Shown here: positions 1-59,290 of the stretch, piece after piece
How positions within the stretch are numbered: the first letter of the stretch is position 1
Layout: each line of letters begins with the position of its first letter
Origin: Phlebiopsis flavidoalba
Lineage: Eukaryota; Basidiomycota; Agaricomycetes; Polyporales; Phanerochaetaceae
Direction: 5' to 3'
Length of the DNA stretch: 59,290 nucleotides
Assembly: GCA_035772785.1 (NCBI GenBank)
Contig: JAOCPU010000092.1
Location: 1 to 59,290 of the forward strand
Position numbers and translations under genes: made by a program
The notes under the pieces: model-generated
The model's database searches: none
The model's input: the letters and a program-made list of their open reading frames with translations, nothing else
What the model was told of the DNA's origin: nothing

Positions 1-3182
<3,182 letters not shown>

Positions 3183-3226
3183 CCCCCTTCCCTAATTTTT
3201 ATTGGAGCGTGTACAAATTATATCAG

Positions 3227-3272
3227 TTAAGGTGTTCCGTATTAATTTACTACCCTTAACACCGATCCGATC
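3227..3272 (+). promoter_or_regulatory. plasmid leader motif, copy 1
   Basis: The phrase TTAAGGTGTTCCGTA, an AT spacer, CTACCCTTAACACC and GATCCGATC recurs with small changes at 4018-4062 and 47358-47400. In those two places it lies 17-20 bp upstream of the ATG of a plasmid gene. AAGGTGTT and AACACC can pair as a hairpin. Its repeated position upstream of genes suggests a promoter or translational leader; this is inference. Here it precedes only a pseudogene. Confidence 0.5.
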
Positions 3273-3740
3273 TTTTTTTTTTTTTAATGAACAATACGGT
3301 TTTTAAATAATATTGCTCATTTTGTTGGAAAAATGGTTATTATATTTTCGGCTACAATTTTAGTAAAATATTTGTTAAATGTTTATTCAATACAATTAAC
3401 GGATTTTTTTATTATCTTAAAATAATTTGTTTTTTAGGTTTAATAATTAGTTCTATCTCAGCTCTAGATTATTTAATTAAATTAATACTATATCATATTT
3501 TAAAACAGATTCGAATGTAACTATTTCTAAAAATTTACCTAAAAAAAAATATCTATTTACTTAAATGATTTAAAAATATTAAGTAAATTAGAAGAATCCT
3601 ATCCTATGTTTTTTTTGTCTATAATTTTGTATTGTATTTAATTATATTCTTTATTCTTATTTATATTTTTATTGTAATATAGTTTATAGTGTTAAACAAA
3701 AATATGTTATACTCAAATATTTTTTATCTAATTATTCTTC
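3270..3740 (+). pseudogene. decayed orphan membrane-protein ORF
   Basis: No intact frame is present. Short frames give hydrophobic stretches (near 3430-3480, LGLIISSISALDYLIKLILY) followed by a hydrophilic part (KKKYIYLNDLKILSKLEES). The 3' end resembles the end of the orphan ORF at 37996-38738: both have a phrase close to ATAGTGTTAAACAAANNTGT and then TTATACTCAAATATTT. I read it as a degenerate relative of that gene. It follows a copy of the plasmid leader motif at 3227-3272. Function unknown. Confidence 0.45.
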
Positions 3741-4017
3741 CATCCGAAGGGAATGGGAGTGGAGTGAGTATTTATAGGTATACTTTCAAATTTTGTTTCT
3801 CTTGGTAACAATTACGTAAAATTAATCCCCCACTCCCTTAGGACCCTTAGGGAGTGGTGCAGATATCTCCAGGTTATTCACGTAAACTGGCATCCGTAGG
3901 GGAAGTAATAGCAATCGCACTGGTGTTAACGGGAAGCGGATAGTTGTAATATCACTATTAGCCTAGGAGCCGCAGCCGCAGCCGCAGCCGTCATGCACGC
4001 GTACTCAAAACAATCAG

Positions 4018-4062
4018 CTAAGATGTTCTGTATATAAATACTACGCTTAGCACCGATCCGAT
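4018..4062 (+). promoter_or_regulatory. plasmid leader motif, copy 2
   Basis: This copy reads AGCTAAGATGTTCTGTA, an AT spacer, CTACGCTTAGCACC and GATCCGATC. GCTAAG and CTTAGC can form the stem, with compensatory differences from the TTAAGG/CCTTAA stem of copy 1, which argues for a selected RNA or DNA hairpin. The ATG of the 272-residue ORF follows at 4080. Confidence 0.55.
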
Positions 4063-4079
4063 CTCTTTTTATTATATCA

Positions 4080-4898
4080 ATGAAAAAAATTAATGAATAT
4101 TTATTAGGAAATAATCCTAACCTAGTTGGTACAATCGTCGCTTTTAGAAAAGGATTAATCAAAAGTAAATATCTTGAATATGAGGATAAAGCAATGAAGG
4201 ATTATAAATCAAAACATTACTCTCCAGAATCATATTCAGTGTTACTATACTTTGATCATAGAATAGGACAGATAACAAGGTACTTGTTCAATCCAAACTT
4301 GATATATTGGAATAAAAAACCTAGTATATTAAATATATACACTAAAAATAGTAACTATCTACATTCTAACGAAGTTAAATTACCAGTAACAAATGTAGAT
4401 TTCTATGAAGAAAACGAAGATGAATTACCTATCGATAAAAACCCTAACTTTGTGTATAACGCTCCCAAAGACGTGGTAGATAGTTCCCCTACAATAGTCA
4501 TAGATCATGGTTACAAAGGACACAGAGATGAAGAAGGTTTTAAATTAAACTTTAAATTGCTCTACGATGGTAAAATAAGTAAAGATATGATCTATTTATT
4601 TATACATCAATTATTGAGTAACTATATTCTATCAGGGTGCAATGTTACTCCCTACTGTGACATGGAGTTCATATATAACACCGATAATAGTATCCCGAAA
4701 ATATCTAAAATTCCTATGATCGAGTATCCACATAAAGACGGTGTGGTTTATTATCCTAAATCTATTAACATAAGCTCTATAATTAAAGAAGGTGCAAGTA
4801 AACACGATATCACATTTGTACAAAGAGAGCTTAATGAACATCCTCAAGTTATTAAAGACCTAAGAATGTTTATTAATGGGGAGTACTGTACAGAATAA
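4080..4898 (+). CDS. hypothetical plasmid protein, 272 residues
   Basis: This is an intact frame of unknown function. It is hydrophilic and rich in Asn, Lys, Asp and Tyr, with no membrane helix or signal I can see and no motif I recognise. It starts 17 bp after the plasmid leader motif and is the only copy in the window, whereas most plasmid genes here have relatives. It heads a run of + strand plasmid genes (4080, 5285, 6153, 6573) that ends facing a - strand DNA polymerase. The context points to a replication or structural protein of a linear plasmid, but nothing in the sequence decides this. Confidence 0.65.
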   Translation: MKKINEYLLGNNPNLVGTIVAFRKGLIKSKYLEYEDKAMKDYKSKHYSPESYSVLLYFDHRIGQITRYLFNPNLIYWNKKPSILNIYTKNSNYLHSNEVKLPVTNVDFYEENEDELPIDKNPNFVYNAPKDVVDSSPTIVIDHGYKGHRDEEGFKLNFKLLYDGKISKDMIYLFIHQLLSNYILSGCNVTPYCDMEFIYNTDNSIPKISKIPMIEYPHKDGVVYYPKSINISSIIKEGASKHDITFVQRELNEHPQVIKDLRMFINGEYCTE

Positions 4899-5032
4899 GA
4901 AATTCTTAGAGAATAGAATACTAAGATTCAACGAGTCAGTAGAAAGATTCTATAATACCAATAAATCTTAGAATATCTACTCTAAAGTAAAAGTGTGTGT
5001 ATGTATATAACATAAACATTATTATCATATCC

Positions 5033-5109
5033 GGGAGACAAAGAATGGCTTCTTTATAGTTACAACACAACATTTACTCTCATGATGGTTCAATTCCATC
5101 TGTCTCCCA
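5033..5109 (+). tRNA. tRNA-like element in plasmid block
   Basis: Perfect seven-base ends, GGGAGAC and GTCTCCC, enclose a good T-arm (GATGG TTCAATT CCATC). The 5' arm AAGAA TGGC TTCTT has an unusually short loop, and I find no convincing anticodon stem. It lies between two plasmid ORFs. It may be a degenerate tRNA or a tRNA-like RNA processing or replication signal. Confidence 0.4.
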
Positions 5110-5284
5110 TAAACTCCACTCCCATTCCCTTCGGATGGAAGGAACAAAGTGCCTATATGTTTTTAAGGTACATTTAATTGGTACTAAATATTATTATTAC
5201 TATTAAAATGTCCTTAATCAAATTTATTACAAAAGAAATTGGTACAATTATATTAATATTCCTTATGGTGTATATCTCTATACT

Positions 5285-6121
5285 ATGTTTAACATTATGT
5301 TCAATAAGTTTATATCTAATGTTATTAGTTTTTTATATCTTACATTTTATATGTGGGTAGATTTGTATCATACTTTAGATAAACCCATAAAATGGGTACA
5401 AGTAAGATATGATGTAGATATCTCTATAATGTTTCTAATGAAAGTAATATTATGGATGTTCTTTATTCAAGTTGTAGTATTTACTATCACATCATTCGCA
5501 TTCCTTTACTACTGGTACTACGAAGTATATACTGTCAATGAGTCATTTATTCCTACTGTTATATTATTAAGTAACATTAAACAGAATAGGTTATCACTTA
5601 AATCATTACAAGATAAACTAGAGAAACTAGAGAAAAGTAAAAAACCTATCAGTGACAGCCATCAAAAAGAAGAAAATTCTAACAATAAAGACTCAGAGAA
5701 CATCATAGTTAGAATTAGAAAAGGTGGTGCTCCAATGCTATTCATATTATCTACATTACTTACATACGCTAATAGAATCCCTATTATCAATAGACTGACA
5801 GGATACATAACTATGAAATATGCTAATACTAGTTGGCTACAATTACTTATTAGATTAAGAAAATTGTTTATTATATTTAATGCAGTCATAGGTTTAGTAA
5901 CAGTCTTTAAAGTTACAGGGTATAGTTCTGACAATATGATAGCAGGGTTTTATGGTCTTGGAGGAACTTATATTGAAATGTTTACATCATTCGTGAAAAG
6001 AAGAACATTCTATTATTTAGTAGAATTATTTGATCATAAAGTAGTCCCTAACGTACCAAATAACCCACCGGTAGTTGGTGGCCATTCGGTGCAAAAGAGA
6101 GTACTTGGATCACTCCCCTAG
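5285..6121 (+). CDS. plasmid membrane protein with coiled coil, 278 residues
   Basis: Predicted membrane segments lie at about residues 10-25 and 45-75. A heptad-like charged stretch follows (SLKSLQDKLEKLEKSKK, about 104-120), then a Lys/Asn-rich linker, a conserved RKGGAP turn and further hydrophobic segments near 150-215. A broken relative at 38990-39350 keeps LKALQEKLDKLEKSS and RKGGMPSLF. The end of the gene is a 36-bp GC cluster (6107-6142) that also occurs at 16411-16446. Other possible starts exist; 5285 is the first ATG of the frame. Function unknown. It is first in a three-gene module repeated at 38990-40086. Confidence 0.65.
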   Translation: MFNIMFNKFISNVISFLYLTFYMWVDLYHTLDKPIKWVQVRYDVDISIMFLMKVILWMFFIQVVVFTITSFAFLYYWYYEVYTVNESFIPTVILLSNIKQNRLSLKSLQDKLEKLEKSKKPISDSHQKEENSNNKDSENIIVRIRKGGAPMLFILSTLLTYANRIPIINRLTGYITMKYANTSWLQLLIRLRKLFIIFNAVIGLVTVFKVTGYSSDNMIAGFYGLGGTYIEMFTSFVKRRTFYYLVELFDHKVVPNVPNNPPVVGGHSVQKRVLGSLP

Positions 6122-6152
6122 GTGCACCTAAGGGTAGGGGAACACAAAACCC

Positions 6153-6476
6153 ATGATCAATGATGGAATGAGTAAAATAATGGAACTATCACAGAACCAA
6201 GACTTTTATAAAGGTCCATTCGGTAATAATACTAACTCTAGCACTTGGTCCTGGACTTCTATCTTGTATTACGGAGGTATAGGTATTTTATCCATTGGTA
6301 TATTATACATAGGTTACACATTATATTATGAACCATCTTACATCTATGATCTATTTACCGAAGGGTGTGGTATCGACCATAAAGGAAAAGGTGTAGAAAA
6401 ATTAGGTAGAAGAGGACTTAAAAAAGGTTTAAAAAAATTTAAATTAGATCGAGATAATGATCCTTCCCTTCCTTAG
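6153..6476 (+). CDS. plasmid one-pass membrane protein, 107 residues
   Basis: A polar N-terminus ends in NNTNSSTWSWTSILYYG, then one strong membrane helix (IGILSIGILYIGYTLYY, about residues 47-63). The C-terminus is very basic (GRRGLKKGLKKFKLDRD). The relative at 39375-39590 keeps NSSN..NWSFVSILYYGS and the helix. A helix plus a basic tail suggests a membrane protein that contacts nucleic acid or another protein; this is inference. The stop lies in a GC-rich cluster (6466-6510), so the original frame may have continued toward the next gene. Confidence 0.6.
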   Translation: MINDGMSKIMELSQNQDFYKGPFGNNTNSSTWSWTSILYYGGIGILSIGILYIGYTLYYEPSYIYDLFTEGCGIDHKGKGVEKLGRRGLKKGLKKFKLDRDNDPSLP

Positions 6477-6572
6477 GATCCTTAGGGCTTCCCTAAGGAT
6501 CCTAAGGACGGAGATGTAGAAATCTTCGATGCTAGAACTGAAGGTGTCTCAGATGTCATAGAAGATGTCATA

Positions 6573-7271
6573 GTGCCTAAGGGCGTAGAGGGTGTAGCAA
6601 GTAAAATAGGTGCTGGTGTCATAGGATTCTATAAAGGTGTATCTAGAGCATTGAACCCTTTCACATACTTACCTAGAAACAATTATCATGGTATGAGCCA
6701 TAGTGATTTTCTTAGAATACAGAGTGATCATCATACATCGGTAAATACATTATACCCATTTACACCCCATAATCCTTATGACTCACTATGGAAAAAACTG
6801 AGATTATCTATATTCGGTGAAAATTTGTATGAAGAGGATGTCAGAAATATGGCATTAAATGTGTATCATAATAATATACAGAAATTGCTACAACCTACTA
6901 TTGACGTGGATAGATTTATTAGACCAAGTATTCAAATAGATACAGTAAGTGGTAGAATTACTCCTATTACATCAGTGGGTATTCCAGTGACTATGAGTAG
7001 TAACTCTATCTATGATATGAACACTGTAGCTAATATTAGTAGTAAACTAAATACAGGTTGGAGTTCAGTTGTCCCATCTACACCCATCGCCTTAGGGAGT
7101 GGTACCGACGGAGCAAGTACATCGTTTGATCCAGCAGTTCTATCTGATAGACTAAGTAACATACCTGACCAAGAAGATGTCAGTGCGTGGTCTAGTGCTA
7201 TAGATAATAGTAAAGGGTTCATTCCCCCTACCGAAAATAAATATGATATATTAAGAGAAGTTAATATTTAA
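6573..7271 (+). CDS. plasmid protein with NPYDSLWKKLRLSIFGE motif, 232 residues
   Basis: The N-terminal part is a Gly/Ala-rich segment (GVASKIGAGVIGFYKGVSRALNPF). The signature NPYDSLWKKLRLSIFGENLY lies at about residues 67-86. The rest is Ser/Thr-rich and hydrophilic without membrane helices. Relatives sit at 39600-40086 (NPFDSYFKQWRIYLLGE) and 52885-53236 (NPFDSWAKQWRIHLFGE). A GC cluster contributes the residues PKGVEG at the start, and the frame is open upstream, so the real start may be earlier. Unknown function; a structural protein of a virus-like plasmid is possible but unproven. Confidence 0.6.
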   Translation: MPKGVEGVASKIGAGVIGFYKGVSRALNPFTYLPRNNYHGMSHSDFLRIQSDHHTSVNTLYPFTPHNPYDSLWKKLRLSIFGENLYEEDVRNMALNVYHNNIQKLLQPTIDVDRFIRPSIQIDTVSGRITPITSVGIPVTMSSNSIYDMNTVANISSKLNTGWSSVVPSTPIALGSGTDGASTSFDPAVLSDRLSNIPDQEDVSAWSSAIDNSKGFIPPTENKYDILREVNI

Positions 7272-8642
7272 TTCATCGTGATACCCCCAGATTACCCATT
7301 TAAATTTAAGAATAGTAAATCTATTTACAATATTGAAGGCTTTAATTAAAAGTGTTACTGTTAAGCTTCTCCCCCATTCCTTCGGCTCCTAAGGGAATAA
7401 ACAAAGGGATGTATAATATTATACGTTTTGGTACCAGTTTCTAAGTTAATTTAGATGATATTATTTTATCAGGAGTTATTACATAAGGTTTAGTTCCTAC
7501 CATTAACCCATTGTGATCATAAAGTATTTGTCGTTTATTTTCCGTAGGGATTAATTCGTAAGTCTGGTTAACAAGGTTAATTGTAGAGTCAGAAATATCT
7601 CTAAATGATTTAACTTGGTTTAATACTAGGGATTTATCTTTATGTAGTAAAGATTTAAGGTCATTGAAGTTAATGTCAGCTTTATGACTTAATCCTTTGA
7701 CTTTAACAATCTCAGTCCCATCCTCCAATATAAGTCCGTAGACTTTTGGTGCCAGGAATACTCCTTCTTTAACTTTATATTCTAATTTAAATTTACCAAT
7801 TTCTTTGTTATTAACCATGAAGTCTGGAAGTGGCTTATTTAAAATTAAGCTATCAGTATCCATGTAATAAACTTTTGTACCTGTTTCAACACAATGTTTA
7901 ATTGTAACCCCCATGTTCACTCTCGATACACCCGCAGTTTCTGAAGCCGACGAAATTGAACCTTTGAAGTTTTTCATAGCCTCATCATGTTTAAACGGAT
8001 TTAAATAAGTTGCAATAGATTTAATATCAGTTAACTCTGTAACTGAACTTACTTCCACATCTTTTCTTTGGATTAACTTAGTTATCTCTGCTAATGTTAA
8101 TATTGCTGTGGTTTCTAATTTATAATCCTGGCCCATTTTACCATAAAGTGAATTAAGCAACAATTTGGCAATAAAATATCTTGGGTTAGTTTTGGGTGTA
8201 TTACATTTCTTCCCCTAGGACTCGTAGAAATGTGAGATAAAATCATTGAATACATATTCTCTGTTAAATAAATAACCTCTTAATATTTTAAATTTGTAGC
8301 CGAAGTTATCCATAGCGTTATAGATTTCTGTAGATGAGTATACATCAGTCCACTGCCCTAACGGGCTTACAGTTCTGAAACCGTTGTCAGTTTGTACCCT
8401 TGTTTGTAATACTGGGTGATCAAGGTTGTCTGGAGTTGTTACCTCTACTTACTCCCTTAGGAACAAGAACCCATAAGGTCTATTCATAGGATCTTTAGGT
8501 TAGGTTCAAATGTAAAGTTTTTGATTGAATGAATAGAGTTTATATCACCTTCGAAATAGATAGGATTACCAACCGGCATTAAAGAAAGCATAGAGTGTGG
8601 GTAAAGAGAATTAACATCATAATAGTATAAATCATGACCATG

Positions 8643-8652
8643 TCCTAGGGGA
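8643..8652 (-). repeat. 10-nt GC element in dpo copy A, near Pol A
   Basis: On - the coding strand reads ATTCCT, then TCCCCTAGGA, then CATGG. Without the 10 nt the protein reads VYIPHGHDLYYYDVNSLYP, matching the VYIPHN of type 3 polymerases. With it the frame shifts by +1. The same insert occurs at the same place in copy G (48983-48992). The insert lies between codons. Confidence 0.8.
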
Positions 8653-8758
8653 AGGAATATAAACATCCACATGTCCACCAGTATACGATTGTTTGATAAA
8701 GTTATATGGTTCCCCAGTAATAATGGGTAATTTAACCTCAGGTTTATAGTAATTAGTG

Positions 8759-8768
8759 TCCTAGGGGA
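8759..8768 (-). repeat. 10-nt GC element in dpo copy A, upstream site
   Basis: On - the coding strand reads TTCCT, TCCCCTAGGA, CACTAATTAC. Removal gives LALKSFLTNYYKPEV in one frame with the sequence on both sides. Copy G carries the identical insert (48867-48876). Here the insert falls after the second base of a codon. Confidence 0.8.
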
Positions 8769-9019
8769 AGGAAAGATTTTAATGCTAAGCTGCTTGTAGT
8801 CGGGGTATTTTTAAGAGATACACCTAATGTGCTTGTAACTTCCTCACTAAATTTAGTTAATATTTGATGAAGAACTTTACAGTCTTGTAAACAGTATTTT
8901 TATAGTCTCATCTTTAAGACTCCAGTTTTTACCTTTATATGATTTACAATATGATTTATATTCATTAATATCTATTCCATCAAAGAAATTAAAGGCAGGT
9001 ACTGATCCTACGTAATCTG

Positions 9020-9029
9020 TCCTAGGGGA
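9020..9029 (-). repeat. 10-nt GC element in dpo copy A, absent from copy G
   Basis: The coding strand reads ACTCCCT, TCCCCTAGGA, CAGATTAC. Removal gives NTPSDYVGSVPAF, aligning with NPLDYVGDIPAF of copy G at 48610-48650, which has no insert. The element falls after the first base of a codon, and reading straight through meets TAG inside it. This filled and empty pair defines the insert length as 10. Confidence 0.85.
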
Positions 9030-10139
9030 AGGGAGTATTTACATCATTAACGAATAGGTATGGAAATGTACCTTTTTGATCAACTCCGAATCCTTTAGCC
9101 AATGATTTCAAAGAACCTTGTATTAACAGTAATGAGTCCCTAAATTTAATTTTAAAAGTTCTTGGTTTAGATATACTAATCTCAATGAAATCGCTTTCTC
9201 TTCGGATCATGTCTAATGTATATTTTATGATTATCCGAGTACATAGATAGAAATTTTAATAAGAATATTGAGTCAAATTTAGAGAAATTGTGAGCGTAGA
9301 CGATGTATCCATCGTATTTATAGAAATCACCTTTTTTTAGTAAAGATTAATTTAATAGCTGCAAGTAGCATTGCCCCAACAGTTTTATGGTCTGATAAGT
9401 AGAAACTGAATTTATTTCTACCATCAAATACACAGATACAATAAGGAACCATTTTATTATCGATAGTTCTAGTCTCGATATCCCAAGTTAGGAATTTATC
9501 GAATTTAGTTTTAGTGGGATGTGATTTCATTAAGAATTTGAAGTCTTTACTCTCAGTTTTATGTGTAACTACACTATCTATGAATTTGTAAGTCATTTTG
9601 TTAATCTCTCTAGTGAAATTAACGTATGAACCTTTATCTGAAATGTCCTTGAATTCAAGAAGGATGTTATCATCGTTATCGAACTCGGATATTCTTACTA
9701 TGTTATATCCTTCGAACATCTGTATCTGATAAAGGAATTGATCATCATCTTTAGTAAATACAATTATAAGATTATTAGAGTCATGGCTTATAACTTTACC
9801 CCAAGTAATTACATTCATAGTATTTGGTAGATCGTAACCGAATATTTTAGTCGTAGGAAGAGTATATTTGTCTTGTGGTTCATGGATAATTGTTTCTTCG
9901 TTTAGTAGTTCATCTTGAGATATTAATTTGTATTTGAAATGGATGTTTACTAGTTCTCCGGATGAGTAGTCGTTACTTTTGAATGATAGGAAAGAGTTCA
10001 TTGTTCTAATAAATCTTTGTAAGTCAGAACTTGTAACTTTAGAAGCTTTGGATAATGATTTCATTGCTCCACCTTCGTATTCCTTCCATCCCATAGGAAC
10101 TAAGGCGATAGGCGATGGACTACTATTAATAAGGCGAAG

Positions 10140-11740
10140 AATTTATTGTTTAAACCTGATAATATTAAATTATTAAACGATTTTATCAAGTATTCAAAAC
10201 AAGATACTTTATGCTTACTTAAAGCACTACAAACAGCTTCCCTTAGGACCAAGGTGCAATATTATAATGATTATAAAGTTGATATTACTAATTGTTTATC
10301 TGCTAGTAACATGGCTATGAAAATATATAGAACCAACTTTATGACCATTCCAATACCAATTCTACGAGATTCAGAAGATAGATTCATTAGAGATAGTTAT
10401 TGTTCCTAAGGGAGTGGTGGTGCTACGGATATATACTCATGTGTGGTTAAATTACTACATTATATTGATGTGAATAGTTTATACCCATTTTCTATGCTTA
10501 AACCTATGCCTTTGGCTTTACTCGAAATTATTAAAAATCCTAAAAAACTAGATTTAAATAACTTCTTTGGGTTCTTGTTCCTAAGGGAGTAAGTAGAAGT
10601 TTACTTACCGAAGGGAACGAAAAGACCTATGTTACCACTTAGACACGATGGTAAAACTATATTCCCGACTGGTACATGGGTTGCTACATATTTCAGTGAG
10701 GAACTTAAAGCTGTACTAGATTTAAACTTAGGCTATCAATTTAATATTATCGAAGCTCATAGATATAGTAAAGGTGATATATTTACTAAATTTGTAAACC
10801 ATTTCTTCGAAATTAAACGAAATAGTACTGGTTCCCAAAAATTCCTAAGTAAACTATGTCTGAATAGCCTGTACGGGGGATGTTTGGGAGACGACAAGAT
10901 GTATCTGAGGTTAAAGTTGTGAATACTGATACTTTAATCGCTTTAAGCGCAAGTAGAGTTATTAATAATATAACACCTTTAAGTAATGATAAATATCTAA
11001 TAAGTGTAAGCACTAACATTAACACTGAGTTACTAACTGAACTTAACTCATATATCCTTAGTTCCTAAGGATCCTAAGGGTGTGGAAGAGAAAGTAATTA
11101 TACTAGTGTTAACACACCTATTAATTCTAATGTGGCCATTGCATCTGCTGTTACAAGTTACGGTCGAATATTAATGATGAAGTATAAAATACTTGATTGT
11201 GTGGTTTTTATAGTGATACGGATTCTTTATTTACTACGGATTTAACTCCGTTTACACATTTAATTGGAGATGAGTTGGGCCAATTTAAAAATGAAATGGA
11301 AGGTTTATCTATTAATAATATTATTGATAGAGCTATGTTCTTGGGAATTAAACAATATGGCTTTCAATACACTGATATGTCGGGGAACTTGGTATGTAAA
11401 TCCGTATTTGCAGGGGTCAAAAGAAATACACTGTCTTTTGAACAATTAATATCTCTGTTTAATGGTGGTAGTGTGAGAATACTTCATAAAGATAGATTTA
11501 TTAGATCTATGACTAATTTCAATATTAAAATTAAAGATATGGAAAGTATTGTAAAAATCAATAGTGACAAAGAGTTAGTTGATAATGAATACTTACCTAT
11601 CAATGTACAGTTGGCTGACTATGGCTGTTCGATCAAGCCATATCTAAACAATATTAATAACACCTACACTAAAATTATTAAATTACAATCAGAAACCCCC
11701 AGATTATCCCGATTACTCGTAATATGAATAACGAGAACAC
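10140..11740 (+). pseudogene. dpo: family B DNA polymerase, type 2, copy B, 5'-truncated
   Basis: The copy starts inside the gene at Exo III (YSKQDTLCLLKAL) and lacks Exo I and II. It continues through the SYxGGATDIY motif (10390-10430), Pol A (YIDVNSLYPFSM, about 10460), Pol B (KLCLNSLYG, about 10852) and Pol C (SDTDSLF, about 11212). It ends near 11727. Breaks include in-frame stops within GC elements at 10403-10414 and 10580-10591, both shared with copy E, and a 43-bp cluster at 11054-11096. Small indels occur near 10875 and 11200. The junction with inverted copy A lies at a GC cluster. It is probably not functional. Confidence 0.75.
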
Positions 11741-12081
11741 CCTTAGGATGCATAAAATGCCCCTTTTTGTTAGGAGAAGTTGGCGCTTGCAATCGGGGTA
11801 TATTATGATATATTTATAAATTCACCATTGGTTACACATCTGCCACGACAGGATATTATCTCTGTATTTAATGGTCACCCCCTGTAAACACTAGTTTAAC
11901 TGATTCGTTATACTTAAAGGGATCCAAGTAAGTAATTAATGTACTTTCATCTGTCAACGCTACCTATTTCTACATCGGATTAATTGAACCAGTTCCAATT
12001 CTGTAACTATTGCTGTGGTTTCTAATTTATAATCTTGACCCCTACGAATTACGATTATATTTATTTTCATAAAAGGATCAT
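11741..12081 (+). other. plasmid 3' tail and fragments, no gene
   Basis: The stretch has the plasmid tail motif GGCGCTTGCAATCGGG (about 11784) and the phrase AATGGTCACCCC, both also found after copy E (30947, 31021). At about 12005-12042 there is a short - strand piece of type 1 polymerase (GCTGTGGTTTCTAATTTATA), nearly identical to 8103-8132. I see no gene. Confidence 0.55.
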
Positions 12082-12152
12082 GCGAGTATAGTTAAGAGGT
12101 ATAACATCTGTCTTCCAAATAGATATCATCAGTTCAATTCTGATTACTCGTA
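12082..12152 (+). tRNA. trnG: tRNA-Gly (TCC)
   Basis: The acceptor GCGAGTA pairs with TACTCGT, the anticodon loop CTTCCAA gives TCC, and the T-arm is CAG TTCAATT CTG. It is the first of a six-tRNA cluster upstream of atp6. Confidence 0.9.
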
Positions 12153-12186
12153 CTCGGACCGAAGGGAATGTACTTATATCATATAT

Positions 12187-12260
12187 TGAGTTGTAGTTTA
12201 ACCTGGAAAAACGTCATTTTTTGGGAGTGAATAATATCAGTTCGACTCTGGTCAACTCAG
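12187..12260 (+). tRNA. trnQ: tRNA-Gln (TTG)
   Basis: TGAGTTG pairs with CAACTCA. The stem TCATT/AGTGA closes the loop TTTTGGG with anticodon TTG. Confidence 0.85.
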
Positions 12261-12265
12261 GCATT

Positions 12266-12338
12266 GAAGACAGAACTCGAGAGGTTTGAGTGCTTCCCTT
12301 TTAAGGAAGAGGTCTTGGTTCGAGTCCAAGTGTTTTCC
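12266..12338 (+). tRNA. trnK: tRNA-Lys (TTT)
   Basis: The anticodon stem CTTCC/GGAAG encloses CTTTTAA, anticodon TTT. The acceptor GAAGACA pairs with TGTTTTC including a G-T pair. Confidence 0.88.
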
Positions 12339-12352
12339 AGATATAAATTTAT

Positions 12353-12436
12353 GGGCAGGTGATCCGAATGGTAATGGTGGTTCTCTGTAAAAGAATTGGT
12401 TAATAGCCGTAAAAGGTTCGATTCCTTTACTGCTCA
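12353..12436 (+). tRNA. trnY: tRNA-Tyr (GTA)
   Basis: The anticodon loop CTGTAAA in the stem GTTCT/AGAAT gives GTA. A long variable arm follows (TGGTTAATAGCCG). Acceptor GGGCAG pairs with CTGCTC. Confidence 0.85.
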
Positions 12437-12487
12437 ATATATAATGTCTTTGCGTCCTTAGTGTTCCTAAGGGAGTGGAAGGAATAC

Positions 12488-12560
12488 AAGACTGTAGCAT
12501 AATTGGTAATGCATTCCGCTCATAATGGAACAGATTATGGTTCAATTCCATGCGGTCTTA
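12488..12560 (+). tRNA. trnM: tRNA-Met (CAT), copy 1
   Basis: AAGACTG pairs with CGGTCTT, and the loop CTCATAA gives CAT. Three CAT tRNAs exist in the window (also 17536 and 57966). Which one is the initiator cannot be settled by reading alone. Confidence 0.85.
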
Positions 12561-12562
12561 AG

Positions 12563-12650
12563 GGGTATTTGGCCGAGTCTGGTTTATGGCGCTTATCTTG
12601 AAAATAAGTACTTCTAAAAAAAGTCGTGAGTTCAAATCTCACAGTGCCCG
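12563..12650 (+). tRNA. trnS: tRNA-Ser (TGA)
   Basis: The anticodon stem CTTAT/ATAAG encloses CTTGAAA, anticodon TGA. A long variable arm and a GTGAG TTCAAAT CTCAC T-arm are present. It follows trnM by two bases. Confidence 0.9.
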
Positions 12651-12855
12651 GGCGACTCTATTCGTAGTAAGATTAAATTAAATTTAATCATAATCAAAAC
12701 ATACAAACAATAATACGGAAATAAATCCGGCAAAATTATTCAAATAATCCATCGGGTTCCATCGCCTTAGTTCCTATGGGATGGAATGGGAGTAGAAATT
12801 ATAGAATAATAATATAATATTAAATAATTAATATAAACACTTAAATAAATTAAAA

Positions 12856-13635
12856 ATGTTATTAATAAATAAATCAGTACAATTAACAATTAATTCACCA
12901 TTAGAACAATTTGAAGTTACAAATTTAATAGGGTTAAATGCTCCCATTTTTGGTTATTTACATCTAAATTTAACTAATTTAGCTTTATATTCTATCTTAG
13001 TATTATTAATCATAATAAGCCTACATTATTTAGGAAATAATGATAATAAATTAGTACCATCTAAATGGTCAATTGCTTTAGAAAGTATATATGCAAGTAT
13101 AAATGCTATGGTTAGAGAACAATTAGGTAAAGAAGCTTACTATCCTTTTATTTATTCTTTATTCTTCTTTATTTTAATAGCTAATTTATGTGGTAATGTA
13201 CCATATTCATTTACAATTACTACATCTATAATGGTTTCAATTGGATTATCCTTTACTATACTTATTGCTGTTACTATCTTAGGTTTATCTATCCACAGAT
13301 TAAAATTTTTCTCATATTTTGTTCCATCTGGTACACCTTTAGCTTTAGTACCTCTATTAGTATTGATTGAAATGGTTTCATATTTAGCTAGAGCTTTCTC
13401 TTTAGGTATTAGACTTTTTGCTAATGTTGTAGCTGGTCATACTTTAATGAAAATATTAGCAACATTCTTGTATCAAATGTTCTCAGCAGGTATAATAATG
13501 TTTATAGTAACTTTAATACCATTTGTTTTATTCTTAGCAATTATGGGATTAGAATTAGCCGTTTCATTTATACAAGCCTATGTTTTCTCAATATTAACTT
13601 GTTCATATATTAAAGATGCTATTGAATTACATTAA
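12856..13635 (+). CDS. atp6: ATP synthase subunit a (Fo)
   Basis: This is the proton-channel subunit of ATP synthase in the inner membrane. The frame of 259 residues is intact and of normal length for fungi. The essential arginine lies in RAFSLGIRLFANVVAGH (about residues 176-192), and the last helices carry ELAVSFIQAYVFSIL. It has five or six membrane helices. The start ATG follows an AT-rich leader; the short N-terminal presequence before SPLEQFEV is typical. A tRNA cluster lies upstream and a spacer with GC clusters downstream. No frameshifts, unlike many neighbours. Confidence 0.97.
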   Translation: MLLINKSVQLTINSPLEQFEVTNLIGLNAPIFGYLHLNLTNLALYSILVLLIIISLHYLGNNDNKLVPSKWSIALESIYASINAMVREQLGKEAYYPFIYSLFFFILIANLCGNVPYSFTITTSIMVSIGLSFTILIAVTILGLSIHRLKFFSYFVPSGTPLALVPLLVLIEMVSYLARAFSLGIRLFANVVAGHTLMKILATFLYQMFSAGIIMFIVTLIPFVLFLAIMGLELAVSFIQAYVFSILTCSYIKDAIELH

Positions 13636-14109
13636 TTCCCCCATTCCTTCTACTCCATTTCCCCTAGGATCCTTAGTACCGTGAATGGAGTATGCTTCCC
13701 CTTCGTCCTATCGATGGACCCACTCCCCTAGGTGAAGGGAAGGGATGGAGTTCAATTAAAAGAAGTCTAAATTAAGGTTATAAATAAATTTTATTTAGAT
13801 GTTGTACTTTAAACTATTTAATCATTAATAAATAATTTATATTTATTTAATAATATATTAACATTTATATTGTAAAACGTATGTATATATATATAATATA
13901 AGTGATGGTTAATTGACTAATCGTCTTAGTACTTAGACTGTTTCTCTTGAATATAACTAATACTACTCTTCACCCAAAGATGCCTTCCCTTCCCCAAGGA
14001 TGGAACAGTACCGTGAATGGGAAGACTATGGATTAATAGGCAACTCCTTACCGAATGTGTATCTAAGTAGGAGATACATACCGTTCTCAAATAAAATAAA
14101 ATAAAAAAA
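13636..14109 (+). other. atp6-rps3 spacer with GC clusters
   Basis: At least three GC-rich palindromic clusters lie here (13636-13690, 13700-13755 and 13980-14030) in otherwise very AT-rich sequence. I found no tRNA or gene. Confidence 0.6.
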
Positions 14110-15052
14110 ATGAATAATAACACAAATCACTCAATTTACTCTAGATTATTAAATCAAGAAATAGATTCAAACAAACTACATAAATTTGGTGTTAATGGGT
14201 CATATTTCCTTCCGGTCGGATCCACGGGAGTACAAGCAAAAAAGTTTAAATAGTAGAGTAGCTGAACTTACCGGAGTAAATACTCCATCCATCATTCCCC
14301 TAGGATCCTTAGTACCTAATGGGGGGAGTAGTAAACACCAATCAATAATAAACAAAAAAAATACACACACTCACTCATCCTTAGGGAAGGGAACAAATAA
14401 CAAATTCAAATTAAAAAAATACTTGCAAACAATATACGGTTTTGATGCATCAAATGTAGACTTAATTTTAAGTAAAGATCTAGTATATCAATTTAATAAT
14501 AGTTATAATAAATATGGGGCACTAGATTCTATTTTAGATAATTCATTCTACACTAAACAAAGTTTAACAGGTACAAAAGTATATGAAGTTACAAATTCTA
14601 ATGTAACTCTTCAATTATTTTTATATTCATCAGAAATCAATAGTCTAAAAAATGACTATTTAAAATACTTATGTGCATATATCAGTAAAAAAATTAAAAA
14701 ACCATTTAAATTAAATTTAATTAGATTAAGAAATTTAAAATCAGATACTGTTATTAGTGCTAAGGCTATTGGAATTGTTGCAAATAAAATTAAAAATAGT
14801 GTTAGACCTGTTGCTTATAAATTTTTAGGTAATTTGATTAAATCACGATCATTATCAACAACTGGAGTTCATATTAAATTAGGAGGTAGATTAAAAAGAC
14901 AAAGATTAACAAATAGAATTACAACTATGACCTTTCAAAAAGGTAGTTTAAACAGAGTAAGTAGTGATCTTTTAACTACAGCTAGATACACATCCAAAAG
15001 TGTTAGAGGTGCCTTTAGTATTACAGTTACAATGGCCCATAAATTTTTTTAA
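14110..15052 (+). CDS. rps3: ribosomal protein S3, frameshift near N-terminus
   Basis: This protein of the small mitoribosomal subunit is encoded in most fungal mitochondrial genomes. ATG at 14110 opens a frame (NNNTNHSIYSRLLNQEIDSN) that stops at about 14250. The long frame that follows is shifted by one and joins near 14186-14240, beside a GC-rich stretch. The conserved C-terminal part includes AYKFLGNLIKSRSLSTTGV and LGGRLKRQRLTNR. GC clusters inside the gene add the phrases NTPSIIPLGSLVPNGGSS and SSLGKGT, as GC clusters do in yeast VAR1. The shift is probably an indel error. Identity is firm, exact N-terminus less so. Confidence 0.88.
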
Positions 15053-15416
15053 TTAAATCCCCCCATTCCTACTATTCCCTACCCCTTATCCTTAGGGAAG
15101 GGATTGAGTTTATATGGAGGTTCAATTCCTCTTAGGAATACTCGCGCTCTTCGTCTTATCGACTGACCGATTGCAATTAAATTTTATAAACCTAATCGAT
15201 CCCTACCCTTCCCTTACTAAGGGAGTGGAGTGAGGACCACAAATATTTTTGGTTAAACCTACTTGATATTTTTAATATCTTGTCTAAGTCATTCGTTACT
15301 TCTCTTTCACTTCCCTTCGAGTGGAGCCCTTCCATCCCATAGGAACTAAGGACAGGTGCCCATTCCCGGATCCGGAGACAGTAGAATGGCTGTTATTTTT
15401 TTATATTACATAAACA
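15053..15416 (+). other. rps3-nad6 spacer with GC clusters
   Basis: GC-rich clusters occur at 15057-15100, 15200-15235 and 15300-15375. A T-arm-like piece (GGAGG TTCAATT CCTCT, about 15116) lacks a matching acceptor and anticodon, so it is at most a tRNA remnant. Confidence 0.5.
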
Positions 15417-16013
15417 ATGAAAAATCTTTTTATCGATATTTTAGCTTTTGGTGCTCTTCTTTCTAGTGTTTTAGTTATTACTTCTAAAAATCCAGTAATA
15501 GCTGTTATTTTCTTAATCTCTGTATTTGTTAATGCTGCTGGATACTTAATTCTACTTGGTGTAGGATTTATTGGTATTTCATATATTATAGTGTATGTGG
15601 GAGCTATAGCAGTTCTATTTTTATTCGTTATAATGCTTCTTAATATTAGATTATCTGATATTTTAGAGGCTGGATCTCAATACACTAAAAATATTCCTTT
15701 AGCATTAGCTATTGGAATACTTTTTATTTATGAAATCTTTACTATTATTCCAACAAATGATGTTTCTTTAATATCTTCTTTATTAAGTTTAATTACTAAC
15801 TTTAATGGGTTATTCTTAAACTCTGATATTTCATCTACCGTAGTATATAATACTATAAATCCTATATTGGCTGATACTACCTTTACTGGTTTCCTTCAAG
15901 TACAAGCTATAGGTCAAAGTTTATACACTTTTGGGGCTTATTGGTTAATTATTACAAGTGTTATATTGCTATTAGCAATGGTAGCTCCTATATTTATAAA
16001 AAAAAAAAAGTAA
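15417..16013 (+). CDS. nad6: NADH dehydrogenase subunit 6
   Basis: This is a membrane subunit of complex I. The 198-residue frame is intact and begins KNLFIDILAFGALLSSVLVI, with the conserved helix GISYIIVYVGAIAVLFLFVIM at about 53-73. There are five membrane helices. The C-terminus is short and basic (IFIKKKK). The start ATG directly follows a TA-rich leader. A GC cluster follows the stop at once. Confidence 0.96.
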   Translation: MKNLFIDILAFGALLSSVLVITSKNPVIAVIFLISVFVNAAGYLILLGVGFIGISYIIVYVGAIAVLFLFVIMLLNIRLSDILEAGSQYTKNIPLALAIGILFIYEIFTIIPTNDVSLISSLLSLITNFNGLFLNSDISSTVVYNTINPILADTTFTGFLQVQAIGQSLYTFGAYWLIITSVILLLAMVAPIFIKKKK

Positions 16014-16033
16014 CCCCCTTCCCTTAGGATCCT

Positions 16034-16070
16034 CTTCCCCTGTTCCTAAGGATCCTAAGGGAGTGGATGG
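16034..16070 (+). repeat. GC cluster, long CCTAAGGATCCTAAGG family
   Basis: This 37-bp cluster is nearly identical at 38274-38311, 38871-38908 and 39334-39369. It contains TTCCTAAGGATCCTAAGGGA, two overlapping palindromes centred on GGATCC. Other copies lie inside ORFs, where it encodes the phrase VPKDPKGVDG. Confidence 0.75.
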
Positions 16071-16122
16071 AATCCCTTCGGTACTTAGTACCAATGATAG
16101 GACCGACCGATGGACAAAAATT

Positions 16123-17445
16123 ATAATGTTATTTATATTTTGTTGTTAATTATTGTTTATTTTATCTCTGATTTATACTTTTTTAATCTATCTTTTGTAA
16201 ATTCTTTATTTTTATGTGTTTGTTGCATTTATTTTTACTGGTTTTTCATTATTTACGTCTAAAATATATAAATGGTCTGATAATTATTTTATTAGAACTA
16301 TTCAAAAATTAATATTTTACACTATTACTTCAATATTCACATATTTTGTATGTCAAATATTGTTAAGTTATTTCGGTTTAAATATATTTAGTTTTTTATC
16401 TTTAATCGGTGGATCACTCCCCTAGGTGCACCTAAGGGTAGGGGAAGACGATGAAAACACTCCATCGCCTACTCCTTAGGGAATGGGAAGAAAAATAATA
16501 ACGATGAACAAAAAAATGTTGTTAAAGTGGATAGATTTGTTGATGAACATGATAAAGAATACTATAAATTTGAAGGTAAAGTTGAAACAAATATGGTAAA
16601 CCAGATAACTAATAAAATAGTTGATGGTGTTGTAGAAGGTGTAGCGCTCCTAGTATAGGTGCTGCTGCTGCTGGAGGTACTGTTGGTAGTGCTATTATAA
16701 AATCAACTGTTGGTTTACCTCCGATTAGCGTACTTAGGTGCTGGTGTTTTTGTAGGTACTGCAACTTCTAAATTAGGATTAACAGCAGGTAGTGCTATAA
16801 CTAAAAATGCTGATTTAAGTGATATTATTAAAGAATCTAAACACAGTGATCCTAATGTTGATAATATTCCTTCTACACCATTAGGTACCCGATGAACCTA
16901 ATTTTACAGTAAATTCTCCTACTCCCGATCTTTAGGGAAGCCCTAAGGACAGGAACAGAAGATGGTGTGCCTTTGTTAGATTTAATCAATTCTATTTTAA
17001 GCTTAAATGTTTTAGAGTTATTATTAATAATATTAATAATAATAATTGTAAATAATAATAATTTGTCCTAAGGGAAGAAATTTAATTGAAAAATACATTA
17101 AAAAATTTACACTTAAGTATGTTCCAACAAAAATATGTTAAATTACATAAATTTATTGATAATTTATTTATTACAAATAATAGAATTAATAAGATCTTAA
17201 TTGTAATTTATTTAGTGTTATTAATTGTTATTAAATTAATGAATATTTACTTTATTAGTGAATTAAATACAAATATAGATGATTATATATTAGTGTACAA
17301 TCATATTATTAAAAAGAGTAGTTTATCTATATTTGTATTACCTCTATTAAATAATAATTACTTCACTTCCACTACCCTTAGGATCCTTAGGGAAGCCCCA
17401 AGGAGCCTAAGGGTAGGAAAGGCAATGGACAACAAACTCAAATAA
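16123..17445 (+). pseudogene. decayed orphan membrane ORF with Gly/Ala-rich segment
   Basis: Several frames together look like one former gene of more than 400 codons. It has an N-terminal hydrophobic part (16216-16410, FTIRTIQ-like with FYTITSIFTYFVCQILLSYF), then a 36-bp GC cluster (16411-16446). A charged segment (KFEGKVETNMVNQI) and a Gly/Ala-rich segment (16650-16790, GAGVFVGTATSKLGLTAGSA) come next, followed by a second cluster (16922-16956), a hydrophobic stretch (LLDLINSILSLNVLELLLII) and a last frame 17086-17445 with two membrane segments. GC clusters break or pad it in at least four places. The family is unknown; it recalls the orphan ORF at 37996. Confidence 0.5.
16922..16956 (+). 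repeat. GC cluster shared with rns and a plasmid gene
   Basis: The cluster CTCCCGATCTTTAGGGAAGC plus CCTAAGGACAGGAA also occurs at 31776-31809 and, in reverse orientation, inside the small rRNA gene at 26286-26319. It is one mobile family seen in an ORF, a spacer and an rRNA. Confidence 0.7.
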
Positions 17446-17535
17446 TCCCCCTTTCCTGTCCTGTCATACTCTTCCCTAAGGGTAGGAACAGTACCAATGG
17501 GAATAATGGATTAAAAGAGTCAATAATAATATCGT

Positions 17536-17608
17536 GCTGAAATAGTTTAAATGGTTAAAATATTCCACTCATGATGGTATGATATAGGTTCGATTCCTTT
17601 TTTCGGCT
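17536..17608 (+). tRNA. trnM: tRNA-Met-like (CAT), copy 2, related to tRNA-Thr
   Basis: GCTGAAA pairs with TTTCGGC, and the loop CTCATGA gives CAT, but the anticodon stem TTCCA/TGGTA has a T-T mismatch. Its D-arm (TAGTTTAAATGGTTAAAA) and T-arm are nearly identical to tRNA-Thr at 37826, as is the following leader. It is likely a remoulded paralogue; charging identity is uncertain. Confidence 0.65.
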
Positions 17609-17696
17609 TAGAGTAAAACAAAAATATAAATGGTTTTAACTACTCTTTTTTAATTCAAACATTCAATAATAAATAAAAAAAAAAATAAAAATAAAT
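17609..17696 (+). promoter_or_regulatory. nad4 leader, duplicated upstream of orphan ORF
   Basis: This AT-rich leader has a hairpin (AGAGTAAAAC ... GTTTTAACTACTCT) and the phrase TTTTTTAATTCAAACATTCA. The same leader and upstream tRNA occur at 37899-37995 before the orphan ORF. Shared structure suggests a processing or translation signal. Confidence 0.6.
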
Positions 17697-19241
17697 ATGT
17701 TACAATTATTACTAATAATACCTTTGGCGGGTTCATGCCTTTTGCTTTTAATACCAGAAAATACAATTGAAAATAAATATAGAATAAAAAATATTAGTCT
17801 AATAATTTCTTTAATTAATTTTTTAGTTTCTATATTTTTATGGATTCAATTTGACTCAAATACTAGTGATTATCAATTTGTATATGAATTTAGTAAATTA
17901 AGTTTTTGCCATTTTAATATAGGAATTGATGGTATTTCTCTTTACTATGTACTACTTACAACATTTATTACACCTATCGCTTTAATCTCTAATTACGATA
18001 ATATGAATAAAAATGTTAAATTTTTTGTTATATCTTTCTTATTATTAGAAACATTACAAATTGCAGTTTTTGTAGTTTTAGATTTATTTCTTTTCTATAT
18101 ATTCTTTGAAAGTGTATTACCAATTTTTTTATTTATTATTATTGTAGTTTATGGTTCAGGTGAAAATAGAATTAGATCAGCTTTATTATTTATTTTTTTA
18201 TATACACTAGCAGGTTCTTTATTTATGCTATTAGCTATATTACAAATATACAGTAATATAGGAACTACTGATTTTATTTTAATTTCTTTAAGTGAAATAA
18301 GTTTAGAATCTCAAAAAGTATTATGGTTAGGATTCTTTTTAGCTTTTGCAGTTAAAACTCCTCTATGGCCTTTTACAGGTTGGTTATATAGAGCTCATAG
18401 TGATGCTCCTTTAGCTGCTTCAATCCTACTAGCTGGTACAATATTAAAATTCGCAACTTACGGATTCTTAAGAGTTTTAATTAATTTCTTACCTGATGCT
18501 ACTAATTATTTTGGACCATTGGTTCAAACAATTGCTATCGTAACTTTAATTTACGCATCTTTAGCTACTATTGTTCAGCAAGATACTAAATCTTTAATTG
18601 CTTATAGTTCTATTTGTCACATGGCTGTAGTAATACTAGGGTTATTTTCTAATACAATACAAGGTATAGAAGGTGCTATTTTACTATCATTAGCTCATGG
18701 TTTCGTGTCTCCAGCCTTATTCATCTGTGTGGGAGGTGTAGTATATGATAGACTACATACAAGAGCTATACCTTACATTAGAGGATTAGCTAATGTCATG
18801 CCAGTATTTACAATCTTATTCTTCGTCTTTACTCTAGCTAACACAGGTATTCCATTATCTTTAAACTTCCTTGGGGAACAATTATCTTTAATTGGAATCT
18901 GGGAAAGAAATCCTATAGTAGCAGCATTAGGTGCAACAGGTATAGTATTCAGTGCAATATATAGTATATATTTATATAATAGATTATCTTATGGTGTATA
19001 TTCTCCTCACTTGAAACCATTACAAGATGTTACAAGAAGAGAATTTAATGTATTGATCGCATTATTAATACCTACTGTAATTTTAGGTATTTTCCCTAAT
19101 ATTATTTTAGATGGTTTACACCTTTCAGTTTCAACTTTATTATATAATATCCCCCTACACCCATTCCCTTCCCGCGATAGGAGGGCTAATAAAAGAGATC
19201 TCACAATAAATAAAACTATTAGTTTTATTTACTTTTCTTGA
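17697..19241 (+). CDS. nad4: NADH dehydrogenase subunit 4
   Basis: This is an antiporter-like proton-pumping subunit of complex I. The intact frame is 514 residues. Conserved parts include LFYIFFESVLPIFLFIIIVV (about 136-155), KTPLWPFTGWLYRAHSDAPL (about 220-239) with the channel lysine, and SICHMAVVILGLF (about 303-315). About 14 membrane helices. The C-terminus after NIILDGLHLSVSTLLYNI differs from the usual because a GC cluster supplies LHPFPSRDRRANK, after which a short hydrophobic tail ends the frame. The start ATG follows the tRNA-Met-like gene and a hairpin leader. Confidence 0.96.
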   Translation: MLQLLLIIPLAGSCLLLLIPENTIENKYRIKNISLIISLINFLVSIFLWIQFDSNTSDYQFVYEFSKLSFCHFNIGIDGISLYYVLLTTFITPIALISNYDNMNKNVKFFVISFLLLETLQIAVFVVLDLFLFYIFFESVLPIFLFIIIVVYGSGENRIRSALLFIFLYTLAGSLFMLLAILQIYSNIGTTDFILISLSEISLESQKVLWLGFFLAFAVKTPLWPFTGWLYRAHSDAPLAASILLAGTILKFATYGFLRVLINFLPDATNYFGPLVQTIAIVTLIYASLATIVQQDTKSLIAYSSICHMAVVILGLFSNTIQGIEGAILLSLAHGFVSPALFICVGGVVYDRLHTRAIPYIRGLANVMPVFTILFFVFTLANTGIPLSLNFLGEQLSLIGIWERNPIVAALGATGIVFSAIYSIYLYNRLSYGVYSPHLKPLQDVTRREFNVLIALLIPTVILGIFPNIILDGLHLSVSTLLYNIPLHPFPSRDRRANKRDLTINKTISFIYFS

Positions 19242-19404
19242 GAGAATTGTTTAAGATGAATCTTAGTTCACCGGATCCACTCCATCGCATACTCTTCCCA
19301 TCGCCTTAGTTCCTATGGGATGGGAGCGGAATGAATGAAGAAAGGAATGGAAGGAATAAACGTGTTAAAATTAGACTAAGATCTAAAGGATGAATATATA
19401 ACAA

Positions 19405-20155
19405 ATGAATTTTTCTATTTTTAAAATTATATTTAATGATGCACCACAACCTTGGCAAATAGGTTTCCAAGATAGTGCAGCACCCGGATTTACAGGTATT
19501 GTAGAATTACATAATACAATCTTTTTCTATTTAGTAGTTATCTCTGTTGGAGTTTTTTGGGTATTAGGTTCAATTATCTATTACTACAATTCTAACAAAT
19601 CTCCTATCGTACATAAATATCTTAACCACGGTACATTAATCGAATTGATATGGACTATCACACCTGCTTTAGTTTTAATTGCTATCGCTTTCCCTTCATT
19701 TAGATTACTTTATTTATTAGATGAAGTAATTAGCCCTACAATCACAATCAAAGTAGTAGGACACCAATGGTATTGGTCTTACGAATACAGTGATTATGTA
19801 AATGAAAGTGGAGAATCAATCGAATTTGATAGTTATATGATACCTGAATCAGATTTAGAATTAGGTCAATTTAGATTATTAGATGTGGATAACAAAAGTT
19901 ATTGTACCTGTAGATACTCACATTAGATTAATAGTTACTGGTGCGGATGTTATTCATTCTTGGGCTGTACCTTCATTAGGTATTAAAATAGATGCAGTTC
20001 CAGGTAGATTAAACCAAACATCTATATTAGCTGAAAGAACAGGTGTGTTCTATGGTCAATGCTCTGAAATTTGTGGAGTTTGGCACGGATTCATGCCTAT
20101 TGCAGTAGAAGCTGTTTCTGTTCAAGATTACTTAGCTTGGATTAACTCTAATTAA
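19405..20155 (+). CDS. cox2: cytochrome c oxidase subunit 2, one frameshift
   Basis: This subunit accepts electrons from cytochrome c through its CuA centre. The N-terminal frame has two membrane helices and the conserved [15 protein letters not shown] (about 117-131). At about 19890 an extra A (GATAACAAAAGTT) shifts the frame. The second frame, to 20155, carries the CuA ligands in [16 protein letters not shown]. Total length about 250 residues is normal. The shift is in an A run within a conserved segment ([20 protein letters not shown]), so an assembly error is likely. Confidence 0.95.
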
Positions 20156-20216
20156 TAACCCCCATATCCATTCACACGGGTAATGATGGAAGAGCCGAAG
20201 TAAACTAAAAGTATCT

Positions 20217-20288
20217 GGTTAATTTACATACGGTTGTGTACTAGGCCTGCAAAGCTTAAGTTAAAAGGTTCAATTCCTTAATTAACCT
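20217..20288 (+). tRNA. trnC: tRNA-Cys (GCA)
   Basis: GGTTAAT pairs with ATTAACC. The stem TAGGC/GCTTA encloses CTGCAAA, anticodon GCA. Confidence 0.88.
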
Positions 20289-20292
20289 AATA

Positions 20293-20363
20293 TTTCTCTT
20301 AGTTTAAAGGCAAAACAGCATTCTTCTAAAGTGTTAATTTTGGTTCGAGTCCAAAAGAGAAAT
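20293..20363 (+). tRNA. trnR: tRNA-Arg (TCT)
   Basis: TTTCTCT pairs with AGAGAAA, and the loop CTTCTAA gives TCT. The T-arm is TTTGG TTCGAGT CCAAA. It starts four bases after trnC. Confidence 0.9.
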
Positions 20364-20566
20364 GTCTTGGCTACAATGGGTCCCTTCCCTAAGGATCCGA
20401 AGGGAAAGGAAGTAAATAAATAAAAAGTATTATGGAATAAATTGATTGTAATTTGTAATTCATTAATTTCAGTGTTAATGCATTAATTTATTCATTTTTA
20501 ATATTAATATAAATAATAATTATAAACTATGAATAAATAAAAACAAAAATAAAAATAAAAACCCAA

Positions 20567-21581
20567 ATGATGAATAATAATTTAATTTTAGTTATATTAA
20601 ATACATTAATTAATTTAATTGATGTGTTACTAGTATTGTTACCTGTATTACTTTCTGTTGCTTTCATGACTATTATTGAAAGAAAACAATTAGCAGCCCA
20701 TCAAAGAAGAGTAGGTCCTAATACTGTAGGTTATTACGGTATTCTTCAACCCTTCAGTGATGCTCTTAAACTTATTCTTAAAGAAACAGTTATACCCTCT
20801 CAATCTAATAAAGTTTTATTTTACTTAGCTCCTATTTTTACTTTAATTTTTAGTTTATTAGGTTGGGGAATAATACCTTTTGGTGAAGGTTTAACTCTTT
20901 TTGATTTCCCATTAGGTATTTTATATACTTTAGCTCTATCTTCTTTAGGTGTTTATGGTATTTTATTTGCTGGTTGGTCCGCTAATTCTAAATATGCTTT
21001 TAGGATCACTAAGATCTACTGCTGCTATGATTAGTTATGAATTAATTTTAAGTTCTGCTATTTTAATTGTAATTTTATTAGCTGGTTCATTTAATTTTAC
21101 AAGTATTATTGAAAGTCAACAAGCTATTTGGTTCGTAGTACCTTTATTACCTGTGTTTATATTTTACTTTATATCTATATTAGCTGAAACTTCTAGAACT
21201 CCTTTTGATCTACAAGAAGCTGAATCTGAACTAGTTGCTGGATTCTTCACTGAACATAGTTCAATTATATTCGTGTTCTTTTTTTTAGCCGAATATAGTT
21301 CAATTGTGCTATTTAGTGCGATAACTGCTATTTTATTTTTTGGTGGATATAATATGCCTCAACTGTTTGTTAATGATACTTTCATTAACTTACAAGCTAT
21401 TGTACTAGGTTTAAAAACTTGTGTATTCTGTTTTATGTTTGTATGGTTTAGAGCAACATTACCAAGATTAAGATATGATCAATTAATTGAGTTCTGTTGG
21501 CTAAATTTACTTCCTGTTGCAGTTGCATTTATTATACTTGTACCTTGTATTTTAATAGCATTCGACATAGCTCCTTACTAA
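20567..21581 (+). CDS. nad1: NADH dehydrogenase subunit 1, one frameshift
   Basis: This complex I subunit helps form the quinone-binding site. Frame one has TIIERKQLAAHQRRVGPNTV (about 29-48) and runs to about 21000, where the run after AATATGC is short by two T and the frame changes. Frame two continues with GSLRSTAAMISYELILSSAI and the conserved LAETSRTPFDLQEAESELVA, ending PCILIAFDIAPY at 21581. Total length about 337 residues is normal. The indel sits in a T homopolymer and is probably an assembly error. Start ATG at 20567; another ATG follows directly (20570). Confidence 0.95.
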
Positions 21582-21699
21582 TCCCCCTTGTCTACCATTA
21601 GGATCTTTAGGGGTCCCTTCCCATAGGAACTAAGGACAGGATAGGAACAACTCCACTCCACTCACTTCGGAATGAATAAAGGATCGATGGATGGCATAA

Positions 21700-21766
21700 A
21701 AGGGATAGTGTAATCACTAATTTTAGCAATCAACAATAGAATAATTTTATTCTATTCCTAGCCCTT
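21700..21766 (+). promoter_or_regulatory. cloverleaf-like leader, copy 1
   Basis: AAGGGATAG pairs with CTAGCCCTT (one mismatch). Inside are a GTG TAAT CAC hairpin and a hairpin AATAGA ... TCTATT with loop ATAATTTTAT. Copy 2 at 22401-22467 keeps both stems but has a different loop (TTGAATTCAG). It lies 25 bp before an orphan ORF, while copy 2 lies 23 bp before cox3. A tRNA-like processing signal is the likely role. Confidence 0.6.
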
Positions 21767-21791
21767 GATATAATTAAATAAAAAAAAAAAT

Positions 21792-22400
21792 ATGTTACAA
21801 TTATTTAAAAACAAAAAATATGGCTTAAAAATTTTAACAGCAATAGTTGTTATGGGTCCTATGGTGTTCATCGCCTTAGTTCCTATGGGATGGAATGGGG
21901 AGTGGATATTATACGATCTAATAAAAAAATGATAATACTTTTTCCTTATTATCGGTACAAAATGTTATAGTGTATATCTTAGGCTTCTTTAAACCTGTAG
22001 CAGTAGAAGGTCATTTAGATGATTTAGTGGGTCAACAATTATTTATTCACTTTTTATTAATATTTGTTGTTATAGGGTTAATAATTATGTTTTTTTTTTT
22101 TATTTGTTATTGCATATTGTATATTATAATAAGGATTTTATCATAAAACGATTTGATAATAATAATAGATTTATAAAACTATATTTAAGATATCAAGTTA
22201 TATTAAGTAAAATAAGTCTTATAATATTACCTGTGTTTATATTATTGGGTTTAATAGAATTATTTGTTGGTCTTCATTTTCTTATTACACATCCTATTCC
22301 TTATGAGGAATTACCAGTAGACTTACATACTTACATATCCCTCCCTTCTACTCCATTAGGAACACCAGAGTATGCTCCCCTTCCCGATGCATCCGAATAA
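21792..22400 (+). pseudogene. orphan membrane protein ORF with cox3-type leader
   Basis: The start frame (MLQLFKNKKYGLKILTAIVV) runs into a GC cluster (21868-21897) that encodes FIALVPMGWNG, then stops near 21932. Other frames continue with DNTFSLLSVQNVIVYILGFF, a second hydrophobic stretch (LFIHFLLIFVVIGLIIM), and from 22104 a last part with one more helix. A GC cluster forms the end (SLPSTPLGTPEYAPLPDASE). Three membrane helices overall. Homopolymer runs (the T run at 22089-22099) may explain the frame changes. Family unknown. The cox3-like leader upstream hints that it is or was expressed. Confidence 0.5.
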
Positions 22401-22467
22401 AAGGGATAGTGTAATCACTAATTTTAGCAATCAACAATAGATTGAATTCAGTCTATTCCTAGCCCTT
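22401..22467 (+). promoter_or_regulatory. cloverleaf-like leader, copy 2, upstream of cox3
   Basis: The structure is that of 21700-21766, with a different hairpin loop (TTGAATTCAG) but the same stems. It lies 23 bp before the cox3 ATG at 22491 and begins where the previous orphan ORF ends. Confidence 0.6.
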
Positions 22468-22490
22468 GATATAATTAAAATAACAAATAC

Positions 22491-23315
22491 AATGGAATCC
22501 ATAAATAGAGAGTTTTATTACAAAAATTCCCCTTTCACTTGGTACCTGTCTCTCCTTGGCCTATTTTAGTTAGTTTTTTTCCTTGTTAAGTTTTACCCAA
22601 TCAGCAGTAATGTATATGCACGGGTATAACTACGGAGGTTTCTTTCTAACACTAGGATTTTCAATTACTACAATTGGTATGATTCTTTGGTTTAGAGATA
22701 TCATCAAAGAAGCATCCTACGAAGGTGCACACACACAAAACAAGTACAAAATGGTATAATGATAGGTTTTATATTATTTATCGTTAGTGAAGCATTTGCT
22801 TTCTTAAGTGTATTTTGGGCTTTCTTCCATTCAGCCTTATCACCAGCTATTGAAATAGGAGGATGCTGGCCACCTCAAGGTATAACAGCTTTAAATCCAT
22901 TTGCTATACCATTATTAAAAATACTATATTACTATTAAGTAGTGGTGCTTTTATCACTTATGCTCACCATGCTTTATTAGCTGGAGATAGAAAAGGTGGT
23001 GGTATAGAAGGTACACTAGTAACAATATGGTTAGCTATACTATTCACAGCTTTACAATATTATGAATATGTAGAAGCACCATTCACTATCACAGATTCAG
23101 TCTTTGGATCCGCATTCTTTGCTTCAACAGGATTACATGGATTACATGTTATAGTAGGAACTACATTTATACTTGTAGGTTTAATTAGAATGATTAACTA
23201 TCATTTTTCAACTACACATCATTTAGGATTCGAAGCAGCCATATTATATTGGCACTTTGTTGATGTGGTATGGTTATTTTTATTTATCGCAGTATATTAC
23301 TGGGGTACTAATTAG
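22491..23315 (+). CDS. cox3: cytochrome c oxidase subunit 3, four frameshifts
   Basis: This is the third core subunit of complex IV. Conserved pieces appear in successive frames: SPWPILVS (about 22550), VMYMHGYNYGGFFLTLGF (22606-22665), IKEASYEGAHT, SEAFAFLSVFWAFFHSALSP (22788-22845), GGCWPPQGI and, from 22930 on, LLSSGAFITYAHHALLAG to YWHFVDVVWLFLFIAVYYWG at 23309. The four shifts are near 22533 (missing C), 22577 (T run), 22738 (A run) and 22918 (A run). All are one or two bases and three lie in homopolymers, consistent with consensus error. Nothing else suggests inactivity. Confidence 0.92.
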
Positions 23316-23382
23316 CCATAATTCCCCCCCCCGCCATTATTATAAGTACCCTAAGGGTTATTACAAAATACGTAAACTATAT

Positions 23383-23660
23383 ATGAATCTCTCCTTATTT
23401 TTATTTTTAATTGGAATATTAGGATTTATTTTAAATAGAAAAAAAAAAATATTATCTTAATGATCATCGCTATTGAAATAATGCTATTAGCTGTTACATT
23501 ATTAGTTTTAATTAGTTCATTCAGTTTTGATGACGGTGTAGGACAAACATTTAGTATATTCATTATATCAATTGCAGGTGCAGAGTCAGTTATAGGTTTA
23601 AGTATTCTTGTAGCTTTTTATAGATTAAGAGGAAACATTTCACTTAGAACAACTTCATAA
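23383..23660 (+). CDS. nad4L: NADH dehydrogenase subunit 4L, one frameshift
   Basis: This is a small three-helix subunit of complex I. ATG at 23383 starts NLSLFLFLIGILGFILNRK. An 11-base A run near 23439-23449 breaks the frame, which resumes as ILMIIAIEIMLLAVTLLVLI, with the conserved glutamate, and AGAESVIGLSILVAFYRLRG. The last base of its stop TAA is the first base of the nad5 ATG, the usual fungal nad4L-nad5 overlap. The shift is probably an assembly error. Confidence 0.92.
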
Positions 23661-25645
23661 TGTATATTTCAATTTTAATTTTACCTTTATTAGGTTCACT
23701 TGTCTCAGGTTTACTGGGAAGAAAAATAGGTGTAACAGGTGCACACATAATAACTTGTACATGTTTAATACTATCTTCAATATTAGCTAGTGTAGCTTAT
23801 TATGAAGTAGGTATCTGCGGATCACCCGTCTCAATACATTTAGTTAATTGGGTAGATTCTGAATTTATGAGTATATCATGGGAATTCTTATTTGATCAAT
23901 TAACTGTGTCTATGTTTATTCCTGTACTTTACATATCTTCATTAATTCATATTTTCTCAACTGATTATATGTCACAAGATCCTCACAACCAAAGATTTTT
24001 CTCACATATTTATCTTTATTCACTTTCTTTATGTTATTATTAGTATCTGGTGCTAATTATTTTGTTATGTTTGTAGGTTGGGAAGGTATTGGAGTAGTTT
24101 CTTATTTATTAATTAACTTCTGGTTCACAAGATTACAAGCAAATAAAGCAGCTATACTAGCTTTAACTATGAATAGAGTAGGTGATATGGGTCTAAGTAT
24201 TGGATTTTTTGCTATTTTTGCCTTATTTGGTTCAATAGATTATGCAACTGTATTTAGTTTAGGTTCATTTATGAATGAAACAGCTATAACTATTATAGGT
24301 TTATTACTATTAACTGGAGCTATGGCTAAATCAGCTCAAATCCCATTACATAGCTGGCTACCTGGTTCAATGGAAGGTCCAACACCTGTTTCAGCTTTAA
24401 TCCATGCAGCTACATTGGTTACTGCAGGACTGTATCTATTAGTTAGATCATCTCCAATATTAGAATACAGTAGTACTGCATTATTAGTTATAACACTTGT
24501 AGGGGCTTCAACAGCCTTTTTTGCAGCTACATGTGGTCTAGTACAAAATGATTTAAAAAAAGAATAATAGCATTCAGTACTATATCTCAATTAGGATATA
24601 TGGTGATGGCTGTAGGTCTTTCACAATATAACGTAGCTTTAATGCACGTTGTTAACCATGCTTTCTTTAAAGCCTTATTATTCTTAGGAGCAGGTGCAGT
24701 AATCCATAGTTTTGCTGATCAACAAGATGTAAGAAAAATGGGAGGTTTAATCAACTTCTTACCATTTACATATACAGCGATGTTAGTTGGTTCACTATCA
24801 TTGTTAGCAACACCATGGTTAACTGGATTCTATAGTAAAGATTTAATCATAGAATTAGCCTATGCTCAATATAGCTTTAGTGGTACTTATGCTTATATTT
24901 TAGGAAGTATTACTGCAGGTTTAACTGCTTTTTATTCATTTAGATTAATTTCATTAGTATTCTTAACTGCACCTAATGGTCCTAAAACATCTTATTTAAA
25001 TTCACATGAAGCAAACTTAGCCGTTGTAATACCATTGTTTATATTAGCTTTATTTAGTATTTTCTTTGGTTACTTCGCTTCAGATATTTTTGTAGGTGTA
25101 GGTTCCGATTTCTTTGGTAATTCATTATTTATTCACCCTAATAACGTAAATTTAATAGAAGCTGAATTTAGTTTACCTTTATTAATTAAATTAACTCCAG
25201 CTATCTTAAGTTTATTGGGTGCATCAATTGCTGTGTACTTGTATCACTATCAACCTAATTTTATAATCGATGTGTCAAATAGAGAAATATATACATTCTT
25301 AAATGGTAAATATCTATTCGATGTTGTCTATAATAATTATATTATTGGTGCTGGGTTAAAACTTGGTTATATTATTTCTAAAGTTTTAGATAGAGGTGTA
25401 ATTGAACTTGTGGGACCTTACGGACTAAGTAATGTGTTAAGTAAAACAGGTACAAACATTAGTAAATTAGATACAGGAGTAATTACTACTTATTCACTTA
25501 TTACTTTACTTTAGCTCTATTATCTTTATTATTCTTAGTGTTCGCTCCTATCTTACTGGAAACTTCTATATTTAATTGGCTTGGTTCTGAAATTAGATTA
25601 TTTATCATATATCTAGCTGCTTTATGTTTCGCGCTTTCAAATTAA
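23660..25645 (+). CDS. nad5: NADH dehydrogenase subunit 5, three frameshifts
   Basis: This is the largest antiporter-like subunit of complex I. Frame one covers YISILILPLLGSLVSG to TDYMSQDPHNQRFFS. An extra CA at about 24003 shifts to frame two (MLLLVSGANYFVMFVGWEGI to CGLVQNDLK). An A run near 24553-24560 shifts to frame three (AFSTISQLGYMVMAVGLSQY onward), and a missing T near 25512 shifts the last 40 residues, ending FALSN with TAA 25643-25645. Length about 660 residues is normal. All conserved blocks are present, including HAATLVTAGLYLLVR. Confidence 0.94.
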
Positions 25646-25794
25646 TTTAAAAAATCCCCCTTTTTAATTCTCTTCACACCAATTCCCGGTACTAAGGATC
25701 CACTCCCTAAGGCGATGGGTAGTAATATAAAAAAGAGACAATAAATATTGCTATAGGCATATATAATATAACATAAATAATTTTATGTTTAATT

Positions 25795-27302
25795 TTTAGT
25801 AAGAATTTAATTTTGGTTCGGATTGAACGTTATTCAGTAGTTTAAGACATGCAAATCTTTTTTTTCTAATAGAAAAAAGGTGTAAAGGTGAGTATAATAG
25901 ATAAGATACCCTAAAGTCACTCTAAATAGGTGATAATATAAAGGAAGTTTTTCGCTTTAGGATTCTATTTATTCGGATTAGGTAGTAGGTAGGGTAAAGG
26001 CTACCTAGCCAACGATCCGGAGCTAAGCTTGATAGAGCCGATGGCCACATTGGGAATGAAATCTCCCTAGTAGTGTTAACTACCAGCAGTCTAGAATTTT
26101 AGTCAATGCTCGCAAGAGTGAACTAGCTAACTGAAATCTTAATAAGATAAGGTAAGGGAAAAAATAATGATACTACCTTACTATAGTGTTGTCTAAATAC
26201 CTGGTGCCAGAAGACTCGGTAAGGCCAGAAACGCGAACGTTAGTCCTAATAAACAGGCGTAAAGGGTATGTAGGCAGCTTTATTGTTCCTGTCCTTAGGG
26301 CTTCCCTAAAGATCGGGAGTGAGTACATAAAGATAGAATCTAGAAGAGGTCAATAACAAATAATGCTTAGAGTAGGGTTAAAATCCTTAGAAACTACAGT
26401 GGAATACTAATGGCGAAGGCATTTGACCAATAAAGATTGACGCTGAAAGACGAAGGTAAGGAGAGGAAATAGGCTTAGAGACCCATGAACCCCTTACAGT
26501 CAACGATGAATGGTAGTAATCAGGATATTAACTGGTTTCGAGGTTAACGCGATGACCATTCCGCCTTGTGAGTACGATTCCACAATTGAAAACAAAAAAA
26601 TTAGTCGGTCTCGAAGCAAACGAAGTGAAGCATGTTATTTAATACGATAACCCGCGTAAAATCTTACCAGTCCTTGTATAAAAATTATTGACTTTATTTC
26701 TAATAAAATTAATATGAGTATTTTTAATGCTTAATACAGGTGTTGCATGGCTGTCTTCAGTCCGTATCGTAAGAAGTTAGGTTAACTCCACAAACGGACG
26801 AAATCCCTTTTGTTAATTTATACTTAACATATAAGTGAGTTTGATAGAGACTCATTTAGGGGCTAAGACAAGTCGTTATGGCCCTTATGGACTGGGCTAT
26901 AGACGTGCCACAAGAACTTTAACAAAGTGATGCGATACCCTCTCAATACCCTTCATCGCCTTAGGGAGTTAAGGGGACTGAGAAATAAGGAGGAGCTAAT
27001 CATAAAAAAAGTTAATTTACTAAATTGTGCCGGATTGTCACCTGAAATTCGGTGACATGAAGCAGGAATTTCGAGTAATCGTTGATCATTAACGCAACGG
27101 TGAAGCTAGAATTCGTGATGAACTAACTGTCTGTCGCTGGGGCGAAGCTTAATTTGGTGGAAATAGGAGTATAGTTAATATTTTTCTTAGGTTCAGTTTT
27201 ATTACACCTTTGTTAATTTAACTAGCTTGACTTAAGTCAGTTAAGTGACATCTCAAAAGTCATAGCAGGGTAGCTGTGCTGGAAGGTGTAGCTGGATAAT
27301 AA
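25795..27302 (+). rRNA. rns: small subunit ribosomal RNA
   Basis: Conserved landmarks in order are CGGATTGAACGTT and ACATGCAAATC near the 5' end, GGTGCCAGAAGACTCGGTAA (the 530 loop, about 26204), ATGGCGAAGGCATTTGACC (about 26411), the CAGGTGTTGCATGGCTGTC region (about 26737), and near the 3' end the decoding-site stretch ending in GGAAGGTGTAGCTGG. Two GC clusters are inserted in variable helices, at 26286-26319 and about 26948-26975; the first is the same family as 16922-16956. Ends are estimated by comparison with the bacterial model. Confidence 0.93.
26286..26319 (-). repeat. GC cluster inside rns
   Basis: This palindromic cluster (CCTTAGGGCTTCCCTAAAG core) sits in the variable helix after the GCAGCTTTATTG stretch. 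The reverse orientation of the same element occurs at 16922-16956 and 31776-31809. The rRNA evidently tolerates it in a variable region. Confidence 0.7.
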
Positions 27303-27341
27303 AATAAAAATAAACCCCCTTTTTTGGGGATCGGAATGGTA

Positions 27342-27412
27342 GGGAGCTAGTTTAACGGCTAAAATATCTGCTTTACACTCAGATGACTCGGGGTTCGATT
27401 CCTCGGCTCCCT
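27342..27412 (+). tRNA. trnV: tRNA-Val (TAC)
   Basis: GGGAGCT pairs with GGCTCCC, anticodon TAC lies in TTTACAC, and the T-arm is CGGGG TTCGATT CCTCG. It starts about 40 bases after rns. Confidence 0.88.
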
Positions 27413-27484
27413 AAATAATCTCTACATCATTCACTCTTTACTTATCCACTGTTCCATTCACACCGGAGTAGAAGGGAAGGGAAC

Positions 27485-27572
27485 ACGAGGATGCCGTAAT
27501 TTGTAGTAGCCGGATGAATTTTAGGAATTCATGATATTCACTATCGTAAGAGTTCAAGTCTCTTTTCTCGTA
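27485..27572 (+). tRNA. trnL: tRNA-Leu (TAG)
   Basis: ACGAGGA pairs with TTCTCGT. The stem TGAAT/ATTCA encloses TTTAGGA, anticodon TAG. A long variable arm is present. Confidence 0.88.
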
Positions 27573-27612
27573 TTGTATTACTCTTCACTCATTCACACCA
27601 GGGAAGATTGAA

Positions 27613-27687
27613 AAAATCCTGTGCGGATTGGTACGCAATTTGTCTTCGAAGCAAATAACTATTGGTTCGAGCCCAATCGGGATTTTT
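27613..27687 (+). tRNA. trnR: tRNA-Arg (TCG)
   Basis: AAAATCC pairs with GGATTTT. TTTGT/GCAAA encloses CTTCGAA, anticodon TCG. The ends are approximate by one or two bases. Confidence 0.82.
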
Positions 27688-27711
27688 ATTTATTGATCGG
27701 GAAGTAAAAGA

Positions 27712-27787
27712 GGTAGAATTAGTTCAATCGGGTAGAATGACGTTTTTGTGGCAACGATGAAAAGAGTTCGAATCTCTTATTTTACCC
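27712..27787 (+). tRNA. trnH: tRNA-His (GTG)
   Basis: GGTAGAA pairs with TTTTACC, and the anticodon GTG lies in TTGTGGC. The T run before it makes the loop one base too long, probably a homopolymer error. Confidence 0.78.
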
Positions 27788-27894
27788 TGATTATTTAATT
27801 GGTCTATTCCTACCACTCCATCATACTCTAGTGCACCTAAGGGTAGGAGCAGGTACAAGGGAAGGGAGGAGTAGGACCTAATATATTTATTAAT

Positions 27895-27966
27895 GGTATA
27901 ATAGTTAAATGGTATAACATGTGTCAAGCCAGGCTTATATTACCGGTTCAAATCCGGTTTATATAC
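27895..27966 (+). tRNA. tRNA-like sequence, anticodon unclear
   Basis: A good D-arm (GTTAAATGGTATAAC) and T-arm (ACCGG TTCAAAT CCGGT) are present. The acceptor pairs except at one position, but the anticodon arm (GTGTC AAGCCA GGCTT) is poor, with a six-base loop lacking the usual T33. It is either a degenerate tRNA next to the plasmid block or one damaged by an indel. Confidence 0.4.
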
Positions 27967-27995
27967 TATTATAAATAATAATGTTAATGATGAAT

Positions 27996-28027
27996 AAACA
28001 AGTTTTACTTAGATTGCTAAATTCTTA
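27996..28027 (+). repeat. copy of the cob start region
   Basis: AACAAGTTTTACTTAGATTG, then a C for G difference and TAAATTCTTA, repeats 44559-44588 at the start of cob. It lies at the border between mitochondrial tRNAs and the type 2 polymerase block, so it may be a recombination scar. Confidence 0.7.
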
Positions 28028-28030
28028 CGG

Positions 28031-30821
28031 CTTTCATTCGTACCCCCTCTGACTTATCGTATGAAGTAAACTATCATGGTGAATCTCCTGGTGTAACACC
28101 TATTACTGTTGTAGCTGAGGAAATATCTACAGATAAACGAATGCTTACCGTCTATTTAAATAATGTTCATAGAATCGAGGGGAAATACGCCTACGAACAG
28201 ATATTTAAAATACTTACTACGAATAAAGTAATTAAAAAATTCGCTAAACATAAAATTGTATTTATTACAGGTAGATACAATGATGACATTGAAGCTGCAT
28301 TACACCCTAATATCTTAATTCATAACAGAACTACTTTCAGACAATAGTCCTAGGGGAAGGAATCAAATTGTTAACCATGTGTCCGAACAATATATATCAG
28401 GTGATCCAGGTTACTCACACAAAGTGTCGTGTTAACATATAAAGTTGTGATATGGAATGCTGACCACGCCTTAAATAGTAAGTTAAAAATAACTAAAGTA
28501 GCTTCTGGTAAATTAAAATCACAGTTTACACCTGCTAATACTCGACAGTATCACTCTGGATCCGTTGCATCCATAACAATTAACCCCTTTACAGGCTTTC
28601 ACACACCTTCTTTATTATTTAGTTCTATTAAATCTAAATTAATAATGAACAGTTATAACAGAGTTTCTAATTTATTTGTACACACCAAAAGAAAAAGTAA
28701 ATTGTTGAAAGGACATATAAATCCTTTAACTAGAAGAACAGATATTAAGTCAGATAAAGATAAAATCAATGGCTTTTTTAAATACATTCAGTACTTTAGA
28801 CTTGGAGACCATGGACTGGAACGGCGAACAAATGCCAATATCTATATCTATATCAAGTATTCGAGCTAATAAAAGAGTTGTAAGTGATTTCTTTATCATT
28901 GATAGTACTAAATTGGTTTACGAATCTAATGGTTTACCTAGTGCTGTAACTTTAAATCTAGCTATCGATAATATGTGGACTGAATTCTTTGATTTCCTTG
29001 CAAGTAAAAGACATGCTAGTTATAGAACAATCTTTGTACATAATTTAGGTTCATTTGATGGGTTGTTCATATTCAAATACTTATGTAAGTTAAATAAGTC
29101 GGAGACCCCGACAATTATGCTGGATGGTTCAAATAACTTTTTATTAAAATTAGTACTTACATAGATCCTGACTTTAATGATCCCCGAAAAAAAATTAGTT
29201 TAAATAGAATTAACTTTATTGATTCTTGCCGAATATTTCCTATATCTCTCGATAAACTTTGCGAAATGTTTGGGTAAAAGTCAGGCTTATGACAGTGGAT
29301 TCAACAAATTCAGCTTATTTAGTAAACGAAAAATATTAAATTATTAAATAACTTTATTAAATATTCAAAACAAGATACTTTATGCTTACTTAAAGCATTG
29401 AGTGTAGCTCAAGAACAATACTATAACGACTATAAAGTTGATATTACTAATTGTTTATCTGCAAGTAATATGGCTATGAAAATATACAGATCTAATTTTA
29501 TGTCTGTTCCAATACCAATATTGAAAGATAGTGAAGATAGATTCGTTAGAAACTCATATTGTTCCTAAGGGAGTGGCGGGGCTACGGACATCTATAAAGC
29601 AATTGTAGAGTGTTTACATTACATCGATGTTAATAGTTTATACCCTTATGCCATGTTGAAATCCATGCCCTTGGCTTTATTAGAGGTGATTAAAAACCCT
29701 ATAGATTTTGACTTAAATAACTTCTTTGGTTTTATGTTCCTAAGGGAGTAAGTAGAGGTTTACTGCCCTGAGACTTGCAAAAGACCTATGTTACCACTAA
29801 AATATGAAGGTAAAACTATTTATCCTACGGGTACTTGGACGGGTACCTATTTCTCTGAGGAGTTGAAAGCGGTGTGTGCATTAAATTTAGGCTATCAGTT
29901 TAATATACTAGAGGCTCATAGATACAGTAGTGGTAATATCTTTGATAAGTTTATCAGTCATTTTTACGAAATTAAAAAAACTAGCACTGGTTCTAAAAAA
30001 TTCCTAAGTAATTGTGTCTGAATAGCCTGTACGGGATGTTCGGTAGACAGCAGGAGGTTAATGATGTTGTTGTAGTCTCTGGTAAAACATTACATAGCTT
30101 ATCTTTGACTAGAATCATTAATACTTTCAGTAAAGTTGATGATGATTTGTACTTAGTAAGTATGTCCAATAATATTAATACAGATCTATTAAAAGAGTTG
30201 AATGTGACTCTATCGAGTGAATACGTATCTCCGCAAATGTCAGTGAATACGAATGTAGCTATCGCTTCAGCAGTGACTGCGTACGGAAGGATATTAATGA
30301 TGCAATATAAAGTGTTAGATTGTGTTGTTTATAGTGATACGGATTCTTTATTTACTACAGACTTAAAACCTTTTACTCATCTTATCGGAGATGAATTAGG
30401 AGAATTCGTTCCTAAGGATCCTAAGGGAGTAGATGAGTTAGACGGGTTGATTATAGATAATGCTATCTTTCTAGGTATTAAACAATATGGCTTTCAATAC
30501 ACTGATAAATCCGGGAAAGTGATTACTAAATCTGTGTTCGCAGGTGTCAAAAGAGATAGTTTATCTTATGATCAGTTGGTTTCTTTATTTAATGGAGGTT
30601 TTGTAAGAATAACTAATAAAGACAGATTCTTTAGATCTATGACTAATTTCACTATTAAAATCAAAGATGTGGAAAGTATAGTTAGAGTTAATAGTGACAA
30701 AGAATTAGTTGATAATGAATACTTACCTAAACATGTCCAGTTATTGGATAGGGGCTCCAATATTAAACCTTATTTAAATAATATTAATAACACCTACACT
30801 AAAATTATCAAATTGGTTTAA
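28031..30821 (+). pseudogene. dpo: family B DNA polymerase, type 2, copy E, near full length
   Basis: This is the most complete type 2 copy. The N-terminal part (28141-28347) contains KFAKHKIVFITGRYNDDIE. A GC element (28348-28357) follows, and a further segment leads into Exo I (FSTLDLETMDW, about 28786), Exo II (FVHNLGSFDGLFIFKYL, about 29032), Exo III (YSKQDTLCLLKAL, about 29363), SYxGGATDIY, Pol A (YIDVNSLYPYAM, about 29620), Pol B (CLNSLYGMFGR, about 30015) and Pol C (YSDTDSLFTT, about 30330). In-frame stops lie only inside elements at 29572-29583 and 29739-29750; other breaks are one-base shifts (28430, 29160-29290, 30010). Shared elements with copy B argue for a common ancestor that already had them. 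Confidence 0.78.
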
Positions 30822-30924
30822 TACTACTACAACTACATCTCGGGAGTAGAAACCCCCATTCCATCGCCTTAGGGAATGATTATCCAGAATCCTGAACTCA
30901 AACGACACTCAATTCACTAAAATA

Positions 30925-31050
30925 GGGTGTTTTGTAAAGCAAATCTAGGCGCTTGCAATCGGGAATATTTATACAATTTATATTATTAGTGATTGGCAAT
31001 AGACCTGCGCTACTAGGTATTATCTATAAATATAATGGTCACCCTGTACT
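30925..31050 (+). repeat. plasmid tail motif, copy after dpo E
   Basis: The phrase AAAGCAAATCTAGGCGCTTG and CAATCGGG, then GACCTGCGCTACTAGGTATT and ATGGTCACCC, recurs after copy B (11780-11885) and at 55570-55675. It lies just past the polymerase gene each time and could be a transcript end or part of a plasmid terminus. Confidence 0.5.
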
Positions 31051-31083
31051 ATTCAAGACACTGACCCAGAGAATATTCAACTT

Positions 31084-31708
31084 ATGGTAAACATTGACTC
31101 CGAGGGGGAAATAATTGTTGTTATACGAAGAAATAGGTACGATCTTTCGCATGAGGATCAATATCACGGTATTGATGTAAATGTTGCTATAGCCGGATGG
31201 ATTCCGGCAGGGGGAAGGGTGTATATGGATTACCTACTTAACTATTCAGCACACAACGTGTATTATACTGATACAGATTGTTTTGTTATCGATAGACCTC
31301 TATCAGAGGTTATGATATCAGATCAAATCGGTTCATTTAAATTAGAACACGTTATTAAAAAAGCTGTATTCCTTGCCCCGAAAGTCTATGCGTATGTACT
31401 AGAGGACGGGAGAGAGGTAATTAATTAAAGTTAAAGGATTAACAGCAGAAGCATTATCAAATCATAATATCCATTTCGATGACATGGAAAAAAAACTATT
31501 AGTTAGAGATGCATCACTTGAATTAAATCAAGATAAATGGTAAAAAGATGTTATGTCCGGGACTATTGATGTTAGAAAAGTAGCATATCAGTTAAAAACT
31601 ACAGCTAACAAAAGAGACTCCTTGTACATAAATAATGTATTCACTGCTACACGACCTTTTACATATTCTGATATAATAAGAGAAGAGTCTCTTGCTAGAT
31701 CAATTTAA
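31084..31708 (+). pseudogene. dpo: family B DNA polymerase, type 3, C-terminal fragment F
   Basis: The fragment begins inside the palm domain (HGIDVNVAIAG) and has Pol C (YYTDTDCFVID, about 31260). KAVFLAPKVYAYVLEDGRE follows, then after a shift near 31427 VKGLTAEALSNHN and the C-terminus VAYQLKTTANKRDSLYINNV, ending at TAA 31706-31708. One in-frame TAA replaces a Phe codon near 31541. The exonuclease half is absent. It lies directly behind the type 2 copy E and its tail motif. Confidence 0.72.
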
Positions 31709-31862
31709 CCCCCTTCCATCCCATAGGAACTAAGGACAGGAACGGTATGTGTATTGGACTCGAACCAATATCTTACTCCCGATCTTTAGGGAAGCCCTAA
31801 GGACAGGAATGGATTCGCAACTCCTATGTTTTCTCCATTAAACTAATACATATATTTGATAC

Positions 31863-34800
31863 TTATAACCGATCCACTCGGGTTCCTTTCCCTCCCTTCC
31901 CTTCACTCCGAGTATGAACAGGGGGATTATTTAAGTGCTTTTTTGCAGCAACATATCTTGCTCTTAATTCATTCATAAAGTCTTCACCTAGATAATTAGC
32001 TGGACGATTCATAAACTTTCTTAGATTAAATTTACCTTGATCAGGTGAAGAGAAAGCATTATCAAATATTTCTTTAGGCATAGCTCTAAATCTAATATAC
32101 ATACAATTCTGACTATCTAATACATAAAAATTCTGTTTAATTAGCGAAATGCAGTGTTCTCTAAGCTCATCCTGACTTAAATTAGGGGGCAAAGGATTAT
32201 ATGTGTTAAATGATACCGTTAATAAACTTAGTCATAGTAATATCACCTTTAAATTCGGGATATGCACTCATGAATAACTCATTATTAAAATATAAGGCGT
32301 ATTTACTTCTAAATTGCATTCCCTAAGGCGATGGGTTACTGTGATACTGTGACATATATAATATTTCATCAAAGAATCTTCTGAATCTACTATATTTTAG
32401 CTCCTCCGCTTTACTTTCATCATTTACTAGTGTACTTAATTTAACAAGATACGCATCATAGTTATATGGAGCTGTATATGAGTAAGCATTGTTAAAGTAA
32501 ATGGGTCTTCGTTTATTTGACGTAGATTTTAATTGATATGCAATTTCTCTTACTCTTATTCTACCGATCTCTGAACCATTTATCTTGGTTTAGTTCCATT
32601 TGGGTATCTCTATATAGTAGAGCCTCCATATTTTCTATTGTAACAGATTTTAGAGATGAAGTAGGCAACCCTTTAATTTTAGTAATTGTCTCGCCTTTAT
32701 CGGTTACATAACTGTAAACTTATTCCGGTGCGAGGAATACAGCCCTTTTTATTACGTGCTCAAGTTTAAATAAACCTAAATCGGTACCAATAACATTCGG
32801 TCTGTCAATTACTAAACTATCCGTATCAGAATAGTATAGGTTGTACGCAGGATTGTTTTTAACATAGGACATGAATACTCTACCGCCCCCAGCAATTTGG
32901 CTGGCTATGGCAACATTTACATCAATACCATGATACATATCTTCGCTTGAATTAGTGTGAAGATTTCTTCTAACTGTGATCCATACATCATCTTCCAGTT
33001 CTAATACAAAGTATACTTTCAGAATAAGTATTTTCGTAATCCCTGAATTTAATAGCTCCGTCTTCTGTATTCTGATCGAATACATCTACTACTGCAGATT
33101 CAGATTTCATTCCGAATTTACCGTTCATTAACAGTTTTGCGATTAAATTCATGGGTGAACCACTAGGATACTCGGATCTCATTTTGAATAGATCTTCTAC
33201 ATACTCTTTGAAAATTGCCTGTGGTTTGAATAGATACCCGTTTTTGATGTAAAATCTGTATCCCAGTCTTTTCACTTCATCCATTTCAAATGAACTTATC
33301 CAACCGGACCATGTACCTAAGCCTGCTATTGTTCTGATTCCGTCTTTAGTTTTAACTTTTCGCTGTAATATTGGGTGCTGTAAATTATCGGGTGCTACTA
33401 TCTCACAATAGAAGAATCCAAATGCATCAGGGTCTACAGATCGTATGTCACCTTCAAATGCAATTGGCTTACCTACGGGCATAGGGACTTCTTTCATAAC
33501 GGAAGCGTACAAACTGTTAGCATCATATTGATACAATGTGTCAAAATTAGGATTAGTAATATCGTGTTTATGATGGTTATGAGGGATATAAACGTCTACA
33601 GCCCCACCGGTAGTATATGATTCTCTGATGTCCTCTTCGACTTTACCAGATAATTGATATATAGTATCTACCGGCATAAACTTAGATTTGTATACTCTCA
33701 TGGCTAGTGATGGTAATGTAAGAGATTTATGGATATTAACATCGAATTGGTTAAATACTAGTTCATTGAATGTAGTAAGTACTTCAAACAATGCGATACA
33801 ATCTAGTTTACAATAATTAACTGATTCCTCGATGAATGACCATGGTTTTTTAGAGTAAGTAGATAACATATCGTTGTATTCTTTGTGTGAAATGTTACCC
33901 CATAGTTTAAATGCAGGTAATCGACCTTTATACCCTATGTCGTTGAATAACACCGGAAAGTGTCCTTTTTTTTATGTTCTACATCGAATGCCTCGGCTAA
34001 TGCTCTTAAAGACATCGGTAACATTAATAAAGAATCTTTAAAGATGATTGTTCTAGGTTTAGAGTCGGGTAGTTTATATGTGAATTTGATACAAATTAGT
34101 TTCCCATTATAGATTACGGGTTCTGTTTATCGCCTTAGGGAAGAATATCTAATTTTAAGTAAATACTTAAGTAGAAATATACCATCGAAGTTAGATAAAT
34201 TATGAGCGTATACATATTTAACTTTAGGAATATTGTATAATTGATCCATAAAATCATTTACTAGTTTAAATCTCTGATTTAAGTCAGTAACGTCTACGAT
34301 TCTAGAGGAAATAAAGTGTGATGGATTATACCCGCATATTAAATAAGGTTTCATGCTATTATCTATGTGTACTGTCTCTATGTCTAGAGTCATGAATTCA
34401 TTTCCATAACTCAATGATTTATCGCTAGTTAATTTTTTGAATGGTTTAGCACTTAATTCTTTAGATCTAACGATAACTTCACCATCTCTAATGTAAAAAT
34501 ATTTTTCCCAGTTCTCTCATAAATGTGTTATCATCAATTTTAGTGTCGACCCATGTGAAATCACCTGCACCCTCGATTCTAACTTTGTTTACATCACCAT
34601 AGGCATCTACAGTGAATACTCTAGCATTATCAGAGATTATGATGTATCGAGTAAACCCGTCCATGACTTCTCTAGCTATTATAACACCATATTCGGAATG
34701 ATCCGGTAGTTTTAAGTTATTATAGTTATGTGATCCTAGTGTATATTCAGTTTGATTTAATAGTTCTCTGTTATCTTCAGCTTTACCTTCAATGACCATG

Positions 34801-35184
34801 TAAGTAAAGGTGATAGAATTACATTTCTCTACTTTGTAACTATCACTTAGAATACCTAATCTATCTAATAAATACTGAATAAAAACATCTCTATCATCAA
34901 AGTTTACTTTTCTTCCCATTCCCTAAGGAGTAGGCGATAGAGGTGCAATTGTTTTATAATCAGTGTCATCAGTATTAACTGAGCCCAAGAATCCCACTAC
35001 TCCCTTGGAACACACATCAAGTTTAAGTGGATATTGTTATTACTAGAATGTAATGACACGAATACATCCTGCCCTTCCTGTCCTTAGTTCCTATGGGAGT
35101 GAATTTAATATAAGATCTTAGCATATCAGGGGAAATATTATTATCTCCAGTTAAAGTATATGTTTTTTTGTTTAAGATTTGCAT
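31863..35184 (-). pseudogene. dpo: family B DNA polymerase, type 3, copy D, with extended C-terminal region
   Basis: Reading on -, the gene starts at ATG 35184 (MQILNKKTYTLTGDNNIS). Then come a GC cluster that breaks the N-terminal domain, the 34919-34488 part, Exo I (FMTLDIETVHI, about 34400), Exo II (YAHNLSNFDGIFLLKYL), Exo III (YCKLDCIALFEVL), Pol A (YQYDANSLYASVM), Pol B (AKLLMNGKFGMK) and Pol C (YYSDTDSLVID). The last part, to 31863, has YNYDAYLVKLSTLVNDESKA and a hydrophilic tail of about 150 residues not seen in fragment F. A 12-nt element with stop (34128-34139) and a 24-nt one shared with copy H (about 34912-34945) interrupt it. Confidence 0.78.
34128..34139 (-). repeat. 12-nt GC element in dpo copy D
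   Basis: On - the coding strand reads TATTCTTC, CCTAAGGCGATA, AACAGAACC. Removal gives RYSSTEPVIYNGKL, exactly the sequence of copy H at 51120-51150, where no insert exists (TCTTCAACGGAACC). The insert keeps the frame but creates an in-frame TAA. Confidence 0.85.
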
Positions 35185-35249
35185 GGTTATTATTATTAAT
35201 TGTACTTGCAACGACTTCACTAAATAGTTAGTTTCGTTACCACGAGGCT

Positions 35250-35445
35250 GCACCTCAAATAATTAGTATTTTATGATTAAACATATAACATACTTCGTCC
35301 CGCTATATCTTCGATTAAGCCAATCGCATAGCCTTCAGGTTTTTCTGTTAAATAATAATTAAATGTATTTCGCGATACCCTTTTAATAATATCACGATTC
35401 AAATATATAATGGATAATATTCTTCCCCTAGGACTATGTTCTATT
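35250..35445 (-). CDS. small basic ORF upstream of dpo copy D
   Basis: A frame on - reads IEHSPRGRILSIIYLNRDI, then IKRVSRNTFNYYLTEKPEG and AGRSMLYV before a stop near 35274. The opening phrase IEHSPRGRILS recurs upstream of copies C (43370-43410) and H (52380-52420). A lysine-rich stretch precedes it. The GC element TCCCCTAGGA encodes part of it. It overlaps the end of nad3 on the same strand. A terminal protein gene is one possibility for a small ORF upstream of dpo; nothing proves it. Confidence 0.4.
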
Positions 35446-35853
35446 TCTTTAATTTTATTTTTCTTTTTTCTTTTCTTATTTGGGGGTTTGAAGAATTATT
35501 TTGTGTTGTGGACATAGAAATGGCACCACTTCCAATTTCTAATACAAATCCTATAGTTAATACGATAAAGAAGATAATTGCAACACTAAATCCAAATGTA
35601 CCTATTTGATATAAAGATACGGCTACTGGTAGTATAAGTAATATTTCTAAATCAAAGATAAAAAAAGAATAGCAACTAAATAGAATCCGATTTGGAAAGT
35701 AGATCTAGTCTGACCCGGTATTGCGTTATAACCGCACTCGTACGCAGATACTTTAGCTTCATAAGGTACATGAGGAGCTAATAAAATATTTAAAGCAAGT
35801 AAAATCAAAGATAAAATAGGTACAATAATAAAAAGCATTAAAATATTATTCAT
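35441..35853 (-). CDS. nad3: NADH dehydrogenase subunit 3, one frameshift
   Basis: This is a complex I membrane subunit. ATG at 35853 starts NNILMLFIIVPILSLILLAL and includes the conserved YECGYNAIPGQTRSTF. A T run near 35664-35670 lacks one base. The next frame gives IFDLEILLILPVAVSLYQIG, FGFSVAIIFFIVLTIGFVLE and a final GSGAISMST. A Lys/Arg-rich tail then runs to TAG at 35441-35443. This tail overlaps sequence repeated upstream of plasmid polymerases C and H, so it may derive from plasmid DNA. It follows nad2 on -, with a 36-bp gap, the usual fungal order. Confidence 0.93.
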
Positions 35854-35889
35854 TAGTAATAAAATAAAGATAATGAAAGTAACTGTGTA

Positions 35890-37352
35890 CTATTTAACAA
35901 TAAAGAAGGTTTTAAAAAAAAAAAAGAAAATAGATAAAGTTAAAGTAGAAATTAAAAAACTGTGGAAATTAGTAATAGTTCCTTCAACACCATTAGTTCC
36001 CCGAGGATCCGAAGGGTGTGATGGAGATACAGAATTATCATGTAACACTCTAATTATTTTTAGATAATAAGAAGCACTAATAACACTTACGATTATTCCA
36101 ATTATAGCCATAAAGTAATATCCACTTTGTATTGCTGAATATAAAACAAACTGTTTAGCAAAAAATCCCATTAATGGAGGAATACCTGCCATAGAGAATA
36201 AGCAAACAGTTAAACTTAAGCTTAATAAAGGATTAGAAAAAAAACTGTCCTTTAAGTTCAGATATAAATTTAATATCTAATCCCTTCGGCTCCTTAGTAC
36301 CGGAAGTAGCACCAGCCCCTATATAACCTAAAGCTAAAATAATTAAAAAAGTATTTAAGTTAGTTATTGAATATTGCATAATATAGAATATTAATGAATC
36401 TATTGAACTTTCACTGTTAATAGCTAAAGCTAATAATATAAATCCTACGTGAGATATTGTACTATAGGTTAATAATCTTTTTAATCTAGATTGAGCTAAA
36501 CCTACTACTACTGTACCAATTATCAATGATAATAATGAACTTATTAATAATAAATTTTTTAAGATGTTACCGGATGTAAATTCTATTATACCTATTTGAC
36601 TCTGTATTTCTAATAAAAAGATGATTATAGAAATTTTTGGCATTATTGTTAACCAAATTGTAACGATCGTAGGTGTATCATCATAAACATCAGGTGACCA
36701 GTTGTGTAAAGGAGCTGCTGCTATTTTAAATAAGAATCCTATTATTATTATTATTAAACCTAAACTTAGACCTTGTGTAATACTTACACTATTTGAAAAC
36801 AGATACTATACTATATATTGATTCAAAGTTAGTTAACCCTGTATATGAATAGATTAATCCTGCTCCTAATAGAATTAAACAAGATGATAGACCTCCTAAT
36901 AAAAAATATTTTAAACCTGATGATGTAGATGATTCTGAGTCTCGATATAATGTAGATAAAATATATACACCAAATGATTGTAACTCAATACTCAAAATAA
37001 TTGAAATTAAATCAGCAGAGGATACTAATAATGATGCACCTAGAGTACTAAATAATACAACTAAAGAATATTCAGCATTAAATGATTTAGAGATTGAAGG
37101 CCAAGCAACTAAAATAAGAGAACCTATTAAAAAGATGAAAGTATCTAATAATTGAGATATTGTAGTAACATGAAATAAACCACTATAGATACCTATACCT
37201 GATCCAATTGACTGAATATAAAAAGCATTTAAAGATAATGCTCCGGCATAAATAAATGTTATAGCTGCTATTCTAGTAATTAGAATAGAATGAATGTAAT
37301 TAGAATGTAGGGCCATAGCCACTATTAAAATTAAAATACTGATAAATAGCAT
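35890..37352 (-). CDS. nad2: NADH dehydrogenase subunit 2, two frameshifts, two GC inserts
   Basis: This is an antiporter-like complex I subunit. It starts at 37352 ([19 protein letters not shown]) and contains [20 protein letters not shown] (about 122-141) and [17 protein letters not shown]. Then come [20 protein letters not shown] and [20 protein letters not shown]. Shifts lie near 36797 and 36241-36248 (A runs on +). Two GC clusters are inside the coding sequence in frame: one encodes GTKEPKGLD (about 36280-36310), another [16 protein letters not shown] (about 35990-36040). A conserved subunit thus seems to tolerate added peptides, or the clusters are skipped. Confidence 0.93.
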
Positions 37353-37431
37353 TACTCAATCTTCCACTCTCGTTCCCTTCCATCCCATAGGAACTAAGGC
37401 GATAAGGGAGTGGAGTGAAGGACTTTATTAT

Positions 37432-37504
37432 CGAGCCCTTCCAGATTCGAACTGGGACCATCCCGATCGACAATCGGGTACTCTACCTATTAAGCTAAGG
37501 GGCC
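37432..37504 (-). tRNA. trnD: tRNA-Asp (GTC)
   Basis: On - the stem CCCGA/TCGGG encloses TTGTCGA, anticodon GTC. The acceptor has one C-C mismatch. It lies upstream of nad2 on the same strand. Confidence 0.82.
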
Positions 37505-37514
37505 CTAAGGATCA

Positions 37515-37586
37515 CAAGAGCAAGGTGATTTGAACACCTACCTAAGGTTTTGGAGACCCCAATACTACCATTAATACTATACTCTT
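37515..37586 (-). tRNA. trnW: tRNA-Trp (CCA)
   Basis: On -, AAGAGTA pairs with TGCTCTT, and the stem GGGGT/ACCTT encloses CTCCAAA, anticodon CCA. CCA reads TGG; a TCA anticodon would be expected if TGA coded for tryptophan often. Confidence 0.85.
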
Positions 37587-37662
37587 TAATTTAATTATAT
37601 ACCATTCTTTTAATTTTTTACAATAAATATTATAAAAGAAGTATATAATTAAATGACAAAAC

Positions 37663-37735
37663 GGGGAAATATGATAATTGGTAATCGGTTATATTTGCAA
37701 TATAAAATATGATAGTTCGAATCTATCTTTCTCCA
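37663..37735 (+). tRNA. trnA: tRNA-Ala (TGC)
   Basis: GGGGAAA pairs with TTTCTCC, and TTATA/TATAA encloses TTTGCAA, anticodon TGC. Confidence 0.88.
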
Positions 37736-37751
37736 ATATTATTGATTAATA

Positions 37752-37823
37752 GCCCGGGTAGCTTAATGGTAAAAGCGCAAATTTGAAGCATTTGAGAAAT
37801 GAGTTCGATTCTCTTTCTAGGCA
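37752..37823 (+). tRNA. trnF: tRNA-Phe (GAA)
   Basis: CAAAT/ATTTG encloses TTGAAGC, anticodon GAA. The acceptor GCCCGGG against TCTAGGC has one mismatch. Confidence 0.82.
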
Positions 37824-37825
37824 TT

Positions 37826-37898
37826 GCCGGAATAGTTTAAATGGTTAAAACGAATTTCTTGTAAAAATTTGATATAGGTTCGATTCCTATTTTTGGCT
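37826..37898 (+). tRNA. trnT: tRNA-Thr (TGT)
   Basis: GCCGGAA pairs with TTTTGGC, and AATTT/AAATT encloses CTTGTAA, anticodon TGT. It is the only threonine tRNA seen. It shares D-arm, T-arm and the following leader with the CAT tRNA at 17536. Confidence 0.85.
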
Positions 37899-37995
37899 TA
37901 GAGTAAAACAAATGGTATTTATAATTCATTTTGTTTAACTACTCTTTTTTAATTCAAACATTCAATAATAATAATTTAAAAAAAAAAAAATAAAT

Positions 37996-38738
37996 ATGTC
38001 AACTATCAACTATAATGACCCTATCAAATTATTTGATGGTATTAAAATAACTAGTCAGTTTTTAGAAACAAGATATGGTTTAAACAGTGAAATTGTTTCT
38101 GAAGTAAAAATAGCTGAAATAATTAAGCCATTTAATGATGGCACAGATATAACTGTATTAGATTTTTATAATCATATTTCTAGACTATATAATGAAAATA
38201 AAAATGTTTTTGTTAAAGATTTAACTTCTGTTTCTCCATCATCAACTCTGTTAATTTATCAGGAGTACCTGTTCCTTCCCCTGTTCCTAAGGATCCTAAG
38301 GGAGTGGATGGAGTTGTAGAAGTTGATTTAAATAATAATACAAATGGTTTCTATTTATTCCTAAGCCAACTTCACAGTAAAATACCTAGTTGGGTAAAGC
38401 TAGCCTTTAAACTATTAATGTTGGTTTTAGTAATCTTAAAATTATTAGGATTTACTGTTTTTGATGTTTTAAATAATTTATACTATTTAAAAATATATTC
38501 TATTACTTCATGTTCTTTAGTAATTGGTTATCAATTATTAAATTTATATTTAATACATAAATTTAGTGTTAAAAAGGTAAAATATTCAGAAGTATTACCT
38601 GATTTTATCATTAAATGGTTACAAGAGTTAGAGGTGTTAAGTTCTAGTAAACCAGGTATAAATAGTGTTAAACAAATGTGTTATACTCAAATATTTATTT
38701 ATTTATTTCTTTTGGTTTGTACAGGTATACTATTATAA
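37996..38738 (+). CDS. orphan membrane ORF with nad4-type leader
   Basis: The N-terminal part is soluble (NYNDPIKLFDGIKITSQFLE). One frameshift near 38240 separates it from the second part, which opens through a GC cluster encoding VPSPVPKDPKGVDG (38274-38311). It then has three hydrophobic segments: LAFKLLMLVLVILKLLGF, ITSCSLVIGYQLLNLYLI and a final IFIYLFLLVCTGILL. About 247 residues in all. No family recognised. The leader with tRNA upstream is a copy of the nad4 leader, suggesting the gene is transcribed. Relatives may be the pseudogene at 3270 and the decayed ORF at 16123. Confidence 0.6.
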
Positions 38739-38870
38739 TGATTTTCCGTTAATATAAGATAAACCGGATAATTTATAATATATTTCTTCCCCCTTCCCTT
38801 AACACCAATTTATTCTATATCCTATATTTCTCTCTTTTCTCTTTCTTTTTCTATTTTATCCCCCTACTTT

Positions 38871-38908
38871 GTTCCCCTGTTCCTAAGGATCCTAAGGGAG
38901 TGGATGGA
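38871..38908 (+). repeat. GC cluster, long CCTAAGGATCCTAAGG family
   Basis: This element is nearly identical to 16034-16070, 38274-38311 and 39334-39369. Three copies fall within 1.1 kb here, between the orphan ORF and the second plasmid module. Confidence 0.7.
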
Positions 38909-38989
38909 AGAGTATGATCCACTCGACACCGGTACTAAAACTATCGCTGACGTTAATTATTCTGGTGTCTTTATCGGATGGTCCTATAT

Positions 38990-39360
38990 TAAATTACTAC
39001 GGTGCAAATAATTATGAATATCACAATAAATAAATTAAATACGGTGTAACAAAGAAATTGGTACTAGGACTATTTACATTATTAATCTTATTTATACTAT
39101 ATTTTATTGATCTCACTCCCCCATATCGCTCCTTAATGGTGTGGAATACTATTAACTTATCATTTACCCCCATTATTAGTTCCATCGCTACCCTATGGAT
39201 CGAAGTAAGGGAAAGGGAGTTAACATTAAACAGAATAAACTTATCTTAAAGCCTTACAGGAGAAACTAGATAAACTAGAGAAATCTTCTAATATAAACAT
39301 CGAAGTTAGAAAAGGTGGAATGCCTAGTCTATTTCTTCCCCTGTTCCTAAGGATCCTAAG
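38990..39360 (+). pseudogene. plasmid coiled-coil membrane protein, degenerate copy
   Basis: The frame at 39058-39249 has a hydrophobic N-terminus (LGLFTLLILFILYFIDL). After a small shift it gives LKALQEKLDKLEKSS and VRKGGMPSLF, matching LKSLQDKLEKLEKSKK and RIRKGGAPMLF of the ORF at 5285. The middle is missing. A GC cluster (39334-39369) interrupts it right after the conserved RKGGMPSLF. Confidence 0.65.
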
Positions 39361-39374
39361 GGAGTGGAAGGACT

Positions 39375-39600
39375 AATAGCAGTAATAGCGGTAATAATAG
39401 TAACTGGTCTTTTGTATCAATACTATATTACGGTTCAATCGCTCTAATAACACTAGGAACATTGTATCTTGGGTTAAAAAAATATACAGTGATATTACAA
39501 ATGCAATTAGCCCACACCCTTCGGTAAATAGTCTCGGTAAAAAAGACCAGACTTTAGTAATTTCCCTGATCATCCTAATAATAAACCTTCTACCCTTGAG
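39375..39600 (+). pseudogene. plasmid one-pass membrane protein, degenerate copy
   Basis: A short frame reads NSSNSGNNSNWSFVSILYYG, followed by SIALITLGTLYLGLKKYT, matching the 107-residue protein at 6153 in the polar start, the W-rich border and the helix. The basic tail is replaced after the GC-rich CCACACCCTTCGG near 39521. The order relative to neighbours is the same as at 5285-7271. Confidence 0.6.
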
Positions 39601-40086
39601 GGTATAGCTAAAATAATCGGTGCTACTACAACATCATTTGTTGCATTTAATAAATCGGTATTTAGTTACTTAAATCCATACAATTATATGATGGAGGGTA
39701 AAGCAGAGGCTCAGGAGGCATTTATGGCTCGACAGCAATCTGTGAATAACTATAATACTAAATGGTGGCCTTACACTGAAGTTAATCCATTTGATTCGTA
39801 TTTTAAGCAATGGAGAATTTATCTATTAGGTGAAACTAGCTATGAACAGGAGTTACGGGAACAGACAGCTATGAACTTTAAAAATAAAATGTATGTGTAC
39901 AATAAAGTGTTCCCTAATACTACAGGACACATCGCCTTAGTTCCTATGGGATGGAATGGAAATAGAAGTGGTACAGGTGTAACTCCATTAATCAGTGATA
40001 ACTCAACTCCCTTAGGAATAGTAGACAACCTAGATTACAGTAGAGTATATCATAAAATTAATACTTTACCAACAACACCGGAATAG
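39600..40086 (+). CDS. plasmid protein with NPFDSYFKQWRIYLLGE motif, second copy
   Basis: The frame is open upstream of the ATG at 39688, giving GIAKIIGATTTSFVAFNKSV and LNPYNYM before it. The signature NPFDSYFKQWRIYLLGETSY and a following helix-like stretch match the proteins at 6573 and 52885. A GC cluster encodes HIALVPMGWNG in the middle (about 39928-39960) without breaking the frame. It ends near 40086, facing the - strand polymerase copy C, as the first copy faces copy A. Confidence 0.6.
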
Positions 40087-40978
40087 TAGTACTAAAAATG
40101 TACAATTAGAAGCGGTAAACAGAATATTAGCTGAATATGCTTCTAGTGGTAAAATTCCTTTACCATTCCCTTCCCCTAAGGATGGAGTAGTCAAGACCTG
40201 AAAGTCCACACCCATTCCCTAAGGAGCCGGTAACAGCAGTGCCCTGAGATAGTTGTAACTAGTCCCGTTAGACTCCCCGGTAAAGGCTCAAGCAGAAATC
40301 GTACTAAGCAGAGCACCTAGTCCTTTCCCTAAGGGATTTTGTTCCATCGATGATAATATCATCATAGTTGTATGGGACTGTATTACTAAAGATATTATCT
40401 TTATAAATAGCTCTTCGTTTATTGGCAGTTACTTTCCGTCCTGTCCTTAGTTCCTATGGGATGGAAGGGATATGATATGCCACTTCTTTCACAGTGATTG
40501 TACCTGATTTTACTTTAGAGAACCATTTATCCTGAGTTAAATCTAGAGTACTATTCTCAATTAATAACGATTCCATTTTATCGAATGAAAGGTTTTTAAC
40601 TTGATTACTAGTTACTCCTTTAACTTTAGTAACTTCAGTACCGTCTTTAAGCACCAGCGAATAAACTTTAGGCGCGAGGAATACAGCTTTAGAGATAGTA
40701 TGCTCTAATTTCATATAACCTAATTGATTGTTTACAAAATCCGAAGGCAATGGTTTATTAATGACAAAACTATCTGTATCTGAATAGTATAGTTTATACT
40801 GAGGTCGATAACTCATGTAAACTCTTCCGGGATAAATCCCCCTATCGCGACATTTACGTCGATACCGTGATAATCATCAGAGTGCTCAACAGTGTCTACA
40901 CTTTGTCTAATCGTTAAACAAAGTTTTTCCTCGGGGTCTGCTCCCTTGTCCTAAGGGAATAATAGAGTATAGTTTGTA

Positions 40979-41021
40979 TACTTTCTCTTCCACACCCTTA
41001 GGATCCTTAGGAACTAAGGAT
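40979..41021 (-). repeat. 43-bp GC cluster, identical to 11054-11096
   Basis: The element begins ATCCTTAGTTCCTAAGGATC on - and ends GAAGAGAAAGTA. The same 43 bp lie in the type 2 polymerase copy B on +. The two genes are only distantly related, so the cluster itself was copied. Confidence 0.85.
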
Positions 41022-42471
41022 GTAAGTGTCAAGAAAAGTCCTGAATTCGGCATCACCTTTATCACTTGATAAATTAAATGTTTCTACTATAGAAGACTCT
41101 TGTCTCTGTCCGAATTTACCGTATAAAGAATTCATTAACAGTTTTGCTATTAAATTCATTGGTGAACCACTAGGATATTCCTGTCTTAATTTATATAAAG
41201 CATCCACGTATCCTTCAAAGATTTTAGCTCTTTCAAACTTATAACCTCTGATAATTTCTATTTTGTAACCATCGTCAATCGCTTTCTCCATCTCTATTCC
41301 CTAAGGATCCTAGGGGAATGATGAGGTAATCCATCCAGTCCATGATCCTAGTCCGGCAACTGTTCTAAGTCCATCTGATGTTCTTATTTTTCGTTGTAGT
41401 AAAGGATGTTCGATGTATTTAGGACTAGTGATATCACAGTAGAAGTAACCGAAAGCTTCAGGATCTACTAATAGTATATTTCCTTCAAATGCTACTGGTC
41501 TACCTACAGGCATATTTAATGTTTTCATTATAAATGGCCATAGGCTATTAGCATCATAGAAATATAGTCTGTCAAAGCTATCAACACTAAAGTCACCTTT
41601 CGTGTGATTATGTGCTCTGTACACATCTACTGCACCTCCGGTATATGCTTGTCTAATATCTTGTTCAACTTGGCCATTTAACTGGTATATAGTGTCTTTA
41701 GGCATATACGATGATTTATATAATCTCATAGCTAAAGCAGGAAGCGTTAGAGACTTATGAATGTTGATATTGAATTGGTTAAAGAATAATTCGTTAAATT
41801 GATTAATGATCTCAAATAAAGATACACAATCTATTTTACAATATTTTGCTGCTTCTGTTTTAAAATTCCAGATACCTTGATGATTAGATTTAAGTCTTAA
41901 ATATTCATCATAACTAATATCTGTCCATAGATCAAATGAAGGGAAATCTCCGTTATAATTAATGTCAGTTAGTTTAAATGGAAAGTGTGTTTTAGGAGTA
42001 GAGACATTGAATGCATCACATAGAACTCTTAGAGCTAATGGTAACATTAAGTACGAGTCTTTAAATATTATTGTTCTGTTTTTACCTTCAAATGTGTATG
42101 TGAATCTTATTGCTATTAATTTACCGTTGTACATTACTGGGTCTACTTTAGAATCTTTGTATTGTACCAAGTAATTCAGTAATAACACCCCGTCAAATGA
42201 AGAAAGATTATGAGCGTAAACATATTTGAATCCTTAATTTGAGTAAGTCTATCAATAAAGATTTTAAACATTACATCCCTGCTGTGACTATCATATACAT
42301 CTTTGGCAAATACCTCGATATAATTATCTTTATTGTAGGCACAGGCTAAGTATGGAACAACGTTACCATTAATGTTAATTGTTTCCAGGTCCATTGTGAT
42401 GTAACTATCGGAAATCATAATTTTTTTATCTTTTTTACCTGTAGTAAATGGTTTGGCGCTTAGCTGTTTCT

Positions 42472-42481
42472 TCCCCTAGGA
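42472..42481 (-). repeat. 10-nt GC element in dpo copy C
   Basis: On - the coding strand reads GTAAGGG, TCCTAGGGGA, AGAAACAGC. Without it the protein reads VREKQLSAKPF, matching VRSKELSAKPF in copies D (about 34440-34475) and H (about 51435-51470), which lack the insert. With it the frame moves by one. The element is in the opposite orientation relative to the gene compared with those in copy A. Confidence 0.85.
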
Positions 42482-43159
42482 CCCTTACAATAATCTCATT
42501 ATCTCTAATGTATAATACATTTTTACCTAGTTCTCGTTTAAAGGTAGTATCATCTATGATAGTATCAGTCCATGTAAAGTCGGATGCTCCTTCTATTCTT
42601 ACTTTATTGTATGAATCATAGGCATCTACAGTGAATACTCTTAAGTCACTTCTTACAACATATCGTGTGAAATCATCCATTTTCTCCATAGCAATTAGCA
42701 CTCCGTACTCAGAATGGTCCGGTAATTTAATATTATTATAATTATGATTAGTCACTTGATATTCAGTTTGATTTAACAATTTTCTAGTATCATCTGCTAA
42801 TCCATCTTTAACGATGTAAGTGAATGTAACAGTTGTACAAGTTTTAATGTTATATGAATCAGATAATATACCTAGTCTATCAAGTAGGTATTGAGTGAAT
42901 ACTTCTTTATCATCAAAGTTTACTCTTCGTAAGTCTGCGATAGTTTTTATATTCTGTGTTATTATTTTTCATCATAACCTATTTTGCACATCAACATTAG
43001 ATGGATATCAGCTCCCTTAGCATGTAATGGTGTAAACACGTCATACCAGAATGATTTGATATGCGCCCTAAGGATATCTGCAGAGATGTTTGTATTAGCA
43101 GATAAAGTATATGTTTTATTTAAAATATTTTGCATAGTTATTTATATATTTCGTATCTA

Positions 43160-43410
43160 TTAACATAGATAAGTTTTACTGAATAATACTTCCAACAGTT
43201 TATTATTCGTAACCACATGGGTATTAATAATAATAATCAGCGATTCCTCATGCCCCAACATCTTCGATTTAGTAATCGTATTTGGCCTCAGCTTCGGTAA
43301 TCTTACCATTATTAAATATATCCGTAATTGATATACCCTTTTAATAATATTAATAATATCATGGTTCAAATATCTAGTGGATAATATTCTTCCCCTAGGA
43401 CTATGTTCTA
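43160..43410 (-). CDS. small basic ORF upstream of dpo copy C
   Basis: On - a Lys/Arg-rich start (KKKKRKKFK) leads into IEHSPRGRILS and an ATG-initiated frame of 69 residues (43369-43160) with ITKSKMLGHEESL. The beginning repeats at 35400-35445 and 52380-52430, always upstream of a type 3 polymerase. The spacing to the polymerase ATG is 24 bp. The remainder of the protein differs between copies. Confidence 0.4.
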
Positions 43411-43439
43411 TTTCTTTAAACTTTTTTCTCTTCTTTTTC

Positions 43440-43500
43440 TTCGTGGTATCTACGGTGTCCTAAGGGAAGCGGGCCCCTACCCTTAGGCCCTAGGTAAATA
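43440..43500 (-). repeat. GC-rich cluster with GGGCCC core
   Basis: GTCCTAAGGGAAGCGGGCCC and CTACCCTTAGGCCCTAGG occur here and at 52468-52505, beside the basic ORF upstream of polymerases C and H. The two copies form the edge of the homology shared by these plasmid blocks. Confidence 0.6.
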
Positions 43501-44005
43501 CACTCTTCCCTTAGGAATAAAAAAAAATAAGGGTTCTACTTCACGATTATCCATTCTATATCATTTATATTGAGTTAAAACCACACTTCCTCCCCTATCT
43601 ACTAAAGTAGTTATGATGTTTATAGCTGGATATACGTTTATTCCATCCACGGAGTGGAGTACATCTGTGAAAGTTTTAGAATTTACTTAAAATACATTAA
43701 TAAAACTAACAATTTAAATTGTGGCAACATTCGTAATATTATTTTATATATTATTGCAGTATCAACAGAAAAATATTTTAATATTATTTTTTTGGTAACT
43801 CTAACACTTAAGTATGTAAATCATTTAATATTAAAACTGAAACCGGCTTGTGTTCCTGTATTTATTCTATGAAATTTTAGCGGAAAACAGTCTACGATTC
43901 ACACTAATGATCTCATAAACATCTAACCATATAATAAAAGTATATGATTTTTAAATTATTTCATGTGTTAGACACTATCAAGTAAGTTATTTACTGTTTA
44001 ACTAT
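43501..44005 (+). other. spacer with small ORF 43654-43872
   Basis: One open frame of 72 residues has a hydrophobic stretch (IILYIIAVSTEKYFNIIFLV) and ends at a stop before 43873. No homology recognised; it could be a remnant of the orphan membrane ORFs. The rest is AT-rich leader sequence before atp9. Confidence 0.35.
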
Positions 44006-44227
44006 ATGTTAGCGGCTGCTAAATACATTGGAGCAGGATTAGCTTGCTCTGGATTAATCGGTGCTGGTGCTGGTATCGGTATAATCTTCTCATCATTAAT
44101 TGCTTCAACAGCTAGAAATCCTCAAATTAGATCACAATTATTCAGTTACGCAATCTTAGGATTCGCTCTTGCTGAAGCTACAGGACTTTTCTCATTAATG
44201 ATTGCTTTCTTATTATTATACTCATAA
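44006..44227 (+). CDS. atp9: ATP synthase subunit c (Fo ring)
   Basis: This is the proteolipid of the rotor ring. The 73-residue frame is intact with two helices. The Gly-rich first helix ([20 protein letters not shown]) and the loop [11 protein letters not shown] are followed by [20 protein letters not shown], with the proton-carrying glutamate in ALAEATG. The start is ATG at 44006, directly [11 protein letters not shown]. Confidence 0.98.
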
Positions 44228-44270
44228 TTTATAAGACAAAACCCCCCCTTCCACTCGAGAAGAAGAATAA

Positions 44271-44353
44271 GGAACAGATGAACCTGGTTAGTTCGGTCTA
44301 CTTGCTAAGTAGATGAGTCCCACTCTAAGGAGGTTCGAATCCTTCCTGTTCCG
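44271..44353 (+). tRNA. trnS: tRNA-Ser (GCT)
   Basis: GGAACAG pairs with CTGTTCC, and TCTAC/GTAGA encloses TTGCTAA, anticodon GCT. A variable arm is present. T-arm GGAGG TTCGAAT CCTTC. Confidence 0.9.
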
Positions 44354-44357
44354 GTTC

Positions 44358-44430
44358 TAAGCCCATAATTTAATGGTAGAATAAGCTCTTGATAGGAGTT
44401 ATGTAGGAGTTCAAATCTTCTTGGGCTTAT
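44358..44430 (+). tRNA. trnI: tRNA-Ile (GAT)
   Basis: TAAGCCC pairs with GGGCTTA, and AGCTC/GAGTT encloses TTGATAG, anticodon GAT. Confidence 0.9.
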
Positions 44431-44541
44431 AAATGGTTACAATGGAAACATAACATATACACACTAATATAAATATAATATATTTTTATTATATTAATAT
44501 TAAATATTTTAAACAAATAAAATTTAATTCATGTAATATTC

Positions 44542-44966
44542 GTGAGGCTCTTAAAAAAACAAGTTTTACTTAGATTGGTAAATTCTTATATGGTAGATTC
44601 ACCACAACCGGCTAATCTATCATATCTGTGGAATTTTGGTTCTCTACTGGGAACTTGCTTAATATTACAAATATTAACAGGTATCTTTTTTAGCTATGCA
44701 CTATATCCCTAATGTGGATTTAGCGTTTACTTCAGGATTTATCTAGAACTAGAGGTAACCAATTTAGACCTGCTATGAAATTATTCTTCTGGTTCTTTGT
44801 TGTAGATTTCATCATTTTAATGTGGATTGGATCTCAACACCCTACTGAACCTTACGTAACAATTGGTCAAGTGGCTACAGCATTCTACTTTATTTGGTTT
44901 ATAGTTATAGTACCTGTGGTAGGTATCTTTGAAAATACTACAATGGATGTTGCAACAGGAAATTAA
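44542..44966 (+). pseudogene. cob: cytochrome b with most of the middle missing
   Basis: Cytochrome b is the catalytic membrane subunit of complex III and normally about 385-390 residues. Here the N-terminus ([20 protein letters not shown], then [20 protein letters not shown], one extra T near 44687, [14 protein letters not shown]) is joined at about 44734 directly to the C-terminal DLSRTRGNQFRPAMKLFFWF, WIGSQHPTEPYVTIGQVATA and FENTTMDVATGN. About 240 residues, including all four heme-ligand histidines and the PEWY loop, are absent. I find no such sequence elsewhere in the window. The likely start is GTG 44542. Real deletion and assembly error are both possible; the organism must have a complete cob somewhere. 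Confidence 0.85.
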
Positions 44967-45029
44967 TCCCCCATTTTAATTAAATTTATAGATTAATTAA
45001 TATATACTTAATATAAAAGTATCGATGAC

Positions 45030-47068
45030 AATACGAAACATATGCTAGTATGACATCTACAAATAGATTTATGGTGTGTACAGCACTATTTTCCAAATAA
45101 ATTACTAGATAATAGTAATCAATATTTAGGTTGCGGGGGGACAAGGAAATCTTACCGATGGATGGCAATCTCGGAATGACATAAATTGATGGTAGATTTT
45201 CAGACTACTCCTGATAAGTTGAGTGGTCTAGACGGAAACAGCCGAGAGCACGAATCAAGGTCCCAAATGATTATTAAGTGAAATAAAGGAAGTGACATTT
45301 TGAACGCGACTGTAAAGTGAGCTTGGAAGTAGCTATCTTTTAAAGACCGTATAGAGTAACAACGTAACAGCCTGCAGAATGTTGCACCGAAGATTCATCG
45401 GGTCTAAATAATCAACCGATATCGTGCTGGTTTTGAATAAATAATTTTATTCCTAATCTAGGTAGTAGAACATTCAGTAGTTCTTAAAATAAAGCAGTGT
45501 TTCATTGTTTTTAGGCAACTGAAGAGATAATGCTGCTGACATGAGTAACGTATAAGAAGTTATAATACTTCTCGCCGAATACGAAAGGGTTATAAGGAAA
45601 GGTTGAACCACCTTATGTTATTGCGGCCTCTAAGGACCAAAAACTAAAGTTTTGGCTGATGAGTAATTAACCTAAAGTCTACTCCCTTAGGAATAAGTAG
45701 ACCAGGAAAATAAAGTTAATAAAATTTAACTACCGTACCCTAAGCCAACACAGGTTCGTAGGTAGAGAATACTAAGGCGTAGAGCTAAAAGTTGTTAAGG
45801 AACTCGGCAAATTCTCCTCATAAGTTTGACGACAAGAGGAACCAGAAATTTATAATTTTATTATATTTGACTGGTGGCACAGAATCGGAGGCCCCGACTG
45901 TTTACTAAAAAAACACAATTCAGAGCAATGATTAATATCATAGTATTCTGGATGAAATTTGCTCAATGCCATTAACACAAGAGAGGTGATGGGATAACTG
46001 TTACTAATCGAAAGTCTGGTGAATAGCGGTCTTAACTATGAGGATCCTAAGGTAGCAAAATCAGTTGGCCATTAAATGTGGTCCGGAATCAGTAGTCCAA
46101 CGATGGTCTCACTGTCTCTACAACTTGCTCAGTGAAATTGAATTACCCGTGAAGATGCGGGTTGCCTCCAGGTGGACGGGAAGACCCTATGCAGCTTTAC
46201 TGTAGTTAGTTATCATATTAATCTAGAACAACCTTGGTATTAGTGATTAGGGATGTCGATAGACGAAAGGTGTAATACCTTGAAACTAAGGTTGGGTTAA
46301 TGTTTACCTCGGGAGCTGAGGGATAGGTGACTAATTGGCAGTTTGACTGGGGCGGTCGCTTTTAAAATAGTATCAAAATGCATCCAATGATTTTTAAACT
46401 AAGATAATACGATTTATCGTATTCAGACATAAATAATCAATAATTGATGAGTAAAATTTACTCTACTTTGTTATTTAAATATATTATTATTATTTAAATT
46501 TTAAATTTTAACTATAAGGTATAGCAAGAAATTTGAATGGAAGTCAAACGACCAGTGAGAAAGGTTGTAATGGCGTAATGGCTCAGAGCATGCCTAACTG
46601 AAAGACCCAAAAGTCGCACAGATACGTAAGTAGGGCATAGTGACCCCTCGCTATATTATGGGATAGACGGGGATCAATTAATAAAAGTTACGCTAGGGAT
46701 AACAGGCTGATAGCTGGGAAGAGTACACATTGTTCTAGCTGTTTGGCACCTCGATGTCGACTCGACCTATCCTCCTGGGGAAAAAGCTAGGAAGGGTTCG
46801 GCTGTTCGCCGATTAAAAGGTCACGCGAGTTGGGTTTAATACGACGTGAGTCAGTATGGTCCCTATCTTCTGGAGGGAAGAATAGTAAAAAGGGGAAGAC
46901 CTTCTAGTACGAAAGGATCAATAGGCTGTGTTTCTCTAGTGTACCAATTGTTGAAATTAAATACAAAAATTTATTAGTAGGCATAGTTGGGTAGCCACAA
47001 ACATGATAGTTAAGCGCTGAAGGAATGAAAGCAGGAAACTATCCCCTAGATACTATCATTATGATTTG
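45030..47068 (+). rRNA. rnl: large subunit ribosomal RNA, 5' third missing
   Basis: The first recognisable part (ACGAAACATATGCTAGTATG, GTACAGCACT) corresponds to about position 815-880 of the bacterial 23S model. From there on domains II-VI follow in order: the GTPase-centre region near 45340-45400, AGGATCCTAAGGTAGCAAAA (46040), GGACGGGAAGACCCTATGC (46175), GCTAGGGATAACAGGCTGAT (46692), TTCGGCTGTTCGCCGATTAA (46797), and the sarcin-ricin loop CTAGTACGAAAGGATC (46904). Upstream, only about 60 bp of AT-rich spacer separates it from the end of cob. The first 800 or so bases of a normal 23S are not found anywhere in the window. A GC element lies at about 45679-45705. Confidence 0.88.
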
Positions 47069-47357
47069 TTCCATCCCTTCGGGTGTGGAGTAACAGAGCC
47101 ATAATATTATAAGAAATAGATTATTTCTAGATAGGATGCGAATGTAAGTACTGTAAGGTATTAAGTTTAGCATTACTAATTTATTAAATAGACTTTTTGT
47201 TAAGTATTGTCATTATAAATTAATAAATTTATTTTTACTGGGTAAATTTGTTCCCGTGGACTCGAGTAAACACAATTTACCATTTTAGTTATTTGTTCGT
47301 AGTTTACTATTGTTCATTCATCCTTAGGGAAGGGAATGGGTGTAAAAGAGTTTCATT
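47069..47357 (+). other. rnl 3' flank without gene
   Basis: A GC cluster (47070-47090), AT-rich sequence and a second cluster near 47320-47340 precede the plasmid leader motif. I see no tRNA or ORF. Confidence 0.5.
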
Positions 47358-47400
47358 AAGATGTTCCGTAATTATTACTACGCTTAGCACCGATCCGAGA
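47358..47400 (+). promoter_or_regulatory. plasmid leader motif, copy 3
   Basis: TTAAGATGTTCCGTA, a spacer, CTACGCTTAGCACC and GATCCGA lie 19 bp before the ATG at 47419 that opens the type 1 polymerase. See the copies at 3227 and 4018. Confidence 0.55.
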
Positions 47401-48866
47401 CTAACTAAAAACCCATCAATGAAAAACTGGTTCACTAAAACATATAACATGAACAACGATTTACTTACTAAATTTACTTTAACTACATATATAGAAACAT
47501 TCTGGAACGAAGTAATTAATCTTCAATCTGGACTAAACAATAATTCTTTGCTTTATTAATAATATTAGAGTACGAAGATGGTACACTAAAATCTCTAAGT
47601 AAAGCTTCTAAAGTAACTAGTTCTGACTTAATAAAATACATCAGAATAATGAACTCTCACTTAGCATTCAAAAGTAATGACTATTCATCCGGAGAACTAA
47701 TTAATATCCACTTTAAATATAAATTCATTCATGAACATGAACTACTAAATGATGAAAGCATAATACATGAACCTCTGGATAAATATACTCTTCCTACGAC
47801 TAAAATATATGGGTATGACCTTCCTAATACTATGAATGCTGTAACTTGGGGTAAAATAGTTAATAATAATGGTAATATAATTACTATAGATTATAACAAA
47901 AACGATGACAAATACATCTTCTCCGTGGAACTACATGATGGTTACAATTTAGTTAAACTATATCACTTTGAGGATGATGAGAATGTAATACTTGAATTCA
48001 AAGATACTTCCGACAATGGTTCCTATGTAAATTTTACTAGAGAAATCAATAATATGACCTACAAATTTGTTAATGGTTCCGTTACATTTAAAACTGAAGA
48101 TACTGACTTTAAATTCCTAAGTAAAGTTAACCAAAGTAAATCTGCTTTCACTAAGTTTATTACATGGGATATCGAGACTAGAACATTAAATGGAGTAATG
48201 ACTCCGTATGCAATATGTGTTTATGACGGAGTTCAGAGATTCGGGTTTTACCTATCCGACTTTACTAGTGTAGATGAAATGCTACTTGCAGCTATCAAAC
48301 TAATCTTTACTAAAAAAGGTGATGTTTACATCTATGACGACTATATTGTCTACGCTCATAACTTTAGTAAATTTGATTCAATATTCTTATTAAAACTATT
48401 ATCTATTTACTCTGATAAAAATAAATTTAGTTTAGATATTATCAAGAGAGATAGTGACATTATTGAAGTTACTGTGTCTAAACCTAAATCATTTAAAATA
48501 AGATTCAGAGATTCGCTACTATTGCTTAAAGGGTCACTTAAAGCCTTAGGTAAATCCTATACTAATGATAAAAAAGGTATATTCCCTTATCTATTCGTTA
48601 ACAACTCTGTAAACCCCTTAGATTACGTAGGAGATATACCTGCATTTAAATATTTTAGTAATATAACTATAATAATAATATAAATATTGTAAATCTTATA
48701 GAGGTAAAGTATGGAATCTTAAAGATGAGACTATCGAATATTGCTTACAAGACTGTATCGTGTTACATAGAGTATTGGAAAGATTCTCATATGAAATATT
48801 CAATACAGTAGGAGTTTCACTTAAAAATACCCCTACAACAAGTAGCTTAGCACTAAAAACATTCCT

Positions 48867-48876
48867 TCCCCTAGGA
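48867..48876 (+). repeat. 10-nt GC element in dpo copy G, upstream site
   Basis: The gene reads TTCCT, TCCCCTAGGA, CACTAATTAC. Removal restores LALKTFLTNYYKPEV in frame with Exo III upstream and the QSYTGGHVDVYIP motif downstream. The same insert lies in copy A. Confidence 0.85.
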
Positions 48877-48982
48877 CACTAATTACTATAAACCTGAGGT
48901 ACAGTTACCCATTATTACTGGTAAAGCTTACAACTTTATTAAACAATCGTATACTGGTGGACATGTGGATGTATATATTCCT

Positions 48983-48992
48983 TCCCCTAGGA
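48983..48992 (+). repeat. 10-nt GC element in dpo copy G, before Pol A
   Basis: The gene reads ATTCCT, TCCCCTAGGA, CATGGACAC. Removal restores VYIPHGHNLYHYDVNSLY. Two such inserts 116 bp apart, each shifting by one, leave the intervening 106 nt readable only if both are skipped. Confidence 0.85.
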
Positions 48993-50043
48993 CATGGACA
49001 CAACTTATATCACTATGATGTTAACTCATTATACTCTTATTCTATGTCCGCCTGTTGGTAATCCTATTTATTTCGAGGGTGATATTAATTCTATCAACTC
49101 TATTAAAGACTTTACATTTGTACCTAATTCTAAAAAATCCTATGAATAGACCTTATGGATTTTTGTTCCTAAGGGAGTAAGTCGAAGTTACTACTCCAGA
49201 CTACTTAGAACATCCGACTAGAGTAATGACTGATGGTGGATATAGAACAGTAGCTCCATTAGGAACATGGACTGACATATATTCATCGGAAGAGATTTAC
49301 AATGCAATGGACAATTTTGGGTATAAATTTAAAATATTAAGAGGTTATTTATTTAGCCAGGGACTAGTGTTTAATAATTTCATCAATAATTTCTACGACC
49401 TAAAATCTCTTAGTTCAAGAACTAGTCCTAGATTCTTCATAGCCAAACTTATCCTAAATACCTTGTACGGTAAAATGGGACAAGATTATAGACTAGAAAC
49501 TCATGTAATATTACCCGAGGACAAAGTTACACAGCTTTTTACAGAACGAAGTTAGTTCAATTACAGAATTAACCGATCATAGATCTATAGTATCCTACCT
49601 TAATAATTTAAATCAGGATGAAACTATTAAATATTTTAAAGGGTCAATATCGTCTGCTTCTAAAACAGGGTAGAGTTATAATGTCTAGTTACATCCAATC
49701 TTTAATCGCAAATAAATATAAATTATACTACATGGACACTGATAGTTTGATTATTGATCAACCATTACCAGAGTCTATGGTATCCGATACTATGTTAGGC
49801 AAATTATTCCCTTAGGAGCAACTAGAACATAAAGTTAAAGAGGGGGTATTCCTTGCACCTAAAGTCTATGGTTTGAAGTTACAGGATGGATCTGAAATAA
49901 TCAAAGTTAAAGGTCTTTCAAGTAAAGCAGGTCTAACCTTTGATGCATTAAAATCTCTATTACATATGAACTCCTCCCTAACATTAAACCAGGATAAATC
50001 ATTTAGAAACTTCTCTGACTCTACAATTAATTTAATTATTAAT

Positions 50044-50101
50044 TGATGATGATGATGCTGTGATCACTATTAGAAAAGATCTGTCTAATTATACAAATGA
50101 A
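50044..50101 (+). other. inverted type 3 polymerase fragment at a junction
   Basis: The + strand reads DDDAVITIRKDLSNYTNEE, homologous to EDDVWITVRRNLHTNSSED in the palm domain of copy D. In copy H, which begins directly here on the opposite strand, this segment would be the next one after KFGMKS. The sequence therefore folds back: a small inversion at the join of copies G and H. Confidence 0.6.
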
Positions 50102-52161
50102 GAGACTGATTTCATACCGAATTTCCCGTAGAGACTATTCATGAATAGTTTAGCTATCAGGTTCATTGGATGTGATTTATCGTATTCCTGTCTTAAAGCA
50201 TAGAGAGTTTGTACATATTCATTAAAGATATTACCGGTTCTAAACTTATATCCATTATGTATTTTAAATTTATAACCCTTAGTAATACAATGATCGTACT
50301 CGATTGAAGTGATCCAACCTGTCCATGTACCTAACCCAGCGACCGTTCTGATTCCATCAGATGTTTTAACTCTTCTTTGTAATATAGGGTGTTCAATAAA
50401 TTCTGGTGTTGTGATATCACAGTAGAAGAAACCGAATGCATCAGGATCAACTAGTCTGATATCACCATCGAATGCGATAGGTTTCCCTACGGGCATTACT
50501 TCATTAGCCTGGATAGTTGGAAATAGAGAATTTGCATCGTATTGATACAATGTTTCGTGAGAAGGAATATTTGATACACTTATGTCATTATGAGGAATAT
50601 AGACGTCTACAGCACCACCAGTGTATGATTCTCTGATGTCCTCTTCGACTTTACCATTCAGTTGGTAGATAGTATCCTCTGGCATAAACTTAGATTTGTG
50701 TACTCGCATAGCTAATGATGGAAGAGTTAAAGATTTATGGATATTAACACTAAACTGATTGAATACTAGTTCATTGAATGTAGTTAACACCTCGAATAAC
50801 GCGATACAATCGATTCTACAATATTTTAGAGATTCTTCCATAAAGGACCAAGGTTTTTTAGAGTAAGTCGACAACATGTCGTTGTATTCTTTATGAGAGA
50901 TATTACCCCATAATTTAAAGGCCGGTAATCTACCTACGTATCCAATATCATTAAATAACACTGGAAAGTATCCTTTTTTATGTTCTACATCGAATGCTTC
51001 ACTTAAGGATCTAAGAGACATTGGTAACATTAATAGTGAGTCTTTAAAATATTATAGTTCTAGACTTTGATCCAGGCAATTGGTATGTGAATTTAATACA
51101 AATTAGTTTCCCGTTATAGATTACTGGTTCCGTTGAAGAGTATCTAATTTTAAGTAAGTATTTTAATAGGAATACTCCATCAAAGTTAGATAGGTTATGA
51201 GCATAAACATATTTTACTTTAGGAACATTGTATAATTGAGTCATAAAGTCATTTACTAGTTTAAATCTCTGCTCTAAATCTGTAACATGTTCTATTCTAG
51301 AGGAAATAAAGTGTGAAGGGTTGTATCCACAGATTAAATATGCACTCATTTTACCATCAATATTAATAGTTTCTATGTCTAGAGTCATGAATTCATTAGT
51401 GTTAGTTAAAGTTTTTATGACTAGCTAATTTTCTAAAGGGTTTAGCACTCAATTCTTTAGATCTTACTACTACGATTCCATCTTTAATATAGATAGTATT
51501 TTTACCTAATTCTCGCATAAATGTATCTTCAGAGATTTTAGTATTTCCAGATAAAGTTACCAGCACCTTCAATTCTTACAATATTGTGAGTATCGTATGA
51601 TTCAATAGTAAATATTCTGGTATCTGATTTAATTACATACTGGATACCATTATCAAGGTCCAATTTACCGATGATAACACCATACTCTTCAGGGTTCATA
51701 GTCATTGGTAGTTTAAGGTTATTATAGTTATGATTAGTTACTTCGTATTCAGATTTATCTAATAACTCTCTAGTATCGTCTGCTAGTCCATCAATGACCA
51801 TGTAAGTAAAGGTGATAGAATTACATTTCTGTACGTTATAGGAGTCTGTAAGGATACCTAATCTATCGAGTAAATATTGAATGAAGATGTCTTTGTCATC
51901 GAAGTTTACTTTTCTTCCCATTCCCTAAGGAGTAGGCGATAGAGGTGCGATAGTTTTATATTCTGTAGATTCAGTATTTACTGAGCCTGAGAAACCCACT
52001 ACTCCCTTAGGAACACACATCAAGTTTAAATGGATATTGTTATTATTAGAATGTAATGGAAGATAGATATCATACCAGAATGATTTAACATGAGCTCTAA
52101 GGATATCTGCGGAGATATTATTTTGCCCATTTAAGATATATATTTTATTTAAAATTTGCAT
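50102..52161 (-). pseudogene. dpo: family B DNA polymerase, type 3, copy H, C-terminus lost
   Basis: On - ATG at 52161 opens MQILNKIYILNGQNNISADI. The N-terminal frame ends at TAG within a 24-nt GC element (about 51912-51945) and continues in the same frame with RKVNFDDKDIFIQYLLDRLG. Then follow Exo I (FMTLDIETINI), Exo II (YAHNLSNFDGVFLLKYL), a shift near 51045, and a 313-residue frame with Exo III (YCRIDCIALFEVL), Pol A (YQYDANSLFPTI) and the start of Pol B (AKLFMNSLYGKFGMKS), where the copy ends. The Pol C half is absent apart from the inverted 58 bp. A region homologous to that upstream of copies C and D follows to about 52505. Confidence 0.78.
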
Positions 52162-52523
52162 GGTTTTGTTTTATTGTACTTGTAACGACTTTGCACACGC
52201 TAGTTTCGTTACCACGAGGCTGCACCTCAAGTAATTAATATTCTGTAATTTAATACATAACATACATTCGTCCCGCTATATCTTGTAGGTTGTACTACCA
52301 TAGCCCTCAGTTTTTTTCTGTTAAATAATAATTAAATGTATTTCGTCATACCCTTTTAATGATAATATCGAGAATTCAAATATCTGTCGATAATATTCTT
52401 CCCCTAGGACTATGTTCTATTTCTTTAAACTTTTTCTTTTTTTCTTCTTTTCTACGGTATCTACGGTGTCCTAAGGGAAGCGGGCCCCTACCCTTAGGCC
52501 CTAGGGATAAATGATCTATTATA

Positions 52524-52829
52524 TTAATTATATATTATAAATTGACTTCCTCCCCTATCTACTACGTTATGTATGGTTTTAGTAGCTGATAATGTAGTTA
52601 AGTTCTCCGTGTCTACTACTACCACTTCGTTTAAATCTGTTTTTCTCCCGAACATTCCGTATAGACAGTTTAACATTAGTTTACTTATGAATTTCTTAGA
52701 TCCTGTACTGTTTTTCTTTATTTCATAAAAATGATTTACAAAGTTATCGAAGATATTACCACTCGAATATCTGTGTGCCTCTAGTATATTAAATTGATAG
52801 CCCATATTTAAATCTAGTACAGCCTTCAA
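52524..52829 (-). pseudogene. dpo: family B DNA polymerase, type 2, fragment J
   Basis: On - the fragment covers the palm region from LDLNMGYQFNILEAHRYSSG to Pol B (KLMLNCLYGMFGRK) and ENLTTLSATKTIHN, about 100 residues. It matches copies B (10700-10960) and E (29870-30110). Both borders lie at GC clusters (52468-52505 and 52833-52850), which suggests recombination at the clusters. Confidence 0.72.
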
Positions 52830-52884
52830 CTCTACTCCCTATGGGAATGAATAGAAATAAATACCTGTCCGTAGGGAATATAGT

Positions 52885-53236
52885 AGTACTCGAATTGAAT
52901 CTATAACTAAAGTAATCGGAGCAACAGCTTCATTTATAGCATTTAACAAATCAGTATTTAGTGTGTTAAACCCCTATAATTATATGGAGGATCCATTGAC
53001 TCCCATTCCATCCCATAGGAACTAAGGCGATGGAATGCAGAGGTAAAGAAACATTCACCTCAAGACAACAATCGGGTAACCATTATAATACTAAATACTG
53101 GCCTTATAGTAGTTATAACCCATTTGATTCATGGGCAAAACAATGGAGAATACACTTATTCGGAGAAACTTACTACGACGAGGAAGAATTAAGAAATAAA
53201 GTGGCAGAGAGTTATAGAGATAATATGTATTATTAA
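52885..53236 (+). pseudogene. plasmid protein with NPFDSWAKQWRIHLFGE motif, third copy
   Basis: An upstream frame reads TKVIGATASFIAFNKSVFSV and LNPYNYMEDP; a GC cluster (53000-53032) then shifts it into the frame of 53030-53236 with NPFDSWAKQWRIHLFGETYY. It matches the copies at 6573 and 39600 but is shorter and ends soon after the motif. Confidence 0.6.
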
Positions 53237-53247
53237 TCGAAGATATA

Positions 53248-55130
53248 GTGTTAGTCCTAGGGGAAGAAAAACACGTTATAGCAATTAAACTAGATGGTCA
53301 TTGGTACCTGAGTCTAAAAATAAAAATTAAAATGTTATTATTTAAAGAAAAATTGAAAGAAATTGGTAATTATATATATTTATTTATGTTTAAAACTAGA
53401 AAATTAATATTAGTCCTAGGGGAAGAAATACATTTATCTGTGTATCTAGTTATTATGTTAACTATATACTTTATATTATCATTTTTAATATTTCTATGTG
53501 GTATAATTGTAACCATAGGATTAATACTTATGATTTCGGATATCTTTGCTCCTATCGATATCAGTGATATTAATAGTGCATATCTATTACCTATTATATC
53601 CAGAAGTATTAGAAGAGGGATGATACTATCTACTATTAAAAATAGACTAGGACCCATTAATAAAACCTTGGCTAATAAATTTAATATTATAAGTTTAATT
53701 GGGTTGTTATCTTATGAAACTCTGTACTCTTTAGTATTCATTGTAGTGTTCTACCTATCTATACTATTATTTGGTGGTTTAATTGTGTACTTAAGTCAAG
53801 ATGATATCACTAAGTTAAGTTTAATAGGTTCATTAATTCCCTTCCAGGATATATTAGAACCTGTATCCCAATTTATATTAGATAGAACTAATATGGACGT
53901 ACCCGGATACTTAGACAATGTTTATTATTATTATGATAATTACCTTAAATATTATATATGGACTCATACTATTAGTTTCCTTGCACATTTATTACATGAT
54001 AGTAACACATTGTTAATATCACTAGAATATATTTATAAAGGAGAAATGGCAAAAGATAGTTTACTAGCATTTCCGTTTAACTACTTAGTACATTACTTTG
54101 CTTATATTTCTATGGTATTCAAATATTATTGGGTTAACCCTATGTACGAGTTCATGTTATCCATTTATAATACACCGAGAGATGGGTTAAGTAATGTGTT
54201 TAATACTACTTTATTTACTGAATTGTTATGGTTGTACAATTGGTTAGACGATTTATTAATCTATAACTTATGTACTATTAGAACTGTAACCGATAATGTA
54301 ATATATGAATATGTTGTTAATAAAGATTGGAGCATGGACTTCTTTGTAAAATTTATTAAAAATAGATTCTTGTTGTTATATTATAAACTGACAGGTCAAA
54401 ATGATCTATATCAGATTATTCAGGATAGAATACTAACTGATAGTATTATATGTCATGAACAAGTATTTAACGCACTAGATAACGATATAGTCTTTGAAGC
54501 GAATCCTGAAGCTAATGTTAATCATGCTGCTCTTCCTGGTGAGGAGAAGGAGATACAACCGGTACTAATGATAGTGATGATACGGTACAAGTACCTGATA
54601 CTGATAATATACCAGCTGACACTTACACAACGAATGATAGAGGTGTATTCTTTGGAGATATTAATAAATTCAAATATATATTTATTGATTCTCCGATACT
54701 TAGAACATCGATTGCACTTAGTGCATTTATTATTGTTAAATATTCTGTCGCCTTAGGGAACTACAGTCTTAGTTAAAAGTATATTCGATTAATGTATTTA
54801 TCTTTATTTTCCAATCCGATACAAAGTATTGCTAGAATAATACTTACACAGTTAGTGTCTCACTTATCTTTACCCAGTTTAACTATTACAATGTTTACTA
54901 CTTTATACCAAGTAAGTAGATCATCTATTAATACTATAGGGGTGGTACCTACATTGAACACACTATTCTTATTAAGAAGGTTTATCAGTAGTAACAATGT
55001 TTTATCTGTAGTTGGAATAAGAAGTCTACTACAAACTAACACACCCTTAATGAGTAATTCTATTATCGAGTCTATCATACCTTTTCTAGGGATATGTTTT
55101 AAGGCTAGTTGTAAATGGGGCTGTAGTTAA
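53248..55130 (+). CDS. large polytopic membrane protein of plasmid block, one or two frameshifts
   Basis: The 502-residue frame has about eight hydrophobic segments, among them VYLVIMLTIYFILSFLIFLC (about 67-86) and LVFIVVFYLSILLFGGLIVY. Two GC elements (53255-53264 and 53414-53423) are read as VLGEE without breaking the frame. After GEEKE near 54548 the natural frame changes: the continuation GDTTGTNDSDDTVQVPDTDN reads as an acidic linker, followed by further helices to about 55130. No family recognised; I see no enzyme motif. Large membrane proteins are unusual on mitochondrial plasmids, so a transport or envelope-like role is only a guess. Confidence 0.55.
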
Positions 55131-55155
55131 ACTACTTAATCTATTTATTATCAGT

Positions 55156-55497
55156 ATGATAGTAGCCTGTGTTAAGCAATTGGTAACCAGAACTGTAAAA
55201 TTAGTGTTTACAGGGTTTACATTGTTAACAAGTTCTGTATTATACTGGGAATTACCAGAGTATATCAAAGATATGGTACCAGATATTACTATTAATAAAG
55301 ATGATGAGTTTATGGAAAAGTTTACTCAATTATTATTAATTACAGCGTCTCTATTGTTAATCTATCAGAATGTGGATCACGATACTGTGGTACAGATTGG
55401 TATTAACACATTTAATATTACTACATATCCATTAAGATTAAGTTATAGAGCAGGGGTTGTTTTAGTCAACTGGTTGTTCCCACCAACAATCACATAA
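55156..55497 (+). CDS. plasmid membrane protein C-terminal part, copy 1
   Basis: The 113-residue frame has two hydrophobic segments (KLVFTGFTLLTSSVLYWELP and LLLITASLLLIYQNV) separated by an acidic stretch with DDEFMEKFTQ. It may be the end of the large protein at 53248-55130, since both keep an IESIIPF phrase directly upstream and only a short broken stretch separates them. A second copy lies at 55690-56082. Confidence 0.5.
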   Translation: MIVACVKQLVTRTVKLVFTGFTLLTSSVLYWELPEYIKDMVPDITINKDDEFMEKFTQLLLITASLLLIYQNVDHDTVVQIGINTFNITTYPLRLSYRAGVVLVNWLFPPTIT

Positions 55498-55559
55498 CAA
55501 GTAGAAACCCCCAATTCCAGATTACGAGTTACGTTATGATGGTAAAAACCCTTAAAATG

Positions 55560-55690
55560 ACCATATTTTAAAGCAAATCTAGGCGCCAGCAATCGGGTAA
55601 AATACCTTAATATATAATAGTGTGTCATAGCAAATAGAGCTGGCACTACTAGGGATTATCCACTGTAATAAGTGGAACTAGGTAATAGAA
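55560..55690 (+). repeat. plasmid tail motif between tandem copies
   Basis: AAAGCAAATCTAGGCGCCAG, CAATCGGG and GCTGGCACTACTAGGGATTA resemble 30935-31020 and 11780-11870. Here the motif separates two copies of the same gene end. Confidence 0.5.
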
Positions 55691-56082
55691 TCTATTATAC
55701 CTTTCTTCACTAGTTGTGTAACTTCAAGTACTAAAGGATACTTTCTTAAACTACTTAATCTATTTTTATTATTAGTATAGTAGTAACTTGTATTAAACAA
55801 ATATTTATCAAATCAGTTAAACTATTGTTTACTGGGTTTACTTTATTAACTAGTTCAATATTATACTGGGAACTACCTGAATTTATTGTTCCTAAGGGAG
55901 TAGAAATAATACCGGATATTACTATTAGTAAAGATGATGAATTTATGGAGAAGTTTACACAGGTTTTAATGATTACGGCATCAATATTGCTAATCTATCA
56001 GAATATCGATTACGATACTGTTGTACAAATTGGTACAAACACATTTATATATTACAACATACCCGTTGAGGTTGAGATATAG
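55690..56082 (+). pseudogene. plasmid membrane protein C-terminal part, copy 2
   Basis: This is a tandem partial duplicate of 55060-55497, beginning at IESIIPFFTSC. From 55825 it reads FTGFTLLTSSILYWELPEF, then a 12-nt element adds four residues (VPKG, 55891-55902), then IIPDITISKDDEFMEKFTQV. Compared with copy 1 the length difference is exactly four codons. It ends in a C-rich repeat region. Confidence 0.6.
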
Positions 56083-56089
56083 GGTCTAT

Positions 56090-56145
56090 CCCAGGTATAC
56101 CCCACCCCCATATTACCCCCACCCATATTACCCCACCATAATATA
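56090..56145 (+). repeat. C-rich short tandem repeat
   Basis: Units of the type ACCCCCACCCATATT repeat three times with changes (TACCCCACCCCCATATTACC onward). Such strand-biased C runs are unlike the AT-rich surroundings. A plasmid end or replication signal is possible. No gene lies between 56083 and 56350; the rest of that stretch is leader sequence before the next polymerase. Confidence 0.55.
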
Positions 56146-56350
56146 ACATAATACGTCCCCCATTCCGATTAATATAAAAGGGTATATATTGCGTATATAT
56201 GTTAATTGTAATAATCCCGAAATCTGTAAAAGTCATCGCCTATTCATAAAGCAAAATATGACCGGTCAGTACGGATTGTTAGTTACAATTGGCGAGGAGG
56301 GCCTCAGGATTAATCCATGCACCCCGGAAAACACCGGTTAATATAATATA

Positions 56351-57393
56351 ATGATCAAATACACTAACTACTCACTGCAAGAGACTACTTTAACACCTGA
56401 ACTAATAAGAGTCTATACTAAAACTTTCTGGACTGAAATATTCGTACCTATTAATAATATTAAACCATCTCATCTTCTACTAATGTGTAAAGTTAAATAT
56501 GATGGTGAATATAAAACTATTGCCGACCTAAGAAAAGTTAACATTAACGACAGAGATTTATTTACTCAGTACTTAGTTGATAGAATTGGTGTATTGTCTG
56601 ATAGTTATACTGTTAAATCAATCACCGAAATAACATTTTTCATATTTACAAAAAGATGGATTAGCTAACGATGATGATAGATTACTATTGCACCCTGAAG
56701 TATACCAAAGTGTCTAGTCATAAATACAATAATTTAAAATTACCATTGTCTATTAATCCCGAGGAATATGGTGTTATAATAGCTAGAGAAGTAATTGGCG
56801 TGTTTACTAGATATGTCGTAGATACAGATTTGAAAGTATTTACTATCGATGTTTACGGTAATTACAATAAAGTTAAAATACAAGGACATTCTGATGTAAC
56901 ATATATTGATACTAAATTGGACGACAATACTTTCAAAAGAGTTATCGGTAAAAAATACCATCTATATTAAATATGGAGAAGTAGTCGTTAAATCTAAAGA
57001 ACTTAATGCTAAACCAATTACATCAATTAAACCCGATACATATTAAATCAGATAGTATTTACATGGCAATAGATATTGAATCAGTTAGAAAAGACAATAA
57101 AATGATTCCTTATTTAATCTGTGGATACAACAAAGATAATTTTATCTACGAATACGCAGATTCGTTATCGGCAGAGTCTAGAAATATTATGTTCCATAAT
57201 TTTATTAAACAATTGGTTGAAGTTAAAGGAGTTAAATACGTATATGCACATAACTTTGCAGGGTATCTTATTACTAAAACACTTACTAAGTTATAAACCT
57301 GCTAAAACTAAACCATTAGTATTTAATGGTAAATTAAAAGAAACACCTATATCTCATTTGTATATTAAATTATACGTATATTCACAATTATAA
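56351..57393 (+). pseudogene. dpo: family B DNA polymerase, type 3, N-terminal fragment I
   Basis: The copy starts MIKYTNYSLQETTLTPELIR and keeps KTIADLRKVNINDRDLFTQY without any GC insert, which marks the empty state of the 24-nt site in copies D and H. After shifts near 56640, 56960 and 57275 it shows EYGVIIAREV, Exo I (YMAIDIESVRKDN, about 57060) and Exo II (YAHNFAG, about 57243), then decays. The polymerase half is absent. It is diverged from the other type 3 copies and may be an older insertion. Confidence 0.68.
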
Positions 57394-57423
57394 TTGTGCA
57401 GAGACTCATTTTTATTAATATAA

Positions 57424-57576
57424 ATGCCTCAATTAACTCCTTTTTTTTTTTTAAGTCAATTATCTGTTTCATTTTTAGTGTTATTTTCATTGGTTGTATT
57501 ACTTTCTTTTTTTTATTTCTTACCTTTCTTCCAAGTATCACAAAGTAATACGAATGTTCATAACAAAATTATCTAA
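57424..57576 (+). CDS. atp8: ATP synthase subunit 8
   Basis: This is a small Fo subunit. The 50-residue frame MPQLTPFFFLSQLSVSFLVL is intact, with one membrane helix and a polar end (SQSNTNVHNKII). The MPQL start is the family hallmark. A 12-base T run inside is in frame. Confidence 0.95.
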   Translation: MPQLTPFFFLSQLSVSFLVLFSLVVLLSFFYFLPFFQVSQSNTNVHNKII

Positions 57577-57661
57577 TTAACAATCCCCCTTTTCCTCCGG
57601 GAATGGAATAGTAATATAAAAGAGGTTAATAAATATCAATTTTATTTATGTACAAAATGTA

Positions 57662-57734
57662 ACGGTTGAGGATCAACTGGAAGGTCGCCATATTTGGGCT
57701 ATGGAGGTAGTGTGTTCGAGTCGCACCAACCGTA
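57662..57734 (+). tRNA. trnP: tRNA-Pro (TGG)
   Basis: ACGGTTG pairs with CAACCGT, and CCATA/TATGG encloses TTTGGGC, anticodon TGG. Confidence 0.9.
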
Positions 57735-57752
57735 CAACAATTAAAAATAATG

Positions 57753-57825
57753 GGTGCCATGGCAGAGTGGTTATCGCAGAGTACTGTTAATACTTTTTTC
57801 AGGGGTTCGAGTCCTCTTGGTGCCT
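57753..57825 (+). tRNA. trnN: tRNA-Asn (GTT)
   Basis: GGTGCCA pairs with TGGTGCC, and GAGTA/TACTT encloses CTGTTAA, anticodon GTT. Confidence 0.88.
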
Positions 57826-57847
57826 GTCCCTTTTCTTTTCCCGGTTG

Positions 57848-57934
57848 ACGAACATGTTGAAATTTGGTAAACAATCTTCTTTTTTAAGCAGAAGTGGGAG
57901 AAGTCCCTTAAGAGTTCGAGTCTCTTTGTTCGTA
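57848..57934 (+). tRNA. trnL: tRNA-Leu (TAA)
   Basis: ACGAACA pairs with TGTTCGT. CTTCT/AGAAG encloses a loop with TAA that is two T too long, probably a homopolymer error. A long variable arm is present. Confidence 0.82.
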
Positions 57935-57965
57935 TTATGTTTCACCGATAGTGTAAAATCCTCAA

Positions 57966-58037
57966 AGCGATATGGTGTAAAGGTTGTCACAATAGCCTCA
58001 TGAGCTGTTAGATCTGGTTCAATTCCGGATGTCGCTG
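57966..58037 (+). tRNA. trnM: tRNA-Met (CAT), copy 3
   Basis: AGCGATA pairs with TGTCGCT, and ATAGC/GCTGT encloses CTCATGA, anticodon CAT. Confidence 0.88.
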
Positions 58038-58106
58038 GTTCTTTAGTATAAAGGTCGTACAACCGCCCTTCAAGCGGTTAGTATCAGTTCAATTCTGATA
58101 AGAACT
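58038..58106 (+). tRNA. trnE: tRNA-Glu (TTC)
   Basis: GTTCTT pairs with AAGAAC, and ACCGC/GCGGT encloses CCTTCAA, anticodon TTC. It abuts tRNA-Met. Confidence 0.85.
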
Positions 58107-58177
58107 AAATCAATAAAAAGTGCCAATATGAAGAGATATTACCAACCGGTAAGATTTTTTAAATTTCTTTCAATTTT

Positions 58178-59290
<1,113 letters not shown>

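Follow-up and report, generated by a model that had tools for sequence, protein, structure and literature searches.

The contig studied here raises the question of how a GC-rich sequence of ten bases, TCCCCTAGGA, came to stand inside several plasmid-type DNA polymerase (dpo) genes of a fungal mitochondrial genome, and whether those genes could still work with it in place. The answer we consider probable is that the decamer is a MUSE-like, ultra-short, GC-rich, mobile-looking mitochondrial element within decaying plasmid polymerase genes.

The window analysed is the entire contig JAOCPU010000092.1 of Phlebiopsis flavidoalba (59,290 nucleotides), part of a 36.3 Mb assembly in 129 contigs. It carries mitochondrial rRNAs and tRNAs. 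The genes cox1, cox3, nad1, nad5 and nad4 were recognized by homology searches, while cox2, nad2, nad6, atp6 and rps3 were assigned by reading of the ORF list; cob, atp8, atp9, nad3 and nad4L were not located on the contig. Among the best 120 matches listed, nad4 was 80-81% identical to Lactifluus, Lactarius and Russula, and the top identity was 92%, to one protein; judged by this gene, the host would be an agaricomycete, probably close to Russulales. The tRNA at 27713-27787 received an anticodon call of four letters (tgtg) and is perhaps a tRNA-His with an indel.

An alignment that allows inserts of any length placed seven dpo copies on a profile of 877 columns built from 52 homologues. All seven are broken:

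7456 to 10082, minus strand: copy A, matching the profile (877 columns) from column 56 to 877, with no match to the poorly conserved 5' columns
10149 to 11604, plus strand: copy B, profile from column 419
28769 to 30821, plus strand: copy C, from ORFs and profile, with a further dpo fragment at 31036-31663
32464 to 34979, minus strand: copy D, profile alignment
40349 to 43135, minus strand: copy E, profile alignment
47500 to 50037, plus strand: copy G, 3' end missing, profile to column 838
49974 to 52058, minus strand: copy H, profile to column 685

Copies A and B meet from opposite strands at 10082-10149, at a GC element starting at 10089. The hosts would be copies of at least three mitochondrial plasmid polymerase lineages decaying inside the mitochondrial genome. 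In a tree with the 52 homologues, A/G and B/C lay far apart with other homologues between them; the tree holds near-full-length proteins only and candidates of limited length were searched, so that broken relatives are under-sampled in it. A dpo relative was also searched for in viral contigs, and nothing was found there.

The decamer occurs in 16 exact copies in the window, against 0.12 expected from trinucleotide composition, and with at most one mismatch there are 61 matches against a shuffle mean of 2.5. Thirteen of the 16 exact copies share the context CT^TCCCCTAGGA^C and are called family 1; the remaining three are followed by TCC. The family-1 decamers are the following:

8211 to 8220, plus strand: in copy A (gene on the minus strand), CT^..^C context, 9-nt gap in G versus A and 9-nt profile insert
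8643 to 8652, minus strand: in copy A at phase 0, the counterpart of 48983 in G, profile and pairwise alignment, empty twin in H
8759 to 8768, minus strand: in copy A at phase 2, the counterpart of 48867 in G, from alignments, relative P0357 uninterrupted
9020 to 9029, minus strand: phase 1, filled in A but absent from G, 10-nt gap in G, where the target is changed
28348 to 28357, minus strand: in plasmid-derived DNA before copy C, exact match and context
35424 to 35433, plus strand: upstream of copy D, in a block without differences between D, E and H, block comparison
42472 to 42481, plus strand: in copy E (gene on the minus strand), absent from D and H, phase 1, 10-nt gaps in D and H, where the targets are changed
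43391 to 43400, plus strand: upstream of copy E, same block, block comparison
48867 to 48876, plus strand: in copy G, phase 2, exact match, profile and pairwise alignment
48983 to 48992, plus strand: in copy G, phase 0, exact match, profile and pairwise alignment
52400 to 52409, plus strand: upstream of copy H, same block, block comparison
53255 to 53264, minus strand: near the start of ORF 53248-54756 (plus strand), ORF list and context
53414 to 53423, minus strand: second decamer in the same ORF, ORF list and context

Each of the six dpo positions named in the original prediction carries the exact decamer, and that list proved incomplete, a seventh dpo decamer lying at 8211 and six more in other plasmid-derived DNA. 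The predicted codon phases (0, 2, 1, 1, 2, 0), which we read from the frames by eye rather than by script, agree with the reading frames, so that all three phases are interrupted. ORF 53248-54756, with its two decamers near the start, encodes 502 residues and is without a Pfam match.

All 13 family-1 copies lie in DNA classed as plasmid-derived, seven in dpo copies and six elsewhere, the borders of the plasmid-derived parts having been drawn by us. The 13-mer CTTCCCCTAGGAC has 13 matches across the 36.3 Mb assembly, every one of them in the mitochondrial contig and none outside it; the reversed control has one. Both observations favour the MUSE-like reading. Confinement to plasmid-derived DNA has a P of 0.005 when family 1 is compared with the remaining element cores that lie in neither exons nor RNA genes. 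The wider element core TCCCNWAGGA occurs 69 times in the window, with two in core-exon intervals against 12.1 expected (P 0.0002); one of these is inside nad4 and may be native, and the other is at the edge of the nad2 interval. Further wider cores are in rps3 (two), rRNA (one) and tRNA regions (one). No family-1 decamer (0/13) was found in ~10.4 kb of located core exon, a count that excludes cob, atp8, atp9, nad3 and nad4L, and this sparing of core exons also seems to favour the MUSE-like reading. In viral contigs, 11 stretches held the decamer with its target, one match each, a count with no chance level attached.

Upstream of D, E and H the decamer sits in a block of ~40 nt that is identical in all three, while much of the upstream region has diverged. 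It could therefore be native to the plasmids, as part of a conserved upstream signal that was copied elsewhere. At the block itself native and inserted are not distinguishable, since the window has no decamer-free copy of it, but in dpo the decamer interrupts codons, and we regard a native origin as improbable.

The profile gives inserts of 10 nt at 9020, 8643 and 48983, an 8+2 split at 8759 and 48867, and 9 nt at 8211; at 42472 it gives an adjoining insert of 11 nt that is not placed on the decamer itself. The predicted length of 10 nt is borne out by pairwise DNA alignment of diverged copies, in which exactly 10 nt are missing from G relative to A at 9020, and from both D and H relative to E at 42472; the gap in G versus A at 8211 is 9 nt. 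The gaps at the sites filled in one copy only (10 nt at 2/3, 9 nt at 1/3) would thus support the MUSE-like reading. At these three sites (9020, 8211 and 42472; 28348, 53255 and 53414 were left out of this comparison) the homologues are without CT^C in 3/3. A relative of A, P0357 (229/302 residues identical), is uninterrupted across 9020, 8759 and 8643, and P0260, a metagenomic relative 87% identical to G, is without one 12-nt cousin of the element present in G; the elements are therefore optional. One natural empty site was found:

50590 to 50601, minus strand: TATATTCCT^CAT in copy H, identical over 12 nt to the target that is filled at 8643/48983, in homologous profile columns

The sequence there extends as TATATTCCT^CATAAT. 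Filled and empty sites thus coexist within one molecule, and the twin in H probably counts in favour of the MUSE-like reading. Target duplication at the decamers was not seen in the flanks, the pairwise gaps or the empty twin. The predicted target CT^C is present at all 13 family-1 copies, and the conserved stretch is wider than had been proposed, T-Y-C-T^C at 12/13 with CCCT^C at 9020.

The state of the host genes bears on whether they were still in use. The original prediction held that A and G had diverged to about 60% identity and stayed open elsewhere, and neither point survived: the two are 71% identical in DNA and 68% in protein, and the profile alignment reads five further frame breaks in each, G being without its 3' end as well. 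P0260 extends beyond G's end and reads in G's displaced frame ahead of the break at 49662, so an error confined to this assembly does not account for the break. The 3' truncation of G and the break in common with P0260 would favour the MUSE-like reading. Frame breaks, one or two each, are also present in five essential genes:

19405 to 20155: cox2
20567 to 21581: nad1
22565 to 23306: cox3
23660 to 25514: nad5
58214 to 59236: cox1

These amount to eight in ~8.3 kb, a count in which nad4, nad6 and atp6 were included as intact and nad2 was left out. An A or T run of at least four was present at 6/6 breaks inspected (of the eight), and an excerpt of a published PacBio mitogenome report (PMC6140425) places the Illumina-corrected indels in such A/T runs; the essential-gene breaks are probably uncorrected assembly indels. 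Nuclear HSP70 and HSP90 matches were tried as a gauge of assembly indels and rejected, being blurred by introns. Besides the elements, A and G have 10 breaks in ~5.0 kb, a rate not clearly above that of the essential genes (P 0.09), so they are perhaps less broken than they look, which would speak against the MUSE-like reading. The breaks in cox1, cox2, cox3, nad1 and nad5, suggestive as they are of uncorrected long-read indels, might lead one to regard the decamers as assembly artefacts too, but thirteen identical 10-nt inserts at one target and in either orientation are unlike homopolymer error, and we give this view next to no credence.

As predicted, two homologous sites are filled in both A and G (8643/48983 and 8759/48867). 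Where the target is kept in both members of a pair, the sites both filled and both empty number 2 and 1 for A/G, 1 and 4 for D/H, 1 and 2 for D/E, 1 and 2 for E/H, and 0 and 1 for B/C; discordance is zero within these five pairs, and H is discordant with A/G at 8643. In plasmid-like DNA TYCTC is filled at 12/112 places and TTYCTC at 9/51. At equal occupancy, the probability that independent hits fill 2/2 kept A/G targets is 0.01 for TYCTC or 0.03 for TTYCTC, which, if the copies were hit separately, would weigh against the MUSE-like reading. Conversion between copies is a partial account at most, judging by flank identity at the nine shared inserts: the fraction of all positions with a value as high was 0.02 in D/E, 0.015 in E/H, 0.08 at each of the A/G decamers, 0.13 at the 12-nt insert of A/G, 0.33 in D/H and 0.73-0.76 in B/C. 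In the tract flanked by the two shared decamers, synonymous identity is raised (26/31 comparable codons versus 261/471 elsewhere, P 0.0012), which would suit the MUSE-like reading. In the 60 bp outside each shared decamer it is not raised (10/17 and 6/12), and in a gene-wide scan the tract did not stand out (permutation P 0.62); both results would tell against that reading.

A further proposal concerns the sharing only and is compatible with the MUSE-like element, namely that A, G and the D/E/H block received their inserts one by one because they keep the target, the inserts having no common descent. It would agree with the loss of CT^C from 3/3 homologues at sites filled in one copy and with a 12-nt cousin at the GF^VEV motif of two deep lineages. 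Against it, a TYCTC occupancy of 12/112 gives a chance of ~1e-4 that 4/4 would be shared, and in H the very same 12-nt target stands unfilled. When a target profile was trained with the group of the tested site left out, the filled sites did not stand out, 53414 excepted (4th of 557), and the shared sites ranked 79th-319th of 557, also to the detriment of separate hits. We hold separate hits to be quite possible, at somewhat less than an even chance.

Substitution rates were estimated by the Nei-Gojobori method with Jukes-Cantor correction, at synonymous sites near saturation. Over 761 codons A and G gave dS 1.8, dN 0.23 and omega 0.13; the values were dS 1.7 and omega 0.15 for D/H, and dS 1.4 and omega 0.26 for B/C. 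Downstream of the inserts, where the original prediction needed a ratio away from 1, A versus G gave 0.13-0.15 in the two stretches with computable dS. A low omega there and over the whole gene would count against the MUSE-like reading. The A/G value of 0.13 is, however, an average that may predate the inserts, and if A and G were hit separately it is silent on the time after insertion. On the MUSE-like reading, most of the low omega would have been acquired before insertion and the interrupted dpo copies would be pseudogenes.

Two observations are harder to reconcile with that reading. The shared A/G decamers are identical at 20/20 bases amid silent sites near saturation, and the 35 codons between them show seven synonymous and three nonsynonymous changes (P 0.001 versus neutrality). 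If the decamers came by conversion, selection would seem to have continued afterwards, and neutral decay following conversion would not explain the changes. Either the decamers arrived separately in A and G when these had already diverged for the most part, or A and G shared them while selection on the protein continued with the inserts in place, which is the live alternative; given the state of the copies, separate late arrival is held to be the more likely.

The original prediction went further and hinted that function outlived insertion, by translational bypass or RNA removal. Extended to the 12- and 24-nt elements, this would have ribosomes hop over the inserts, or the inserts removed from the RNA, so that polymerase was still made. 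The purifying selection between the shared decamers would be the best support for this; omega 0.13 over 761 A-G codons, the lack of differences between elements amid nearly saturated silent sites, a pattern of sharing in step with the gene tree within A/G, D/H and B/C, and frame breaks in essential genes too would also fit. In that case the decamers, along with the cousins of 12 and 24 nt, would long have been carried by living mitochondrial plasmids, with polymerase made through the inserts, which would explain the identical inserts at near-saturation, an omega near 0.13 and the continued selection between shared decamers. Against bypass, the triplet before the resume point matches the take-off codon at 0/6 sites; the spared core exons of the host, the truncation of G and its break in common with P0260 likewise argue against working genes. 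We therefore consider bypass or RNA removal unlikely, as we do long carriage by living plasmids, and give these a minor share of our belief on account of the mostly synonymous changes between the shared decamers. Of the original proposal, purifying selection and shared sites are supported, and genes working with the inserts in place are not. If bypass were true, this would be a second fungal lineage recoding many inserts, in plasmid rather than host genes.

Cousins of the decamer, of 12 and 24 nt, and a GC cluster of 50 nt were met in or near the same copies. Those of 12 nt were placed as follows, the first four being one cousin with its flank, GTTCCTAAGGGAGTAAGT:

8447 to 8464, minus strand: copy A, in-frame stop at the GF^VEV motif, from the profile, P0357 without 4 residues there
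49165 to 49182: copy G, profile alignment
10577 to 10594: copy B, profile alignment
29736 to 29753: copy C, profile alignment
49807 to 49818, plus strand: a 12-nt cousin in copy G, from the profile, absent from P0260

The GF^VEV site was apparently hit repeatedly, since the cousin is in both A/G and B/C, which are far apart in the tree; such repeated hits would speak for the MUSE-like reading. The cousin at 49807 would have arrived after the break at 49662, because P0260 has the break and is without the cousin. The 12-nt cousin with its flank was searched for in viral contigs and nothing was found. D (34911-34934) and H (51913-51936) have in common, near the start of dpo, a GC insert of 24 nt that carries an in-frame stop; E is without it, and a similar element is at 16473. 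A 50-nt GC cluster upstream of dpo is the same in E (43445-43494) and H (52456-52505), with diverged outer flanks, and D is without it. Of two neighbouring similar ORFs, 55825-56082 and 55156-55497, one has an in-frame 12-nt element without a stop.

Among known systems, the ultra-short elements of Podospora come closest. Koll et al. (1996) reportedly described MUSE1 and other such mitochondrial elements there, and MUSE elements are found at rearrangement boundaries. The present decamer has their length (~10 bp against ~10-11 bp) and, like them, is dispersed in mtDNA, with many identical copies confined to it (13/13) and optional sites, as seen from the gaps in homologous copies, the empty twin in H and the cousin absent from P0260. 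In an excerpt of PMC7218506 MUSE1 has 11 bp and >100 copies, against 13 copies here of a different sequence, and one of PMC1864894 reports the undecamer at plasmid recombination junctions. In the window, the MUSE1 undecamer had 0 matches with up to two mismatches. The 13-bp GC palindrome of Heterobasidion mtDNA is likewise short, GC-rich and optional as excerpted from PMC10234125 and comes from the order that nad4 suggests to be close to the host; CCGCCGCCGGCGG had 0 matches in the window, again with up to two mismatches. Yeast mitochondrial GC clusters resemble the decamer in being GC-rich, dispersed and mobile-looking with a short target, and merged clusters occur in both; by the excerpted accounts (PMC4478555, PMC10234125) they measure 30-80 bp and have AG or ACT direct repeats, whereas the decamer has 10 nt and its flank is not repeated. 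In Magnusiomyces capitatus, bypassed nucleotide blocks also disrupt reading frames, but at 81 positions in 12/15 host protein genes according to part of PMC5009743, while here inserts in essential host genes were not found (0/13 family-1 copies in located core exon). The short insertions of Annulohypoxylon stygium mtDNA are optional as well and some lie in conserved domains of mobile genes; in the available part of PMC6140425, however, they are 12-106 bp long and most are in introns and intergenic DNA. The decamer is apparently undescribed, a statement that rests only on open-licence literature searched by topic and not by the decamer's letters.

We infer that the decamer moved into these sites. 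It would insert, in both orientations and without target duplication, at CT^C, which in all but one copy is part of T-Y-C-T^C, and A and G would have come to share it either by repeated insertion at homologous targets or by a short conversion tract. Target-primed reverse transcription has been proposed for MUSE; it and template switching are candidate routes of movement here. With its exact target, the absence of duplication and the presence of both filled and empty sites in one molecule, this element of ten bases would make the movement of ultra-short mitochondrial elements testable.
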